From positions 1-64,000 of the forward strand of contig JAEINU010000007.1 in the NCBI GenBank assembly GCA_016342685.1: a stretch of 64,000 nucleotides of DNA, read 5' to 3'. The notes below the pieces were generated by a model that had not been told where the DNA came from, did not search any database, and saw only the letters and a list, made by a program, of their open reading frames with translations. Source of the DNA: Bacteroidales bacterium. GTDB taxonomy: Bacteria > Bacteroidota > Bacteroidia > Bacteroidales > UBA12077. Every line of letters begins with the position of its first letter. Positions within the stretch are counted from its first letter, which is position 1. The position numbers and the translations under genes are program-made. Positions 1 through 64,000 of this stretch are shown one piece after another.

Positions 1-81
1 GTAGTCATAAATATTTGTGTAATTATAACTACAAATATCTATTTTTTATTTCTCTCCACAACTTTATAAAGTGATCCTTTA

Positions 82-522
82 TTAATTTGAAACCGTTATA
101 GTATTTAATCCGTCAAAGTAACAATTGTATTGTCTTAAAGCTTGATTTGCTGGCCCTTGAAATACAGTTCCGGCAATTTCTCCAGTCATAATAAATTGAG
201 ATTCACAACAAGGGCATGTAAAAATACTAACTTCGTCTTTTATCTTACATTCGCTAGAGGCTTCATAAGTGCAGGCTCTATCAAAAGCCTGGAATTCATT
301 GTAATCGTTTCTATAAATAATTAATCCGCCCAATCCATAACCCGAAATTTCTTTATACTGTCCAACTGGCATGTTTCCTAATTGTGTGTCTAAAGATAAT
401 TTTACATATACCGATACGTATGGGAATCGGGTATCAGTTTCATCACATCGAACAAAAGCAAGTAGTAATAAGGCGATTATTAAAAAAAATCTTAAATTTG
501 ATTTGAATTTTAATTTCTTCAT
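82..522 (-). CDS. Rieske-like lipoprotein with altered cluster ligands
   Basis: This is a 146-residue lipoprotein. A hydrophobic segment (about residues 11-23) is followed by Cys26, the likely lipobox cysteine. The C-terminal half has the layout of Bacteroidota Rieske-like domains: FDRACTYE (residues 80-87), FTCPCCESQF (101-110) and a late GPA..LRQY stretch (123-131). A true Rieske [2Fe-2S] site needs CxH and CxxH. Here the matching positions are C84-x-Y86 and C103-x-x-C106, so both histidines are missing, and extra cysteines occur at 92 and 105. It may be a degenerate Rieske fold or bind a metal through cysteines only. It is divergent from the next gene with a 33 bp gap. The family call is by pattern only; the role is unknown. 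Confidence 0.6.
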   Translation of the reverse strand: MKKLKFKSNLRFFLIIALLLLAFVRCDETDTRFPYVSVYVKLSLDTQLGNMPVGQYKEISGYGLGGLIIYRNDYNEFQAFDRACTYEASSECKIKDEVSIFTCPCCESQFIMTGEIAGTVFQGPANQALRQYNCYFDGLNTITVSN

Positions 523-555
523 ATTAAATATTTTTTACATAACAAAAATAAGCAA

Positions 556-999
556 TTGCTTTATAAATTAAAGCACGCACTGTTTTTAATTTTAAGCTTG
601 CTGATTTTTAACTCTTGTCAGAATGGGCAGATAGCTGGTAAATTTGGCAAATCTAATCCCGAAAAAATTGAAAAGAAGAAAGCAGATGAGAAAAAAAAGA
701 GGAGAGAAGAATACAACGCAAAAAGGTTAAAGGCTCGCGAAAAACATTATAATAATCAGGCCGAAAGCACAAAGAAAAATTGGGATATAAATAAAAGTAA
801 GTCAGAAGCATGGGTAGAAAAAGAGTTTCACAAAAAACCTTTAAGCTATCGGATAAAAAAATTCTTTAAGCAATTTGATCAACAACCCAAACCTGAGGGA
901 GGTTTGTATTCAAAAAAGCAATTAAAAAATAAGAATAGAAAAAAAAGAAATATATTTCAACGTATATTTAAGCCAGAAAAAAAGAAGAAGAGGAAATAA
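556..999 (+). CDS. Lysine-rich putative lipoprotein, hypothetical
   Basis: This is a 147-residue protein with a short hydrophobic N-terminus ending in FNSC, a plausible lipobox near residue 21. The rest is very rich in Lys, Arg and Glu (runs such as KKADEKKKRREE) and ends in a basic tail KPEKKKKRK. The only start that keeps the signal peptide is TTG at 556; no ATG lies nearby. It sits 2 bp upstream of the next membrane protein, so the two are probably cotranscribed. I do not recognise a family. The basic body suggests contact with nucleic acid, peptidoglycan or an acidic partner, and the neighbouring protein has a markedly acidic tail; a pairing is inference only. Confidence 0.6.
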   Translation: MLYKLKHALFLILSLLIFNSCQNGQIAGKFGKSNPEKIEKKKADEKKKRREEYNAKRLKAREKHYNNQAESTKKNWDINKSKSEAWVEKEFHKKPLSYRIKKFFKQFDQQPKPEGGLYSKKQLKNKNRKKRNIFQRIFKPEKKKKRK

Positions 1000-1001
1000 T
1001 T

Positions 1002-1469
1002 ATGGAAGATATTTTTGATAATCTATTGTATATAGTAATCACTATTGCAGCGCTTGCAATTTCAGCACTTGGTAAAAAGAAGAAAAAGCAAGCACAAAGA
1101 GCTAGTAAGGTTGTACAAAACAATGAATCAGAAACGAAAGACTCTTCGTATGGTTTTAACATAGAGAAACTAATTAGGGATGAGTTGGGATTAGATAACC
1201 AAGAATACGTTAGAGATTCTGAACCTGAGGAAATCATAGAAGAAGAAATACCTGTAGAAGAAGCTTTGGATTCTGTTCCAAAGTATATGTTAGACGATAA
1301 AGAAGATGTTCCATATAGTATTGAATATGACGACTCTGCAATAGTGTCCAGTTCTATTCAAGACAATGATTTAACCAATGAAAATGCTTCAGACGGATCT
1401 ATTCTTGATGATTTTAATTTGCAAGATGCAATAATCTATTCAGAAATAATTAATCGAAAAGAATATTAA
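1002..1469 (+). CDS. Single-pass membrane protein with acidic tail, hypothetical
   Basis: This is a 155-residue protein. One membrane segment lies near the N-terminus (about residues 7-23), followed by a basic cluster GKKKKKQAQR that would anchor the chain with the tail in the cytoplasm. The remaining 120 residues are low in complexity and rich in Glu, Asp, Ser and Asn (EPEEIIEEEIPVEEA) and look disordered. It follows the lysine-rich lipoprotein after 2 bp and precedes the greA promoter region. I do not recognise a conserved domain. The contrast of charge with its upstream neighbour is the only functional hint. Confidence 0.65.
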   Translation: MEDIFDNLLYIVITIAALAISALGKKKKKQAQRASKVVQNNESETKDSSYGFNIEKLIRDELGLDNQEYVRDSEPEEIIEEEIPVEEALDSVPKYMLDDKEDVPYSIEYDDSAIVSSSIQDNDLTNENASDGSILDDFNLQDAIIYSEIINRKEY

Positions 1470-1518
1470 ATTCTTCTTACTTATTAACAGATAGTTATAT
1501 TATTAACCGGAATTTTTA

Positions 1519-1552
1519 TTTGTGAGTTTATGAATTTTTTTTCTTAAATTTG
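1519..1552 (+). promoter_or_regulatory. Putative greA promoter
   Basis: A TAAATTTG sequence at 1545-1552 fits the Bacteroidota -7 consensus TAnnTTTG. A TTTG at 1519-1522 lies 22 bases upstream, close to the expected -33 spacing. Transcription would start near 1558, just before a hairpin in the greA leader. Confidence 0.45.
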
Positions 1553-1561
1553 TACTTACAT

Positions 1562-1595
1562 AAGAAGGGTTCCGAACTGTTTTGGAATTCTTCTT
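1562..1595 (+). promoter_or_regulatory. Hairpin in the greA 5' leader
   Basis: The arm AAGAAGGGTTCC (1562-1573) pairs over all 12 positions with GGAATTCTTCTT (1584-1595) if two G-U pairs are allowed, with a 10-base loop. It lies at the predicted 5' end of the greA transcript and is followed by TATTTATTATA rather than a long T run. It could be an mRNA-stabilising stem, a regulator or a weak terminator. Confidence 0.4.
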
Positions 1596-1640
1596 TATTT
1601 ATTATATATGCTTAAGGCATTAATTTAAAATGATATTGAA

Positions 1641-2114
1641 ATGGCAAAAGTTTCTTACGTTACAGAAAAAGGTTTAGAGAGATTAATGAAGGAATTAGAA
1701 CAATTAGTGACTATTGAACGACCAAAAATTTCTCAAGAGATTGCTGAAGCAAGAGATAAAGGAGATTTGTCGGAGAATGCCGAATATGATGCAGCTAAAG
1801 AAGCACAAGGATTGCTCGAATTAAAAATTAGCAAACTAAAAGATTCTTTAGCAAATTCTAGAGTATTAGATCAATCAAAGCTAGATACTTCTACTGTTCA
1901 GATATTAAATAAAGTTAAAATTAAAAATATCAAAACCGGAGCAGTAATGGAATACACGATTGTTTCCGATAGCGAAGCTAATTTGAGAGAACATAAAATG
2001 TCTATTAATACTCCAATTGCAAAAGGCTTGTTAGGGAAAAAGGTTGGTGATGTTACTGAAGTGGATGTTCCTAATGGTAAGATGGAGTTTGAGATTATTG
2101 AAATTTCACTTTAA
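1641..2114 (+). CDS. greA: Transcription elongation factor GreA
   Basis: GreA rescues backtracked RNA polymerase by inserting its coiled coil into the secondary channel and stimulating transcript cleavage. The 157 residues match the usual length. The N-terminal coiled coil (about 5-75) carries the acidic tip GDLSENAEYDAA (about residues 42-53), whose Asp and Glu coordinate the catalytic Mg. The C-terminal FKBP-like domain ends with GKMEFEIIEISL. The ATG at 1641 follows a long leader with a hairpin. The HIT gene follows after 11 bp, so the two probably form an operon closed by the terminator at 2544. Confidence 0.97.
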   Translation: MAKVSYVTEKGLERLMKELEQLVTIERPKISQEIAEARDKGDLSENAEYDAAKEAQGLLELKISKLKDSLANSRVLDQSKLDTSTVQILNKVKIKNIKTGAVMEYTIVSDSEANLREHKMSINTPIAKGLLGKKVGDVTEVDVPNGKMEFEIIEISL

Positions 2115-2125
2115 GACTTATAATT

Positions 2126-2521
2126 ATGGCTTCTATATTTACTAAAATAATCAATGGTGAGATACCTTCTTATAAAATAGCAGAAGACGAGAATTATTAT
2201 GCTTTCTTAGATATTTTTCCGCTTGCAAAAGGACACACACTTGTTATACCTAAAAAAGAGGTTGATTATTTATTCGATCTTGATGATGACATCTTAGCTG
2301 GGATGAATCTATTTGCAAAGAAAATCGCTAGGGCTATTGATAAAACGATAGAATGTAAACGGGTAGGAGTGGTTGTTTTAGGATTGGAAGTTCCGCATGC
2401 ACATATTCATCTTATCCCATTGAATAATGAATCAGATGCGAGTTTTTCTAAACCAAAGCTTAAATTTTCCGAAGAGGAGTTTAAAGAAATAGCTAAAAAA
2501 ATAAGTTCGGCAATCGAATAA
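2126..2521 (+). CDS. HIT family nucleotide hydrolase
   Basis: This is a 131-residue histidine-triad protein, a cytosolic homodimer family that hydrolyses nucleoside phosphoramidates, dinucleoside polyphosphates or adenylated adducts. The N-terminal FTKIINGEIPSYKI and FPLAKGHTLVIPK stretches are typical. The catalytic HxHxH is present as PHAHIHLIPL at about residues 90-99, where the middle histidine forms the nucleotidyl intermediate. It lies 11 bp after greA and is followed by a strong terminator. The natural substrate cannot be read from the sequence. Confidence 0.93.
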   Translation: MASIFTKIINGEIPSYKIAEDENYYAFLDIFPLAKGHTLVIPKKEVDYLFDLDDDILAGMNLFAKKIARAIDKTIECKRVGVVVLGLEVPHAHIHLIPLNNESDASFSKPKLKFSEEEFKEIAKKISSAIE

Positions 2522-2543
2522 AATAAAATATATATTATATAAA

Positions 2544-2576
2544 CCCCGAAGCAATCTAATTGCTTCGGGGTTTTTT
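2544..2576 (+). terminator. Rho-independent terminator of greA-HIT
   Basis: CCCCGAAGCAA (2544-2554) pairs perfectly with TTGCTTCGGGG (2560-2570) across a 5-base loop and is followed by six T residues. Confidence 0.9.
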
Positions 2577-2739
2577 GATTTAAAGGCAAGCTAATTAGAT
2601 TTAACAATAGATCTTAAAATAAGTTAAGAAACGTTAAATCTACAATCTTTCTCTGCATTTTACGTATAATAATATAGAAGCCGGCACATTAGCGAGAAAT
2701 TGTGGAGAGGAATTGTTTAACCCTTAAAACCTCATTACC

Positions 2740-3414
2740 ATGAAACCAAAAAAATCAAAGAAAGCAAATTTGGAGAATTACAGAACAATTTTTCTTCAAG
2801 TTGGAATGATCCTAACTCTCACTCTTATTTTAGGTGCATTTGAATGGAAATCAAGTGTTAATATCGAAGAAATTGCTCCCGATCGAGTTAATTGGAATGA
2901 TAACGAAGAATACATTTTTATACCAAGACCCGAGCCTGAAATTCAAGCAGTAAAACCACCATCATTTGAAATTAACATTGTTGATAATAATTCTGAAATC
3001 GACTTTGAAGATCTTTCAATCCTCATTTCTGAAATTGATGAGGGAGATAAGGTAAATATTATTGATTTTGTTGAGCCTGATGAAGTTGTGGATGATGAAC
3101 CAGTTTTGATAGCTGAATTTATGCCTACATTTAAAGGTAAAGAAAGTCAGCTTTTTAGAAACTATATTTCAAAGCATATAAAGTTCCCAGAAGAAGCACA
3201 GATTAATGGAATTCATGGAACAGTTTATGCTTCGTTTGTAATTGATAAAGCAGGAAATGTAACCGAAGTTCAAATATTAAGAGGTGTAAATCCTGCAATT
3301 GATGAGGCAGTTTTAGAGGCAATAAAGAGTTCTCCTAAATGGGAACCCGGTATGAATAATGGGATCTTTGTTAAGGTGAGATTTAATATGCCTGTATCAT
3401 TTAAGTTATTATAG
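2740..3414 (+). CDS. TonB family protein
   Basis: This is a 224-residue protein with a basic N-terminus (KPKKSKKANLENY) and one membrane segment at about 18-36. A periplasmic linker rich in Glu and Pro (about 50-125) follows, then a C-terminal TonB domain (about 140-224) with HGTVYASFVIDKAG, the AIDEAVLEAIKSSPKWEPG block and a final VRFNMPVSFKL. TonB couples proton motive force through ExbB/ExbD to outer-membrane receptors. No exbB, exbD or receptor gene is adjacent, so this is one of several stand-alone TonB paralogues usual in Bacteroidota. A terminator follows at 3439. Confidence 0.9.
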   Translation: MKPKKSKKANLENYRTIFLQVGMILTLTLILGAFEWKSSVNIEEIAPDRVNWNDNEEYIFIPRPEPEIQAVKPPSFEINIVDNNSEIDFEDLSILISEIDEGDKVNIIDFVEPDEVVDDEPVLIAEFMPTFKGKESQLFRNYISKHIKFPEEAQINGIHGTVYASFVIDKAGNVTEVQILRGVNPAIDEAVLEAIKSSPKWEPGMNNGIFVKVRFNMPVSFKLL

Positions 3415-3438
3415 TAAATTAAATAATAGAAAGTACAG

Positions 3439-3470
3439 CTGGTTGCGATTCATATCGCAACCAGTTTTTT
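3439..3470 (+). terminator. Rho-independent terminator of the TonB gene
   Basis: CTGGTTGCGAT (3439-3449) pairs perfectly with ATCGCAACCAG (3454-3464), followed by TTTTTT. Confidence 0.9.
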
Positions 3471-3506
3471 ATTTTAGTAAGTTTAAAATGCTTATTGCAA
3501 ATTTAT

Positions 3507-3514
3507 TACCTTTG
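3507..3514 (+). promoter_or_regulatory. Putative -7 element of hflX
   Basis: TACCTTTG fits the Bacteroidota -7 consensus and lies 32 bases before the hflX ATG. No convincing -33 element is seen. Confidence 0.4.
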
Positions 3515-3546
3515 TGCATTCAATTTGAAACATTAATAAGCGTAGA

Positions 3547-4740
3547 ATGCCCAAAAATATAGATACAGCTCCTATTCCTGAAGTTGCAGTGCTCGTTGGA
3601 GTTATAAATCAAGAGCAAGACTCAAAACAAGTTCAAGAATATTTAGACGAACTGGCTTTTTTAGTAAAAACGGCTGGTGCAAATCCAATTAAACGATTCA
3701 CCCAAAAGGTTAATATACCTAATGCAAGAACATTAATTGGTGAAGGTAAACTCGAAGAATTAGAATATTTTGTTAAAGATAACGACGTTGATCTAGTTGT
3801 TTTTGATGATGATTTAACACCAACACAGCATCGAAACATCGAGAAAGTTCTTAAATGTAAATTGGTCGACAGAACGAATTTAATACTAGACATTTTCGCT
3901 AAAAGAGCACAAACAGCTCATGCAAAAACACAAGTTGAGTTGGCTCAGTATGAATATTTATTACCTCGTTTGGCAGGTATGTGGACTCACTTAGAGCGTC
4001 AGCGTGGAGGTATTGGAATGCGTGGTCCGGGAGAGCGAGAAATTGAAACCGACCGTCGTATTGTTCGTGATAAAATTGCTTTGTTAAAAGAACATCTTAA
4101 GAAAATTGACAAGCAAATGGCAACTCAGCGGAAAAATCGTGGAAAGATGATTCGAGTTGCATTAGTTGGATATACAAATGTTGGCAAATCAACAATAATG
4201 AATATGTTAAGCAAGTCTGATGTGTTTGCGGAAAATAAGCTTTTTGCCACTTTAGATACAACAGTTCGTAAAGTTGTTATTGAGAATTTACCTTTTTTAT
4301 TGTCTGATACTGTTGGTTTTATTCGTAAACTTCCACATGGTTTGGTTGAATCATTTAAATCAACATTGGATGAGGTTCGCGAATCTGATATATTATTACA
4401 TGTTGTTGATATTTCGCACCCAAACTTCGAAGATCAAATTCAGGTTGTAAACGAAACTCTTAAGGAAATCGGAACAGTTGATGCATTGCAATATATTGTT
4501 TTTAATAAAATTGATGCTTTTACTTTTGAAAAAAAGGACGATGATGATTTAACTCCTAAAACAAAAGAAAACTATAGTTTAGAAGAATTGAAAAAGACTT
4601 GGATGGCTAAAAACAATGAGCATTGTATTTTTATTTCGGCAAAGCGAAAAGAAAACGTAGACAAGTTCAAAGAATTGCTTTACGATAAAGTAAAAGAAAT
4701 ACATGCGGTTCGTTATCCGTACAATAATTATCTTTATTAG
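3547..4740 (+). CDS. hflX: Ribosome-associated GTPase HflX
   Basis: HflX is a GTPase that binds the 50S subunit and splits stalled or hibernating ribosomes. The 397 residues show the N-terminal HflX domain (ARTLIGEGKLEE near 60), the GGIGMRGPGE motif (about 155-164), then the G domain. The G domain has P-loop GYTNVGKST near 208, DTVGFIRKLP (G3), FNKIDAF (G4) and SAKRKENVD (G5). The last 71 codons (4524-4737) are duplicated at 10590-10803 with 14 differences in 214 bases and no indels. The present 3' end may therefore have been brought in with the large surface-protein gene that follows. A bidirectional terminator separates the two. Confidence 0.96.
   Translation: MPKNIDTAPIPEVAVLVGVINQEQDSKQVQEYLDELAFLVKTAGANPIKRFTQKVNIPNARTLIGEGKLEELEYFVKDNDVDLVVFDDDLTPTQHRNIEKVLKCKLVDRTNLILDIFAKRAQTAHAKTQVELAQYEYLLPRLAGMWTHLERQRGGIGMRGPGEREIETDRRIVRDKIALLKEHLKKIDKQMATQRKNRGKMIRVALVGYTNVGKSTIMNMLSKSDVFAENKLFATLDTTVRKVVIENLPFLLSDTVGFIRKLPHGLVESFKSTLDEVRESDILLHVVDISHPNFEDQIQVVNETLKEIGTVDALQYIVFNKIDAFTFEKKDDDDLTPKTKENYSLEELKKTWMAKNNEHCIFISAKRKENVDKFKELLYDKVKEIHAVRYPYNNYLY
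4524..4737 (+). repeat. hflX 3'-end repeat, copy 1 (functional)
   Basis: This copy forms the last 71 codons of the intact hflX gene. The second copy, in direct orientation, is at 10590-10803. By direct comparison 200 of 214 positions match and there are no gaps. Many of the differences are synonymous third-position changes, so both copies spent time as functional coding sequence. Confidence 0.92.
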
Positions 4741-4770
4741 AACAAAGAGAAAGAATGTTTAAAATAATAA

Positions 4771-4806
4771 AAAGAAAGGGATGTGTTTATTTGCATCCCT
4801 TTCTTT
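4771..4806. terminator. Bidirectional terminator between hflX and the surface-protein gene
   Basis: AAAGAAAGGGATG (4771-4783) pairs with CATCCCTTTCTTT (4794-4806) around a 10-base loop. The A/T-rich outer stem gives T-rich tails on both strands, which suits the two convergent genes. Confidence 0.8.
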
Positions 4807-4823
4807 CATATAATAACTTCTGC

Positions 4824-7800
4824 TTATTGTTTTATTATCTTAAATGTCTGAATTTCGGAGTTATTTATTTCAATTACTAAAAAGTAAACTCCACTAGGAA
4901 GATGACTTGTTGTTATATTTTCTTCTCCATTGATATTTTTCTCAAGTAATTTCTGACCAGTTAAATTGGTTATTATAACTTTAACAATATCTAGATTACT
5001 CTCAAAACTAATATAATCAACAAAAGGATTTGGATAAATTTTTATATCAAATTCCGATATTTCATTGATACTTGTAACAGCTAATATATTTGCAGTTGTT
5101 GTAGGAGAGCCTTCAAGCGATAAACTATAATTTTCCTTATCTGTTCCATCTAGTTTTGCACTTGTAATATTTACTACAATATTTACTACAATATTTGATT
5201 GTGAAAATTCAGCAACTTCATTAGTTAATATAATATCATCATTTTCGCTTGTTCCAACTAGAGTAAGCTCGTTATTATCTATTGTAGCTGTCGTATTTCC
5301 ATCATAATCTTTATCCAATACGGTAAATGAACCTGAAATTGCAAGTTCTTTTTCTGTTATATCTGCAGAAAGCCCATTTGGTTGAGTAAGTAAATAATTT
5401 CCAGCATCAGAACCGGTTATAGTAATTGCCGGAGTTACTGATTTATTTGTTTCTACATTTTTATCGCTAAAATTACCCACTGGCTCATCTAAAGTAATAT
5501 CATCACCAGAAAGAGTTCCAATAATCGAAACTCCTGTAATTTTAGCATCTGTTGTTCCATCATATATTTTATCAGAAGCAGAAGCACTGTTAACAGTTAG
5601 TTCTTTGGTAGTAATATCGGCAGTAAGTCCTGATGGTTGAGTAAGGTTATAGTTTCCAGTATTTGTACCTGCAATAGTAATTGCAGCATTAACTGATTTA
5701 TTTGTTTCTACATTTTTATTACTAAAATTACCCACTAGTTTATCTAAAGATATATCATCACCAGAAATAGTTCCAATAAGAGAAACTCCTGTGATTTGAG
5801 CATCTGTTGTTCCATCATAAATTTTATCAGAAACTGATGCACCACTAATAGTTAATTCTTTGGTAGTAATATCGGCAGTAAAACCTGTTGGTTGATTAAG
5901 TGTGTAGTTAATTGCATCATTACCAGAAATGGTAATAGCAGGAGTAACCGTTTTACTAGCTCCCACATTTTCATCACTAAAATCGCCAACAAGAGCGTCA
6001 AAGTCGACATTGTCACCAGAAACTGTTCCAATGAGAGTTGCACCTGTAATTTCGGCGTCTGTATTTCCGTCATAAATTTTATTAGAAGCATTTGCACCAC
6101 TAATAGTTAATTCTTTGGCAGTAATATCTGCAGTAAGTCCAGATGGTAGGGAAAGAGAATAATTACTTGCGTCTGCTCCTGCAGTAGTAATCGCAGGAGT
6201 TATGGTTTTGTTTGTTCCAACATTTTTATTACTGAAGCTTGCATTGATTTCATTTAAAGCAACATTATCACCAGATACAATTCCAACAAGAGAAGCACCC
6301 GTAATTTGAGCATTAGTATTTCCATCGTAAATTTTATCAGAAGCGTTTGCTCCACTAATAGTTAATTCCTTAGTTGTAATATCAGCCTTAAGCCCTGTTG
6401 GTTGCGTAAGTGAGTAGTTAATTGCATCATTACCAGAAATGGTAATAGCAGGAGTAACTGTTTTACTTGTTCCCACATTTTCATCACTAAAATTGCCAAT
6501 AAGAGCGTCAAAATCTAGATCATCGCCTGATACAATTCCAACAAGAGTGGCATCCGTAATTTCTGCATTTATATTTCCGTCATAAATTTTATTAGAAGCA
6601 ACAGCACTGTTAACAGTTAATTCTTTTGTGGTAATATTTGCTGTTGCTAGTGGTGAACCTGTTAATAATACATTATATTTTAATGAATCACTTCCAGAAA
6701 GTATAACATCATTTATTTTAACAGTTTTATTTAAACCAATATTTTTTCCTGCAAAGCTTAAATCCAGATCTGAAATATTTATATTTTCATGTCCTGAAAC
6801 AATATTTCCAAGGCTAAGGTTATTTATTAAAACAGATGCAGTTGAATCTCCATCATAAGTTTTATTGTTTGCTGTGAAATCGCCGCTAAGAGTTAATTCT
6901 TGTTGAGGAATAAACTGTCGTATATTTCCATAGTCGGTGCCACTTCCATTGGTAGCATATGCTCTTACATAATATTCTTCTCCAGGATTAAGTGAAGTTA
7001 AGTTACTGCTGAAAGTTCCTATTCCGCTACCATCACTTGAAATTCCAAGATTGTCGATAGTTGTTGGATCTGGTGTTGTGTTCCATACAATTCCACGCTC
7101 TGTTATAGTACTTCCTGCACTATCTGTTACTTCTCCTCCCGAAGTAGCAGTTGTAAATTCGATATCTGAAATGGAATCCGTTATAACTGCTGGAAGATTA
7201 GACATTCCACCATCAGTTATTGTCCAACCATATGTATCAATAATATATTGTCTTGCATCTGCTGCATTTCCCGTTGAAAATTTGCTTTGACCACCATGAA
7301 AAGTTACGTTATTTTTTAATGGTAATAAGGACCAATTAATTAAGATCTTGTTATAATATGCTGTAGATATTTTAAAATTGAATAACAAGTATCCCATATT
7401 GGTAACATTTCTAACGTTCCAATTGCTTATATCCTGGTTGAATGATGAAGCATAGATAAACATATGATCCATATCAGTAACATTACTCACATTCCAATCT
7501 CCTATAAATTGATCAAATGCCGATGCATAAGCAAACATATTACCCATGTAAATAACATTGCTCACTTCCCAACTTTCAATTTTTTGATTAAAGTTGGAAG
7601 CGTCTCTAAACATATATGACATGTCAGTAACCTTACTTACATTCCAATTATCAATCTTCTGATTAAATAAAGTCGCACCATAAAACATTCCATACATGTT
7701 AGTGACCTTACTCACATTCCAATTTCCAATAGGTTTATTAAAACTTGAAGCATCAGAAAACATAGATCTCATATTGGTAACCTCACTCACATTCCAATTA

Positions 7801-10514
7801 CCTATGGGTTGATTATATTTAGATGCATTAGAAAACATTGAATTCATATCAGTAACATTACTCACATCCCAATTACTAATATCTTTATTAAAAGCAGATG
7901 CTTCAGAAAACATGAAACTCATATTAGTTGTATTGCTGACATTCCAGTTACCAATATCTTTATTAAAATCAGATGCATTAGAAAACATAGCGCTCATATT
8001 GATAACCTTACTTACATTCCAATTTCCAATATCCTGATTAAAAGGAGTTCTGGCAAACATACCTGCCATGTCAGTAACTTTATCTACTTTCCAATTTCCA
8101 ATAGGTTGATTAAAATCAAATACACCAGCAAACATTAACCTCATATTATTAACATTACTCACATTCCAGCTTCCAATATTTTGATTAAAAGCAGATGCAT
8201 TTTCAAACATAGATTCCATGCTTGTAACATTACCTACATTCCAATTTTCAATATCGTTATTAAAATTAGTTGCATAATAAAACATACGTTTCATATCAGT
8301 AGCATTACTCACATCCCAATTACCTATAGGTTGATTAAAAGCAGATGCTCTATAAAACATATTGGACATATTAGTTACTTTACTTACATCCCATGATCCA
8401 ATATTTTGATTAAAATATTTAGCATAATAAAACATATATTCCATGCTTGTAACATTACTTACATTCCAATTTCCAATATTAGAATTAAAAGATGAATTGC
8501 TAAACATCCATGCCATTTCTGAAACCTTACTTACATTCCAATTATTTATATTCTGATTAAAAGCAGGTGCATCATAAAACATAGCACGCATATCGGTAAC
8601 ATAGCCTACATCCCAATTACCTATAGGTTGATTAAAATCGGATGCACCACTAAACATAAAACCCATATCAGTAACCTTACTTACATTCCAATTTTCAATA
8701 GGTTGATTAAAACTTGAAGCGCCTTTAAACATCCCACGCATGTTAGTTACCTTACTTACATCCCAATTACTTATATCTTGAGTAAATGTAGATGCTCCAT
8801 CAAACATGAAACGCATGTCGGTAATATTACTTACATTCCAGACACCTATATCATAATTAAAATTCTCGGCATTACAAAATGCATATTCTAAACTATAAAT
8901 AGTTGAAGGTATTTGTGAAGGTACTTCAATTAAGTTTTTAGCACCGTTAAAAGCTCCAGCAAGACTTCTTAAACCCACATTATCAATACTTGTAACTTTT
9001 ATCAATTTTTCTGCATTGTCATAATTATTTGAATAATTTCCAAATTGAGTTAGTGTTCCTGAAATACCAACAGTATAAATACCTTCAGTTGCAAAGGTGT
9101 GAGTTTTATATCCAGTTGTTGAATAAGATTCAATAACACCATCTCCCCAATCAACGTTTACAGAAACAAGTCCATATAAAGGTAATGTTATAGTTTTACC
9201 AACAGATAAGTTGGTGTCGAAAACTAAAATCATACCATCAGGCGTAATAAAAACTTGTTGTTGTCCGTAATCTGTACCATTATTATTTGTAGCATATGCT
9301 CTTACATAATATGTTTTTAAAGGAGACAAACCGTTTATATAACTTTCAAAACTACCTGTGCCAGTTCCGTTTTCTGAAAAACCTAAATTATCACTAATAG
9401 TTGGATTAGGTAAAGTGTCCCAAACAACACCTCTTTTTATTATAGCACTTCCTCCATTATTTGTTATTTCTCCTCCAGAAACGGCGCTAATTGGTGTAAT
9501 TTGAGAAATAGAATCTGTCTTTATTAAAGGTAGATTAGAAATCCCTCCATCAGTAATTGTCCAATTATTAGGAGCATTAGTGAGGATATTTCTTGCCGTT
9601 TCAGCGTCACCTGTCGAATATTTACTATAACCAGCATGGAAAGTAATATTGGAATTTAGTGTTAAATCAGACCAGCCAATTAACAAATTATTGTAGTTAG
9701 TAGTTGATAATTTAATATAGATAAACATATTATCCATATTTGTAACATTACCAATACTCCAATTACCTAAATCTTGATCAAATGAAGTTGCATTACCAAA
9801 CATCCATTCCATATTACTGACATTACTAACATTCCAGTTTCCAATATCCTGATTAAAAGAAGATGCTCCATTAAACATTCCTTCCATGGAAGTAACTTTA
9901 TTTGCGTTCCAAGACCCAATGTTTTGATTAAAGTTTACAGCATAATAAAACATATATGCCATGTCTGTAACATTTGAAGTGTTCCATGATCCAATATCCT
10001 GGTTAAATGAGAGTGCATTCATAAGCATGCTTGACATGTCTGTAACATTTTGTACATCCCATCCACTAATGTTATAATCAAAATTTTCTGCACTTTCAAA
10101 TATATTCGAAAGATCAGTTACCGATGAAGGTATTTGAGAAGGCACCTCAATCAAGTTTATAGCATATTTAAAAGCTCCCGAAAGATTTGTAAGTCCCAGA
10201 TTTCCAAAACTAGTTACTTTTATTAATTTATCTGAATTGTCATATCCCATCCATGAATTTCCAAACTGCGTTAGTGTACCTGAGATACTAACAGTATATG
10301 TTTCATTTGTTGTATAAGTATGGTCTTTATCTCCAGTAGTTGTATATGATTCTATATTGCCATCGCCCCAATCAACTGTTACATTAACACTTCCATATAG
10401 TGGTAGAGTTATAGTTGTTCCATCAGAAAAATTGGTATTAAATTCAAGTGTCATTTGAGCATTCATGCTCAGGCTCGCTATTAAAATAGCAAAGATTAGG
10501 TATGCTTTTCTCAT
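4824..10514 (-). CDS. Giant T9SS surface protein with BspA-type DUF285 and YDG repeats
   Basis: This 1,896-residue secreted protein has a signal peptide at 1-19, then a PKD-like stretch with VDWGDG. A first DUF285 block of about 5 repeats covers roughly 145-265, followed by an FN3-like spacer and a second PKD-like stretch. A second DUF285 block of about 20 repeats of 25 residues (pattern NWNVSxVTxMxxMF) covers roughly 540-1045. Another FN3-like domain follows, then seven YDG repeats (KIYDGxT, about 1205-1800) and a type A T9SS sorting domain (IYPNPFVDY to the C-terminus). DUF285 repeats occur in BspA-like adhesins, so surface adhesion is likely but inferred. The gene is flanked by two copies of the hflX 3' end. 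Confidence 0.93.
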   Translation of the reverse strand: MRKAYLIFAILIASLSMNAQMTLEFNTNFSDGTTITLPLYGSVNVTVDWGDGNIESYTTTGDKDHTYTTNETYTVSISGTLTQFGNSWMGYDNSDKLIKVTSFGNLGLTNLSGAFKYAINLIEVPSQIPSSVTDLSNIFESAENFDYNISGWDVQNVTDMSSMLMNALSFNQDIGSWNTSNVTDMAYMFYYAVNFNQNIGSWNANKVTSMEGMFNGASSFNQDIGNWNVSNVSNMEWMFGNATSFDQDLGNWSIGNVTNMDNMFIYIKLSTTNYNNLLIGWSDLTLNSNITFHAGYSKYSTGDAETARNILTNAPNNWTITDGGISNLPLIKTDSISQITPISAVSGGEITNNGGSAIIKRGVVWDTLPNPTISDNLGFSENGTGTGSFESYINGLSPLKTYYVRAYATNNNGTDYGQQQVFITPDGMILVFDTNLSVGKTITLPLYGLVSVNVDWGDGVIESYSTTGYKTHTFATEGIYTVGISGTLTQFGNYSNNYDNAEKLIKVTSIDNVGLRSLAGAFNGAKNLIEVPSQIPSTIYSLEYAFCNAENFNYDIGVWNVSNITDMRFMFDGASTFTQDISNWDVSKVTNMRGMFKGASSFNQPIENWNVSKVTDMGFMFSGASDFNQPIGNWDVGYVTDMRAMFYDAPAFNQNINNWNVSKVSEMAWMFSNSSFNSNIGNWNVSNVTSMEYMFYYAKYFNQNIGSWDVSKVTNMSNMFYRASAFNQPIGNWDVSNATDMKRMFYYATNFNNDIENWNVGNVTSMESMFENASAFNQNIGSWNVSNVNNMRLMFAGVFDFNQPIGNWKVDKVTDMAGMFARTPFNQDIGNWNVSKVINMSAMFSNASDFNKDIGNWNVSNTTNMSFMFSEASAFNKDISNWDVSNVTDMNSMFSNASKYNQPIGNWNVSEVTNMRSMFSDASSFNKPIGNWNVSKVTNMYGMFYGATLFNQKIDNWNVSKVTDMSYMFRDASNFNQKIESWEVSNVIYMGNMFAYASAFDQFIGDWNVSNVTDMDHMFIYASSFNQDISNWNVRNVTNMGYLLFNFKISTAYYNKILINWSLLPLKNNVTFHGGQSKFSTGNAADARQYIIDTYGWTITDGGMSNLPAVITDSISDIEFTTATSGGEVTDSAGSTITERGIVWNTTPDPTTIDNLGISSDGSGIGTFSSNLTSLNPGEEYYVRAYATNGSGTDYGNIRQFIPQQELTLSGDFTANNKTYDGDSTASVLINNLSLGNIVSGHENINISDLDLSFAGKNIGLNKTVKINDVILSGSDSLKYNVLLTGSPLATANITTKELTVNSAVASNKIYDGNINAEITDATLVGIVSGDDLDFDALIGNFSDENVGTSKTVTPAITISGNDAINYSLTQPTGLKADITTKELTISGANASDKIYDGNTNAQITGASLVGIVSGDNVALNEINASFSNKNVGTNKTITPAITTAGADASNYSLSLPSGLTADITAKELTISGANASNKIYDGNTDAEITGATLIGTVSGDNVDFDALVGDFSDENVGASKTVTPAITISGNDAINYTLNQPTGFTADITTKELTISGASVSDKIYDGTTDAQITGVSLIGTISGDDISLDKLVGNFSNKNVETNKSVNAAITIAGTNTGNYNLTQPSGLTADITTKELTVNSASASDKIYDGTTDAKITGVSIIGTLSGDDITLDEPVGNFSDKNVETNKSVTPAITITGSDAGNYLLTQPNGLSADITEKELAISGSFTVLDKDYDGNTTATIDNNELTLVGTSENDDIILTNEVAEFSQSNIVVNIVVNITSAKLDGTDKENYSLSLEGSPTTTANILAVTSINEISEFDIKIYPNPFVDYISFESNLDIVKVIITNLTGQKLLEKNINGEENITTSHLPSGVYFLVIEINNSEIQTFKIIKQ
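5330..6900 (-). repeat. Seven tandem YDG-domain repeats inside the surface protein
   Basis: About 85 codons per unit. Each unit starts with KELTISGA or a variant, carries a YDG motif and ends ADITT. The units are close enough in DNA sequence to give long open shadow frames on both strands. Confidence 0.85.
7380..8890 (-). repeat. About 20 tandem DUF285 repeats (about 75 bp period)
   Basis: Units of about 25 codons with core NWNVSxVTxMxxMFxxAxxFNQ. The repeat is coding (unit variation follows codon positions) and has no spacers, so it is not a CRISPR array. A shorter block of about five units lies at about 9720-10080. Confidence 0.88.
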
Positions 10515-10589
10515 ATGTTAATAAATTAGAATTGTATAAATGTAACAGTTATATATTTGTTTGCAAATTATAATATAGGTCAATATTAG

Positions 10590-10803
10590 TTTTGAAAAAG
10601 AGGACGATGACGATTTAACTCTTGAAACAAAAGAAAACTATAGTTTAGAAGAATTGAAAAAGACATGGATGGCTAAAAACAATGAGTATTGTATCTTTAT
10701 TTCGGCAAAGCGAAAAGAAAACGTAGATAAGTTCAAAGAATTGCTTTACGATAAAGTAAAAGAAATACATGCGGTTCGTTATTCGCACAATAACTATTTG
10801 TAC
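10590..10803 (+). pseudogene. hflX 3'-end fragment (repeat copy 2)
   Basis: This is a remnant of hflX covering its last 71 codons. It is still open in frame and runs past the old stop position into YELTLSAWCRA before a stop at 10834-10836. The G1-G4 motifs are absent, so it cannot work as a GTPase. It lies directly before the convergent histidine kinase gene. The simplest reading is that it marks where hflX originally ended before a segment carrying a diverged hflX end plus the 5.7 kb surface-protein gene integrated. A stop codon upstream at about 10575 means it has no natural start. Confidence 0.88.
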
Positions 10804-10812
10804 GAACTAACA

Positions 10813-12177
10813 TTAAGTGCTTGGTGCCGGGCTTAACAAAGGGAATTCTATTGTTATGTGAGTGCCAATATTCAATTGACTATTGATTTGAAGTGTCCCA
10901 TTATTTTTGTGAATAAAATCATTACAAAGAACTAATCCCAAGCCAGACCCAGGTTCCCCATCGGTGCCTTTTGTAGTGGTGCTTTTTTCAAAAGAGAACA
11001 AATTTTTTATTTTCTCTTGTGGAATTCCAGTTCCTGTGTCGGAAATAACAATTTGAATATGATTTAATTTCTTTTTTGTTAAAATGGTTATTTTTCCACC
11101 TTTGGGGGTAAATTTTATAGCATTTGAAACAAGGTTGCGAACAACAGCTTCAATCATCTTTGTATTTCCATTAATAAAAGCTTCTTGGACTGAACTAATT
11201 TCTAGATCGATTGATTTTATATCGGTTAAAGTTTTAAGAAAAGATATATTTGAAAAAATAAGTTCATTTACATCAATTTTTTCATTTTCGAATTGAGCGA
11301 TATTTGTCGAAGTTGTTGCCCAATCCAATAGATTGTGTAATAAATGATAAGTTGATTTACTTAGCATCTCAATCTTCTCAAGAAACTCATTTTTCTTTTC
11401 ATTTGTAATTTTTGAGTTGTTATTTAAGTAATTCAAAAAATTCATAATTGTTCCCAAGGGACCTTTTAAATCATGGGCAATAATTGCGAAAAACTTTGTT
11501 TTAGATTTAAGTTGACTGTCCAGATCTGAATATAATTGCAAGTTAACCGCTGAAAGAAATCCAAATGTTAAGGCAATCATTATAAAGCCTGAGATAACAT
11601 ACAGAATAATTCCTACTTGGTTTATATAGGATGGATTAAAGTTTGGACTAATTAATATTGAAACAAAACTTAGTAATAATATCAGCAAATAAACAAAAAA
11701 AGAGATTGCATTTAAAATGAAGATATTTTTTACAGATTTTCGAATAGATTTGAACTGCACCATCTCGTAAAAAGCAAACAGACAATATATAATTAGGATT
11801 ACAAGATGAATTTCCATTCTTATTTTATGCGATGGTAATATAAAAGAAAAGATTGCTGATTGAAGAATATCTATAGTAGGAATTCCTATAATTATCGAGG
11901 TGTTTATCTTTTTTAGTTTAAAATGCCAAATGCCTGCCAGATATGAATACAAACCAACTGTAACAAATAATGGAGGAACAACTAATACAAATAAGTCATT
12001 GGGGGCTCCGGTTAATCTTAACAATAATCCAACTCCAATAATTATACTTCCAATTGACCAATAAAATGTTCCTTTTACACCAGGTGAGTTTTTGTGCAAA
12101 AGAATCATATAAAATCCCATTATTAGGCTTATTCCTGCATTAATAATTATTAAAATATTGAAATCAATATGTATCAT
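10813..12177 (-). CDS. Membrane sensor histidine kinase
   Basis: This is a 454-residue orphan two-component kinase. Seven hydrophobic segments fill about residues 7-212, without a large extracellular sensor domain. They are followed by a HisKA domain with the phospho-acceptor in IIAHDLKGPLG (His235). The HATPase domain has an N box (NLVSNAIKFTP), G1 (DTGTGIP) and G2 (GSGLGLVL). No response regulator is adjacent, so the partner is encoded elsewhere. The end of the gene overlaps the open tail of the hflX fragment by convergent transcription. The signal it senses cannot be deduced. Confidence 0.93.
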   Translation of the reverse strand: MIHIDFNILIIINAGISLIMGFYMILLHKNSPGVKGTFYWSIGSIIIGVGLLLRLTGAPNDLFVLVVPPLFVTVGLYSYLAGIWHFKLKKINTSIIIGIPTIDILQSAIFSFILPSHKIRMEIHLVILIIYCLFAFYEMVQFKSIRKSVKNIFILNAISFFVYLLILLLSFVSILISPNFNPSYINQVGIILYVISGFIMIALTFGFLSAVNLQLYSDLDSQLKSKTKFFAIIAHDLKGPLGTIMNFLNYLNNNSKITNEKKNEFLEKIEMLSKSTYHLLHNLLDWATTSTNIAQFENEKIDVNELIFSNISFLKTLTDIKSIDLEISSVQEAFINGNTKMIEAVVRNLVSNAIKFTPKGGKITILTKKKLNHIQIVISDTGTGIPQEKIKNLFSFEKSTTTKGTDGEPGSGLGLVLCNDFIHKNNGTLQINSQLNIGTHITIEFPLLSPAPST

Positions 12178-12386
12178 ATTTACAAAATTTTAAAAGGACA
12201 CGTAAAATTTAACTAAAGGCTACACTCTTTTGTGTGGTTTTTTATGGGATCTTGAAAAAGAATTTAATCTGCTTACAATAATATCAGCTAATTAATTATC
12301 TTGGACTAAAAGATAGATTTTTAATTTTAATGAGTTTTATTAAAAGGGTAAATTTTTGTTCAGGAGAAAATGCTTTCGGAACTTTC

Positions 12387-13379
12387 TTATTCGATCAGTT
12401 TATGACTCACAAGATATTCTGCAATTTGAATAGCATTTGTAGCGGCCCCTTTTCTTAAATTATCTGAAACAACCCACATATCAAGACTATTTGCTTGAGA
12501 AATATCACGACGAATCCTTCCCACAAAAACATCATCTTTACCTTCGGCATATTTTGGCATCGGATAAATATTGTTTTTGGGATCATCTTGGATTGTTATT
12601 CCTTCAGATTTTTCAAGGATGCCTCTAATTTCTGAAATGTCAAAATCATTTTCAAATTCAATATTTATAGCTTCTGAATGCCCTCCAGTTACAGGAATTC
12701 GAACTACTGTAGCGGTAATATTTATAGATTGATCGCCAAGAATTTTGCGTGTTTCATTTATCAATTTGGTTTCTTCGGAGGTGTATGCATTTTCTTCAAA
12801 ATCGCCACCATGAGGGAAACAGTTTAAGTCAATTGGATGTGGATACGCCATTTCTCCTTTAATTCCTTGTCGCTCATTTTTCATTTGTTCAACAGCCTTT
12901 ACTCCAGTTCCTGTAATCGACTGATAAGTTGAAACAACTAAACGCTTTATTTTATATTTTGTATGCAAAGGAGCTAAAGCAACAACCATTTGTATGGTCG
13001 AGCAATTTGGATTTGCTATGATTTTATCAGCTTTAGTTAACTGATTTGCATTTATCTCAGGCACAACTAATTTGATATTTTCGTGCATTCTCCAAGCAGA
13101 AGAGTTATCAATAACCGTTGTTCCAACTTTGGCAAATTCAGGAGCCCATTTTAAAGAAGTTGAACCACCTGCAGAGAATATTGCAATATCCGGCTTTAAT
13201 GAAATAGCTTGTTTAACTCCAATAATTTCAATTTCAGAATTGTTAAAACGAATTTTCTTTCCAATTGATTTTTCGGATGCTACAACTAGTATTTCTGTAA
13301 TAGGAAATTTGCGTTCAATTAAAGATTTCAAAATTACCGATCCTACCAATCCGGTTGCTCCTACAACAGCTATTCTCAT
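12387..13379 (-). CDS. asd: Aspartate-semialdehyde dehydrogenase
   Basis: Asd makes L-aspartate 4-semialdehyde from aspartyl phosphate with NADPH, the branch point to lysine/diaminopimelate, threonine and methionine. The 330 residues match the bacterial enzyme. The Rossmann motif is VGATGLVGS (6-14), the catalytic Cys126 lies in NPNCSTIQ, and the active-site His234 in TGGHSEA. The gene stands alone with 209 bp of AT-rich sequence downstream and is divergent from the lamin-tail exoprotein gene (93 bp between starts). Confidence 0.97.
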   Translation of the reverse strand: MRIAVVGATGLVGSVILKSLIERKFPITEILVVASEKSIGKKIRFNNSEIEIIGVKQAISLKPDIAIFSAGGSTSLKWAPEFAKVGTTVIDNSSAWRMHENIKLVVPEINANQLTKADKIIANPNCSTIQMVVALAPLHTKYKIKRLVVSTYQSITGTGVKAVEQMKNERQGIKGEMAYPHPIDLNCFPHGGDFEENAYTSEETKLINETRKILGDQSINITATVVRIPVTGGHSEAINIEFENDFDISEIRGILEKSEGITIQDDPKNNIYPMPKYAEGKDDVFVGRIRRDISQANSLDMWVVSDNLRKGAATNAIQIAEYLVSHKLIE

Positions 13380-13472
13380 TTCATTAATTTTTAAGATTCT
13401 TTACTATAGATTTGAAAATACTCAAAATCATTTTTTGTATCTTTCAAAAATAAATATTTAATCTAGATTCTT

Positions 13473-16400
13473 ATGCTTAAAAGGCTAATAATTGTTTGCT
13501 TGTTTTTACCTGTAACATTAATTGCTCAAATTACAGATGATTTTGAAGATGGAAATATTTCTGATTGGACAGAGAGCAATGTTGGACGATGGTCAGCATC
13601 TGATATTACGCCTTTAAATGGCAGTTATTCTTTGCATCATGTTTTTGATAACACAATAGCTGAGAACGATCAAATTTCAAAGTCTTTATCGAGCTTAGAT
13701 TTGACAGCTCAGAATACTGTTTGGCAATTTAAAATACAATACGATTATAATCCATCCGATGGAAATAATTGGACAGTGTTTCTGGTAAGTGATGTTGATG
13801 CCAATCAAATGGTCCCGGGAGGAACAGTTAATGCTTATGCACTTGGAGTGAATTTTTCAGGTTCAGACGATATTTTGAAACTCTTAAAAATTACATCAGG
13901 ACTAGAAACAGAGATAATAACAACTTCTTTAAATTGGGATGACGGGACAAATCCTTCGGATATTGTTGCATTGGAGGTTACTCGAAGTAAAGATGGAAAC
14001 TGGGAAGTTCTTTATAGTACCGATGGTATTTTCGATAATGTTACAAGTATTGGAACTGGAACGGACATTGCATATACTACTGCGGATTACTTTGGAATTT
14101 ATTATACATATACTTCTAGTGCTGATAGAAAAATATGGATGGATGATATTTATATTGGCGCGGAAATAGTGGATATCGAATCTCCTAAAATTACCAATGT
14201 AAATATTATCGATGCTAAAACAATTAACGTAGAATATTCGGAGGAAATAGATTCATTAGTTGCTGTTAATATCTCAAACTATTTTATAGATAAGGGTGTT
14301 GGAAATCCTCTTTCTGTAAAAACCAATGAAACTAAAACTCAAGTTGATTTAAGTTTAGCAGGAGATTTAGTAAATGGAACATATTACAGTATCGATATTC
14401 AAAATATTGAAGATCAAAATTCGAATATAATTTCAGATACTATAGTTCAATTTCTTTACTATACGCCCGAAACATATGATGTTGTGATAAATGAAATAAT
14501 GGCAGACCCCACTCCTGAAGTAGGATTGCCAAATTATGAGTTTATTGAGATAAAAAATACAACAGAATTTGATATCGATTTATCGGATTGGAAGTTGAAA
14601 GTAGGAGGTTCGGAAAAGGATTTTCCTAATTATGTTTTAACTTCAGATTCATATGTAACTCTTTGCTCTGAAACAGCAGGAGAGTTTCTCGACGATTTTG
14701 GAAGTGTTTTAGAGTTTTCTTCGTTTTCTTCTTTAACTAATTCTGGAACTTCGATTGTTATCTTCGATCAAAACAATCTTGTTATTGATTCAATCAGTTT
14801 TACAGATGATTGGTATGGCAATACGGAAAAGGAAAATGGTGGATGGACAATAGAAAGGATAGATCCTTTAAACACATGTTCAACGGTAAGTAATTGGATT
14901 GCATCTATCGATCCTCAAGGAGGAACACCTGGAACACAAAACTCTGTTTTTGCTTCAAACATTGACAATCAAGCACCTGAAGTTGAATTTATTGAGATCG
15001 TTTCTAGCAATCAAATTAAGTTAATATTTAACGAGTCGGTCACAGAACTTACTTTGCTCGAAAAAACAAATTATTCAGTTAATAATGGCATCGGAAATCC
15101 CGCTTCGGTTATTTCAAACCAAAATTTCACAGAATTAAATATAGTATTCTTAAATCAGTTCCCTAGTAAAGAGAATTTGATACTTTCTATAAATAATTTG
15201 TCTGATGAATGTGGAAATGTAATTGGCACTATAAATTTAGACTTTTTATATTATGCAGTAAATCCATACGATATTGTTATAAATGAGATTTTTGCAGATC
15301 CAGAGCCTTCAATCGAACTTCCAGAATTTGAATATATTGAGATTTACAATGCATCAGAATTTGAGATTGATTTATCCAATTGGAAATTGCTAATCGGAGA
15401 ATTAGAAGAAACCCTTCCTTTTGAAAAGATAAACGCAAACGAATACATCATAATTTGCGACGAAGATGCAGAATCAGCATTAGAGGTGTTTGGAAAAGTT
15501 ATTTCTGTTTCAAGTCTGCCTGCAATTCCAAATACCGAAGGGAATATTGTTCTTCGAGATAAATCGGAACAAATAATCTCAAGAGTTTCGTATAATAACT
15601 CTTGGTATCAGGACGAATACAAATCTGAGGGAGGTTGGTCTTTGGAACAAATAGACCCAATGAATCCTTGTGGTGGAGAAAATAATTGGATTGCTTCGGA
15701 AAGTAATTTAGGAGGAACCCCTGGGCAAATAAATTCTGTTAATGCGAATAATCCTGATTTAGATTCACCAGAATTAAAGCGTATTACCGTAATTGATAGC
15801 GTATCAATTCAATTGTATTTTAGCGAATCTATTGATAGTTTATCAGCAATGAATAGCAATATTTATAATGTCGATGCTGGAATTGGCGATCCAATCTCTA
15901 TTGATTTAATAGGCACAGATTATACATCTTTAATTCTGGGATTTGAAAATGAATTTGCTAAGAATACAATTTTCACTCTTGAAATTACAAATGGGATTTT
16001 CGATTGTTCTGGAAATGAGATTAATAATAATACCGCACAGTTTGCGATTCCTGCGGATGTTAAAAAAAACAACCTAGTTATAAATGAGGTTTTATTCAAT
16101 CCTTTAACTGACGGATTTGATTTTGTAGAGATTTATAATAAATCAGAAAATACCATTGATTTAAAGGATGTATTTATCTCTAGTTATGATTACGATGCTG
16201 GAGAATATAAAACCGTTCAGCAAATATCAACCGAAGGATTTCTAATTTTCCCTAAAGAATATGTTGTTGTTACAGAAAACCCTGAGATAGTTCAAGAACA
16301 TTATTATACGAATAATGAAAAGGGATTTTTAAAAATTGCTGATTTACCATCATTTAGCGATGATGCAGGAAGAGTAATTTTGTTTGATAAAATCCAGACA

Positions 16401-16910
16401 ATTATTGATGATTTTGAATATAACGAAGATATGCAATATCCATTATTAGCTACAAATGAAGGTGTTTCTTTGGAACGTATAAATTTTGATCGACCAACAA
16501 ACGATAAAACCAATTGGCATTCAGCATCCGAAATATCTGGATTTGCAACACCAGCATATGAAAATTCACAATTTTTAGAATCAGAAAATATTAAAGAGTT
16601 GATCCAAATTGAACCAGAAGTTTTCTCACCTGATAACGATGGTTTCGAAGATTTTGCCAATATAAACTTCTTGCTTGAAGAACCAGGTTATGTAGTAAAT
16701 ATCAAAATATTTGATTCGAAAGGACGATTGGTAAGATACTTATCTAACAATCAGCTTTTGGGAATTAATGGTGTTATTTCTTGGGATGGTTTAGACGAAA
16801 AAAATCAAAAAGCACCGGTTGGAATATATGCTGTTTTTATTGAGCTTTTTGATATAAAAGGTAATGTGAAACAATATAAAGAAACAGTTGTTGTTGCCGC
16901 TAAATATTGA
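13473..16910 (+). CDS. Secreted multidomain protein with three lamin-tail domains
   Basis: This 1,145-residue exoprotein has a signal peptide at 1-18. An N-terminal lectin-like beta domain (DDFEDGNISDW, about 22-230) is followed by alternating Ig-like units with a YSEEIDSL type core. Three lamin-tail domains begin at INEIMADPTPE (about 338), INEIFADPEPS (about 602) and INEVLFNP (about 870). The C-terminus (about 1050-1145) starts FSPDNDGFEDFA and has a FlgD-like Ig fold (WDGLDEKNQKAPVGIYAV), ending VVVAAKY. Such tails occur on Bacteroidota secreted proteins and probably serve export or anchoring. LTD modules are found in extracellular nucleases and surface proteins, but no catalytic domain is seen here. 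Confidence 0.85.
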   Translation: MLKRLIIVCLFLPVTLIAQITDDFEDGNISDWTESNVGRWSASDITPLNGSYSLHHVFDNTIAENDQISKSLSSLDLTAQNTVWQFKIQYDYNPSDGNNWTVFLVSDVDANQMVPGGTVNAYALGVNFSGSDDILKLLKITSGLETEIITTSLNWDDGTNPSDIVALEVTRSKDGNWEVLYSTDGIFDNVTSIGTGTDIAYTTADYFGIYYTYTSSADRKIWMDDIYIGAEIVDIESPKITNVNIIDAKTINVEYSEEIDSLVAVNISNYFIDKGVGNPLSVKTNETKTQVDLSLAGDLVNGTYYSIDIQNIEDQNSNIISDTIVQFLYYTPETYDVVINEIMADPTPEVGLPNYEFIEIKNTTEFDIDLSDWKLKVGGSEKDFPNYVLTSDSYVTLCSETAGEFLDDFGSVLEFSSFSSLTNSGTSIVIFDQNNLVIDSISFTDDWYGNTEKENGGWTIERIDPLNTCSTVSNWIASIDPQGGTPGTQNSVFASNIDNQAPEVEFIEIVSSNQIKLIFNESVTELTLLEKTNYSVNNGIGNPASVISNQNFTELNIVFLNQFPSKENLILSINNLSDECGNVIGTINLDFLYYAVNPYDIVINEIFADPEPSIELPEFEYIEIYNASEFEIDLSNWKLLIGELEETLPFEKINANEYIIICDEDAESALEVFGKVISVSSLPAIPNTEGNIVLRDKSEQIISRVSYNNSWYQDEYKSEGGWSLEQIDPMNPCGGENNWIASESNLGGTPGQINSVNANNPDLDSPELKRITVIDSVSIQLYFSESIDSLSAMNSNIYNVDAGIGDPISIDLIGTDYTSLILGFENEFAKNTIFTLEITNGIFDCSGNEINNNTAQFAIPADVKKNNLVINEVLFNPLTDGFDFVEIYNKSENTIDLKDVFISSYDYDAGEYKTVQQISTEGFLIFPKEYVVVTENPEIVQEHYYTNNEKGFLKIADLPSFSDDAGRVILFDKIQTIIDDFEYNEDMQYPLLATNEGVSLERINFDRPTNDKTNWHSASEISGFATPAYENSQFLESENIKELIQIEPEVFSPDNDGFEDFANINFLLEEPGYVVNIKIFDSKGRLVRYLSNNQLLGINGVISWDGLDEKNQKAPVGIYAVFIELFDIKGNVKQYKETVVVAAKY

Positions 16911-17009
16911 AATTGTTTATAGCTTACAGTTTTTCACGAATATCCTATAAAGACATTGGATTATAGCTTTTTGAGATGGAAGGCGAAAAGTACAAAACCC
17001 GAATTATGT

Positions 17010-18176
17010 TTAAGCGTTTTTAATTTGTTTTCTTAAAATCAAGACGAACGGAATTGCCAAAAATGCAAGCATCGACGATACTTTATACGTATCGATTAAT
17101 CCTATAAAATCGCTTAAAATTCCAACAAATAGATTTGTTATTGAGGATGAAACAAAGGAAATAAACATAAATACGCCACTTAAAAAAGCTTGGTGCTCAG
17201 AATCAAAATCCATCACTAGGGCTAAAAGTACTGGTGTCGAAGAAATAATAAAAAACCCAAGCATAAGTAAAAGTGGAAACATTGCAGGTCCATCCGAAGA
17301 AATAAACAATAACATTAAAATCGGAGAAACTAATATAATGATTGTTAACATTCTCATTCGACCAATTTTATCGGAAAAGGTTCCTGCTAAATATGCTCCA
17401 ATGGCTCCAGCAAATTCAAAAATAGAAAGAGAAACTCCTCCCATCCAAAGAGAACCTCCTTTTTCATCTAAATAAGTTGGTAAGAAACTTGAAATAGATG
17501 TTTTCATAAAACCACGAAAAAACATAATACCTGCTATTAATAAAAAGAAGGGCAGATGCTTTTTAAAAGTAGCTTTAATTCCTGCAAGGGATCTATTTTT
17601 AGGAATATCCTGAGAGAGATTAATATTTCGTAATTTAAAGTATAAAATTAGTGAAGCAACTAATCCAAATGGAATTAATTTAAATGTTCCTTCTAAGCCC
17701 CAAACTTCAACAGCAGCTACAATAAGTAACGGCCCGACTGTTCTTGCAGCTTCACCACCAAGCATATAAAAACTCATTCCTTTACCAATTCGATCACCCG
17801 ATATTTTTTTAATTAATACAGGAGTTGGTACATGAAACATAGCACTGCTCAGTCCAGAAACAAAAAGAAGGATAATAATGATAATATAATAAGGAGAAAC
17901 TCCTAAGAAACTCATGCAAATGGTTGTTATAGCAGGAGCTAAAATTACTAAATATCGAATTTTTAATTTATCGGCAATTATACCTATAAAAGGATTTAAT
18001 AATGAAGGAATTTGCTGAGCAACAAATAATAAACTAACCATTGTATTATTTATCCCAAGCTTAGTTTTTAACAATGGAACAATAGGCGCTAAAAATGAAG
18101 AGTAGGTATCATGCACGAAATGTGCTATTGATATTAAGATTACATTATTTAGTTGAAATTTTTTCTTGTTGTCCAT
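17010..18176 (-). CDS. MFS transporter, fosmidomycin-resistance-like
   Basis: This is a 388-residue inner-membrane carrier with about 12 hydrophobic segments. The first helix contains ISIAHFVHDTYSSFLAPIVPLL, resembling Fsr-type efflux proteins (shown here only as a short signature). It is followed by the loop GIIADKLKIR and, in the second half, GTFSDKIGRMRM, which are the two MFS signature loops. The substrate is unknown; drug or small-molecule efflux is the usual role of the subgroup. The gene is on the same strand as punA-lpxK but is separated from them by the punA terminator. Confidence 0.85.
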   Translation of the reverse strand: MDNKKKFQLNNVILISIAHFVHDTYSSFLAPIVPLLKTKLGINNTMVSLLFVAQQIPSLLNPFIGIIADKLKIRYLVILAPAITTICMSFLGVSPYYIIIIILLFVSGLSSAMFHVPTPVLIKKISGDRIGKGMSFYMLGGEAARTVGPLLIVAAVEVWGLEGTFKLIPFGLVASLILYFKLRNINLSQDIPKNRSLAGIKATFKKHLPFFLLIAGIMFFRGFMKTSISSFLPTYLDEKGGSLWMGGVSLSIFEFAGAIGAYLAGTFSDKIGRMRMLTIIILVSPILMLLFISSDGPAMFPLLLMLGFFIISSTPVLLALVMDFDSEHQAFLSGVFMFISFVSSSITNLFVGILSDFIGLIDTYKVSSMLAFLAIPFVLILRKQIKNA

Positions 18177-18260
18177 TGTGTAATTACAATTTAATATTGT
18201 GTAAGTTCAAGCTTTGACAACTTATTTTTAAATTAGATTAATTGCAGGTATATAATAAGC

Positions 18261-18286
18261 AAAAAAAAGCCGGGCTAAACCCGGCT
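18261..18286 (-). terminator. Rho-independent terminator of lpxK-punA
   Basis: Read on the minus strand, AGCCGGG pairs with CCCGGCT (18269-18275 and 18280-18286), followed by eight T residues (18268-18261). Confidence 0.9.
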
Positions 18287-18289
18287 GAT

Positions 18290-19099
18290 TTATAATTTAG
18301 AAATTAATTCTTTCATTATGAGTGTCATTTTTGTCTCTGCCTGAGCTGCGACTTTCTGAACATCTTCATGCGTGACTTCGACAATTTTGCCTGGAACTCC
18401 TAAATCCGTTATAATTGATATTGCAAAACAAGGGATTCCCATTTGCCTTGCAATAATTACTTCCGGCACTGTTGACATTCCTACAGTATCGCCACCGATA
18501 ATTCTAAAATATTGATACTCTTTTGGTGTTTCAAAAGTCGGTCCCGTAGTTGCAACATAACAACCTTCCTGAACTTTTAAATTATTATTTTTAGCAATCT
18601 CTTTTGCTTTTGCAATTAAAGAATGATCGTAAGGTTCGCTCATATCTGGAAAACGCGCTCCGAATTCAGGAATGTGTTTTCCAATTAATGGGTTTGGAAT
18701 TAGATTAATATGATCATTGATTATCATTAAATCACCAATCTCAAAATCAGGATGAACACCACCACTTGCATTTGAAACAAATAAAGTTTTTATCCCAAGA
18801 AATTTCAATACTCGAACAGGGAAAGTAACCATTTCCATTGGGTAACCTTCATAAAAATGAAAACGACCTTGCATAGCCACAATCTTCTTACCGCCTAATT
18901 CACCAAATATTAATCTTCCGTGATGTCCTTCAACTGTAGAAACTGGAAAGTTAGGGATATTTCCATAATCAAGAGTATGTTCAATCTTGATTTCTTTTAC
19001 CAATCCACCTAATCCTGTTCCTAAAATAATTCCAACCTCTGGGTAAAATTTTGTTTTATCCTGGATAAAGGAAGCTGTGCTTTTTATTTTTTCTAACAT
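18290..19099 (-). CDS. punA: Purine-nucleoside phosphorylase
   Basis: This enzyme splits inosine and guanosine with phosphate to free base and ribose 1-phosphate. It belongs to the trimeric PNP class, shown by ILGTGLGGL near the N-terminus, VEGHHGRL, VSNASGGVHP, and GPTFETPKEYQYFR followed by DTVGMSTVPEV, all substrate-site blocks. I place the start at the ATG at 19099 (269 residues, MLEKIKSTASF), giving a 44 bp overlap with lpxK. An upstream ATG at 19138 would add 13 residues without family support. It is cotranscribed with lpxK and followed by a strong terminator. Confidence 0.94.
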   Translation of the reverse strand: MLEKIKSTASFIQDKTKFYPEVGIILGTGLGGLVKEIKIEHTLDYGNIPNFPVSTVEGHHGRLIFGELGGKKIVAMQGRFHFYEGYPMEMVTFPVRVLKFLGIKTLFVSNASGGVHPDFEIGDLMIINDHINLIPNPLIGKHIPEFGARFPDMSEPYDHSLIAKAKEIAKNNNLKVQEGCYVATTGPTFETPKEYQYFRIIGGDTVGMSTVPEVIIARQMGIPCFAISIITDLGVPGKIVEVTHEDVQKVAAQAETKMTLIMKELISKL

Positions 19100-20159
19100 A
19101 TTCAATGATTTGCTGATTAAAATTATCCGTTCTGTCATTTAAAAATTCAACCTGTATAGGAATGTAAAAAAACGAATCTTTCAAATTATTAGCAATATTA
19201 CTAAATTTTTGCAAACGCATTGCATCTTTTTCAGTTGTAATAATGATTTTCTTATCAGAATTAATAGAATTATATTTTTGCTCAATTCTTTTAAGATCAG
19301 ACTCTTTAAAGTTGTAATGATCGGAATATTCTAATTCGTGAATTTTTTTAGAAATATTTTCTAAAATATGCTCTTTAAGTGGTTTGGGGTTGGCAATTCC
19401 AGTAACTAATAAAATATCATAATCGCTGTAAGTGTCTTGATTATTAGACTTTTCTTCGAAATTATAAACAGAACATAATTCTCCATAATCAAAAGTTGTA
19501 AAAAAGACATGCTGAAATGGATAAGATTCCAGTTTGTTAAAAATAAATCTTCGCTCTATGGGTTTTAAATTTTTGGGTGATTTTGTAATTATTATAATGT
19601 TTGCCCTTTTTTTCTCAAAAGCCTGCTCTCGTAAATCTCCAAACGGGAGAATAAAATCTTTGTCGATTGGTCGCGAATAGTCAATTAATAAGATGGATAA
19701 ATTTGTATGTACTTTTCTGTGCTGGTAAGCATCATCTAATAAAATAATATCTAAATCTTTCGTTTTTTTTAAAAGCTGATTAATTCCATTAGTCCGATCG
19801 GCATCAACAGCGACATTTATATTTGGGAATTTCTGTTTTATTTGTCTAGGTTCATCACCAATTTCTCTATCTGTGGAATCAGAAGTAGATAAAACAAATC
19901 CTTTTGTTTTTCTTTTGTAACCACGACTTAATGTTGCAATGTTAAACTCAGATTCTAAAATCTTAATAAGATATTCTATATGAGGAGTTTTACCTGTTCC
20001 TCCAACAGTTATGTTACCAACTGAAATAAGAGGAATATTAAACTGATTTGATTTAAAAATCTTATAATCGTAAAATCGATTTCTAATGTATATTATAAAT
20101 CCGTAAATCAGGCTTATAGGGAAAAGAATTGGAGATAGTATTTTTCTTAAAGTACTCAT
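19056..20159 (-). CDS. lpxK: Tetraacyldisaccharide 4'-kinase
   Basis: LpxK phosphorylates the 4' position of the lipid A disaccharide at the inner membrane. The 367 residues contain an N-terminal membrane anchor (about 10-27), the P-loop VGGTGKTP (52-59), the DDAYQHRKV block and the late TGIANPKPL and YSDHYNF motifs, all typical of LpxK. It overlaps punA downstream by 44 bp, so the two are translated from one message. Its presence fits a Gram-negative outer membrane with lipid A. Confidence 0.96.
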   Translation of the reverse strand: MSTLRKILSPILFPISLIYGFIIYIRNRFYDYKIFKSNQFNIPLISVGNITVGGTGKTPHIEYLIKILESEFNIATLSRGYKRKTKGFVLSTSDSTDREIGDEPRQIKQKFPNINVAVDADRTNGINQLLKKTKDLDIILLDDAYQHRKVHTNLSILLIDYSRPIDKDFILPFGDLREQAFEKKRANIIIITKSPKNLKPIERRFIFNKLESYPFQHVFFTTFDYGELCSVYNFEEKSNNQDTYSDYDILLVTGIANPKPLKEHILENISKKIHELEYSDHYNFKESDLKRIEQKYNSINSDKKIIITTEKDAMRLQKFSNIANNLKDSFFYIPIQVEFLNDRTDNFNQQIIEYVRKNKKHSFLYPG

Positions 20160-20324
20160 AAATTATTCTAAAAATATACGGTGCTAAAATACTAATTATT
20201 AACGTGAATATTTATGATATATTGAATGATAATAAATAAGTAATAAAAAGAGTGTAGATAAATAAAAGTCATTTCAGATTCCAAGTATTTTATTATCTTC
20301 ATCCTTTTTACCAAAATTTATACT

Positions 20325-23300
20325 ATGAGATTTAAACTTTTATTTATTAGCCTTTTTCTTGTCCAAATTACACTCGGACAGGAATTCATTTCTTTTGAAA
20401 GCAAGAAAATTGTTGGTAGTAATTTAAATACCTTACCAATTAGAGTTATTGATTCAAAAAAATCCAATGAAATAATTGTTAGTTATTCATTTGAAAATGC
20501 GGGGATAGGACGAACTTCAGTTAAGAATACAGAATACCAATTTTTACACATAGAAGGTTTTTCTAAAATGAGTCAGGTTGGTGCCCCAGCATTACCCGCC
20601 CATAACGATTTAATTGCATTGCCAGGGGTGAAAAAACCTCAAATTATTATTCTTAAGGCGGATTTTCAGGAAATAAAAGGATTTAACATACATCCAACTT
20701 TAGAACCAGAGAGAGATACAGAAGGTGCCCCAGCTTCTATTTTCGAAAAGGATGAAAAGATTTATGGGAAGGATGAATTTTTCCCAAAAAATATTATTGA
20801 AATTGAGAATCTTCATAAATATAGAGGTACACCAATCGCAGTTACTCAAATACGCCCAATTCAATACAATCCGGTAACAAAAACAATTCGAGTTTATACA
20901 AATATTAAATATAAAATAGAGTATTCTACGAATACAGATTCAAAATCAAAACTAACCAATAGCAAACATTCTATATCAATGCTAAAAAGCAATGTGTTAA
21001 ATGCTTCTGCTATAAATTACACTCCAGCAGATCAAAAAGGAAGTGATTCTAGGCCTAATTATATTATTGTAACTCACAACGAATATAAGGCTGCTGCCGA
21101 CACTTTAGCTAAATGGAAAAGTCAATTAGGGCAAAATGTTGAGGTTGTTGTTAATTCAGTTTGGACGGCAGAAACTGTAAAAAGTGCTATTCAATCTAGA
21201 TATCAGACTTATTCTCCTAAGCCAGATTATTTTTTAATTATTGGAGATCATACTGGAAATTTTGCAGTGCCAGGAGAGGTGCATCAGGATCCTCAGGATG
21301 GTGATGATTTTGCAACGGATCTTTATTATGCGTGTATGGATGGGGTAGGCGATTATTATCCAGATATGGCACATGGTCGTATTTCTGTTTCTTCGGCAAC
21401 CGAAGCTATGAATGTTGTTTTAAAGATAGTGAATTATGAAAGAACACCTGTTACCGAAGCAAGTTATTACGAAAATGGATTAAACTGTGCACAATTTCAG
21501 GATGTTGCAGATGAAGAAGCTCCTGATGGAATTGCAGCGCGTCGATTCTGTCATACAAGTGAAAATATTCGTGATTACATGGTTGATGAACAAGGATATG
21601 CTGTTGAAAGAATATATTATACAGATGAAGCTAATACTCCAACAAATTTTAATAATGGGTATTTTTCGAATAATGAATCTGTTCCTTCGGAATTATTAAG
21701 AGCAAATGGTTATACATGGAGTGGTGGAGCAACAGATATTTTATCAAGTATTAATGCCGGTAAGTTTTATGTTTTTCATAGAGACCACGGATACTCAGGA
21801 GGAATTGGTTGGGCGCATCCACGTTTTATTTCTAACAATACTTATGGAGCAACAAACAACGTAGCTCAACTATCAAATGGGAATTTATTGCCTGTACTTT
21901 TTAGCATTAATTGTCACACAGGAGAGTTTTTATTAGACAACTGTTTTGCGGAAGAGTTTTTGCGAAAAGAAAATGGGGGCGCTGTTGGCGTAGTGGGTGC
22001 AGCATATTATAGTTACAGTGGTTGGAATGATGGTTTTTCTGCTGGTATGATTGATGCAATATGGTCTAACCCTGGTTTAACTCCCACATTTGGTTCAGGA
22101 GGTGTTTCAAGCCCGGTAGCTTCGAGTGCAAATAATACAAGAACAATGGGAGATGTTGTTAATCAAGGTTTAGTTCGAATGATTCAAATCTGGGGAGATA
22201 GTAAATATACCCATGAGCTTTTTCATTGGTTTGGCGATCCAGCTATGAAAATTTGGACTGAGAATCCAAATAATAATTTAATTACAGCAACAATACCGTC
22301 TTCAATTAATTGTGATGCCACTTCCTTATCTATTTCTGGATGTAATGTTGATGACGCACTTGTTACACTTGTAGTAAACGGAAGTCTTGTTGCTAAAGAA
22401 AATATTTCTGGTAGTGTTGCTAATTTAAGTTTTGATTACGCTGGAAATTCAGATTCGCCAGCATTAGTTACTATTTCAAAGGAGAATCACAAACCTATAA
22501 TTGCATATTTAACAATTACTGGTTCGTGTGAGTTTCCTCCAAAAGCAGCTTTTGTGTCCGACAAGAATAATGTTTATCCTGGAGAAACAGTTCAGTTTAC
22601 AGATAATTCATTGAACCATCCTATGTCATGGGCTTGGACATTTGAAGGAGGAACTCCCGAAACATCAAGTGATCAAAATCCTTCAGTTGTTTTTAGTACC
22701 GTAGGTTCGTATACAGTTTCGTTAAAAGCTACAAATGCACAAGGAACAGATAGCTTAGGATACGAAAACTTTATTACTGCTGCTGACCCAACGTATTGCG
22801 ATGCAACTTCTGCTCAATGTGACGAATATATTAGTCGAGTAAAATTGAATACAATTGATAATACCTCAATGTGTAATTTGTATGAAGATTTTACAGATGT
22901 GTTTACTAGTTTAAGCGTTGGTCAATCTCATAATATTGAAATTACAAATTCTCATAATTATGATGGTGATAATATAGGTTGTTGGATAGATTGGAATCAG
23001 GATAAGGATTTTGAGGATGAGGATGAAAAAATTAATATTGCATACTCATCAGGAACCGGTACAGGAAATATCACTGTCCCAGGACATGCGAATTATGGTA
23101 GTACAAGAATGCGCGTGCGACTTGTTTACGATGAGGAATTGCAAGCTTGTGGCATTTCTGAGTATGGCGAAGTGGAAGATTATATGATTAATGTGATTGG
23201 TGTTGGGGATAGTTATGAGGTCATTTTCAATGTTAAACATAATTCTGAGAATGTTGTTGGAGCAGGTGTAAGTATGGCCAGATACGGAACAAAGATAACA

Positions 23301-24404
23301 GATGACTCAGGTAATGCAGTGTTTGAAACTGTATATAGTGGGAATGCTATTAATTATAGCGTTCAATCCAGTGGTTATTTTACTTCATCTGGAACAATTG
23401 ATGTTGTTGATGGAAATTTAACTGAAAATGTAATACTTGAACTTGGGAAGTATAATGTAAGTTTTACTATAAAAGATGGCTCCAACCCATTAGGAGGAGC
23501 AAGTGTTAGTTTATCTGGTTACGGAACGAAAGTAACAGATATTTCTGGAAATGTAATTTTTGAAGATGTTTATTGTGGGAATGGAATTAGTTATGAGGTT
23601 CAATCAACTGATTATATTACTTCATCTGGAACAATTAATGTTATTGATGGGGATGTAACTAAAAATATATTTCTTGAACCAATTAAGTATAGTGTTCGTT
23701 TTAATGTAAATGATAGTTCAGATCCAATATCTGGAGCAAGTGTTAGTTTATCTGGATATGGGATCAAGGTTACTGATAATTCTGGGGATGCATTATTTAC
23801 AGATGTATATCGTGGGAATGGAATTAGTTATGAGACCCAATCCAATGGTTATATTACTTCATCGGGAACAGTTGATGTTGTTGATGAGGATATTACCGAG
23901 AATGTTGCACTTGAGCTTGAAAAGTATAAAGTTAATTTTACAGTAAACGATGGTTCAAGTCCAATTTCTGGAGCTGATGTAACTATTGGTCAGGATACAA
24001 AAATAACTGATGCTTCTGGAGAAACTGTATTTGACTTAGAGCCTACTTCTTATAATTTCTCAGTTACAGCATCCGGATTCAATCAAAACAACGGAAGTAT
24101 CAATGTTGTTGATCAGGATCAGGATAAAATTGTAACACTTAGCATTAATACATCAATTGATGGAATTGAGAAGGAACAAATAAAAATATTTCCAAATCCA
24201 ACTTCAGGTATTATAAAACTTGAGGGAGAAGTTTTAAATAAAGCTAAAATATCAGTTTATGATGTTAGTGGAAAACAGCTATTGATAAAATTATCGAAGG
24301 GAAATCCAATTGAAATAGACTTAACTTCATATTCTAGTGGAACATATATTTTAAAAGTGGAAATTGATACTAAAACATACGATCAAATAATAATTAGAGA
24401 ATAA
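20325..24404 (+). CDS. Gingipain-like C25 family cysteine peptidase, T9SS cargo
   Basis: This 1,359-residue secreted protease has a signal peptide at 1-18 and a propeptide-like region to about 235. The C25 catalytic domain (about 240-650) carries FHRDHGYSGG (catalytic His488) and SINCHTGEF (catalytic Cys530). A PKD domain (about 745-830, VQFTDNS and WAWTFEGG), a GEVED domain (about 860-960, IDWNQDKDF) and four CarboxypepD/CNA-B-like repeats (about 970-1275) follow. A type A sorting domain (IFPNPTSGIIKL) forms the C-terminus. Family members degrade extracellular proteins. Its own exported location is predicted from the T9SS tail. It ends at a terminator. Confidence 0.94.
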   Translation: MRFKLLFISLFLVQITLGQEFISFESKKIVGSNLNTLPIRVIDSKKSNEIIVSYSFENAGIGRTSVKNTEYQFLHIEGFSKMSQVGAPALPAHNDLIALPGVKKPQIIILKADFQEIKGFNIHPTLEPERDTEGAPASIFEKDEKIYGKDEFFPKNIIEIENLHKYRGTPIAVTQIRPIQYNPVTKTIRVYTNIKYKIEYSTNTDSKSKLTNSKHSISMLKSNVLNASAINYTPADQKGSDSRPNYIIVTHNEYKAAADTLAKWKSQLGQNVEVVVNSVWTAETVKSAIQSRYQTYSPKPDYFLIIGDHTGNFAVPGEVHQDPQDGDDFATDLYYACMDGVGDYYPDMAHGRISVSSATEAMNVVLKIVNYERTPVTEASYYENGLNCAQFQDVADEEAPDGIAARRFCHTSENIRDYMVDEQGYAVERIYYTDEANTPTNFNNGYFSNNESVPSELLRANGYTWSGGATDILSSINAGKFYVFHRDHGYSGGIGWAHPRFISNNTYGATNNVAQLSNGNLLPVLFSINCHTGEFLLDNCFAEEFLRKENGGAVGVVGAAYYSYSGWNDGFSAGMIDAIWSNPGLTPTFGSGGVSSPVASSANNTRTMGDVVNQGLVRMIQIWGDSKYTHELFHWFGDPAMKIWTENPNNNLITATIPSSINCDATSLSISGCNVDDALVTLVVNGSLVAKENISGSVANLSFDYAGNSDSPALVTISKENHKPIIAYLTITGSCEFPPKAAFVSDKNNVYPGETVQFTDNSLNHPMSWAWTFEGGTPETSSDQNPSVVFSTVGSYTVSLKATNAQGTDSLGYENFITAADPTYCDATSAQCDEYISRVKLNTIDNTSMCNLYEDFTDVFTSLSVGQSHNIEITNSHNYDGDNIGCWIDWNQDKDFEDEDEKINIAYSSGTGTGNITVPGHANYGSTRMRVRLVYDEELQACGISEYGEVEDYMINVIGVGDSYEVIFNVKHNSENVVGAGVSMARYGTKITDDSGNAVFETVYSGNAINYSVQSSGYFTSSGTIDVVDGNLTENVILELGKYNVSFTIKDGSNPLGGASVSLSGYGTKVTDISGNVIFEDVYCGNGISYEVQSTDYITSSGTINVIDGDVTKNIFLEPIKYSVRFNVNDSSDPISGASVSLSGYGIKVTDNSGDALFTDVYRGNGISYETQSNGYITSSGTVDVVDEDITENVALELEKYKVNFTVNDGSSPISGADVTIGQDTKITDASGETVFDLEPTSYNFSVTASGFNQNNGSINVVDQDQDKIVTLSINTSIDGIEKEQIKIFPNPTSGIIKLEGEVLNKAKISVYDVSGKQLLIKLSKGNPIEIDLTSYSSGTYILKVEIDTKTYDQIIIRE
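23225..23935 (+). repeat. Near-identical tandem repeats in the C25 protease gene
   Basis: Three units of about 79 codons plus a fourth more diverged unit (to about 24150). They share blocks such as GASVSLSGYG and YITSSGT that are close to identical in DNA, suggesting recent duplication or gene conversion. Confidence 0.75.
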
Positions 24405-24431
24405 AAAGAAGGGGGCTGTAAATAGCACTCG

Positions 24432-24459
24432 TGGTCGGAAGAAATTCCGACCATTTTTT
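24432..24459 (+). terminator. Rho-independent terminator of the C25 protease gene
   Basis: TGGTCGGAA (24432-24440) pairs perfectly with TTCCGACCA (24445-24453) around GAAA, followed by six T residues. Confidence 0.9.
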
Positions 24460-24649
24460 ATGTTTTAAAAAACAGGTCAGGATTACCACCACACTGATTA
24501 ACAACAAGGACTATTGCTAGATTCCTGACTTCCATTGATAATCTTCTTTTAGCGGTCTTGTACCCTATATTGTTTGCTTTTTATATTGTTAAACTCAATA
24601 CGATATTGTATCGAATTTGTTGAAATATAATATATTACAATTTTCTTAT

Positions 24650-26230
24650 TTAAAATTCGCTAATCAAACCCTTTTTAGGATAATCAATTGTATAATGTAA
24701 ACCTCGGCTTTCATGCAAATCTTTGGCCATTTTAATAATTAAGTAACCAACATTAATTAAGTTTCTAAGCTCACAAAGTTTTTGTGAAAGAATCGATTTT
24801 TCGTACAATTCTTCAGTTTCCTTATAGATTATTGCCAATCGTTTAAGAGCTCTTTCTAAACGCAAATTAGAGCGCACAATACCCACATAATTACTCATAA
24901 TCTGTTGTACTTCCTTATAATTCTGAGTAATCATAATCATTTCCTCAGGATAAGTTGTTCCGTGAGCATCCCATTCAGGAATTTGAGAGTGTATTCTTAT
25001 TTGATTTAATCTTCTTATAGAATCTTTTGCAGCTCTATTAGCATAAACTACTGCTTCTGATAATGAATTGGATGCCAGTCTGTTTGCTCCGTGCAAACCC
25101 GTTGAAGAGACTTCCCCTACAGCATATAATTGATTAATAGTACTTGCTCCATTTTCATCGACCTTTATTCCACCACACATGTAATGTGCTGCAGGAATAA
25201 CCGGAATAGGATCTTTCGTTATATCAATTCCTAAAGACTTACACTTTTCAGAGATATTTGGAAAATGATCTTTTAATTTTTCAGGATCTAAATGCGAACA
25301 ATCCAAAATAACATGATCATTACCAGTAATTTTCATTTCGTGATCAATTGCTCGGGCCACGATATCTCTGGGAGCTAAGCTTCCTCGTTTATCGTATTTT
25401 TTCATAAACTCAGAGCTATCTGTAGTTTTTAAAATAGCACCAAAACCACGTAAAGCTTCGGTAATTAGGAAGGAAGGTTTTTCTCCTGGGTTATAAAGAG
25501 ATGTTGGATGGAATTGAATAAATTCCATATTTTCGATTATTCCTTTCGCACGATAAACCATTGCAATTCCGTCACCGGTAGCAATTTTAGGATTTGTTGT
25601 GGTATCGTATAAATTCCCGGTTCCTCCAGTGGAAATTAAAGTTGTTTTGGCAAGAAAAGTATTTACTTTATCCGTTTTTAGATCTAAAACATAGGCACCA
25701 TAACACTCTGTGTTGTTATGACTTCGTTTTACAAGTTTACCTAGATGGTGCTGAGTAATAATATCAACGGCAAAATGGTTTTCCAGAACTTCAATGTTCT
25801 TATGATTTTTAACCTTGTCAACCAAAGAGAGCTGGATTTCTTCTCCTGTCTTATCTTTACTATGTAAAACTCTGTTTTCGGAATGGCCACCTTCTTTTCC
25901 TAAGTCGTATTTTCCGGATTCATTCTGATCAAAATCTACACCCCAATCAATTAATTGTTGAATTTGCGCAGGAGCTTCACGCACAACCATCTCTACAACT
26001 TCTTTATTGCACAATCCATCGCCAGCAATTAGCGTATCCTGAACATGCTTTTCAAAATTATCGGGTTTATATGTTACAGCAGCAATTCCACCTTGCGCAT
26101 ATTTTGTGTTTGATTCTTCCAGATTTGTTTTGCTGATTAAAACAACTTTTCCATGTTCGGCAACTTTTAATGCAAAACTTAAACCAGCGATTCCGGATCC
26201 AATAACCAAAAAATCTGTCTCTTTGATCAT
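24650..26230 (-). CDS. nadB: L-aspartate oxidase
   Basis: NadB oxidises L-aspartate to iminoaspartate, the first step of de novo NAD synthesis, using FAD. The 526 residues have the dinucleotide-binding IGSGIAGLSFA (10-20), the KYAQGGIAAV block, HPTSLYNPG, and the FAD-contacting GEVSSTGLHGANRLASNS. The C-terminal helical domain has the usual length. It stands alone here; nadA and nadC are not in the window. The promoter is predicted at 26271-26305. Confidence 0.96.
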   Translation of the reverse strand: MIKETDFLVIGSGIAGLSFALKVAEHGKVVLISKTNLEESNTKYAQGGIAAVTYKPDNFEKHVQDTLIAGDGLCNKEVVEMVVREAPAQIQQLIDWGVDFDQNESGKYDLGKEGGHSENRVLHSKDKTGEEIQLSLVDKVKNHKNIEVLENHFAVDIITQHHLGKLVKRSHNNTECYGAYVLDLKTDKVNTFLAKTTLISTGGTGNLYDTTTNPKIATGDGIAMVYRAKGIIENMEFIQFHPTSLYNPGEKPSFLITEALRGFGAILKTTDSSEFMKKYDKRGSLAPRDIVARAIDHEMKITGNDHVILDCSHLDPEKLKDHFPNISEKCKSLGIDITKDPIPVIPAAHYMCGGIKVDENGASTINQLYAVGEVSSTGLHGANRLASNSLSEAVVYANRAAKDSIRRLNQIRIHSQIPEWDAHGTTYPEEMIMITQNYKEVQQIMSNYVGIVRSNLRLERALKRLAIIYKETEELYEKSILSQKLCELRNLINVGYLIIKMAKDLHESRGLHYTIDYPKKGLISEF

Positions 26231-26270
26231 ACCTTTAATAAATTGAAGTACTTAATTGAAATGTGAGCAA

Positions 26271-26305
26271 CAAAGGTAGAAATTGTTATTGAGAAAATAT
26301 ACAAA
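26271..26305 (-). promoter_or_regulatory. Putative nadB promoter
   Basis: On the minus strand TACCTTTG (26278-26271) matches the Bacteroidota -7 element, with TTTG (26305-26302) about 23 bases upstream as a -33 element. Confidence 0.45.
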
Positions 26306-26370
26306 ATAGGGGTTTTATGCCTTTACAACTGTATAAGTTAATTATGTTATGATTTAAAAACTATTTCGAT

Positions 26371-26378
26371 TATTTTTG
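26371..26378 (+). promoter_or_regulatory. Putative -7 element of glyS
   Basis: TATTTTTG matches TAnnTTTG and lies 38 bases before the glyS ATG. Confidence 0.35.
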
Positions 26379-26416
26379 TCTGATTAAATCAAAAATCAAT
26401 AAACAATATAAAAATT

Positions 26417-27970
26417 ATGGCTCAAGACGATCTATTTAAGAAGCTGATAGCGCATGCAAAGGAATATGGTTTTATTTTCCAATCGAGTGAGATTTATGAT
26501 GGACTAAGTGCTGTTTATGATTATGGTCAGATGGGTGTTGAATTAAAAAACAACATTAAAAAATTTTGGTGGGATGCAATGGTGAAAATGCATGAGAATA
26601 TTGTTGGAATTGATTCTGCAATATTTATGCACCCTGAGATTTGGAACGCATCTGGACATACTAGTGCTTTTAACGATCCATTGATAGATAATAAAGATTC
26701 GAAAAAGAGATATAGAGCCGATGATTTAATTGAAGAACACATTCAAAAATATCAGTCAAAAATTAATAAAGATGTTGCTAAAGGAATTAAGAAATTTGGC
26801 GATGATTTTGATAAAGAGCAATTCTTAGAAACCAACCCAAATGTATTAAGAAACAAAGCTAAGATTGATGAAATTCAAGGTCGTTTAGTTAATGCTTTAG
26901 AAGCCGATGATTTGAATGAAATAAAACAAATCATTGTGGATTGCGAAATTGCTTGTCCTGTTTCAGGTTCAAGAAACTGGACAGATGTTCGTCAGTTTAA
27001 CTTAATGTTTGATACAAAACTTGGATCTGTAGCCGAAGGTGCAAATAAAATTTATTTGCGTCCGGAAACTGCTCAAGGTATTTTTGTTAACTATTTAAAT
27101 GTACAGAAAACTGGTCGAATGAAATTGCCTTTTGGAATTGCCCAAATTGGTAAGGCATTTCGCAACGAGATTGTTGCTCGCCAGTTTATTTTCCGTATGC
27201 GTGAGTTTGAGCAAATGGAGATGCAATTTTTTGTGAAACCAGGAACAGAAATGGAATGGTTTGAACACTGGAAAAATTTAAGAATAAGGTGGCACAAAGC
27301 AATGGGTTTGCCAGAAGAAAAGTACCGTTTTCATAAGCACGATAAGCTAGCACATTACGCAAATGCAGCTTTTGATATTGAATTTGAATTCCCATTTGGA
27401 TTTAAAGAATTAGAAGGAATTCATTCAAGAACAGATTTTGATTTATCGCAACATCAGAAATTTTCAGGGAAGAAAATTCAGTATTTCGACCCAGAATCAG
27501 GTGAAAGTTTCGTGCCATATGTTGTAGAAACATCCCTTGGTTTAGATAGAACTTTCTTAACTATTCTTTCAGCTTGTTTAAAAGATGAAGAAATCAAAAA
27601 GGAAAATGGAGATGTAGATACACGAGTAGTATTGCAAATTCCTCCAGCTCTAGCACCAATAAAATTGGCCGTTTTACCATTGGTTAAAAAAGATGGTTTG
27701 CCAGAAAAAGCTCGTGAAATAATTGATGAATTAAAATTTGATTTCACTTGTCAGTATGATGAAAAAGACTCAATAGGAAAACGGTATCGTCGTCAAGATG
27801 CTATTGGAACGCCGAACTGTATAACTATCGATCATCAAACATTAGAAGACAATACAGTTACAATTCGCGATAGAGATACAATGCTTCAGGAAAGAGTTCA
27901 AATTTCAGAACTTGCTAGTATTCTAGAAGATAAGGTGAGTATGAAGAAGTTATTAAAGAAAATCTTTTAA
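26417..27970 (+). CDS. glyS: Glycyl-tRNA synthetase, dimeric type
   Basis: This class II synthetase charges tRNA-Gly. The 517 residues correspond to the single-chain homodimeric form rather than the alpha2/beta2 GlyQS form. Visible motifs are YLRPETAQGIFVNYL, GIAQIGKAFRNEI (motif 2) and ETSLGLDRTFL (motif 3), followed by an anticodon-binding domain (APIKLAVLPLV to the C-terminus). A glycosyltransferase starts 23 bp downstream with GTG, possibly by read-through. Confidence 0.97.
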   Translation: MAQDDLFKKLIAHAKEYGFIFQSSEIYDGLSAVYDYGQMGVELKNNIKKFWWDAMVKMHENIVGIDSAIFMHPEIWNASGHTSAFNDPLIDNKDSKKRYRADDLIEEHIQKYQSKINKDVAKGIKKFGDDFDKEQFLETNPNVLRNKAKIDEIQGRLVNALEADDLNEIKQIIVDCEIACPVSGSRNWTDVRQFNLMFDTKLGSVAEGANKIYLRPETAQGIFVNYLNVQKTGRMKLPFGIAQIGKAFRNEIVARQFIFRMREFEQMEMQFFVKPGTEMEWFEHWKNLRIRWHKAMGLPEEKYRFHKHDKLAHYANAAFDIEFEFPFGFKELEGIHSRTDFDLSQHQKFSGKKIQYFDPESGESFVPYVVETSLGLDRTFLTILSACLKDEEIKKENGDVDTRVVLQIPPALAPIKLAVLPLVKKDGLPEKAREIIDELKFDFTCQYDEKDSIGKRYRRQDAIGTPNCITIDHQTLEDNTVTIRDRDTMLQERVQISELASILEDKVSMKKLLKKIF

Positions 27971-27993
27971 AAAGACATATTAATAATACCCTT

Positions 27994-29298
27994 GTGGAGC
28001 AAAAGAAAAAGGTACTAATAATTACATATTATTGGCCTCCAAGTGGAGGGGCAGGGGTTCAGCGGTGGCTGAAATTTGCTAAGTACCTTCCTGAATTTGG
28101 TATCGATCCAATTATTTATACTCCATCAAATCCAGAAAGCACGGTAGATGATTTTACTTTATTAAATGATGTTGCCGAAGATATTGAGGTTATAAAGAGA
28201 AAGATATTTGAGCCTTATTCAATCTATAAAATATTTACTTGGAAAAATCAAAGTCAAAAAGTTAATCAAGGACTTATTTCTGAGCATAAGAAAACAAGCT
28301 TATTAGAAAATATCTCAGTTTGGATGAGAGGGAATCTATTTATTCCTGATGCTAGGAAATATTGGATTAAACCATCAGTTCGATTTCTAAGTAAGTATTT
28401 AAAAGAAAATAAAATTGATGCAATAATAACAACGGGACCTCCACATAGTATGCACTTGATCGGGATGCAGCTTAAAGAAAAACTCGGTATACCTTGGGTA
28501 GCAGACTTTAGAGATCCATGGACAAAAGTAGATTATTATCATCTTTTAAAAATCGGAAAATGGGCTGATAAGAAACATAGGAAGCTTGAAAAAGAGGTTG
28601 TTTCATCTGCAAATTTAGTTTTAACTGTTAGTGAATCTTGGGCAAAAGATTTGAAAGAATTAGGAGCAGGGAACGTTAAGTTTATTACAAATGGTTATGA
28701 CAAAAAGGATTTTGAAAACCTTAAGGTAAGGATAGATGATGAATTTAGTATTGTACACATTGGAACAATACATAAAGAAAGAAATCCTAATAATTTATGG
28801 AAAGCTATAAGTCAATTATTAGATATTAATCCGGACTTTAAGCAAAAATTAAAAATTCGACTTGTTGGGAAAGTAGATTTCTCTATACTCGAAGAAATTA
28901 AAAATTATAGATTGGATTCTTACGTTGAAAGAATATCATATGTTCCTCATAATGAAATCCCTTCTCTTATGAAAAAATCAAGAGTTTTATTATTACTTAT
29001 AAGCAGGTTTGATGGTTCATCAGGAATGATTCCTGGGAAAGTTTTTGAATACCTAGCATCAGAGCGTCCAATTTTAGCACTAGGAAATTCGAAAGGAGAC
29101 ACCGCAAAATTAATAAGTCAACTAAATATTGGTGATGTTTTGGAATATGAAAATATTGATAGAATAAAAACTAGCTTGGTTGATTTATTTGAAAAATATA
29201 AAACACAAGCAGATATAAAACCTACCGTAGGAATTGAAAAATACAATAGAAGAAACTTAACTGGCGATCTTGTTGAAATTCTAAATGAAATTTGCTAG
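27994..29298 (+). CDS. GT4-like glycosyltransferase
   Basis: This is a 434-residue cytosolic or membrane-associated glycosyltransferase of GT-B fold. The N-terminus has YYWPPSGGAGVQRWLKF, typical of a Bacteroidota GT4 group; a mid block VADFRDPWTKVDYYHLL and the donor-side PGKVFEYLASERPIL follow. The start is GTG at 27994 (VEQKKKVLIITYYW), 23 bp after glyS; no better ATG exists. Together with the minus-strand genes that follow, it points to assembly of a surface polysaccharide. Donor and acceptor are unknown. Confidence 0.88.
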   Translation: MEQKKKVLIITYYWPPSGGAGVQRWLKFAKYLPEFGIDPIIYTPSNPESTVDDFTLLNDVAEDIEVIKRKIFEPYSIYKIFTWKNQSQKVNQGLISEHKKTSLLENISVWMRGNLFIPDARKYWIKPSVRFLSKYLKENKIDAIITTGPPHSMHLIGMQLKEKLGIPWVADFRDPWTKVDYYHLLKIGKWADKKHRKLEKEVVSSANLVLTVSESWAKDLKELGAGNVKFITNGYDKKDFENLKVRIDDEFSIVHIGTIHKERNPNNLWKAISQLLDINPDFKQKLKIRLVGKVDFSILEEIKNYRLDSYVERISYVPHNEIPSLMKKSRVLLLLISRFDGSSGMIPGKVFEYLASERPILALGNSKGDTAKLISQLNIGDVLEYENIDRIKTSLVDLFEKYKTQADIKPTVGIEKYNRRNLTGDLVEILNEIC

Positions 29299-29320
29299 TA
29301 ATTCTACATGCGTAGAATTA
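29299..29320. terminator. Possible hairpin terminator between convergent genes
   Basis: TAATTCTAC (29299-29307) pairs with GTAGAATTA (29312-29320) around a 4-base loop, in the 26 bp gap between the convergent glycosyltransferase and flippase genes. There is no strong T run, so it is a weak call. Confidence 0.4.
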
Positions 29321-29324
29321 ATTC

Positions 29325-30788
29325 TTAAAGCCTTCTTAATAACTTATCTCTAAATTCTTTTAATCTTTCTAATTCGATTTTTTCATAAAATCTAAAAAGG
29401 AAAAGTATAAATGGGAATAATACAAGTAGACCTAGTTTTAATGCGACTTTTAATGTAAAGTTAAAATTGAAGAACAACAGCGATATACAATATAATGCAA
29501 TTCCAGTACCTAATAGAATGATTAGTTTCTTAATTTCATACTTCACTTTATACAAACGATTGGAATATTTATAAAAGGCTATTGTCATTATAAACCAAGA
29601 AAAAACGGTGGCTATTGCCGCTCCATATATTCCCATTTGAGGTATGAGGATAAAGTTGAGTGCCAAGTTAATTAAAGCAGCAAGTAAAACGATTATTGCG
29701 TTATACTTTGTTTTCTTCACAAAGTGTAATCCTAGGGAAAAGACATACTGAATTCCTTTAAAAATAAAAGCAAGGGATATAAAAGGAACTATTGTATATG
29801 CAATATTATATTCTACATTTTTTGAGAATAATGTAATAATTTCTTCAGAAAATAGAGATATCGAAAGTCCTGTAATAACTAAAATAAGAGTATAATAAGT
29901 CAAGGTTTTTGAAAAGAAACGCTGAGCATCAGGTTTGTCGAAATTTTTGTAAGCTATTGGAAGAAATCCGGTTTGAAAGGATTGAATAATAAATACATTC
30001 AAAACGCTAGCAATTTTATAACCAAGAGAATATATCCCTACACTGGAATAATCTAAAAAGTGTTTTATTATGTATCTATCTCCCATGGTTAACAACATCA
30101 TTGACATAGTTGAAAATATTAGGGGGAATCCGTACTTCAACATTTCTTTTAATTCATTAAAGTAGAAATGCCATACTATATTTTTTAAAAGAGTGGGAAT
30201 TGTTAGAATTGTAAATAAGACATTTCCAATAAGAATGCTTAATAAGACTCCTTTAATACCAAGATTAAGGTATTTAATAAAATATATATTAAAAGAAAGA
30301 ACGGTTAGAATCTTAATTATAGATAAGGATATATATAACTTAGGTTTTTCCTTAAAACGTATCAAATTTAAGGCAATTAGATTTAATATTTCGAAGGATG
30401 CAGATACTATTAGAATTTGAAAATAAGAAGTGTAATGAGCAGAATTAAAGAATAGTGTTGAAAAAGACTTTGAAAATGGGAAAAGAATGAGATTTAAAAA
30501 AATTACTATAATAAAAGAACTTACTAAAGTTGTAAAAACAATTGATTTTATTCTGTATTTAGATTTTTCATCTGAACACCAACGAACCATGGTTGTTGAA
30601 AGACTTAAACTAAAAATGGTTACAAAAATAGTACTGGTAATTTCAAGTATGGCAAGAGTACCATACTCTCCAGTACTTAGGAAATTGGTATATAAAGGAA
30701 GAAGTATAAATCCTATTAATTTAGAACTTATATTTCCTAAGCTATATATAAATGTATGCTTAAAAGTAGTTTTTAGCTTGTTTAGCAT
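29325..30788 (-). CDS. Polysaccharide flippase, Wzx/MATE-like family
   Basis: This 487-residue integral membrane protein has about 14 hydrophobic segments. The N-terminal KHTFIYSLGNISSKLIGFILLPLYT is typical of oligosaccharide flippases that move lipid-linked repeat units across the inner membrane. Further family-like patches are TGEYGTLAILE and SVGIYSLGYKIASVLN. It belongs with the adjacent glycosyltransferase and methyltransferase genes of a polysaccharide cluster. The gene symbol wzx is not assigned because the substrate is unknown. Confidence 0.88.
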   Translation of the reverse strand: MLNKLKTTFKHTFIYSLGNISSKLIGFILLPLYTNFLSTGEYGTLAILEITSTIFVTIFSLSLSTTMVRWCSDEKSKYRIKSIVFTTLVSSFIIVIFLNLILFPFSKSFSTLFFNSAHYTSYFQILIVSASFEILNLIALNLIRFKEKPKLYISLSIIKILTVLSFNIYFIKYLNLGIKGVLLSILIGNVLFTILTIPTLLKNIVWHFYFNELKEMLKYGFPLIFSTMSMMLLTMGDRYIIKHFLDYSSVGIYSLGYKIASVLNVFIIQSFQTGFLPIAYKNFDKPDAQRFFSKTLTYYTLILVITGLSISLFSEEIITLFSKNVEYNIAYTIVPFISLAFIFKGIQYVFSLGLHFVKKTKYNAIIVLLAALINLALNFILIPQMGIYGAAIATVFSWFIMTIAFYKYSNRLYKVKYEIKKLIILLGTGIALYCISLLFFNFNFTLKVALKLGLLVLFPFILFLFRFYEKIELERLKEFRDKLLRRL

Positions 30789-30844
30789 TTAGCTTTTTTA
30801 AAAAAGGGACGTTAACACTTTCAATTTTCAAGATATTTTGGCAC

Positions 30845-31360
30845 TTATTTTCTAACGCAATGAACAATATAATATCTTGCTGTGAATTTTCTTAAAATTG
30901 GTCTAATGCCTATTTTGTTTGTTGGATTAGTCCATTTTTCGCTTTTAATTATCTTCCATCCGGTTTTATCAAGGAGCAAATTAAATTGTTTTTCTTCAAA
31001 TTCGTGAAAATGTTTATCCCAATCATCCTTTCCCCAATACGCCCCAGCAAACCATAGTTTTAATGGAATAGAAGCAATTAGCTCTTTAGCTTTTATTGAT
31101 TTTAGAATATTAAAAGGGCAGAACATATGCTCAAAAATCTCAAAAGCAGTTACTAAGTCAAATTGATCATCTTTGGCAACGTCAAAATTAATATCAAGAT
31201 CTTCACCTTTAGTATTAGTTATATTGTAATTATTTTCTTGCATTAATTCTGAGAATCTGTTTTTAGTTCCTAAATCAAGGATGTTATATTCTTTAGAAAC
31301 GCAATTATTCAAAAAGTTCAAAGTTTTATTATATCTCAGTGTGAGAGCTTTTTCGTACAT
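30845..31360 (-). CDS. Class I SAM-dependent methyltransferase
   Basis: This is a 171-residue protein, short for the family. The SAM-binding motif I appears as YNILDLGTKNRF (about 26-37), followed by GEDLDINFDVAKDDQFDLVTAFEIFEHM (motif II/III region; the EIFEH pattern is common in sugar or lipid methyltransferases). It lies between a flippase and a glycosyltransferase on the same strand. It may methylate a glycan or its lipid carrier, which is inference from context. Confidence 0.82.
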   Translation of the reverse strand: MYEKALTLRYNKTLNFLNNCVSKEYNILDLGTKNRFSELMQENNYNITNTKGEDLDINFDVAKDDQFDLVTAFEIFEHMFCPFNILKSIKAKELIASIPLKLWFAGAYWGKDDWDKHFHEFEEKQFNLLLDKTGWKIIKSEKWTNPTNKIGIRPILRKFTARYYIVHCVRK

Positions 31361-31409
31361 GTTTTATTCTTTTTATTATTAACAGTTGTAATTTTTTACT
31401 AAAATATTA

Positions 31410-32579
31410 TTAATTTATTTCATCATATAGTTTTAATAGTTCCTGAGAGTCAACACCCCAGTTGTATTTTGTTTTTATAAGACCTGATCCATACTGCAAA
31501 TCTACAGTATTGTTTTTGTTTTTTAGTAATTCGAAAAAGGCTCTCTTAAAATCCTCAGGAGAATTGTGGATATAAGAAATTCCACTTTTTGTTTCATTAA
31601 TCATTCTTTCTAAAGAATCACAATTGCTTGTTAAGATTGGTTTTTTTGCATAAATGTATTGATACAACTTATTCGGAGAGGAACAATCTGTTTGCTCCGA
31701 TTTTAAATGAGGTATTAAAGCTATATCAGATTGACCTAGTTCTTTTGATATCTCTTCTAAATTTTTCCACCCTAGAAATTCAACCTGCTTATTTAGATTT
31801 AAGTTTTTAACAAGTTCTTCTAGAATTCTCTGGTAACTTCCTTTTCCAATTATCTTCAAACGAACATTCCCTTTTTCTTTTAAAATAAGTGGTAAAGCTT
31901 TAATTACAACTTGCAAGCCCCTATGTATATTTATTCCCCCAGCATAAAAAAGAGTTGTAAAATCTTGATTAGGTTCTTCATTATATAAAGGGAAATCTTT
32001 AGAACTTATCGTATTAGAAACTACATAAATATTTTTCTCTTCGTTTAATAATTTTGATATTCTATTTCTCATTTCATCTACAACCGTAATAATAGAATTG
32101 GCATATTGCAATATTGATTGTTCGTATTTTCTCCATTGCTTATTTGAGGATAATATCTTTCCTAAAAAGGTATTGGTATGAATAGCAGTCTCTAATGATG
32201 CTGGCCAATTTTCATGTAAATCAACAACTAAAGGAATATTGTATTTGTTTTTAATAAATGCTCCAACTTTTGCTAAAGGTAGATCATGTATGTGAATAGC
32301 ATCAATTTGTTCTTTTTGAAGGATATCTGTAAGAAACCTTTTCCAAAACCTAAAATAAAAAGGTAGTTTAAGAGCTGCAACACTTGACTTGTATGTAAGT
32401 TTTGAGATTTTTCTTCGATATATTTTATAATGATCTCTTTCCTCCAGTATTTCTTTATTTTCTTTATAACTATAACAAGAAATTATCACTTCGTGATTAT
32501 TTTGAGTTAAGGTCTCAATTTCCTTTTCAACACGATGATCTGGAGGAAAGTTATGGTCTAATACCATTAAAATCTTCAT
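31410..32579 (-). CDS. GT4 family glycosyltransferase
   Basis: This is a 389-residue GT-B glycosyltransferase. The N-terminal DHNFPPDHRVEKEIETL is a common opening of GT4 proteins. The IHIHDLPLAKVGA block and the donor site (FLGWKNLEEISKELGQSDIALIPH, then SPNKLYQYIYAKKPIL) follow. It is the first gene of the minus-strand polysaccharide run (GT4, methyltransferase, flippase) and is divergent from the YfhO-like gene. Confidence 0.88.
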   Translation of the reverse strand: MKILMVLDHNFPPDHRVEKEIETLTQNNHEVIISCYSYKENKEILEERDHYKIYRRKISKLTYKSSVAALKLPFYFRFWKRFLTDILQKEQIDAIHIHDLPLAKVGAFIKNKYNIPLVVDLHENWPASLETAIHTNTFLGKILSSNKQWRKYEQSILQYANSIITVVDEMRNRISKLLNEEKNIYVVSNTISSKDFPLYNEEPNQDFTTLFYAGGINIHRGLQVVIKALPLILKEKGNVRLKIIGKGSYQRILEELVKNLNLNKQVEFLGWKNLEEISKELGQSDIALIPHLKSEQTDCSSPNKLYQYIYAKKPILTSNCDSLERMINETKSGISYIHNSPEDFKRAFFELLKNKNNTVDLQYGSGLIKTKYNWGVDSQELLKLYDEIN

Positions 32580-32671
32580 ACAAATTTTAGGTTTAAAATA
32601 TATTCAAAACTATCATTAATGTTAAGTTTTGAATATATTTGGTAATTATTTAGATTTTAACTCTCAAAATT

Positions 32672-35101
32672 ATGAAAAATAAATTAATAAAAACTTTTAT
32701 ACCACACGTAGTAGCAATAATAGTGTTTTTAATAATTTCTATAGCATACTTTAGTCCAATGCTGGAAGGTAAAAAGCTTATTCAAGGTGATTATGTTCAT
32801 TTTCAGGGAATGTCGAAGGAGATTATGGATTTTGAAGAACAAGGGGTTGAATCTCAATGGACAAATAGTATGTTTGGTGGCATGCCTGCGTATTTAATTA
32901 AGAGTGCTAACAATTCTTTAGTAAAGCAAATTCATAAAGTTTTTACTATTGATAATTACCGACCTGTTGCCTTCACATTTATATACTTGGTTGGGTTTTA
33001 TATTGCTTTATTATTATTTGGTGTCAATCCATGGTTAAGTTTAATAGGAGCAATTGTCTTTGCTTTTTCATCTTATAATTTCATTATTATTGCTGCTGGG
33101 CATAATACTAAAGCTTTTGCAATTGGTTATATGGCTCCAATTATTGCAGGGATATATGCAACATTTAAAGGTCGTTATTTATTAGGAGCTGCAGCAACTG
33201 GTATGTTTCTCGCATTACAGATTTATGTAAATCACTTACAAATAACGTATTATACATTGTTAGTTGTTTTGGTTTTTGGTATTATAGAGTTAATTTTTAC
33301 AATAAAGAGCAAAAAATATAATAGCTTTCTTAAAGCTACAGGAATCCTATTAATAGTTTCAATTATCGCATTTTCAAGTAGTTTTGGAAAAATGTGGTCC
33401 ACTTATGAATATGGGAAGTATTCAATACGAGGAAAATCAGAACTTACAAATGATCAGGGAAATAAAACTTCAGGATTAGATAAAGATTATGCAACAGCTT
33501 GGAGTTATGGAATTAGCGAAACTTTAACTGTTCTTATTCCAAATTTTAAAGGGGGGGCATCAGGAGTAGCATTAAGTGAAAAATCTGCATCATATGATTT
33601 TTTTAAAAAAATGCAAGGACCACAATATGCAAAGCAAGTTATAAAACAAATGCCAATGTATTGGGGTAGCATGCCATTTACTAGTGGTCCTTTTTATTTT
33701 GGTGCGATAGTTATTTTCTTTTTCGTAATAGGAATATTCATACTTGATCCAAAATTGAAATGGTGGTTATTAATTACAACTGGATTATCTGTGGCATTGG
33801 CATGGGGACATAATTTTAATTTCTTAACAGATTTGTTTTTAGATTACTTCCCTGGTTATAACAAATTCCGAGTAGTTTCAACAACTCTTGTTATAGCACA
33901 ATTCACAGTTCCTTTAATGGCTATTTTGGCTTTAAAGAAAATTTTTGATGAATCTGTTGAAAAACAAAAAGTGGAAAAGGCATTTAAAAATTCCTTATAC
34001 ATTGTTGGAGGTATTGCTTTATTCTTTTCAATATTACCTGGAGCTCTGTTTGATTTTGCAGCTCAATCTGATCAAAGTTATATCGCTCAGGGTGGACAAG
34101 CTTTTGTTGATGCTCTTCGCGAAGATCGAAAGATGATGTTGCGAAATGACGCATTCAGATCATTAGTGTTTATTTTATTATCAGCAGGTATTGTTTTTGC
34201 ATTTATAAAAGGAAAACTGAAACTAAATTATGCTTTAGGATTATTGTTAATATTTGTTTTAATAGATATGTGGTCTGTTGACAAAAGATACTTAAACGAC
34301 AATAATTTTGTAAGTAAACGCAAAGCAAAAGAGTCATTCCAAATGACACAAGCTGATAAATATATTCTTCAGGATAAAGATCCTGATTTCAGGGTGTTGA
34401 ATGTGTCAGTTGATCCTTTTAATAATTCTAGCACATCATACTTTCATAAATCTATTGGTGGTTATCACGGAGCAAAAATGAGAAGGTATCAAGAATTAAT
34501 TGAGCATCAAATTTCCAAGAATAATATGGGGGTTTTAAATATGCTCAACACAAAATACTTTATTGTCCCTGATAATAACAGACAACCCGTTGCTCAATAT
34601 AACCCTGAAGCCTTGGGGAATGCATGGTTTGTAAGTGAATATAGAATAGTTCCAAATGCAGATGCTGAAATGGCATCCTTAGATGATTTTAATCCAGGAA
34701 ATGAAGCAATAATTGACCAAAGATTCGAAGATTTTGTAGCCGGTAAAGAGTTTATGAAAGATACTGTGTCGAGTATTAAACTGGAAACATATATACCAAA
34801 TCATTTAACCTATATTGCTAATTGTTCTCATGAGGAATTAGCAGTGTTTTCTGAGATATATTACCCAAAAGGATGGAATGCTTTTATCGATGGTAATCCT
34901 GTTGATCATTTTAGAGCAAATTACGTTTTAAGAGCATTGGTAATTCCAGAAGGGAATCATACGATTGAGTTTAAATTTGAACCTAAGTCGTATTATTTAG
35001 GGAGTAAAATTTCGTACGCAAGTTCTGTAATATTGCTTTTGTTTTTGTTTTTTGCTTTCGGAAAAGAGATTTATGTTTATTTTAAAGAAAATAAAGAATA
35101 G
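32672..35101 (+). CDS. YfhO family membrane protein
   Basis: This 809-residue protein has about 12 membrane segments and a soluble C-terminal beta domain (about 590-775). The first segment is followed by EGKKLIQGDYVHFQG and NSMFGGMPAYLI, the typical luminal loop with acidic residues seen in the YfhO/GT-C group. The family is implicated in transferring sugars from lipid carriers to cell-wall or lipid acceptors; in this organism the substrate is unknown. A separate DUF2723 GT-C-like protein is at 47520, so the window holds two such enzymes. Confidence 0.88.
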   Translation: MKNKLIKTFIPHVVAIIVFLIISIAYFSPMLEGKKLIQGDYVHFQGMSKEIMDFEEQGVESQWTNSMFGGMPAYLIKSANNSLVKQIHKVFTIDNYRPVAFTFIYLVGFYIALLLFGVNPWLSLIGAIVFAFSSYNFIIIAAGHNTKAFAIGYMAPIIAGIYATFKGRYLLGAAATGMFLALQIYVNHLQITYYTLLVVLVFGIIELIFTIKSKKYNSFLKATGILLIVSIIAFSSSFGKMWSTYEYGKYSIRGKSELTNDQGNKTSGLDKDYATAWSYGISETLTVLIPNFKGGASGVALSEKSASYDFFKKMQGPQYAKQVIKQMPMYWGSMPFTSGPFYFGAIVIFFFVIGIFILDPKLKWWLLITTGLSVALAWGHNFNFLTDLFLDYFPGYNKFRVVSTTLVIAQFTVPLMAILALKKIFDESVEKQKVEKAFKNSLYIVGGIALFFSILPGALFDFAAQSDQSYIAQGGQAFVDALREDRKMMLRNDAFRSLVFILLSAGIVFAFIKGKLKLNYALGLLLIFVLIDMWSVDKRYLNDNNFVSKRKAKESFQMTQADKYILQDKDPDFRVLNVSVDPFNNSSTSYFHKSIGGYHGAKMRRYQELIEHQISKNNMGVLNMLNTKYFIVPDNNRQPVAQYNPEALGNAWFVSEYRIVPNADAEMASLDDFNPGNEAIIDQRFEDFVAGKEFMKDTVSSIKLETYIPNHLTYIANCSHEELAVFSEIYYPKGWNAFIDGNPVDHFRANYVLRALVIPEGNHTIEFKFEPKSYYLGSKISYASSVILLLFLFFAFGKEIYVYFKENKE

Positions 35102-35148
35102 AACTAATCGTTATCCAAATACTTAAGAAATAAAATCAGATAAATTTG

Positions 35149-35157
35149 TATCTTTGC
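35149..35157 (+). promoter_or_regulatory. Putative -7 element of the ftsX operon
   Basis: TATCTTTGC is a perfect TAnnTTTGC match placed 16 bases before the ftsX ATG. The -33 element is weak. Confidence 0.45.
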
Positions 35158-35173
35158 ACGATTATAAAAAAAC

Positions 35174-36052
35174 ATGAGTAAAAAAGAAACTAACATTACT
35201 AAACGCAGATTAAGAAGTTCTTATATTACTTCAATCATCAGCATTTCATTGGTTTTATTCCTATTAGGAATGTTGGGTTTATTGGTTTTAAATGCAAAAA
35301 GACTTTCCGATTACGTAAAGGAGAATATAGGTTTCTCCGTAATTCTTAAAGAAAATGTGAAGGAAGTTGATGTTATTCTATTGCAGAAGAGCTTGGATGC
35401 ATCAGAGTTTGTAAAATCAACAAAATATATTACAAAGGAAGAGGCTGCTGAAGAGTTGCAAGAAGATTTAGGCGAAGATTTTGTTGAGTTCCTCGGATTT
35501 AATCCTTTACTAGCGTCTATAGAAGTGAAGTTATATGCTGGTTATGCAAATACTGATAGCATTAAGGTTATTGAGCAAAACTTCAAACAATACGAACAAA
35601 TTAAGGAGGTCTTTTACCAAAAATCTTTGGTTAGTTTAGTTAACGAAAATATCCAAAAAATAAGTCTTATTATTTTGGTATTTAGTGGATTGTTATTTCT
35701 TGTGGCAATAACACTAATAAATTCAACTATAAGATTGTCAGTATATTCGAAGAGGTTTATTATTAACACAATGCAATTGGTTGGAGCAACTCGAGGTTTT
35801 GTTCGGAGGCCGTTCCTTTATAAAAGTGCAGGAAATGGAATTTTTGCAGCTCTAATAGCCATCGGACTTTTAGTAGGCGTATTGTATTTGGCACAGCAAG
35901 AATTTAAAGAAATAATCAGTTTTCAGGATGTAGAAATAATAGGTGTTTTATTTCTAGGTGTGCTATTAATAGGAATTGTAATTAACTGGATATCTACCTT
36001 CTTAGCAGTGTCAAAGTATTTGAAAATGAAAGTTGATAAATTATATTATTAA
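35174..36052 (+). CDS. ftsX: Cell division protein FtsX
   Basis: FtsX is the membrane subunit of the FtsEX complex that activates periplasmic peptidoglycan hydrolases during division. The 292 residues show a cytoplasmic N-terminus, TM1 (about 20-40), a periplasmic loop with KYITKEEAAEELQEDLGEDF, then three more segments typical of FtsX/MacB permeases, with MQLVGATRGFVRRPF before the third. The family start is the ATG at 35174. It opens the operon ftsX-DUF3098-uppP-truB; ftsE is not adjacent. Confidence 0.93.
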   Translation: MSKKETNITKRRLRSSYITSIISISLVLFLLGMLGLLVLNAKRLSDYVKENIGFSVILKENVKEVDVILLQKSLDASEFVKSTKYITKEEAAEELQEDLGEDFVEFLGFNPLLASIEVKLYAGYANTDSIKVIEQNFKQYEQIKEVFYQKSLVSLVNENIQKISLIILVFSGLLFLVAITLINSTIRLSVYSKRFIINTMQLVGATRGFVRRPFLYKSAGNGIFAALIAIGLLVGVLYLAQQEFKEIISFQDVEIIGVLFLGVLLIGIVINWISTFLAVSKYLKMKVDKLYY

Positions 36053-36069
36053 TTAAAAATATTGATCTG

Positions 36070-36330
36070 ATGTCAAAAAGTAACAACCCGAATGAAAAAA
36101 ATGTTGAATTTGCTCTTAGTCGAGAAAATTACAAGCTTTTACTAATCGGATTTGTAATTATAGTTATAGGTTTTCTATTAATGATAGGAGGGAAAGCAGA
36201 CTCTCCAGAAGAGTTTAACGAAGCTGTATTTAGTTTTAGAAGAATTACATTAGCTCCAATTATTGTATTATTTGGTTTCATCTTTGAAATCTATGCAATA
36301 ATGAAAAAGCCTAAAGAAACCGAAGAATAA
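36070..36330 (+). CDS. DUF3098 family small membrane protein
   Basis: This 86-residue protein has two membrane segments (about 17-39 and 56-77) separated by a short loop GGKADSPEEFNEAVFSFRRITLAP, the signature of DUF3098. It sits 17 bp after ftsX and 22 bp before uppP, a gene order I know to be conserved in Bacteroidota. The function is unknown; a link to division or envelope synthesis is inferred from context. Confidence 0.88.
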   Translation: MSKSNNPNEKNVEFALSRENYKLLLIGFVIIVIGFLLMIGGKADSPEEFNEAVFSFRRITLAPIIVLFGFIFEIYAIMKKPKETEE

Positions 36331-36352
36331 AAATCTCAAAAGTAATCGTTAA

Positions 36353-37138
36353 ATGGATTGGTTAGAAGCATTAATCCTTGGAATAATCCAAGGACTTACG
36401 GAGTTTTTGCCTGTTAGTAGCAGTGGACATTTAGAGTTAGGGAAACATATTTTGGGAGTAGAATATACCGAAAACCTTACTTTTACAGTAATTGTACACG
36501 GAGCAACAGTATTAAGTACAATAATTGTTTTTTGGAAAACAATAGTTGAACTATTTAAGGAATTGTTTAAGTTTCAATGGAACGAATCAACAAAATATAT
36601 TGCAAAAATTGCTTTATCTATGCTTCCGGTATTAATTGTTGGATTGTTTTTTAAAGACGAAGTTGAAAGTTTATTTACAGGTAACATTCTATTTGTAGGA
36701 ATAATGTTACTAATAACTGCGGCCTTATTAGCTTTTACATATTATGCAAAAGAAAGAGAAAAGGACATTTCCTTTAAAGATTCTTTTATTATAGGAATTG
36801 CTCAGGCTTTGGCTGTAATTCCAGGAATCTCAAGATCTGGCGCAACAATTGCAACAGGATTATATCTAGGAAATAAAAAGGAGTTTATTGCTAGGTTTTC
36901 CTTCTTAATGGTATTAGTTCCAATTATTGGGGCAAATATAAAAGATTTGTTAGATCTGGATATGAGTGTACAAAGCTCAATATCAATAACTCCATTAATA
37001 ATTGGATTCGTTGCTGCTTTTGTAACAGGATTGTTAGCATGTACCTGGATGATAAAAATAGTAAAGCGAGGAAAACTGATATATTTTGCAGCTTATTGTT
37101 TGATAGTTGGTTCAATTGCAATTATTTATTCCATTTAG
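36353..37138 (+). CDS. uppP: Undecaprenyl-diphosphate phosphatase
   Basis: UppP (BacA) recycles undecaprenyl diphosphate to the monophosphate carrier used for peptidoglycan and O-antigen. The 261 residues have the two diagnostic motifs: GIIQGLTEFLPVSSSGHLEL near the N-terminus (catalytic Glu and the Ser/His patch) and PGISRSGATI in the middle. About eight membrane segments are seen. truB follows after 3 bp. Confidence 0.96.
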   Translation: MDWLEALILGIIQGLTEFLPVSSSGHLELGKHILGVEYTENLTFTVIVHGATVLSTIIVFWKTIVELFKELFKFQWNESTKYIAKIALSMLPVLIVGLFFKDEVESLFTGNILFVGIMLLITAALLAFTYYAKEREKDISFKDSFIIGIAQALAVIPGISRSGATIATGLYLGNKKEFIARFSFLMVLVPIIGANIKDLLDLDMSVQSSISITPLIIGFVAAFVTGLLACTWMIKIVKRGKLIYFAAYCLIVGSIAIIYSI

Positions 37139-37141
37139 AAG

Positions 37142-37867
37142 ATGAGTTTTGAAGTAAAAAGTATAGAAGAATTTCAAACCGGTAAGATCATCCCAATTAA
37201 TAAACCTTATCAATGGACATCTTTTGATGTTGTTAAAAAGGTAAAAAATTTAATAGGAAAGAAATTAAAACTGGCAATTGAGATTAAACTAAAGAACTTC
37301 AAAGTTGGACACGCAGGTACTCTTGATCCTTTAGCAGAAGGAATGCTTATCGTTTGTACAGGAAAAGCTACAAAAACGATTAATGAATTAATGGCGGATG
37401 AAAAAGAGTATGTTGCGACTGTTGAGTTAGGAAAAACAACACCTTCGTATGATTTAGAAACGGAGTACGATCAAGAATATCCTTATGAACATATTACAAA
37501 AGAGCAGGTTGAAAAAAAGCTTGAAAAATTCATAGGTGAACAAAACCAAATACCACCTGTTTACTCTGCAAAGAATGTTAATGGGAAAAGGGCATATGAA
37601 TATGCTCGAAAAGGAGAAGAATTAATATTAAAGTCAAATAAAATTGTAATTACAGAAATTGAGTTGTTAGAATTTAGCTTACCCAATATTGTACTTCGAA
37701 TTGTTTGCGGAAAGGGCACCTATATAAGATCTTTGGCTCATGATTTAGGAAAAGAATTGGAGTGTGGTGGGCATTTAACAAAATTAATTCGTACACGTAT
37801 AGGAGATTATAAGATAGAATCTGCTTTAAGTATACAAGAAATCGAGAAAATTTTAACAACTTTGTAA
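37142..37867 (+). CDS. truB: tRNA pseudouridine(55) synthase
   Basis: TruB makes pseudouridine 55 in the T loop of tRNAs. The 241 residues contain the catalytic Asp62 in GHAGTLDPLAEGML, the tRNA-contacting KPYQWTSFDVV, PPVYSAKNVNGKRAYEYAR and GTYIRSLAHDLG motifs. The C-terminal PUA-like extension is short, as in many Bacteroidota. It is coupled to uppP by a 3 bp gap. Confidence 0.96.
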   Translation: MSFEVKSIEEFQTGKIIPINKPYQWTSFDVVKKVKNLIGKKLKLAIEIKLKNFKVGHAGTLDPLAEGMLIVCTGKATKTINELMADEKEYVATVELGKTTPSYDLETEYDQEYPYEHITKEQVEKKLEKFIGEQNQIPPVYSAKNVNGKRAYEYARKGEELILKSNKIVITEIELLEFSLPNIVLRIVCGKGTYIRSLAHDLGKELECGGHLTKLIRTRIGDYKIESALSIQEIEKILTTL

Positions 37868-37930
37868 CCAATTCAATAATGCTGCGTATAAGCAGGTCAC
37901 GAATGTATAACCTATAAATCGTTTCAATAA

Positions 37931-38980
37931 ATGAAGTTATCTAAATTTAAGTTTGATCTTCCTCAAGATTTAATTGCAAAATTTCCAACACCAAATAGAG
38001 ATGAGTCGCGTTTATTAGTAATTCACAAAGATACTGGTAAATTTGAACATAAGGTTTTTAAAGATGTTGTTAATTATCTTAACGATAAAGACGTTGTGGT
38101 TTTTAACAATACAAAAGTGTTTCCTGCAAGATTATATGGAAATAAGGAAAAAACAGGAGCTAAGATTGAGGTGTTTTTATTACGCGAATTAAATCGTGAG
38201 CAAAGATTGTGGGATGTGTTGGTTGATCCAGCACGAAAGATAAGAATCGGTAATAAACTGTATTTTGGAGAAGATGATTCATTAGTAGCAGAAGTTATTG
38301 ATAATACAACATCTAGAGGTCGTACTTTAAGATTTTTATACGATGGCTCGTATGATGAATTTAAAAAGACATTATACGATTTAGGCGAAACACCTTTACC
38401 ACGATTTATTAATCGTGAAGTTGAACCAGAAGATCGCGAACGTTATCAAACAATATATGCAAAACATGAGGGAGCTGTGGTAGCACCTACAGCAGGAATG
38501 CATTTTAGCCGAGAGTTGATGAAACGAATGGAAATTAAAGGAATTGATTTCGCTGAAATTACACTTCATGTTGGACTAGGTAACTTCCGAACTGTTGATG
38601 TAGAAGATCTTACAAAGCACAAAATGGATTCAGAAAAAATTCATATTTCCGAGGAGGCGGTTAAGATTGTTAATAATGCTAAAGATATTAAAAGCAATAT
38701 ATTAGCAGTTGGAACTACTGTTTTAAGAACATTGGAGTCGTCTGTATCAACAATAGGACACCTTAAACCATACGATGGATGGACGAATAAATTCATTTTC
38801 CCACCTTATGAGGTTAAAGTACCTAACATGATGATCTCTAATTTCCATTTACCATACTCAACATTGTTAATGATGGTTTCTGCGTTTGGCGGATACGATG
38901 TTATGATGGATGCTTACAAAACAGCTATAAAGGAAAAATATCGATTTGGAACCTATGGCGATGCGATGTTAATATTATAA
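37931..38980 (+). CDS. queA: S-adenosylmethionine:tRNA ribosyltransferase-isomerase
   Basis: QueA adds the cyclopentenediol-precursor ribosyl group from SAM to preQ1-modified tRNA, making epoxyqueuosine. The 349 residues have the typical N-terminus [25 protein letters not shown]-like start, [25 protein letters not shown] and [10 protein letters not shown] motifs, and the C-terminal [13 protein letters not shown]. It follows truB after 63 bp and ends in a terminator. Confidence 0.97.
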
Positions 38981-39005
38981 AAAAAATATTAGTGAAATAC
39001 AAAAG

Positions 39006-39033
39006 AGGCTTATCAATCAGATAAGCCTTTTTT
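39006..39033. terminator. Terminator between queA and the UDG gene
   Basis: AGGCTTATC (39006-39014) pairs with GATAAGCCT (39020-39028) around AATCA, followed by T residues on the plus strand and flanked by AAAA at 39001-39004, so it can also serve the convergent gene. Confidence 0.8.
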
Positions 39034-39036
39034 GAT

Positions 39037-39621
39037 TTAACAATGTTCCGAAAAATGATCTTTATTCACAATTTCTCGATATTTCGAGACAACTTTTTTA
39101 AAATCTTCCCAAGCAGGCTTTTTTAATTTCTCATTACGCAATAAAGCTGATGGATGAAAAGTTGGCATTACCAATCTGTTATTCCATTGCATCCATTCAC
39201 CGCGAACTTTTGTTATTCTTGCATTTGGATCGATTAATCCCTTTAAAGCTGTGGCTCCTAACAAAATAATTATTTTTGGATTAATTAGTTCTATTTGTTT
39301 GTATAAATAGGGAAGGCATGCTTCTCTTTCCTCTGGTAGAGGATCTCTATTGTTCGGAGGCCTGCATTTTACGATATTTCCGATAAATACATGTTCTGAA
39401 CGAGTAAAACCACAAACATTTAATATTTTATCAAGCAGTTGCCCTGATTTCCCAACAAATGGACATCCTTGTTGATCTTCATAATAACCTGGCCCCTCGC
39501 CAATACACATTATTTCAGCGTTTCTAAATCCTTCTCCAAAAACAACATTTGTTCTTGTTCTACATAAATCACATTTTGTGCAATTTTTAACTTCCTGTTT
39601 TAATAATTCAAATTCGTCCAT
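39037..39621 (-). CDS. Family 4 uracil-DNA glycosylase
   Basis: This 194-residue iron-sulfur UDG removes uracil from DNA. The four cluster cysteines are seen at C14 and C17 (NCTKCDLC) and at C86 and C102 (KCRPPN, ACLPY). The catalytic region is GEGPGYYEDQQGCPFVGKSG (41-60), and the late motif is PTFHPSALLRN. It is 10 bp downstream of the dehydrogenase gene and probably cotranscribed with it. Confidence 0.93.
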   Translation of the reverse strand: MDEFELLKQEVKNCTKCDLCRTRTNVVFGEGFRNAEIMCIGEGPGYYEDQQGCPFVGKSGQLLDKILNVCGFTRSEHVFIGNIVKCRPPNNRDPLPEEREACLPYLYKQIELINPKIIILLGATALKGLIDPNARITKVRGEWMQWNNRLVMPTFHPSALLRNEKLKKPAWEDFKKVVSKYREIVNKDHFSEHC

Positions 39622-39631
39622 AAAGGAAATA

Positions 39632-40576
39632 TTAATTCATAATATTTTGAGGATTCCCCTCTAACCATTTATTGATGTTATCAATAACAATTTCACCACG
39701 TAGTTTAATTGCCTCTTTTGTTGCATAACCAATATGTGGTAACAAAATTGAATTTGGGGCATCAAATAGCACGTGATTAGCATCTAATGGAGGTTCTTTT
39801 TCATAAACATCGATTGCAGCTCCTGCAATTGTTTCATCTTGCAAAGCAAGCTTTAAGTCGACTTGATTTACTATAGGACCGCGAGCAGTATTAATAAGTA
39901 TAGAAGATGGTTTCATTAAACTTAACTCTTCTTTACCAATAAGGCTTTTGGTTTTATCGGTTAGCGGAACATGAAGACTAACAATATCACTTTCTTTAAG
40001 TAAAGTTTCTAGAGCAACCTGTTTAATATTTATTAAATCTTTAGTTGAACGATTGTAGGCAAGAACCTTGCAGCCAAAGGCATTAGCAAGTTTAGCAACT
40101 TGTTGTCCGATTTCTCCCAGACCAATAATTCCAAATGTTTTTCCATGTAATTCAGAACCAAGAAATCCATTTCGACTTAGTCCTTCTCTTGTCTGTTGGT
40201 CGCACCAATTTAATTTGCGGTATAAACTAATTATACTTCCTATTGTTAATTCGGCAACGGCATGATTGGAATATCCTGCTGCATTTGAAACAATAATTTG
40301 CTTTTGATTACATAAGCTCATTGGAATATGATCAACTCCAGCAAAAGCAACTGATATCATTTTTAAGTTTACACAAGAATTAATTATTTTCTCAGAAAGC
40401 GGTAAATTACTTATGATTACAACTTCCGAATCGGCAATTCTTTTTATAATCTCATCCTCATTTAAAGGTCTGGTATCAAAGGATATAAAATCATGATTGA
40501 TTGCCTTAAGATCGGTTTTAATTCGAGTTAAAACATCTGGCATTATACCAATTGGTTCTAATAAAGTTATTTTCAT
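39632..40576 (-). CDS. D-2-hydroxyacid dehydrogenase family protein
   Basis: This is a 314-residue NAD-dependent dehydrogenase. The Rossmann motif is FGIIGLGEIGQQVA with an acceptor stretch after it; the catalytic triad pattern is seen in NTARGP (Arg), the following Glu in VYEKEPP, and PHIGYAT (His). The DVYEKEPPLDANHVLFDAPN block is typical of phosphoglycerate- or glycerate-type dehydrogenases. The substrate cannot be decided. It precedes the UDG gene by 10 bp on the same strand. Confidence 0.88.
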   Translation of the reverse strand: MKITLLEPIGIMPDVLTRIKTDLKAINHDFISFDTRPLNEDEIIKRIADSEVVIISNLPLSEKIINSCVNLKMISVAFAGVDHIPMSLCNQKQIIVSNAAGYSNHAVAELTIGSIISLYRKLNWCDQQTREGLSRNGFLGSELHGKTFGIIGLGEIGQQVAKLANAFGCKVLAYNRSTKDLINIKQVALETLLKESDIVSLHVPLTDKTKSLIGKEELSLMKPSSILINTARGPIVNQVDLKLALQDETIAGAAIDVYEKEPPLDANHVLFDAPNSILLPHIGYATKEAIKLRGEIVIDNINKWLEGNPQNIMN

Positions 40577-40603
40577 TGAGTAAAAGTTTAGACAATAAAA
40601 TTA

Positions 40604-40638
40604 AAAATAAAAAAGGGAGTTCAGTTTTGAACTCCCTT
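40604..40638 (-). terminator. Rho-independent terminator of tsf
   Basis: AAGGGAGTTCA (40613-40623) pairs with TGAACTCCCTT (40628-40638). Read on the minus strand it is followed by a T-rich run at 40612-40604. Confidence 0.85.
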
Positions 40639-40659
40639 AGATTTTATCGTAGTAAAAGA

Positions 40660-41490
40660 TTATTGTTTAATTGAGAATCTTTTAAATTCAGTAACTGTTA
40701 AATCTTTATCTGCATTTTGTAGATATTGTTGAACAGACATTTTGTTTTCTTTAATAAACGCTTGATTTAATAAAGTGCTTTCTTTGAAGAACTTATTTAA
40801 TTTACCTTGCGCAATTTTATCAACTAAATTTTCTGGCTTACCTTCTGCTATAGCTTGGTTTCTTCCAATTTCAAGTTCTTTTTCAATAACTTCTGGAGAA
40901 ACATGATCTTGATTAACAGCAACAGGGTCCATTGCAGCAATTTGCATTGCAACATCTTTACCAATCTGTTCGTCAATACCACTTTTTGTTAAACCTACTA
41001 ATGTAGCAAGTTTTTTATCACTATGAATATAAGCCGCAACTTGTTCAGCTTCCACCTTGCCAAAAAATGCTAATTCTAGTTTTTCACCAGTAACACCTGT
41101 TTGTTCAATAATTTTATTTGCTATTGAAATTCCTTCGTAATCTACATTTTTTAAGGCATCAAGATCTGCAGGTAATTCATTAACCGCTTTATCTAAAATG
41201 CCATTTGCAAATTTTACAAAATCTTCATTTTTAGCAACAAAATCAGTTTCACAGTTTAAAGCAATAATTGCTCCTTTAGTGTTGTCTGCGTTTGTTTTAG
41301 CTAAAACAACTCCTTCAGAAGTTTCTCTGTCTGAACGTTTGTTTGCAAGAGCCATTCCTTTTTCACGAATAATCTGTGTTGCTTTATCGAAATCGCCTTC
41401 TGCTTCAACCAATGCCTTTTTGCAATCCATCATTCCGGCACCAGTCATTTTTCTTAATTTATTTACTTCAGCAGCAGTAATTTGAGCCAT
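40660..41490 (-). CDS. tsf: Translation elongation factor Ts
   Basis: EF-Ts is the guanine nucleotide exchange factor of EF-Tu. The 276 residues begin with ITAAEVNKLRKMTGAGMMDCKKAL, the UBA-like N-terminal domain, followed by NCETDFVAKNEDF, the core contact with EF-Tu. The family length matches. It follows rpsB after 21 bp, the usual rpsB-tsf operon, and is closed by the terminator at 40604. Confidence 0.98.
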   Translation of the reverse strand: MAQITAAEVNKLRKMTGAGMMDCKKALVEAEGDFDKATQIIREKGMALANKRSDRETSEGVVLAKTNADNTKGAIIALNCETDFVAKNEDFVKFANGILDKAVNELPADLDALKNVDYEGISIANKIIEQTGVTGEKLELAFFGKVEAEQVAAYIHSDKKLATLVGLTKSGIDEQIGKDVAMQIAAMDPVAVNQDHVSPEVIEKELEIGRNQAIAEGKPENLVDKIAQGKLNKFFKESTLLNQAFIKENKMSVQQYLQNADKDLTVTEFKRFSIKQ

Positions 41491-41511
41491 TTTTTCTAAT
41501 TTTTAAATTAT

Positions 41512-42390
41512 TTATTCTTTTGTTTCTTCTTTCGCTTCTTCCTTTACCTCTTCCTTTTTAGCAGGGGTTTTTTTCTCTTCAGCTTTTACTTCTTCAGTAG
41601 CAGCTTCTTCTTTTGGTTTTCTAGCGCTTGTCTTTTTAGCTTCAGCTGGGTTTTTTGCACTTTTCTTATTATCCTTTGATGAAGCATCTTTTTCCTTCTC
41701 CATTTTTCTTTCAGATAATCCTTCTTTAATAGCATCTGTGATTTTATCAAGGATTAAAGAAATAGATTTTGAAGCATCATCATTTGCTGGAATAGGGAAA
41801 TCGATTGGTGCTGGATCTGAATTTGTATCCACAATACCGAATAAAGGAATATTTAATCTTTGTGCTTCTCTAACCGCAATATGTTCTTTTGAAACATCAA
41901 CAATAAACATTGCTGCAGGAAGTCTAGTCATATCAGAAATACTTCCTAACATTTTTTCAAGCTTAGCTCTTTGACGAGTAATTTGTAATTTCTCTCTTTT
42001 TGCTAAGTTTTTGAATGTTCCATCAACTTCCATTTTATCAATAGATGTCATTTTTTTAACAGCTCTTCTAATAGTAGGGAAATTAGTTAACATTCCACCA
42101 GGCCAACGCTCTGTAACGTATGGCATCTGTGTTGTTTGAACTTTTTCAGAAACGATATCTTTAGCTTGTTTTTTTGTAGCAACAAATAAAATCTTACGAC
42201 CAGATTTTGCTATTTGTTTAATTGCATTACAAGCTTCTTCTAACTTTGCTTCTGTTTTTTGTAGGTCGATAATGTGTATACCATTACGTTCCATGAAAAT
42301 ATATGGAGCCATTGCTGGATTCCATTTTCTCTTCAAGTGTCCAAAATGAACACCTGCTTCTAATAACTCATTAAAATTTGTTCTTGACAT
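41512..42390 (-). CDS. rpsB: 30S ribosomal protein S2 with charged C-terminal tail
   Basis: S2 binds the 30S head and recruits S1. Residues 1-225 are canonical: LLEAGVHFGHLKRKWNPAM, YIFMERNGIHIIDLQKT, PGGMLTNFPTI and IPLFGIVDTNSDP. Residues from about 230 to 292 form a low-complexity tail rich in Lys, Glu, Ala and Pro (KKSAKNPAEAKKTSARKP, EEKKTPAKKEEVKEE), longer than the typical end of S2. The tail is probably disordered. The gene opens the rpsB-tsf pair, downstream of rplM-rpsI. Confidence 0.97.
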   Translation of the reverse strand: MSRTNFNELLEAGVHFGHLKRKWNPAMAPYIFMERNGIHIIDLQKTEAKLEEACNAIKQIAKSGRKILFVATKKQAKDIVSEKVQTTQMPYVTERWPGGMLTNFPTIRRAVKKMTSIDKMEVDGTFKNLAKREKLQITRQRAKLEKMLGSISDMTRLPAAMFIVDVSKEHIAVREAQRLNIPLFGIVDTNSDPAPIDFPIPANDDASKSISLILDKITDAIKEGLSERKMEKEKDASSKDNKKSAKNPAEAKKTSARKPKEEAATEEVKAEEKKTPAKKEEVKEEAKEETKE

Positions 42391-42430
42391 TGCTTAAATT
42401 TTTAACGTTTACATTCTTTTGTCTAACCAA

Positions 42431-42464
42431 TTGCTGAGTAGCTCCTTGCAGGACGTCTCAACAA
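42431..42464 (-). promoter_or_regulatory. Hairpin in the rpsI-rpsB intergenic leader
   Basis: On the minus-strand RNA, TTGTTGAG (42464-42457) pairs over all eight positions with CTCAGCAA (42438-42431) using one G-U pair, and an inner TCCT/AGGA pair sits in the loop region. The G-U pair exists only on the minus strand, so the fold favours the transcript reading into rpsB. It is a candidate S2 leader or processing site. Confidence 0.4.
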
Positions 42465-42504
42465 TTTAGATACTAAACGGAATATTATCCAATGGAATAT
42501 TATC

Positions 42505-42891
42505 CTATCGTTTACTAAATTGAAACTTCTTGCGCGCTTTTGGTTGACCAGGTTTTTTACGTTCTACTACTCTTGAATCACGTGTCAAGAATCCAGCTTT
42601 TTTCAAAGCATCTCTTGATTCTGGATTTACCTCGATTAATGCTCTTGATAATCCTAAACGTAATGCTTCAGCTTGTCCTTTAATACCACCACCAAAGATA
42701 TTTACTTTAACATCGTAATTACCTAAAACTTCTAATAAAGTTAATGGTTGCTTAACTACATACTGAAGAGTTTCTGTAGGGAAAAATTCATTTACGTCAC
42801 GTTTGTTAACTGTAAAGTTTCCTTTTCCTTCGCTTAAATAAACCCGTGCAACAGCGGCCTTTCTTCTACCTAAAGTATTTATTACTTCCAT
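42505..42891 (-). CDS. rpsI: 30S ribosomal protein S9
   Basis: This is the 128-residue S9, whose C-terminal tail reaches the P-site tRNA. Seen motifs are [16 protein letters not shown], the [19 protein letters not shown] block and the basic tail [17 protein letters not shown]. It is 6 bp downstream of rplM in the conserved L13-S9 operon. Confidence 0.98.
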
Positions 42892-42897
42892 ACTAAA

Positions 42898-43353
42898 TTA
42901 TTTAATTGAGTTTAAATCTACTTTTTTTGGCTTTTGTGCTTCTTGAGCATGCTCTGCACCTTCATAAACATAAAGGTTTCTAAATAATTCTCTTCCTAAA
43001 CGATTTTTTGGCAACATACCTCTTACAGCTTTTTCAACAACTGCGATTGGTTTCTTTGCTAATAATTGTTCTGGTGTAATCATTTTTTGTCCACCTGGAT
43101 AACCTGAATGACTAACATACTGTTTTTCAGTCATTTTGTTTCCAGTTAATTTCACTTGACTAGCATTGATTACAATAACATTGTCACCACAATCTACATG
43201 TGGAGTAAAAGAAGGTTTTGTTTTCCCTCTCAATACCATTGCAACTTTTGAAGCTAGTCGGCCTAATACCTCATCTTGCGCGTCGATAAGAATCCATTCT
43301 TTTTGAACGGTTGCCTTGTTGGCTGATACTGTTTTGTAACTTAGTGTATCCAC
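42898..43353 (-). CDS. rplM: 50S ribosomal protein L13
   Basis: This is the 151-residue L13, an early assembly protein. Motifs are WILIDAQDEVLGRLASKVA, HVDCGDNVIVINASQVKLTG, SGYPGG and RGMLPKNRLGRELFRNLYVYEG. It is the first gene of rplM-rpsI and has a predicted promoter at 43419-43448. Confidence 0.98.
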   Translation of the reverse strand: MDTLSYKTVSANKATVQKEWILIDAQDEVLGRLASKVAMVLRGKTKPSFTPHVDCGDNVIVINASQVKLTGNKMTEKQYVSHSGYPGGQKMITPEQLLAKKPIAVVEKAVRGMLPKNRLGRELFRNLYVYEGAEHAQEAQKPKKVDLNSIK

Positions 43354-43418
43354 TTTTTTGACTCCTAACTTTTTAATTAATACCTAAATACATTATTATC
43401 CCTTGTATTTTACGGATT

Positions 43419-43448
43419 GCAAAAGTACAATTATTTTTGATAAATCAA
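43419..43448 (-). promoter_or_regulatory. Putative promoter of rplM-rpsI
   Basis: On the minus strand TACTTTTGC (43427-43419) matches the -7 consensus TAnnTTTGC, and TTG (43448-43446) lies 18 bases upstream as a -33 element. This is the best promoter match in the window. Confidence 0.55.
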
Positions 43449-43678
43449 GAAAATTATTAACAATTTATTTGTTAATATCCTGACTCCCAAATTATAGTTG
43501 TATTTTACGTATTTACAATTCCAATAATGAGATGCAAAAATAACTATTTTATTTAATTTGAAAAGGTATAAGAATCCAATTTTATTGATATTGAGCAATT
43601 TTTGCTTTTGTAATAATTCTATTGATCATAAAGTTTTTACTATAATTGTAGAATATTTCTTTTATTACATTTGAACCC
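43449..43678. other. Noncoding remainder of the rplM / O-antigen-ligase gap
   Basis: The full gap 43354-43678 is 325 bp. Apart from the rplM promoter I see only AT-rich sequence, including a small inverted repeat TTAACAA/TTGTTAA near 43456-43474. No RNA gene or open frame is evident. Confidence 0.5.
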
Positions 43679-45274
43679 ATGCATATTTTACATATTAAAT
43701 TTAATCACAAAAAAATATACTATTATCTCATAATTCTGACTGCAATTTGTTTGCCGCTATCAAAATTTGCACTTAGCGTTACTATGATTTCTTTAATTGT
43801 AAATTATATTCTTGAATTAGATTTTAAAAGAAAGTTTCAAATTCTTAAAGATGACAAATCAATCCTGATTTTTTCGCTTATATTTTTAATACATCTAATC
43901 TGGTTTTTCAATACGCAGAATTTTAAGTATGCTTTTCATGATATTGGAAATAAGGCGATACTTATTTTATATCCTATTATAATAGGGACATCCGAAAAGT
44001 TTTCAAGGAAAAGAATAAAAATAATTTTATTGTGGTTTTCGGCTTCTGTGGTTGTCTCATCGCTAATAAGTACTGGGATTTTAGTTGGTGCTTTTAATAT
44101 TGAAGTTAATGATATTCGTGATATTTCCCCATTTATTTCTCATATTCGATTTAGCTTATTAATTAATGTGAGCATTTTTTCACTAGCCTATTTTGTTTTT
44201 ATGAGAAATATGAAAACAAAAAAAATCGAGCGAATTTTTTATTTTCTGATTGCGTTATGGCTTGTAGTTTTTCTATTTCTTTTAAAATCATTAACCGGAA
44301 TTCTTATTTTTTCTATTGTATTATTTATTACCTTAATCTTTACTTCGTTCAATCTCGAAAGAAAGCGACATAAGATATTATTACAGAGTATTTTGGTATT
44401 TAGTTTTATTTTTGTTGCTGCATTCTTGATTCGATCGGTTAATAAATATTACACTATTGAAGAAGTTGATTTTTCAAACTTGGAGACAAAAACGGTAAGG
44501 GGCAATTTATATAAGCATTTTATAAATAATACTCAGGTGGAAAATGGAAACTATGTTTGGATTTATGTGTGTGACAATGAATTAATGAAGGAGTGGGAAG
44601 AGAGGAGCGATTATTCTTATAACTCAACAGATGCTAAAAATCAAAAAATTAGAACTACAATTATTCGATACCTTAGCTCAAAGGGATTACGAAAAGATTC
44701 GGTAGGAATTGCAAGTTGCACTGAAATTGATATTAAAAATATAGAATCTGGATTGGCAAATTATATTTATGAGAATAAGTTTTCAATTTACCCTTTAATT
44801 TATAAAGTAATATGGCAAATCGATGTGTATCTTAAAGGAAACAATCCAGCTGGAAATTCAATTACTCAGCGAATAGAGTTTTTAAAGGCAGCTAAGGGAA
44901 TTGTTTCGAAAAACTTGTTTTTTGGAGTGGGAACTGGCGATGTGCAGGATTCATTTAACACCGAATATGAAATTGTAAAAAGTAAACTACCAGAGAACAG
45001 AAGGCATAGGGCCCATAATCAATATGTCACGTTTTTGTTAACATTTGGGATATTTGGTTTTATGATTTTATTCTTTTCGATGATTTATCCTATATTTTTA
45101 AGAAAAGGGTTCCATAATTATTTATTTATTATTTTTCTGGCAATTGCCTTATTATCATTTATAAATGAAGATACTTTAGAAACACAAACGGGTGTCACAT
45201 TTTTTTCTTATTTTTATTCGCTTTTTTTATTTGGGAGTAAAATGATTTTTAAAAACAATAAAGATTATGTGTAA
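43679..45274 (+). CDS. O-antigen ligase-like (Wzy_C) membrane protein
   Basis: This 531-residue membrane protein has about 11 hydrophobic segments and one large periplasmic loop (about 265-450). The loop ends with FFGVGTGDVQDSFN and RHRAHNQYVTFLLTFGIFG, the Wzy_C signature shared by O-antigen ligases and polymerases (the RAHNQY stretch holds the critical His). It would transfer or polymerise a lipid-linked glycan on the periplasmic face. Its stop overlaps the guanine deaminase start by 8 bp. Confidence 0.85.
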   Translation: MHILHIKFNHKKIYYYLIILTAICLPLSKFALSVTMISLIVNYILELDFKRKFQILKDDKSILIFSLIFLIHLIWFFNTQNFKYAFHDIGNKAILILYPIIIGTSEKFSRKRIKIILLWFSASVVVSSLISTGILVGAFNIEVNDIRDISPFISHIRFSLLINVSIFSLAYFVFMRNMKTKKIERIFYFLIALWLVVFLFLLKSLTGILIFSIVLFITLIFTSFNLERKRHKILLQSILVFSFIFVAAFLIRSVNKYYTIEEVDFSNLETKTVRGNLYKHFINNTQVENGNYVWIYVCDNELMKEWEERSDYSYNSTDAKNQKIRTTIIRYLSSKGLRKDSVGIASCTEIDIKNIESGLANYIYENKFSIYPLIYKVIWQIDVYLKGNNPAGNSITQRIEFLKAAKGIVSKNLFFGVGTGDVQDSFNTEYEIVKSKLPENRRHRAHNQYVTFLLTFGIFGFMILFFSMIYPIFLRKGFHNYLFIIFLAIALLSFINEDTLETQTGVTFFSYFYSLFLFGSKMIFKNNKDYV

Positions 45275-45740
45275 AAATTGTGATGAACATATGAATGAGG
45301 CTATTAAGCTTTCTATTAATAATATTGATAACGATGGAGGTCCTTTTGGAGCTGTAATTGTAAAAGATGGAAAAGTTATAGCGAGGGGTGTGAATCGGGT
45401 AACCTCAAATATTGATCCTACTGCTCATGCTGAAGTTAATGCAATTCGTGAAGCGTCAAAAGTTCTTGGAACATTCGATTTAAGTGGTTGTGAGATTTAT
45501 TCATCATGCGAACCATGTCCGATGTGTTTAGGTGCAATTTATTGGGCGCGTTTAGATAAATTGTTTTTTGCAAACACAAAACAGGATGCAAAAGAGATTG
45601 AATTTGATGATTCATTTATATATGAGGAATTGGATTTGCCAATCGAAAAAAGAAAAATACCTACCAAGCAGATGATGCGAGAAGAAGCTTTGGCAGCATT
45701 CAACAAATGGAAAAACAAAGAAGATAAAATCGAATATTAA
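45267..45740 (+). CDS. guaD: Guanine deaminase
   Basis: This 157-residue cytidine-deaminase-fold enzyme converts guanine to xanthine. Zinc ligands and catalytic Glu are seen as HAE (His54, Glu56) and PCPMC (Cys84, Cys87). The C-terminal FDDSFIYEEL segment, whose family swaps it between subunits, is the mark that separates guanine deaminase from tRNA adenosine deaminase, as is the NDGGPFGAVIV opening. The ATG overlaps the upstream gene by 8 bp, and the next gene overlaps its stop by 1 bp, so the three genes are probably coupled. Confidence 0.88.
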   Translation: MCKNCDEHMNEAIKLSINNIDNDGGPFGAVIVKDGKVIARGVNRVTSNIDPTAHAEVNAIREASKVLGTFDLSGCEIYSSCEPCPMCLGAIYWARLDKLFFANTKQDAKEIEFDDSFIYEELDLPIEKRKIPTKQMMREEALAAFNKWKNKEDKIEY

Positions 45741-46258
45741 TGTCGAGGCTTCCCAATAGTTTTTTTATACGCGATGTTTTAGAGGTTGCACCTGATTTAT
45801 TAGGTAAAACTTTGGTTAGAAAATTCGGAAAGGGAGAAATTCAAAAATATTTAATCACAGAAGTAGAAGCTTATCGTGGAGGCGACGATTTAGCTTGTCA
45901 TGCAAGTAAAGGAAGAACCCAGAGAACAGATATAATGTTTCAAGAAGGGGGAAGCATTTACGTATATCTTATTTATGGTATGTATTGGATGTTGAATTTC
46001 GTAACTGAAAAAGAAGGAATTCCTCAAGCTGTATTAATTCGAGGAATAGAAGGTTTTGATGGGCCGGGAAAACTTACCAAGGCATTGAATATTGATAAAT
46101 CATTTTATGGCGAAAAATTATATCAATCTGATAGCTTATGGCTTGAGGAAGGATTTAATAATGTAAAATATAAAACAACTCCAAGAATAGGAATAGATTA
46201 CGCTGGAGAAATATGGAAAAATAAACCTTGGAGGTATATTCTAGAAAGTGCGAAGTAA
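45740..46258 (+). CDS. DNA-3-methyladenine glycosylase (AAG/Mpg family)
   Basis: This 172-residue enzyme removes alkylated bases from DNA. Motifs are LGKTLVRKF, ITEVEAYRGGDDLACHASKGRT (the catalytic Glu is in VEAYRG), RTDIMFQEGGSIYVYLIYGMYWMLN and GPGKLTKALNID. Its ATG overlaps the guanine deaminase stop (TAATG). Its 3' end overlaps the convergent barrel-like gene by 18 bp. Confidence 0.95.
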   Translation: MSRLPNSFFIRDVLEVAPDLLGKTLVRKFGKGEIQKYLITEVEAYRGGDDLACHASKGRTQRTDIMFQEGGSIYVYLIYGMYWMLNFVTEKEGIPQAVLIRGIEGFDGPGKLTKALNIDKSFYGEKLYQSDSLWLEEGFNNVKYKTTPRIGIDYAGEIWKNKPWRYILESAK

Positions 46259-47368
46259 GAATTTATCATTAAATACAATTAATATACTCCAAAAATATTC
46301 TAACTCACTTTCATCTAGGTCGTAATAGGAATCAAATCGGAAACCAAGATTTAAACCTTCTAATATATCTTTATGATAACTTATTTTTCCCATGATGAGT
46401 TGTCGCACAGGTTCTTCAACAAAAATATTTGTTCGTGAATATGACTCAAATAGAGGATTTCCAGAAGGGGCAATAAATTGTTCTCCATACCAATATCCAA
46501 GCATAAAATCAAAGGAATTATTGAATAATTCTAAGGTACTATACGAACCACTACCATCAATAAACATTTGTTGTTTTGTTGGAGAAAGGTCTTGGTAATT
46601 AACCCAATATGATGATAGTCTCAAATCATGAAGGAATTTAGATTCAAAGTTTTTTAGATATGACAAGCCAATGGCATTGTTATAAATCGTTTTCAAAGGT
46701 TTATCGTTATTACTATTAATTTGCCCTCCTTCGTGTCTTATTAAATTCTGAAATGGAATTGATAATTGGAAGTTATCATTTTTGAATAGTGAATAATTAG
46801 CAGATAGGCCAACGTTAAATTTTTCTTGAAATGGATCATCATAAAATATTTGTTTTTGCCAATCGAGCCATAAATCGGCTGTAAATCGTTCCCCGTTCCA
46901 TAGAAATTGAACTCCATTTTCAATGTTATTATTTAAATAATGCTCGTAATCAAATAGAGGCTCAATTAGATTATGGTTAACTGTTCCATAAATATTCCCT
47001 AAAACAAAATCCAATTTTGGAAGTAATTTGTATTGAAACGAAAGCAGAATAGATATTTTTATTTCGTCGTTACGGCTATAATACGATAACAGATTTGCAC
47101 CAGCACTAAGTTTAATTTTGGAATTAGGAGAGTAAGTTACTTTTGGGGCAAAATTAAATCCAAATAGGGTATAACCTTCAATCACTTTTCCAAAATACTC
47201 ATTATTTTTAAGATAGTTTGTGTTATAAATATCTAGAAAAAGCTTGTTCGTATCAGAATCATATATTTTGTAATCGTTTACAAGATGACCATCGAAAGTT
47301 TGACCAAAACCTTCATTGGCATATGTTAAAACAAGAAGAATGGAGAAGATTATACATTTACATTTCAT
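46241..47368 (-). CDS. Putative outer-membrane beta-rich protein, unknown
   Basis: This is a 375-residue protein starting at the ATG at 47368, where a signal peptide (MKCKCIIFSILLVLTYANEGFGQ region) begins; an upstream start would add 19 residues without a signal. The mature part shows alternating hydrophobic and polar residues, many Tyr/Phe/Trp and Asn turns (FGFNFAPKVTYSPNSKIKL), and ends with FNDKFLLRTF, whose final aromatic residue is usual for outer-membrane barrels. I recognise no named family. It is convergent with the glycosylase gene and divergent from the DUF2723 gene. Confidence 0.65.
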   Translation of the reverse strand: MKCKCIIFSILLVLTYANEGFGQTFDGHLVNDYKIYDSDTNKLFLDIYNTNYLKNNEYFGKVIEGYTLFGFNFAPKVTYSPNSKIKLSAGANLLSYYSRNDEIKISILLSFQYKLLPKLDFVLGNIYGTVNHNLIEPLFDYEHYLNNNIENGVQFLWNGERFTADLWLDWQKQIFYDDPFQEKFNVGLSANYSLFKNDNFQLSIPFQNLIRHEGGQINSNNDKPLKTIYNNAIGLSYLKNFESKFLHDLRLSSYWVNYQDLSPTKQQMFIDGSGSYSTLELFNNSFDFMLGYWYGEQFIAPSGNPLFESYSRTNIFVEEPVRQLIMGKISYHKDILEGLNLGFRFDSYYDLDESELEYFWSILIVFNDKFLLRTF

Positions 47369-47519
47369 AGCGACTTTTTCGTGTTCCGAAAATAACAAAA
47401 AATGAATTAATATACTCTTATACACCTTATATTAATGCAAATTATTAATATCAATTTACTATTTAACCTTAATTGTTTTAATTTAGAGCATTATTTAGAA
47501 TTAACACGACAAATTAAAA

Positions 47520-50500
47520 ATGAAAAGTTTCCGATTTTATAACAACCTTATTGGTTGGATTACCTTTATTATTGCAGCAACTGTTTATTTATTGACAATA
47601 GAACCAACTGCAAGTTTTTGGGATTGTGGAGAATTTATTGCTTCGGCATTCAAATTAGAAGTGGGACATCCACCGGGAGCACCCTTTTTTATGATACTTG
47701 GTAGATTTTTTACTTTGTTTGCTGGGAACGTTGAAAATGCTGCCAAGATGGTAAATATGATGTCGGGATTAGCAAGTGCTTTTACGATTCTATTTTTATT
47801 TTGGACTATTACCCATTTTGCAAAAAAAATAATTCTTAAAGATGGTAATTATACTACCGGTAAAATCCTGACAGTTATTGGAACAGGTCTAGTTGGCGCA
47901 TTGGCTTATACATTTTCTGATACATTTTGGTTTTCGGCAGTCGAAGCTGAAGTTTATGCCACATCTTCTTTATTTACGGCAATTGTATTTTGGGCAATCT
48001 TAAAATGGGAAAACGAAGCTGATTTAAAATATTCGAACCGTTGGATTATTTTTATTGCATACCTAATGGGATTATCAATAGGAGTGCATTTATTAAACTT
48101 ATTGGCAATTCCAGCAATTGTATTTGTTTATTATTTTAAAAAATATTCGGTAACAAGAAGAGGCGTGTTTTACGCTTTTGTTATTTCTGGAATATTATTA
48201 GCTGTAATAATGTATGTTCTAATTCCAGGAGTTATTAAAGTTGCATCATGGTTCGATCTATTATTTGTTAATGGATTTGGATTACCATACAATTCAGGAG
48301 TACTTTTTTATATTGCTTTATTAATAGCAGTTATTATTTGGGGATTAAAATACACTCAAAAACAAGGCAAGACCGTTTTTAACACAATTATTATAGGATT
48401 TACGGTTATTTTAATTGGGTATTCTTCTTTTGCAATGGTTGTAATTCGATCGTCGGCTAATCCGCCTATGGATCAAAACAATCCTGATAATGCATTTGAT
48501 TTACTATATTATTTAAACAGAGAGCAGTATGGCGATAGACCTTTGTTTTATGGACAATCGTTCGACGCCCCAATGATTAGCAATAAGGAAACGAAGCCAG
48601 TTTATGTAAAAAAAGATGGTAAATATATTGTAGCCGATCACAAAATAGAAGTAGAGTTCGATCCTCGATTTACTTCAATCTTTCCCCGAATGTATAGTCC
48701 GGAACAAAGACATGTGGCTCAATATAAGAACTGGGTTGATTTGTCGGATAATGAAATTACAATTACGAACGCTCGTGGGGAAAAAGAGAAACGAATAAAG
48801 CCTTCTTTGTCCGACAATATTGCGTTTTTTGTAAAGTATCAATTTGGACATATGTACTTTAGGTATTTTATGTGGAATTTTGCTGGGCGGCAAAATGATA
48901 TTCAAGGGCATGGGAGTGTTTTAAAAGGGAATTGGATAAGTGGTATTCCTGCTATTGATAACGCCCGATTAGGAAACCAAGACGATGTTCCCGATCATTT
49001 GAAAAATAACCCTGGAAGAAATAAATATTACATGCTACCTTTTATTCTGGGTTTACTCGGATTAGTTTATCAATACAAAAGGAATAAGAAAGATTTTGCG
49101 ATTGTATTAATGCTATTTATATTAACCGGAATAGCAATTGTGGTGTATTTAAATCAATATCCAATGCAGCCAAGAGAACGAGATTATGCATTTGCTGGTT
49201 CGTTTTATGCTTTCGCGATTTGGATTGGATTAGGTGTTGCTATGTTAACTGAGTTGATGAGTAAGAAAGTAAATCGTTCGGTTTCAGCGATACTTGTTAC
49301 AACTGTAAGTTTGGTTCTTGTCCCAGGGATCATGGCTGCAGAAAATTGGGACGATCACGATCGATCAGGAAGATATACAGCAAGAGATTTAGCTTATAAT
49401 TATTTGAATTCGTGTAAAGAGAATGCAATTTTATTTTCGAATGGAGATAACGATACATTCCCTTTGTGGTATGCTCAGGAAGTTGAAGGAATTAGAACAG
49501 ATATTAAAGTGTGTAATTTGAGTTATTTGCGGGCGTCTTGGTATATTGAGCAAATGAGCAGAAAATCATATGAATCGGATCCAATGCCTTTTTCTTTAAC
49601 GCATGATAAAATCCATAAAGGGAATAGGGATGTTCTGCCAATAATTGATCGGATTGGTAAGGCGGTTAATGTTAAAGATGTTGTTAGTTTTATTGCCAGC
49701 GATGATGAAAAGACCAAGATTAACTCACCTTTTGTTGAAAATGAGACAGTAAATTATATTCCAACAAAAAAGTTTAGTTTACCAATAAATAAAGATGAGA
49801 TTCTCGAAAAGGGAATTCTAGATCAGAAATATGCCGATCGAATAGTAAATTCTATAGAATGGAGTTTTGGTCAATCTTATTTATATAAGGATGGACTTAT
49901 GTTACTTGATTTATTGGCAACAAATAACTGGGAGCGACCAATATATTGGGCATCAACAGTGACGAGTTCAAAATATTTTAATTTGGGAAAATATTTCAAA
50001 TTAGATGGTTTAACCTATCAGCTTGTTCCTTTTATAGCTGAAGATAGCAGGGGTTATACGGGCGAAGTTGATACAGATGTGGTGTATAATAATATTATGC
50101 ACAAGTTTAAGTGGGGTGGTATAGAAGAGGGTGATATTTATTTCGATGAAAATAATATTCGAATGTTTTCGAATTTACGAAGCAGCTTTGGGCGCTTAGC
50201 CGAGAAACTAATTGACGAAGGTAAGGTAGATTCTGCTTTAACGGTTTTAGATAGATGTATGGAATTATTTCCTGACCATAAGATACCTTTTAATAATACC
50301 TTGTTGTCGGTAGTTTCTGCATATTATCATGCAGGAGGAATTGAGAAAGCGGAGTCTTTAGTTCATTTATTATCTGGAAAAATGTATTCAGAATTGGACT
50401 ATTATTTTAGTCTGAACACTAAATATATCAATGGCAGAAGAGACATCTCGAATGAAATTCAATTGAATTTGTTTATCTTACAGGAATTGTATCGAATAAC

Positions 50501-50579
50501 GGGAGAATTTGATCAGCAGGCAATTAACACTGAAATAGAAGAGAATTTTATGCGATACGTGCAAATGTATAGAAGATAA
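47520..50579 (+). CDS. DUF2723 (GT117-type) membrane protein
   Basis: This 1,019-residue protein has about 11 membrane segments in its first 600 residues and a soluble C-terminal half with TPR-like helices (about 890-1000, LDRCMELFPDHKIPFNN). The N-terminus holds TIEPTASFWDCGEFIASAFKLEVGHPPGAPFF, the diagnostic DUF2723 loop with Asp and Glu, and a later PMQPRERDYAFAGSFYAFAIW. The family is GT-C like; involvement in protein O-glycosylation or surface glycan transfer in Bacteroidota is plausible but not shown by the sequence. The deacetylase gene starts on the base after its stop. Confidence 0.9.
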   Translation: MKSFRFYNNLIGWITFIIAATVYLLTIEPTASFWDCGEFIASAFKLEVGHPPGAPFFMILGRFFTLFAGNVENAAKMVNMMSGLASAFTILFLFWTITHFAKKIILKDGNYTTGKILTVIGTGLVGALAYTFSDTFWFSAVEAEVYATSSLFTAIVFWAILKWENEADLKYSNRWIIFIAYLMGLSIGVHLLNLLAIPAIVFVYYFKKYSVTRRGVFYAFVISGILLAVIMYVLIPGVIKVASWFDLLFVNGFGLPYNSGVLFYIALLIAVIIWGLKYTQKQGKTVFNTIIIGFTVILIGYSSFAMVVIRSSANPPMDQNNPDNAFDLLYYLNREQYGDRPLFYGQSFDAPMISNKETKPVYVKKDGKYIVADHKIEVEFDPRFTSIFPRMYSPEQRHVAQYKNWVDLSDNEITITNARGEKEKRIKPSLSDNIAFFVKYQFGHMYFRYFMWNFAGRQNDIQGHGSVLKGNWISGIPAIDNARLGNQDDVPDHLKNNPGRNKYYMLPFILGLLGLVYQYKRNKKDFAIVLMLFILTGIAIVVYLNQYPMQPRERDYAFAGSFYAFAIWIGLGVAMLTELMSKKVNRSVSAILVTTVSLVLVPGIMAAENWDDHDRSGRYTARDLAYNYLNSCKENAILFSNGDNDTFPLWYAQEVEGIRTDIKVCNLSYLRASWYIEQMSRKSYESDPMPFSLTHDKIHKGNRDVLPIIDRIGKAVNVKDVVSFIASDDEKTKINSPFVENETVNYIPTKKFSLPINKDEILEKGILDQKYADRIVNSIEWSFGQSYLYKDGLMLLDLLATNNWERPIYWASTVTSSKYFNLGKYFKLDGLTYQLVPFIAEDSRGYTGEVDTDVVYNNIMHKFKWGGIEEGDIYFDENNIRMFSNLRSSFGRLAEKLIDEGKVDSALTVLDRCMELFPDHKIPFNNTLLSVVSAYYHAGGIEKAESLVHLLSGKMYSELDYYFSLNTKYINGRRDISNEIQLNLFILQELYRITGEFDQQAINTEIEENFMRYVQMYRR

Positions 50580-51188
50580 ATGTTAAAAATAGAGCATATG
50601 GGAGCAATCGTATTTAGAGATCTTATTTGGCATTTCCCAGGTAAGGAAAATGAATTGTTTCTAACTTTTGACGATGGACCAGAACCTGAGATTACACCTT
50701 GGGTTCTTTCGGAGTTAAAGAAATATAATGCTAAAGCGACTTTCTTTTGTGTTGGAAATAAAGTAGAAAAAAATCCAAGTTTGTACAATCAGATTCTAGC
50801 CGAAGGGCATTCGGTTGGGAATCACACATATTCTCATATTAAAGGTTGGACAACGGCTAGTGAAAATTATGTTAGCGATGTCGATAAAGCCAAAGAATTT
50901 ATACAATCTAAGTTGTTCAGGCCGCCCTATGGAAGAATCCGTCCGCACCAACTAAAAATACTAAAGAAAGATTTTAAGATTGTTATGTGGGATGTGCTAA
51001 GTAAAGATTACGATCCAAAAACAACGAATGAGCAATGTTTCAATAATGTTACTGATTATGCCGAATCGGGGTCAATAATTGTTTTTCATGATAATATTAA
51101 ATCACAAAACAATTTATTTTACGCTTTACCTAAAGTGCTAGAATACTATTCAGATCAGGGTTTTGTTTTTAATTCAATTTCGTTTTAA
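50580..51188 (+). CDS. Polysaccharide deacetylase family protein
   Basis: This 202-residue NodB-fold hydrolase removes acetyl groups from a polymer such as peptidoglycan or chitin oligosaccharides. Metal and catalytic residues are seen as FDDGPEPE (Asp31, Asp32), NHTYSH (His82, His86), RPPYGR, and IVFHDN near the C-terminus. No signal peptide is seen. The ATG directly abuts the stop of the DUF2723 gene (TAAATG), so translation is coupled; an internal ATG at 50598 is also possible. It overlaps the convergent nucleotidyltransferase gene by 15 bp. Confidence 0.9.
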   Translation: MLKIEHMGAIVFRDLIWHFPGKENELFLTFDDGPEPEITPWVLSELKKYNAKATFFCVGNKVEKNPSLYNQILAEGHSVGNHTYSHIKGWTTASENYVSDVDKAKEFIQSKLFRPPYGRIRPHQLKILKKDFKIVMWDVLSKDYDPKTTNEQCFNNVTDYAESGSIIVFHDNIKSQNNLFYALPKVLEYYSDQGFVFNSISF

Positions 51189-52337
51189 TATCTTAAAGAT
51201 CATCAAAAAAGGTCTGAGTGGATAATATAGAAAGAAAAAACTGTTGGGAAGTTTTAATAACTCCCAATCCGAAAAATGAGTTCTCAATCTGTAAACCAGA
51301 TCAAAATAATATTTAAAGTCAGGTTTTAATTTTAAGCGATAAAAGACATATTTAAATTTACCGAAAATATTTCTTTGCTTTAATTCGGTTGTTGCAATAG
51401 ATTTTAAAGGGATTTTAAGAAGCTTTTGTCCGATTAATTCCGACTTTAAAAAAACTGGCATTTTTATATTATATAGGCATTCCGATAAAATACATGCTTG
51501 CAAAAAACATCTGTTTAGCTTTAATTTTTTTGAGAGTTCAAAAGCTTTTTGCAAATCTTTAGATTCTGTTTTCGAGATTAGCACAGAAAAATCTTTAAGC
51601 CAAAATAATCTGTACCATTGATGAATTGCACCGTGAGCCGCTAAAAAAACTATATTCTCGGGCATAGAAATATAGGGTAAAACGTAACTATGTATGTTTA
51701 GCGTTTTTCTGTTGTTAATTACTGTGTTTGTTGGGATTGACACAAAAGACTTTGGATTGCTTAAATTCCAATGTAACTCAACATCCGTTTTTAAGTATTT
51801 ATTTTGTAAGTGATAATGATGACTAATTCGATAGTTTATTTTTCTTTGAAACTTAGTTAACTCCTGTTTAGGTTCATGTAAATCATATTCTAATTCTTTA
51901 ATTATAGATAATGATTTTTCAATAGATTCCTTCTGAACCAAAAGATCAATATCTCTATAATTTCTAAACCCAATATCATTATAGAGTTCGTAAGATAATA
52001 ATGAGCCTTTAAAAAAGACATGTTTAATGTTTTGTTCTGTTAATTTTTTATGGATTTTTAATAATTCACGATTAAACAGTAAGCTTTTTTTTATTTGTTC
52101 GAGATGTATTGTCTTAATCGTATTTAATATTTCATGTGGTATAACATCTATTGTTTTTTGATTTTTTAATACATGAGAAACTAAACGATGTTTTTTTATT
52201 AATTGGATAAATGAATCCCAACATATATTTTTTAAATTAATTTTAAAATTGTTTAATGCGTCATCTTGCGAAAGAAACACGATCAATTTAAGTTCATCCG
52301 AAAAACACGAATCTATATATTTATTTAGCTTAGTCAT
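51174..52337 (-). CDS. Nucleotidyltransferase of the lasso cluster (NTP_transf_5-like)
   Basis: This is a 387-residue protein of the nucleotidyltransferase-like family PF14907. The signature FFKGSLLSYELYNDIGFRNYRDIDLLV gives the KGS motif (about 110-112) and the metal-binding D129-x-D131. I chose the ATG at 52337, which overlaps the cyclase stop (ATGACTAA); the alternative TTG at 52361 adds only 8 residues. Homologues occur in paeninodin-type lasso clusters (padeN), where the partner kinase phosphorylates the C-terminal Ser. From memory, a Bacillus homologue works on the phosphorylated tail. Here it is coupled to the cyclase gene, so a tailoring role is likely; the donor is unknown. Confidence 0.85.
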   Translation of the reverse strand: MTKLNKYIDSCFSDELKLIVFLSQDDALNNFKINLKNICWDSFIQLIKKHRLVSHVLKNQKTIDVIPHEILNTIKTIHLEQIKKSLLFNRELLKIHKKLTEQNIKHVFFKGSLLSYELYNDIGFRNYRDIDLLVQKESIEKSLSIIKELEYDLHEPKQELTKFQRKINYRISHHYHLQNKYLKTDVELHWNLSNPKSFVSIPTNTVINNRKTLNIHSYVLPYISMPENIVFLAAHGAIHQWYRLFWLKDFSVLISKTESKDLQKAFELSKKLKLNRCFLQACILSECLYNIKMPVFLKSELIGQKLLKIPLKSIATTELKQRNIFGKFKYVFYRLKLKPDFKYYFDLVYRLRTHFSDWELLKLPNSFFFLYYPLRPFLMIFKILKRN

Positions 52338-54195
52338 TAAAATAATCGGGATGTTTTTCAATAAAAAGAATGAGTTTTAAATAATTATAAAATGCACCGG
52401 GATTTACAACACGATCTTTATTTTTCGATCTCGTAAGTAGTTGATTAAACCAGTTTTCGTATTTATCCAAATCGATGTGTTTAGTAATTTTTGCATTTGA
52501 TTTTGACCGACGAATAATCTCTAAGATTTCATCTTTATCCATTAAAGTGCGCATAAAAACAGTCGGAACTGTTGCCCCACTTTTATCTTCTCTCCATTGT
52601 ATTTCTGTCGGAAGAAGTCCTTCCATTGCTTTTCGTATGGCGTATCTTTTAATTCCATTTCGTGCTTTTAATCTTGGAGGAATGGATAAATAAAATTCAA
52701 TTAATCGTTTGTCAAAGAACGGATAGCGATATTCTATTCCTTGTTTTCTGGCTGCCAAACTACAATATTCTAAACGTTGCGATACATGTGCATGAGTTAT
52801 TCGTTCAATATTTTGTTCCTGAGTAGAAGATGGTTTACTATTTTCAAAACTTGAAAAGTAACGTTCTTTAATTTTCATCTTACCCCCAAAAGTATTATCG
52901 AAAGCTAATTGATCATATTTTTCATACCACCAAGGTTTTTGCTTATTTATTAGGGCAAATGCTTTATACAAAAAAGGAATTTTAGTTTGCATAAAGTATT
53001 TTACAAATCGTTTATAAGCTTTATGCCAGGGAATGTCTTGATTTTTAAGATCTTTAATTAATTCTTTCCAATTAGAATTGCTTGCAAGTTCTTGCAAATA
53101 AAGCGTAGCTTTAGAAGTGATTACTTCATCGCCACCAAAGCCGGAAAGTAAAACAGACACTCCTTTTTGATTGGCTTTTTTATAAAGAGAATCTGAAAAA
53201 ATACCAAAATTTTGTTGAGGAATAAATTCAAAATCAGATAGATTATTCTTTAACGCATTAAGAATGCCATTTTCTTCAGAATAAATATATTCATTATTGA
53301 TTTTAACAAAATTACAAACTAAACCAATTTGTTCTTTTTCGTCTTTGAAAGGATGTATTTTCCCAATTTTATTCTCAGGCAAAACATGTGAAAAGGTTTT
53401 GAGCTGAGTAAACTGATTTGCACATGCTGCAATTGTTGAAGAATCTAATCCACCACTTAGTTCTGCTCCAATTATTTCATCAGTATTTAAACGACAACGA
53501 ATTGATTCAATTATAAGAGATTTAAAACGATCAATAATTTCATCTTCAGGTAATGTGAGAGTTTCTTGCGGCTTAAGCTTCCAGTATTCTTCAATCTTTA
53601 TAGCATTATTTTGGAATATTAGATTATGGGCTGGTAGGAGTTTTTTTATTTCGCTAAAGGAGGTTCTATTTTTCTCCGATTTAACTATTGAAATTGTATC
53701 AGCTATATATTGTTCGTCAATTGTAAATTTTAAATCTGTTTGAGAAAGAATTGTCGATATTTCCGATGAAAAAACAAACGTATCATCTTTGTGATAAAAG
53801 AAAAAAGGTTTTAGTCCAAAATGATCTCTTCCGCAAAACAGTTTTTTATTTTTTTTATCCCAAATGGCAAAAGCAAAATCTCCTAATAGGAACTCTGTGC
53901 ATTTATCGCCCCAAGTTTTATATGCCGAAAGAATTAGTTCATCATCACTCGGGTTCGAATCATTGATGCTTAAGGATTTTTTAAGCTCTTCTTTGTTGTC
54001 AATTCTACAATCGGAACATATTATAAATGAATCTGTTTCAAAAACACTTGGTTTGGGGAGTCCTAATTTTACTTGAACAAAGCCATTGTTGTCAGAGATA
54101 TTGGATTCTATAGAATTGTTTTTGGCTGAGATTTTTTGAATAGCATCATCAAATAGATCTGTATGAATATTTATCCTGCCAAAGAAAGAGTTCAT
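52330..54195 (-). CDS. Lasso peptide cyclase (asparagine-synthetase-like C protein)
   Basis: This is a 621-residue asparagine synthetase homologue that adenylates the ring Asp/Glu side chain of a lasso precursor so that the N-terminal amine can close the macrolactam. The ATP-pyrophosphatase motif is GAELSGGLDSSTIAA (about 242-256). The N-terminal glutaminase-like domain reads MNSFFGRINIH where class II GATases have MCGI; the nucleophile Cys is gone, so it cannot use glutamine as a normal AsnB does. I chose ATG 54195 over the upstream TTG at 54216. It is divergent from the kinase gene (121 bp) and overlaps the nucleotidyltransferase gene. Confidence 0.88.
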   Translation of the reverse strand: MNSFFGRINIHTDLFDDAIQKISAKNNSIESNISDNNGFVQVKLGLPKPSVFETDSFIICSDCRIDNKEELKKSLSINDSNPSDDELILSAYKTWGDKCTEFLLGDFAFAIWDKKNKKLFCGRDHFGLKPFFFYHKDDTFVFSSEISTILSQTDLKFTIDEQYIADTISIVKSEKNRTSFSEIKKLLPAHNLIFQNNAIKIEEYWKLKPQETLTLPEDEIIDRFKSLIIESIRCRLNTDEIIGAELSGGLDSSTIAACANQFTQLKTFSHVLPENKIGKIHPFKDEKEQIGLVCNFVKINNEYIYSEENGILNALKNNLSDFEFIPQQNFGIFSDSLYKKANQKGVSVLLSGFGGDEVITSKATLYLQELASNSNWKELIKDLKNQDIPWHKAYKRFVKYFMQTKIPFLYKAFALINKQKPWWYEKYDQLAFDNTFGGKMKIKERYFSSFENSKPSSTQEQNIERITHAHVSQRLEYCSLAARKQGIEYRYPFFDKRLIEFYLSIPPRLKARNGIKRYAIRKAMEGLLPTEIQWREDKSGATVPTVFMRTLMDKDEILEIIRRSKSNAKITKHIDLDKYENWFNQLLTRSKNKDRVVNPGAFYNYLKLILFIEKHPDYFND

Positions 54196-54213
54196 TATCG
54201 TTTTCTGTTTTAA

Positions 54214-54221
54214 CAAAGATA
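54214..54221 (-). promoter_or_regulatory. Putative -7 element of the lasso C-N operon
   Basis: On the minus strand TATCTTTG (54221-54214) matches TAnnTTTG and lies 18 bases before the cyclase ATG at 54195. No clear -33 element. Confidence 0.4.
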
Positions 54222-54288
54222 AACATTTGGTCAGGATTAATCTAGAGCTAAAATGCTTAATAATTCATCGTTTTGTTGTAATTTCATA

Positions 54289-54296
54289 TAAATTTG
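54289..54296 (+). promoter_or_regulatory. Putative -7 element of the lasso K operon
   Basis: TAAATTTG matches TAnnTTTG and lies 20 bases before the kinase ATG at 54317. With the element at 54214-54221 it forms a divergent promoter region. Confidence 0.4.
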
Positions 54297-54316
54297 TGGG
54301 GCATATTAAAAAACGA

Positions 54317-55213
54317 ATGAGTTCTATTTACAACTATACAGCATTTGGATTAAATTTCCAGTCGGAGTTTGAGATTCCAGAATTTCTAAGCGGTAATAGT
54401 CAACCTGATGTTAGCATTAGAATTGGGAGAGTTCCTTCCGAGCTTAAAAATGCAAATAAAAGTGGAGTTAGTTATCAAGCCACTAAGGATGAATTTCTTT
54501 TGGAAATTGACAATATTGCACGTTTTTATGTGAAAAAAGGAACAGAAATTATAGTTGAACCAAAACATAAAGATATTGATAAAGAAATTCGTTTGTTCCT
54601 GTTGGGTTCTGCATTAGGTGCGTTGTTTGTTCAGCGCGGATTATTGCCAATTCATGGGAGTGCAATTAAAATTGGGGAAAAAGCAACTATTTTTTCAGGA
54701 CCAAGTGGTGTAGGTAAATCATCAATAGCAGCGTATTTTTCAAAAATTGGATTTCAAGTTTTAAACGACGATATTTCAGTTATAGATTCTGAATTAAAAC
54801 TAAATCCTGGATTTCCTAAAATGAAGATTTGGCACGATGTTGCTAAAAAATTAGAATTGCAAATAAATAATCTATCTGAAATTCGACCAAGCATTCAGAA
54901 ATATCATTTACCAATAAATAGTGTTTTTTGCAATCAAGCACTTAGTTTAGAAAGAATGATCATAATTCAATCTAAAAACACACCAGAGTTTGAGTGTGAA
55001 GAACTAACTGGAATCAAAAAGTTTAATGCCGTAAAAAATAACACGTATCGATATCGATTTGTAGAAGGTTTGGAAAAGCAACAAGATCATTTTGTGATAT
55101 TAAATAAACTTATACCTAAAATAAAGGTTTATAGAGTTTCACGTCCGCAGTCGTCAATTCAATTAAAAGAGTTCGCCGATTTTCTAATTAAAACATTGAA
55201 CATTGATGTATAA
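54317..55213 (+). CDS. Lasso peptide kinase, HPr-kinase-like
   Basis: This 298-residue protein belongs to the HprK-like ATPase group found in lasso clusters. The P-loop is GPSGVGKSS (128-136), preceded by LPIHGSAI (110-117) and followed by VLNDDISV (148-155, Asp pair). I start at ATG 54317 because upstream sequence from a TTG at 54227 has no family support. In paeninodin clusters the homologous kinase phosphorylates the C-terminal Ser of the precursor; the precursor here also ends in Ser. The sulfotransferase start overlaps its stop by 8 bp. The enzyme is unlikely to act on HPr since no PTS genes are near. Confidence 0.85.
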   Translation: MSSIYNYTAFGLNFQSEFEIPEFLSGNSQPDVSIRIGRVPSELKNANKSGVSYQATKDEFLLEIDNIARFYVKKGTEIIVEPKHKDIDKEIRLFLLGSALGALFVQRGLLPIHGSAIKIGEKATIFSGPSGVGKSSIAAYFSKIGFQVLNDDISVIDSELKLNPGFPKMKIWHDVAKKLELQINNLSEIRPSIQKYHLPINSVFCNQALSLERMIIIQSKNTPEFECEELTGIKKFNAVKNNTYRYRFVEGLEKQQDHFVILNKLIPKIKVYRVSRPQSSIQLKEFADFLIKTLNIDV

Positions 55214-56072
55214 AAAGAATGTCATATGGCTAGCAAGTTATCCAAAATCGGGCAACACTTGGTTTCGGGTTTTTTTAACAAATCTATTAAGCGATTCAGA
55301 CAAACCTGCAAACATTAATGATTTAGCTGAATCATCTATTTCCAGTTCACGAAAAGTGTTTGATGATTATACGGGGATTGCATCTTCAGATCTAACTTCT
55401 GAAGAAATTGATAAATTAAGGCCTGAAGTATATAAAAAGCAGTCGGAAGAATCTAAAGATTTATTATTTAAGAAAGCTCACGATAAATACTATTTTGTCG
55501 ATGATGATAAAGCTCTTTTCCCTTCCGAGATTTCAAAATGTGCTATTTATTTTGCGAGAAATCCTTTAGATGTTTTAGTGTCGTTTGCTTACCACAGTTC
55601 TAAGCCAGTTAATGAAATGACTAAGGTCTTAAATGATTCTAAGTATGCTTTTTGCTATAAAAATAATCGTTTACACAATCAATTACGCCAATTACTCGGA
55701 ACTTGGTCTGAGCATATAAATAGTTGGACTCAGCAAACACAAATCCCAATTCAAGTTGTTCGTTACGAAGATATGATTAACGATACATTCTCAACTTTTC
55801 GTTCTGCGGTGGACTTTATTGGACTAAATAAAGATGATAATCAAATACAAGATGCAATACAGAAAAGTGAGTTTTCGGTTTTGGCAAAGCAAGAAAAGGA
55901 AGATGGTTTCAGAGAGAAGATGATAAAATCAACAGCGTTTTTCAGGAAGGGTAAAATTGGAGATTGGAGAAATCATTTAGATGAAAAAATGAAGAATGAA
56001 ATAATAAATAATCATAAAGAAATTATGATGAAATTTGGTTATTTAAATAGTAATAATGAATTGATTTATTAA
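55206..56072 (+). CDS. Sulfotransferase of the lasso cluster
   Basis: This 288-residue cytosolic PAPS-dependent sulfotransferase has the 5'-phosphosulfate loop SYPKSGNTWFR (about 11-21), the 3'-phosphate motif RNPLDVLVSFAYH (about 119-131) and the C-terminal FRKGKIGDWRNHLDE segment usual for aryl or alkyl sulfotransferases. The ATG at 55206 overlaps the kinase stop by 8 bp, so the two are translated together. Its place between kinase and B1 suggests it sulfates the lasso peptide, whose core holds Tyr4, Thr7, Thr11 and Ser17. This is inference; sulfation of a cell-surface glycan is the alternative. Confidence 0.88.
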   Translation: MYKKNVIWLASYPKSGNTWFRVFLTNLLSDSDKPANINDLAESSISSSRKVFDDYTGIASSDLTSEEIDKLRPEVYKKQSEESKDLLFKKAHDKYYFVDDDKALFPSEISKCAIYFARNPLDVLVSFAYHSSKPVNEMTKVLNDSKYAFCYKNNRLHNQLRQLLGTWSEHINSWTQQTQIPIQVVRYEDMINDTFSTFRSAVDFIGLNKDDNQIQDAIQKSEFSVLAKQEKEDGFREKMIKSTAFFRKGKIGDWRNHLDEKMKNEIINNHKEIMMKFGYLNSNNELIY

Positions 56073-56078
56073 TAAAAC

Positions 56079-56209
56079 TGAGCTTGTCCAAAAAGATCTT
56101 AAAGTTGTCATTCTGAGCTTGTCGAAGAATCTATAGATTTAATTATGAAATATTTCGACAGGCTCAATATGACATCATTGAAAGAATGTTTGCTTTTTAG
56201 ACAACCTCA
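56079..56209. mobile_element. Nested-palindrome MITE-like or REP-like element
   Basis: Outer imperfect inverted repeats (17 bases) lie at 56079-56095 and 56193-56209. Inner inverted repeats (20 bases, 3 mismatches) lie at 56107-56126 (GTCATTCTGAGCTTGTCGAA) and 56154-56173 (TTCGACAGGCTCAATATGAC). The inner sequence resembles a dispersed intergenic repeat I know from many Bacteroidota genomes. It fills the gap between the sulfotransferase and B1 genes and has no coding capacity. It could be mobile, or act as an RNA hairpin that affects B1-B2-A expression. Confidence 0.65.
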
Positions 56210-56225
56210 TTGTAATTAGATAAAT

Positions 56226-56507
56226 ATGAAACTTACAGTTGATACAACAATACAACGAAATAACGATACTTTGACCAGTGACATTGACGGGGAGAAAGTT
56301 ATGATGAGTGTTAAGCATGGAGAATATTATGGCTTAGGACAGACAGGTAGTTTTATTTGGGATAATATTTCAGATCCAATTAATATAGGTTATTTAGTAG
56401 AACTGATTCTGGAAAAGTTTAAGGTTGAAAAAGAACAGTGCCTAAAAGATATTTTACCTTTCTTAAATGATTTAGTGGAAAAGGGCTTGGTTATTGCAAC
56501 CAAATAG
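56226..56507 (+). CDS. Lasso leader-binding protein B1 (PqqD family)
   Basis: This is a 93-residue PqqD-like RiPP recognition element that binds the precursor leader and hands it to the peptidase and cyclase. Seen are the N-terminal strand region SDIDGEKVMMSVKHGEYYGLGQTGSFIWDNI, where MMSVKHGEYYGL matches the PqqD pattern, and the helical C-terminal half (LILEKFKVEKEQCLKDILPFLNDLVEKGLV). The B2 gene follows after 35 bp. In this family the leader motif (Y/W)xxPxL docks on this domain, and the precursor at 57044 carries WEAPKL. Confidence 0.9.
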   Translation: MKLTVDTTIQRNNDTLTSDIDGEKVMMSVKHGEYYGLGQTGSFIWDNISDPINIGYLVELILEKFKVEKEQCLKDILPFLNDLVEKGLVIATK

Positions 56508-56542
56508 TATTTTATTTCGTTAAATAAAAGCGTGTTAATGAA

Positions 56543-56980
56543 ATGTTTAGTCAAGTAAAAAAATATTTTAGACAAAACAAACAAGAGCGAAAAATATTGA
56601 ATCGAACATTCGCATGGTTATTAATGTCATTTATATTGGTTAGAATTATTCCATTAAAATGGTTTGGTTCATTGTTAGGTGTGTTTAAAAAGGAGATACG
56701 AACAGAATTAGAAGCAACTGATCTAATAAAGATTACTTCAGTAAAAAGAAGCATAAGACGTATTAAAAGGGTTTTACCTTGGAAAATAAAATGCTTTGAA
56801 GAAGCAATCACAGCGAAAAAGGTGCTAGAGAGATATGAAATAAAATCCACTCTTTATTTAGGAGTTGATATAAATGAAAAGAAACAACTAAAAGCGCATG
56901 CATGGCTTAGAAATGGAGATTATAATATTACAGGTGGAGATCTTGCAACAAAATTTAAAGTTGTAGGTTTTTATAGCTGA
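56543..56980 (+). CDS. Lasso leader peptidase B2 (transglutaminase-like)
   Basis: This 145-residue cysteine protease cuts the leader from the lasso precursor. The catalytic triad is visible as Cys84 in PWKIKCFEEAI, His119 in LKAHAWLRNG and Asp126 in GDYNITGG, the usual CxxEA ... AHAW layout of lasso B2 proteins. The N-terminal part has one hydrophobic patch (AWLLMSFILVRIIPL, about 24-38). It is 35 bp downstream of B1 and 63 bp upstream of the precursor gene. B1 and B2 being separate genes is the split form of the family. Confidence 0.92.
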   Translation: MFSQVKKYFRQNKQERKILNRTFAWLLMSFILVRIIPLKWFGSLLGVFKKEIRTELEATDLIKITSVKRSIRRIKRVLPWKIKCFEEAITAKKVLERYEIKSTLYLGVDINEKKQLKAHAWLRNGDYNITGGDLATKFKVVGFYS

Positions 56981-57005
56981 ATAGGAGATGTTTACACAAT
57001 ATTAT

Positions 57006-57014
57006 TAACTTTGC
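57006..57014 (+). promoter_or_regulatory. Putative -7 element of the lasso precursor gene
   Basis: TAACTTTGC is a full match to TAnnTTTGC, 29 bases before the precursor ATG. It could give the precursor its own transcript, in excess over the enzymes. No clear -33 element is seen. Confidence 0.45.
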
Positions 57015-57043
57015 ATATAAGTTAGAAAGAAACGTAGAAAGAG

Positions 57044-57190
57044 ATGAAAGAGAAAGAGTTGCCAAAAGAAGAAAATCAAATTAAAAAAGATTGGGAAGCA
57101 CCTAAGCTTTTATGTTTGGATAAAGGAAAAACTGAAGGAGGAGAATATCCTGATACTAATGAAGATACTGTGTTTGATATTCACTCGTGA
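57044..57190 (+). CDS. Lasso peptide precursor (A protein)
   Basis: This 48-codon gene lies directly after B1-B2 and is easily missed because of its size. The leader (about 31 residues) is charged and holds WEAPKL at 17-22, a match to the (Y/W)xxPxL docking motif, and Thr30 at position -2. The predicted core is GGEYPDTNEDTVFDIHS (residues 32-48): Gly1 as the ring amine, Glu9 as the only acidic residue at positions 7-9, an 8-residue tail and a C-terminal Ser. Cutting after Glu31 would give a 9-membered Gly1-Glu9 macrolactam. A start at Gly33 would give an 8-membered ring but shift Thr to -3. The next gene begins 11 bp downstream. Confidence 0.82.
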   Translation: MKEKELPKEENQIKKDWEAPKLLCLDKGKTEGGEYPDTNEDTVFDIHS

Positions 57191-57201
57191 AAATATTTAT
57201 T

Positions 57202-60200
57202 ATGAAATTTTTTAAACTGACTTCGTTAATATTTTATATTTTATTGGTAAGCAGTTCCTTTGCTCAAGAATGGACTAATTCTAGATTTTTTTCATCTGAT
57301 GATGATATCACAATAGACTATATAAGAAAGAATTTTAATGGTGATATTGTAATTGCAGGAACGCTTAAAGGGACTTATTCGGATACAGATACTACTATTA
57401 TTGCTAATAGTATAGATATATTTCTTGCAAAATTTGATAGTGATTATAATAAAAAGTGGTTTAAAGTTATTGGAGGCGATCATTATGATTTTGATCCAGT
57501 AATTTCTATTGATGAAAATGATAATATATACGTACTTGGAACATTTTTACAAACGTGCAAATTTACTCCAGACGATTCATTAATTGCAGACTTTATAGAT
57601 GTTTTTTTAGTAAAATATGACCAAAATGGTAATCACATTTGGAATAAACATATAGGCTCAAATCTAGATAGGCAATATGCGCAAAGTATTGATATTGATA
57701 AAAATGGCGACATTATTGGAGCCTACAGATATCGAAATTCTACAACTTTTATTGACACTACAATTACAGGACGAACGGGGAAATATAATAATATCTTATT
57801 TAAAGTTGATCAGAATGGAGTGCGTAAGAATATAAAAAATGTAATAAGTAATGAAACAAGTTTGTTTACATCTATAAAGGCGTTCTCTGATGGATATTAT
57901 ATTAATGGTCAGTTTAAAGATAGTTTATTGTTAGACATTAGTCCTATCAAAAGTTATAGTAGTACTAAGGACGTTTTTTTATATAAAACAGATTTTGATT
58001 TTGATGGAGTTTGGGTAAGAAGATCCTATGGTGATGGTGATGATTTTACAGGGACAATTACTCAAGATAATTATGGTAATATTTATTATACTGGGTATTA
58101 CAACAGTTCTAACTTTCATGTTGATTCAACATCTTATATTGAATCAAATGTGGTATTGTCAAACCAAGGTAATACTGATATTTATATTACAAAATATAAT
58201 AAATCAGGGGACTTAATTTGGTTAAAAAATTTTGGTGGCAAGGGTAGTGATTGGGCAAGGTCAATTGAACAAAAAAACGATTATTTATTTCTTACTGGAT
58301 ATTTTTCAGATACAATAAATTATGAAATAGATACTTTAGTTTCTTCTGACATTAACGATTTAGATTTTTTTATTGGTTATTTAGATTTAAGTGGTAATGT
58401 ATTAGGTGGAGATGAAATAATAACGTCAGGTTCTTTAGATAATGATTCGGGCACTGATGTGCTTGTCAATGATGACAATACAGTTACAGTAGCTGGCTAT
58501 TTCAAGTCTGAGACAGCTCAAATAGGTTTAGACATTTATTCAAATGCAAGTGTGGGAAGTAAGGATGCATTTCTTGCAAAAAATAAACCTTTATTAGTTA
58601 CAATATATACAGATATTACAGAAATTTCTTGTAATGGGGAAACAGATGGTTCATTAACTGTTACACCTTATTTTGGAACTGCTCCATATACGTATTCGTG
58701 GAGTCATGATGGTTCATTAAACGATTCTGTTGCATCAACTCTTGCAGCAGGAGCTTATACAGTTACAGTTACAGATGCTAATTCAGATACGGATGAAGTG
58801 TCATATACTCTAATTGAACCTGCTCCAATTAATTTTAATCCGAGTATTACAAATATTACCGCTTGTAGTTATAGCCTAGAAGGTGCAATTGATCTTAATA
58901 TGTCAGGAGGGAATGGAGGTTTTGAGTATCAATGGCAAGCTACAAATGGTGGTTTTGGAGCTGTTTTTAATGTAGAAGATCAGAGCGGACTTACAATCGG
59001 AACTTATAATGTTAGTGTTACCGATGTTAATCAATGTATAGCTGATACAAGTATAATACTTACAGGACCAGATCCTGTTGTGTTTACAAATTCAATTGTA
59101 ACCGATTCATCATCTTTAGGACTTGGTGCTATAGATTTACAATATTCAGGCGGGTTCGGAGTTTCTTTCACCTTTGACTGGGAATATCCTTCTGGTGCAA
59201 CTGCAACTACCGAAGATATTTCTAATTTAAATACAGGAAATTATAATGTCACAGTTACAGATGCTCATGCATGTGAGTTCGATACTATATTTAATGTAGC
59301 GAATCTGGACGCTTTCTATATTTTCATTGAAGAGTATAAAGACGCATGTAAAGGAACAATTAATGGTACTGCAACAGTGTCTTACTATTCACCCACAAGT
59401 CATACTGGAATTGATTATTTATGGGATGGAAATGCAGGTGGACAAACTACTGCACAGGCTACCAATTTAGCGCCGGGAAGATATTATTATGTTACAGTTA
59501 CGGACGTTGAAAACGATCCTGATATTGTATTAGTAGATAGTGTTTATATTGATGAATTAACTTATGATTTCACAGGATCTTTGTCTGGAACCTCTTTACT
59601 AAATTGTTTTGGAGATGCAGACGGTTATGTTGATCTTACTATTACATCAGGGACAGCTTTGCCAATCACATACAATTGGAGTACAGGTTCTAATCTCCAA
59701 GATTTAACTGATGTAAGTGTTGGTTCTTATAGCGTTACAGTTACAGACGATAATAGTTGTCAATTCTCAGAGGTAAACTTTGTCATTAATCAACCAACAG
59801 CTTTAGCTATATCAGCCGAGATTGTTAATGAACCATCGTGTAATGGTGATTTCGATGGTGAAATAACCGTAGATAGATCAGGAGGAACAATTCCTTATTC
59901 TTATCAATGGAATGATCCAGGATTTCAAAATACACGCAGTGCTGATGGATTGGATGCTGGCTTTTATACGGTAACTGTTACCGATAATAATAGTTGTAGC
60001 GCAAGTTCGGGAATTAATTTAACAGAGCCTGATGAAATTAGTGTTTTAAAAGTTGTTTCAGACGAATCATGTAATACATCTTCGGATGGTTTTGCATCGT
60101 TAACCGTTTCTGGAGGAACTTCACCATTCTCATATTTTTGGTCAACAACGAACGGAACGGGCTTAAATATTACCGATAAAGATCAAAGTGGATTAACAGC

Positions 60201-61524
60201 TGGTGATTACTATTTTACTATTACTGATAACAATAATTGCACCTTCGACGATAGTGTAAAAATATTGGAACCTGTTTTGTTGGAAATTACTTTAGAGGAA
60301 ACTACAAATGGGACATCGTGTACTGGAGTAGATAATGGATCAATTAATATTACAGCAACTGGAGGGACAGGTGTTTTAACATATACTCTAAATCCTGGGG
60401 CAATTCAAACAAATGCTACCGGAAGTTTTATTAATGTTGGATCAGGAACGTATACTATTGATGTTGAAGATGAGAATACCTGTATAGTAAGTTCAAACCC
60501 ATTAGTAATTACTGAACCCGAAATTTTAACTATTAATACAGAATTAATTACAAATGCGTATTGTTTTGGTACTGATAATGGTAGTATCGAAATTAGTATA
60601 ACAGGAGGTACGGGCAGTTATGTATACGTTTGGACTACAAGCGATGGTTCAGGACTTATTGACGGTGTTGAGGATCAAATGGCCGTTGGAACAGGTACTT
60701 ATAATTTAACTGTAACAGATGATAACTTGTGTGAAGCAAATACGAGTTTTTCAATTACTGAACCTGAATCAATGGATATTGAAAAATCGATTTTTCAACC
60801 ATTTTGTAATGGAACAAAAGACGGGGTTATTGTTTTATCTGTTACTGGTGGGACTTTACCTCTTTCGTATTTCTGGTCGACAATAGATGGCTCTGGATTA
60901 ATACCTACAAATAAGCACCAAAGCGAGTTAAGTCCTGCATGGTATTTCATTCGAGTTGACGATGCAAATGGATGTATATATAATGATAGTGCAGAGATTA
61001 TTGATCCTCCTGTAATTTCAATATTATCAGAATCTTCTACAGATGCAAGTGACAATAATGCTAATGATGGAACAATTACAATAGAAGCTACAGGTGGTAC
61101 TCCGCCTTTAACGTTTACTTTAAATCCAGGTGGGAAAGTGAGTTCGTCCGGTATATTTAACGATTTATTCCCAGGAGAATATATAGTTGAGGTTTCTGAT
61201 TTTAATGTGTGTGGGCCGTATAATTCAACTAGTCTCACAGTTGGATCGACCAATTCTATTTACAATATAAATATTGATGATAAAATAAACATCTATCCAA
61301 ATCCTGTTAGAACGGTTTTAAATATTGATTTTAACCTAGAATTACAGGATGTATACACATTACAATTAATTAGTATTTCTGGCCAAATTGTATACAATAA
61401 GCAAGTGGATTCAGGACAAAGTAAGGAAGAGATAATTGAAATAAGTAGTTATCCAAAGGGGCTTTATTTCATTAAAATTTACAATAGTAAAACAAGTTAT
61501 CAAGAGAAATTGATAATACAATAG
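57202..61524 (+). CDS. Giant secreted SBBP/SprB-repeat protein, T9SS cargo
   Basis: This is a 1,440-residue exoprotein from ATG 57202 (an upstream GTG at 57187 overlaps the precursor stop and is less likely). A signal peptide occupies 1-22. The N-terminal third (to about 463) has SBBP-like beta-propeller repeats (KFDSDYNKKWFKVIGG, KYNKSGDLIWLKNFGG). About 11 SprB repeats follow (CNGETDGSLTVTPYFGTAPYTYSWS, CFGDADGYVDLTI, CNGDFDGEITVDRSGGT), then a type A sorting domain (INIYPNPVRTVLNI). SprB-type repeats occur in gliding adhesins and surface proteins. The 11 bp gap to the lasso precursor suggests shared transcription. A terminator follows. Confidence 0.92.
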   Translation: MKFFKLTSLIFYILLVSSSFAQEWTNSRFFSSDDDITIDYIRKNFNGDIVIAGTLKGTYSDTDTTIIANSIDIFLAKFDSDYNKKWFKVIGGDHYDFDPVISIDENDNIYVLGTFLQTCKFTPDDSLIADFIDVFLVKYDQNGNHIWNKHIGSNLDRQYAQSIDIDKNGDIIGAYRYRNSTTFIDTTITGRTGKYNNILFKVDQNGVRKNIKNVISNETSLFTSIKAFSDGYYINGQFKDSLLLDISPIKSYSSTKDVFLYKTDFDFDGVWVRRSYGDGDDFTGTITQDNYGNIYYTGYYNSSNFHVDSTSYIESNVVLSNQGNTDIYITKYNKSGDLIWLKNFGGKGSDWARSIEQKNDYLFLTGYFSDTINYEIDTLVSSDINDLDFFIGYLDLSGNVLGGDEIITSGSLDNDSGTDVLVNDDNTVTVAGYFKSETAQIGLDIYSNASVGSKDAFLAKNKPLLVTIYTDITEISCNGETDGSLTVTPYFGTAPYTYSWSHDGSLNDSVASTLAAGAYTVTVTDANSDTDEVSYTLIEPAPINFNPSITNITACSYSLEGAIDLNMSGGNGGFEYQWQATNGGFGAVFNVEDQSGLTIGTYNVSVTDVNQCIADTSIILTGPDPVVFTNSIVTDSSSLGLGAIDLQYSGGFGVSFTFDWEYPSGATATTEDISNLNTGNYNVTVTDAHACEFDTIFNVANLDAFYIFIEEYKDACKGTINGTATVSYYSPTSHTGIDYLWDGNAGGQTTAQATNLAPGRYYYVTVTDVENDPDIVLVDSVYIDELTYDFTGSLSGTSLLNCFGDADGYVDLTITSGTALPITYNWSTGSNLQDLTDVSVGSYSVTVTDDNSCQFSEVNFVINQPTALAISAEIVNEPSCNGDFDGEITVDRSGGTIPYSYQWNDPGFQNTRSADGLDAGFYTVTVTDNNSCSASSGINLTEPDEISVLKVVSDESCNTSSDGFASLTVSGGTSPFSYFWSTTNGTGLNITDKDQSGLTAGDYYFTITDNNNCTFDDSVKILEPVLLEITLEETTNGTSCTGVDNGSINITATGGTGVLTYTLNPGAIQTNATGSFINVGSGTYTIDVEDENTCIVSSNPLVITEPEILTINTELITNAYCFGTDNGSIEISITGGTGSYVYVWTTSDGSGLIDGVEDQMAVGTGTYNLTVTDDNLCEANTSFSITEPESMDIEKSIFQPFCNGTKDGVIVLSVTGGTLPLSYFWSTIDGSGLIPTNKHQSELSPAWYFIRVDDANGCIYNDSAEIIDPPVISILSESSTDASDNNANDGTITIEATGGTPPLTFTLNPGGKVSSSGIFNDLFPGEYIVEVSDFNVCGPYNSTSLTVGSTNSIYNINIDDKINIYPNPVRTVLNIDFNLELQDVYTLQLISISGQIVYNKQVDSGQSKEEIIEISSYPKGLYFIKIYNSKTSYQEKLIIQ

Positions 61525-61545
61525 TCACAAAATAAGAAATTTACT

Positions 61546-61570
61546 AAAGCTCCTATCAGGAGCTTTTTTT
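61546..61570 (+). terminator. Rho-independent terminator of the SprB-repeat gene
   Basis: AAAGCTCCT (61546-61554) pairs perfectly with AGGAGCTTT (61558-61566) around a 3-base loop, followed by a T run. Confidence 0.88.
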
Positions 61571-61597
61571 ATTTGTTAATATAGTTTTATACTTTAA

Positions 61598-61629
61598 TTT
61601 GTTGACTACGTCTTAGATAATTATCTTTG
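61598..61629 (+). promoter_or_regulatory. Putative purD promoter
   Basis: TATCTTTG (61622-61629) matches the -7 element, and TTTG (61598-61601) lies 20 bases upstream as -33, the best-spaced plus-strand promoter seen. The ATG is 23 bases downstream. Confidence 0.5.
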
Positions 61630-61652
61630 TTTCAAACATTAATTTTATAAAC

Positions 61653-62924
61653 ATGAATATACTACTGTTAGGATCAGGCGGAAGAGAACATGCAATAGCA
61701 TGGAAATTGAGTCAAAGTAATAAGATCGGAAAATTATTTATTGCCCCTGGAAATGCGGGTACTTCAGAGGTTGGAGTAAATGTTCAACTAGAAATATCTA
61801 ATTTTAGTAGTGTAAAAGAATTTGTTTTAGAAAATAAGGTTGAAATGGTGATTGTGGGTCCTGAACAACCTCTTGTAGATGGAATTGCCGACTATTTTCT
61901 TTCTAATGATGATATAAAAGAAATACCTGTAATTGGTCCTGTGAAAGCGGGTGCGCTATTGGAGGGAAGTAAAGATTTTGCAAAAGAATTTATGTCTAAA
62001 TACAATATTCCTACTGCAAAGTATATGTCTTTTACAAAAGCCACTTTAGATGAAGGAAAGAAATTCTTGGAGACATTGTCGACTCCTTATGTGCTAAAAG
62101 CAGATGGATTGGCTGCCGGGAAGGGTGTTTTAATTTTGACTGATTTGAACGAAGCTAAGAATTCACTTGCAGAAATGCTTGGTGGCCAGTTTGGAGAGGC
62201 AAGTGAAAAAGTTGTAATTGAAGAGTTTTTAGATGGAATAGAACTATCTGTTTTTGTAATTACTGATGGAAAATCATATAAAATTCTACCCGAAGCAAAA
62301 GACTATAAAAGAATCGGAGAAGGCGATACTGGTTTAAATACAGGTGGTATGGGAGCAGTTTCACCTGTTCCTTTTGCTGATAAGTCGTTTATGGATAAAG
62401 TGGAGAGGAAAGTTATCCAACCAACTATAGACGGAATCCGAAAAGAGGGAATAAATTATAAAGGATTTGTTTTCTTGGGTTTAATTAAGGTTGATGATGA
62501 ACCTTACGTAATTGAATATAACGTAAGGATGGGTGATCCCGAAACGGAGGTTGTAATTCCAAGAATTAAATCTGATTTGTTAGACTTATTCATACACGTT
62601 GGTAATGAGACTTTAGACAAAGTGCATTTTGAGATAGATGATAGATCGTGCACAACGGTGATGCTTGTTTCAGGAGGGTATCCTGAGGAGTACGAAAAGG
62701 GCATGTTAATTACAGGTTTTGATAAGATCGAAAAATCGTTTTTATTTCATGCGGGAACAAAAGAAAGTAATGATGGAACTGAAACCAATGGAGGTAGAGT
62801 GATTGCAATATCATCATATGGAGTAGATCATAAGGAAGCATTAAAAATGTGTTATGAGAATGCCTTAAAAGTAGATTTTAAAGGTAAGTATTATAGAAAA
62901 GATATCGGATTTGATCTAAATTAG
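61653..62924 (+). CDS. purD: Phosphoribosylamine-glycine ligase
   Basis: PurD joins glycine to 5-phosphoribosylamine in purine synthesis. The 423 residues have the N-terminal GSGGREHAIAWKL, the ATP-grasp KADGLAAGKGVLI, the GEGDTGLNTGGMGAVSP loop and the metal-binding EYNVRMGDPETEV. The family length matches. The downstream membrane gene starts 6 bp after its stop. Confidence 0.98.
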   Translation: MNILLLGSGGREHAIAWKLSQSNKIGKLFIAPGNAGTSEVGVNVQLEISNFSSVKEFVLENKVEMVIVGPEQPLVDGIADYFLSNDDIKEIPVIGPVKAGALLEGSKDFAKEFMSKYNIPTAKYMSFTKATLDEGKKFLETLSTPYVLKADGLAAGKGVLILTDLNEAKNSLAEMLGGQFGEASEKVVIEEFLDGIELSVFVITDGKSYKILPEAKDYKRIGEGDTGLNTGGMGAVSPVPFADKSFMDKVERKVIQPTIDGIRKEGINYKGFVFLGLIKVDDEPYVIEYNVRMGDPETEVVIPRIKSDLLDLFIHVGNETLDKVHFEIDDRSCTTVMLVSGGYPEEYEKGMLITGFDKIEKSFLFHAGTKESNDGTETNGGRVIAISSYGVDHKEALKMCYENALKVDFKGKYYRKDIGFDLN

Positions 62925-62930
62925 AGTTTT

Positions 62931-63932
62931 ATGGTTTCAAATATTCTTAAAAGCAATCAGCCCACTGCGCTTATTTTAACAACTTTAATTGGACTAGGTT
63001 TATGGATTGGTTCATTTTTGACCCCAATCGGCATGAATATTCCTTCGGATTGCATGAACATGCCTTTTTATGAAATTCTAACAAATGGAATTAATAAAAA
63101 TCCATTGTTTGCCGTCATACTCACTTTTGTTTTGATTTTTGTTCAAGCTTTATTATTAATTCAATTCAATAAAAAGTTTATTGTTATTAATTTTAGAACT
63201 TATCTCCCTGCATTTTTTTATTTAATCATTGCTAGTAGTTTTACTCCTCTTCAGAGGCTTAATCCTGTGGTATTTGGAACACTTTTCATATATTTAGCTA
63301 TTTACTTTATCCTTAGTGTATATAGAACAGATTCTGCCATTGATAAAATATATATAGCAGGTTTTTTTATTTCAATAGCTTCTATGTTTTGGGCACCTTT
63401 TGCTGTATTCTTTTCTATTGTAATCCTTTCTTTAATCATTCTTAGACCTTTTATTGGCAGAGAATGGATAGTTAGTCTGTTAGGGTTTTTAACACCTTAT
63501 TTCTTTGTTTTTGTGTATTACTTTTCTTTTAAAAGTAGTGATGAGTTGGATAGATTGAGTTCGAATTTTTTTAATAGTTTTAATTTAATAAAGCAGTTTA
63601 ATCAGATTCATTATGCATATTATATATTCTATGGCTTATTGTTTCTTCTAATAGCAGCAGCCAGCATTTCTATGGTAAAGAATTTTCAAAAGAAAAAAAT
63701 TCGTATACGAAAGTTCTATGCAATAAATTGGTATGTATTTATTATTTCGATTTTAATATTTGTTTTTTTTGAAAATGTGGGATATGAAATCGTTTTCATA
63801 ATCGGTATGCCAATTTCTTTTCTTTTAACAGATTATTTTTATGCAATTAAACGAAATCGATATTTTAATATTGTATTATTAATTCTTTTTAGTTCATTAG
63901 TATACATACAAATAATAGCTCATAATATATGA
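62931..63932 (+). CDS. DUF6427-like polytopic membrane protein
   Basis: This is a 333-residue protein with about 9-10 hydrophobic segments and very few charged loops. The N-terminus (LKSNQPTALILTTLIGLGLWIGSFL) resembles the Bacteroidota DUF6427 group, a membership I recall rather than can test. No catalytic residues stand out. It is coupled to purD (6 bp gap), a pairing that may be operonic only. Its stop codon lies inside a long hairpin at 63905-63950. Confidence 0.65.
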   Translation: MVSNILKSNQPTALILTTLIGLGLWIGSFLTPIGMNIPSDCMNMPFYEILTNGINKNPLFAVILTFVLIFVQALLLIQFNKKFIVINFRTYLPAFFYLIIASSFTPLQRLNPVVFGTLFIYLAIYFILSVYRTDSAIDKIYIAGFFISIASMFWAPFAVFFSIVILSLIILRPFIGREWIVSLLGFLTPYFFVFVYYFSFKSSDELDRLSSNFFNSFNLIKQFNQIHYAYYIFYGLLFLLIAAASISMVKNFQKKKIRIRKFYAINWYVFIISILIFVFFENVGYEIVFIIGMPISFLLTDYFYAIKRNRYFNIVLLILFSSLVYIQIIAHNI

Positions 63933-63950
63933 GCTATTATTATTTGTATG
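63905..63950 (+). terminator. Long AT-rich hairpin over the stop codon of the last gene
   Basis: ATAATAGCTCATA (63912-63924) pairs perfectly with TATGAGCTATTAT (63928-63940), and the outer CATACAAAT/ATTTGTATG extends the stem past a small bulge. The TGA stop is at 63930-63932, within the 3' arm. There is no long T run, so it may be a terminator or an mRNA 3'-end stabiliser. Confidence 0.5.
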
Positions 63951-64000
63951 TAAAGTGTTTTTTATAGTTTTCGAACAAAGGATAGTAAAGCTACTGCCAA

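Follow-up and report, generated by a model that had tools for sequence, protein, structure and literature searches.

The closest described systems are the phosphorylated lasso peptides of the paeninodin type, encoded in Paenibacillus by PadeA/K/C/B1/B2, whose biological roles are stated as unknown in the relevant passage of PMC13381572. In the pseudomycoidin type, a phosphate plus a hexose is expected on the C-terminal Ser according to two reviews, which also treat the function of the protein PsmN (PMC8498205, PMC9266682). Lasso clusters containing a sulfotransferase are noted in passages on Firmicutes and other anaerobes (PMC8498205, PMC4289311), and lasso genes of Bacteroidota have already been reported in Amoebophilus asiaticus (PMC8831229).

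The window, i.e. the whole stretch of DNA analysed (64,000 nucleotides of a Bacteroidales genome), contains a locus comparable to these systems. Its genes are best read as encoding a lasso peptide with a phosphate at its tail, to which sugar and sulfate may also be added. The features are as follows.

47520..50579, + strand, DUF2723 (TMEM260-like) membrane protein (PF11028, E 2.5e-78), flank, conserved left border outside the cluster
50580..51188, + strand, polysaccharide deacetylase (PF01522), flank, syntenic in 11/11 loci L032-L042
51174..52361, - strand, N, NTP_transf_5 nucleotidyltransferase-like protein (PF14907, E 4.3e-45), syntenic, may like PsmN transfer hexose to phosphoserine
52330..54216, - strand, C, lasso macrolactam cyclase of the Asn-synthetase fold, no Cys2 (PF00733, NF033535)
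54317..55213, + strand, K, HPrK-like peptide kinase with H, GxSGVGKS and DD residues, candidate C-terminal-Ser kinase
55206..56072, + strand, S, sulfotransferase (PF00685, E 6.7e-28)
56226..56507, + strand, B1, PqqD-like RRE, expected leader binder (NF033536, 94.5 against a cut-off of 80)
56543..56980, + strand, B2, transglutaminase-like leader protease with C84/H119/D126 (NF033537, 72.1 against a cut-off of 33)
57006..57015, + strand, TAACTTTGCA, candidate Bacteroidota -7 promoter element ahead of the precursor
57044..57136, + strand, A, leader peptide of 31 aa, W(-15)xxPxL motif at 57092-57109, Thr(-2)
57137..57187, + strand, A, core peptide GGEYPDTNEDTVFDIHS, Glu9 acceptor, C-terminal Ser; stop codon at 57188-57190
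57202..61524, + strand, surface protein with signal peptide, beta-propeller of ~440 residues, SprB repeats and type IX secretion sorting domain
61653..62924, + strand, purD (GARS, Pfam GARS domains), flank, conserved right border

A preliminary description of this DNA had placed a complete lasso cluster at 51174-57190. The frames do lie at these coordinates, but the kinase, sulfotransferase and nucleotidyltransferase inside the interval had gone unmentioned. The surface-protein gene lies beyond it. The word "complete" applies to the set of A, B1, B2 and C but not to an exporter, since a motif scan revealed no ABC-exporter motif pair in the window, nor in 10 of the 11 genus loci; L042 has one pair, at the far edge of the locus. 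The DUF2723 protein was matched in 24/25 family genomes with or without lasso genes (paralogues counted in). The purD gene is present in 8/11 loci L032-L042, the contigs of L038, L039 and L041 stopping in or just beyond the surface-protein gene, and also in L043, L031 and L081. K, S and N are retained together in all 11 genus loci compared. Elsewhere the genome encodes an APS kinase, which would supply PAPS, and SprA of the type IX secretion system; SprA, the SprB repeats and the type IX sorting domains point to Bacteroidota.

The cyclase, B1 and B2 agree with what had been described. The cyclase begins with LLKQKTIMNSFFGR from a TTG start and with MNSFFGR from an inner ATG (at 54195), and Cys2 is absent with either start; its best NCBIfam match is the lasso cyclase NF033535, with 407.5 bits, below the cut-off of 525. 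Relatives with at least 50% identity occur in 16/20 genus genomes, its own included. B1 and B2 exceed the cut-offs of their families, and the expected Cys, His and Asp of B2 are in place. The best PDB match of B1 is 9x90 (PbaB1), with 64 bits. The residue at the PbaB1 G42 position is Gly in 12/12 genus rows and 4/5 Bacillota rows, Asn in 25/27 other rows of the phylum and Asp in the sister genus; at the PbaB1 Q79 site, Asp or Glu is found, not Gln.

In the B1 tree, built on few columns, the genus falls together with four Bacillota rows at a fork that is not starred (90/85), and the sister genus lies outside; rows of at least 30 bits were used for this tree and for the residue counts, one L090 row, L104 and L105 being dropped. 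The cyclase tree places the genus and the sister genus together (98/96), away from Bacillota cyclases. The kinase tree also unites them (89/84), apart from three of the four Bacillota kinases, the long-branch kinase of L119 (Bacillota) falling in the same wide fork as the genus. In both trees the deep forks are weak and Bacillota rows few. The rows kept had at least 240 residues/45 bits for the kinase, 500/120 for the cyclase, which excludes the split cyclase of L017, and 240/100 for the sulfotransferase. A cyclase-based search for related loci gave 15 loci, with matches to K, B1 and B2 together only in L017.

As proposed earlier, a 48-codon precursor starts 63 bp past the B2 stop and has a WxxPxL leader, Thr(-2), Gly1 and Glu9. 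It has no NCBIfam match. It is more than a chance reading frame, because a match occurs at the same place after B2 in 12/25 family genomes, one copy each, with a conserved leader; a divergent 13th precursor was found in the sister genus (L043). The pattern WExPKL..LDK..TE is near-invariant, with W(-15) in 12/12 genus precursors and in L043, which has Ile at -2. In pairwise comparison (66 pairs, 12 loci), the last 15 leader residues are on average 86% identical and the core 32%; each of the related species in the comparison carries a core of its own, although the C-terminal Ser is invariant. Gly1 is found in 11/12 genus cores (Asn in L039), and Glu at position 8 or 9 likewise in 11/12, the exception being L042, which lacks Asp and Glu at 7-9 when counting starts from its first Gly. 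The core of the window opens with GG, leaving a register slack of one residue, with Glu9 if the first Gly is G1 and Glu8 if the second is. Homology and conservation thus strongly support a lasso locus with the predicted 17-residue core and a Gly1-Glu9 ring. The proposed bare peptide, however, is probably not the final product.

Upstream of the precursor, no full -33/-7 promoter match was found. The element TAACTTTGCA is a candidate for the Bacteroidota -7 element. TAnnTTTGCA occurs in 7/12 and TTGCA in 12/12 genus upstream stretches (220 nt), the former in 0.6% of shuffles, a rate that refers to TAnnTTTGCA only.

Modification of the C-terminal Ser is predicted from its invariance together with the HPrK-like kinase residues, the NTP_transf_5 protein and the sulfotransferase, and the combination of these three proteins points to a phospho-lasso system of the paeninodin/pseudomycoidin type. 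Kinase matches to Hpr_kinase_C and HprK_rel_A are weak and below cut-off, but the H, GxSGVGKS and DD residues, the catalytic set described in a passage of PMC10368454, are found in 12/12 genus rows. The addition of hexose(s) by N is slightly favoured. The sulfotransferase gene adjoins K in L032-L042, L097, L112 and L120-L122; tentatively, its target might be the sugar-phosphate group at the tail or another hydroxyl. L120 and L121 both have K and S but gave no N match in the stretch examined, and this bears on the idea that S acts only on a sugar added by N. Tyr was rejected as the general sulfate target, since 3/12 cores (L033, L038 and L040) have no Tyr, yet a sulfotransferase is encoded in those loci.

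Each chemical step is inferred from relatives; gene content, motifs, gene order, the joint presence of precursor and surface protein, and the fast divergence of core and propeller were read from the genomes themselves. B1 would hold the WxxPxL leader of A, and the kinase would phosphorylate the C-terminal Ser before the precursor is cyclised. Cleavage by B2 would follow Thr(-2)-Glu(-1); the cyclase would join Gly1 to Glu9 to give a threaded 17-mer. The NTP_transf_5 protein probably puts hexose(s) on the phosphate, and the sulfotransferase may put a sulfate on the hexose-phosphate group or another hydroxyl. The product would leave through an exporter encoded elsewhere in the genome and would probably act at the cell surface, where the type IX-secreted beta-propeller/SprB protein might serve as receptor, tether or immunity partner. 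Overall, this reading of the locus as a working operon for a phosphorylated lasso peptide seems likely; for the partnership with the surface protein taken by itself, the chances are about even.

The surface protein matches PF13573 (8 stretches), PF18962 and TIGR04183, with NF047494 below cut-off, and an AlphaFold model of residues 1-490 (pLDDT 87.9) has CylK as its predicted nearest fold. Its gene begins 11 bp past the precursor, probably in the same transcription unit. The main competing explanation, to which we give somewhat less than an even chance, is that the cluster is an ordinary phospho-lasso cluster and the T9SS/SprB protein a mere neighbour, kept by vertical inheritance and diverging as surface proteins do. 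This agrees with the position of every pair of A and surface protein at one locus, between DUF2723/deacetylase and purD; all 13 pairs appear to descend from that locus and so are not independent. It also agrees with the wider distribution of SBBP-type propellers, which a propeller-alignment search found in at least 28/395 genomes of the phylum at E <= 1e-30, a lower bound, as four candidates per genome at most were scored. Against it, the propeller is present in the family as a single copy, only with A and in two genera, starting 9 to 72 nt past A in 12 relatives. It was found in 13/25 family genomes, the same 13 that have the precursor, and not in the other 12, of which three (G009, G016, G019) are assembled in contigs starting within the cluster, where both genes may merely have been lost from the assembly, and five are incomplete (G003 57%, G021 70%, G018 78%, G012 78%, G023 79%). 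A and the propeller are missing together from G003 and from G012, in which purD comes immediately after B2.

In the phylum search, the propeller matches other than its own reach at most 193 bits, against 640 for its own, and the other 27 matching genomes do not overlap with the other 35 that have B2. Across 32 lasso regions sampled from the wider phylum (34/39 B2 places besides its own), neither a match to the propeller model nor an SprB-type protein beside lasso genes was found; Collar and formyltransferase proteins stand beside lasso genes in three of them (L086, L097, L112). A literature search found no paper joining "lasso peptide" and "type IX secretion", and in a wider search (T9SS, SprB, adhesin, tail collar) "lasso peptide" was in none of the matches listed; the word "lasso" does not occur in PMC9248904.

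The relatedness of the species is tracked by the biosynthetic genes and not by core or propeller: correlation with DUF2723 identity gave rho 0.56 to 0.83 for the former, against 0.09 for the core and 0.08 for the propeller. In the closest pair, L038/L039, 94/105 nt of the leader are identical against 18/48 of core plus stop, and DNA similarity collapses from the first core codon. The L042 precursor (9795-9947) lies 10 nt from the surface-protein gene, core plus stop giving 20/54. Pairwise matching of core and propeller was not found (Mantel rho -0.05, p 0.63), as the neighbour explanation would have it; L039 and L040 share 71% identity in the propeller and 13% in the core.

A doubtful extension of the partnership is that core and T9SS propeller act as a polymorphic pair for recognition, in which each species has its own peptide and its own surface receptor, tether or immunity protein. 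On this view core and propeller would be exchanged or diversified together between species, the leader being the fixed end and the biosynthetic genes staying put. In the pherotype loci agr and comQXP, conserved enzymes likewise accompany a peptide and a partner domain that are hypervariable between close relatives; however, the partner there is a sensor kinase and here a surface propeller, and pairwise specificity is unsupported by the core/propeller test.

It is possible, though rather unlikely, that the product is a narrow-spectrum, bacteriocin-like antibacterial with the surface protein as immunity protein or decoy. Hypervariable cores between close species with conserved machinery are expected in conflict systems, but the window lacks the exporter motif pair, no membrane immunity gene was found among its 8 ORFs scanned, and the conserved locus is unlike the patchy pattern that PMC13381572 describes for paeninodins of Bacillota. 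A precursor that stays linear and phosphorylated, as in the LPP family, with which the kinase and NTP transferase are shared according to the same paper, is very improbable: the cyclase and B2 are present, a Glu acceptor is nearly constant, the leader has W and not Y (LPP has a YxxP leader and no cyclase), and no signal peptidase was found among the 8 ORFs scanned. Decay of the cluster is least probable of all: partial gene sets in G012, G003, G018 and perhaps G002 speak for it, but in the window all frames are open and catalytic residues kept.

The reading of the locus as a phospho-lasso operon with a surface partner describes one system at a fixed place across much of the genus and the sister genus, with species-specific cores. 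As the surface protein is found in the family only beside the precursor, the role of the peptide becomes testable, and the pairing of a peptide gene with an equally fast-changing surface protein could show what such peptides do. The recognition pair, if true, would give a lasso peptide its own dedicated partner on the cell surface, in a self/non-self or biofilm recognition system. The operon also offers a setting for assigning a role to the sulfotransferase of lasso clusters, so far unexplained.

Compared with described systems, the Amoebophilus asiaticus cluster can be likened by description only, kinase and sulfotransferase being unmentioned in the passage of PMC8831229. Bsf of Bradymonas shares a kinase and a nucleotidyltransferase (BsfK, BsfN) but has Ile(-2) and a phosphorylated Ser3 according to the passage of PMC10368454, whereas the window has Thr(-2) and Glu3, with no Ser3. 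Alphaproteobacterial plasmid regions (L118, L120, L121, L122) have a sulfotransferase and HPrK-like kinase beside lasso genes, and L120, L121 and L122 have precursor-like ORFs with a W..P leader and C-terminal Ser, the L122 stretch having no cyclase match; in these regions, as in the Firmicutes and anaerobe clusters, the gene order is different and the proteins are distant. Pseudomycoidin of Bacillus pseudomycoides (PsmK, PsmN) shares the kinase and the nucleotidyltransferase-like protein, N being a candidate here, but here a sulfotransferase is added and the core differs. The paeninodin family differs in its Bacillota host, the host here having type IX secretion, and the present system is set apart by a conserved locus with no ABC exporter seen, a sulfotransferase between K and B1, a precursor with no family match, a cyclase outside the Bacillota rows and a kinase outside three of four, and Asp/Glu in place of Gln at the Q79 site. 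It is alike in the W(-15)xxPxL leader, HPrK-like kinase, C-terminal Ser, discrete B1 and B2, and a B1 closest in the PDB to PbaB1 with Gly at the G42 site. The set of W-leader, kinase and C-terminal Ser with a Gly-type RRE is now placed outside Bacillota.

The lasso peptide locus is real and conserved. Its gene families were assigned with Pfam and NCBIfam, and inspection of the reading frames in the window confirmed the cluster boundaries of the preliminary description, together with the B2 residues C84, H119 and D126 and a cyclase devoid of Cys2. The genes concerned are as follows:

51174-52361, minus strand: N, NTP_transf_5 protein (PF14907)
52330-54216, minus strand: C, asparagine-synthetase-like cyclase (NF033535 lasso cyclase, 407.5 bits, under the cut-off of 525)
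54317-55213, plus strand: K, HPrK-like kinase (weak HPrK matches only)
ending at 56072, plus strand: S, sulfotransferase (PF00685)
56226-56507, plus strand: B1, PqqD-like RRE protein (NF033536 lasso PqqD, 94.5 bits, cut-off 80)
56543-56980, plus strand: B2, leader protease (NF033537 lasso B2, 72.1 bits, cut-off 33)
57044-57190, plus strand: A, 48-codon precursor, 63 bp past B2
57202-61524, next gene after A: surface protein with a signal peptide, a match to the SBBP propeller model NF047494 (below cut-off), SprB repeats and a type IX secretion tail

The gap between the sulfotransferase and B1 contains a short direct repeat, CTGAGCTTGTC.AA.AA (56078-56129). Positions 4824-10514 encode another very large protein of the type IX-secreted kind, in which ten DUF285 and seven YDG stretches occur.

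The small precursor proposed earlier was borne out by a search with its 48 residues, which recovered one copy each in 12 of 25 family genomes, all belonging to the genus. The sister-genus genome G004 (locus L043) carries a divergent precursor, recognised by translation and motif, which brings the total to 13 genomes. B2 is present in 14 of the 25, including the genome studied here; in G012, where B1 and B2 are divergent, a precursor was looked for and none was seen. The leader WE[AVT]PKL.[CS]LDK..TE is common to all 12 genus precursors, as are Thr(-2), Gly as the second core residue and a C-terminal Ser. The first residue past the cut is Gly in 11 of the 12 and Asn in L039, and the core Glu stands at position 9 in ten and at position 8 in L036. 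In L042 (precursor 9795-9947, core GGETHDVTKEATSYQVS, acidic residues at 3, 6 and 10), no Glu falls at core positions 7-9 when the first Gly is counted as residue 1, and a cut one residue later would place Glu at 9; either the cut is shifted or the ring size would be unusual.

In L039, about 1 kb (5554-6583) separates B2 from the precursor and includes two small ORFs, which presumably resemble a HEPN/MNT pair. The L043 precursor has Asn first in the core and Ile at -2. Precursor-like ORFs with Asn instead of Gly as predicted core residue 1 were noted in L039 (5402-5554), L043 (1742-1927), L121 (8803-8967) and L122 (4400-4573), thus spanning two bacterial phyla; metanodin has been reported as the first Asn1 lasso (PMC12670498).

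Thirteen regions around B2 were compared (genus loci L032-L042, L031 of G012 and L043 of G004, whose contig starts within S). The order DUF2723, polysaccharide deacetylase, N, C, K, S, B1, B2, A, surface protein is identical in 11 of them (L032-L042), and purD comes next after the surface protein in eight of these, wherever the contig extends that far. A cyclase with at least 50% identity occurs in 16 of 20 genus genomes, including that of the window, and was not found at this level in G012, G015, G021 and G023. Stops were counted within the matched span in G009, where the cyclase is a fragment, and in G018, where the frame is nevertheless open over 628 residues. Partial gene sets were found in G012 (one contig ending with N, K and S, a different one with B1-B2 immediately ahead of purD), G003 (K-S between DUF2723 and purD), G018 (N and C, then an unrelated gene) and G002 (a cyclase without N after it, the other side ending at the contig end), and in G015 other genes come after DUF2723. 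The locus therefore looks old and decaying in parts, some of the missing parts being assembly gaps.

The His, GxSGVGKS and Asp-Asp residues, which are named for lasso kinases in PMC10368454, are kept in all 12 kinase rows. Since the terminal Ser is invariant as well, K is predicted to phosphorylate it, as in paeninodin, and the product is very likely a C-terminally phosphorylated lasso peptide. By analogy with pseudomycoidin, in which an NTP_transf_5 protein is described as placing a hexose on the phosphate (PMC8498205, PMC9266682), the same addition is predicted for N. Sulfotransferases have been noted in lasso clusters, their role being given there as not known (PMC4289311, PMC8498205). Among 32 lasso regions of the phylum, K is matched at E <= 1e-3 in 23, some matches being weak, and S adjoins K in two (L097, L112); S also accompanies K in the alphaproteobacterial plasmid regions L118, L120, L121 and L122. 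The genome encodes an APS kinase, so that synthesis of PAPS, the sulfate donor, is probable. The neutral monoisotopic masses calculated for the core in the window are 1894.786 Da for the linear form, 1876.775 for the lasso, 1956.741 for the lasso with phosphate, 2118.794 with phosphate and hexose, and 2198.751 when sulfate is present too; one sulfate alone would give 1956.732, only 9.5 mDa away from one phosphate. According to phmmer, the lasso genes of three further kinase-type loci in the phylum (L086 4525-7162, L097 10006-12678, L112 12388-15033) are each accompanied by three Collar-like proteins and one formyltransferase-like protein; Pfam was applied to a single protein from L097 and another from L112 in the case of Collar (PF07484), and to all three loci in the case of the formyltransferase.

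The ABC-type motif pair was not found by a motif scan of the window or in 10 of 11 genus loci, unlike in several lasso loci elsewhere in the phylum. An exporter of ABC type, if this is the type used, must therefore be encoded elsewhere.

The system is ordinary in kind, and its putative partner gene, that of the surface protein, is unusual and testable. The propeller part of this gene covers 57202 to about 58600. The AlphaFold model of the N-terminal domain is all-beta (mean pLDDT 87.9), with the CylK propeller as the nearest fold (TM by query 0.65-0.70, 20-22% identity), and the genome encodes the type IX translocon protein SprA. The propeller is matched at E <= 1e-40 once each in 13 of 25 family genomes, the same 13 that have the precursor, directly downstream of it. 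Among the 12 genomes with neither, the contigs of G009, G016 and G019 start within the cluster, and several others are incomplete. At E <= 1e-30 propeller matches occur in at least 28 of 395 genomes of the phylum, all except the genome's own reaching 193 bits or less. The surface-gene ATG lies 11 nt past the precursor stop in the window and 9-72 nt past it in 12 relatives. Ahead of A, a TAnnTTTGCA sequence, a candidate promoter box, stands in 7 of the 12 genus loci, and all 12 have TTGCA there, which suggests a common promoter for A and the surface gene.

Over the 66 pairs of the 12 genus loci, mean identity is 77% for DUF2723, 73% for S, 68% for B1, 67% for K, 63% for B2 and 59% for both C and N; it is 86% for the leader, 32% for the core and 42% for the propeller. 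In rank correlation with DUF2723 (55 pairs; L035, with a cut DUF2723, left out), the six biosynthetic genes reach 0.56 to 0.83 and the deacetylase 0.54; the values for leader, core and propeller are 0.13, 0.09 and 0.08. The closest pair, L038/L039, shares 98% of DUF2723, 94% of K, 90% of C and 93% of the leader, 27% of the core and 45% of the propeller. Its DNA similarity breaks at the first core codon (leader 94/105 nt identical versus 18/48 for core plus stop), and L037/L042 behaves likewise (82/99 versus 20/54). Either cassette exchange or strong diversifying selection on core and propeller would agree with this pattern. Core and propeller similarity show no correlation (rho -0.05, p 0.63), and L039 and L040 have like propellers (71%) and unlike cores (13%), which speaks against a tight lock-and-key relation.

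The closest PDB match of B1 is PbaB1 (9x90, 64 bits), followed by TbiB1 (30 bits), LppB (26) and TfuB1 (20). Paeninodin RREs are described as having Gly in place of the Asn of others, favouring WxxP leaders and being restricted to Bacillota (PMC13381572). In the alignment, all 12 rows from the genus have Gly at this site, as do 4 of 5 from Bacillota. Asn occupies it in 25 of the phylum's 27 other rows, and the sister genus and G012 carry Asp. At the second discriminating position, Q79 of PbaB1, the genus has Asp or Glu, not Gln. The B1 tree, based on few columns, joins the genus with four Bacillota rows at 90/85, whereas the cyclase and kinase trees keep genus and sister genus together, apart from the Bacillota rows and from three of four Bacillota rows, respectively. 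This disagreement points either to an exchange of the RRE or to two separate origins of the Gly. Judged by these comparisons, the system would be placed outside the paeninodin family, yet it appears to work like one of its members.
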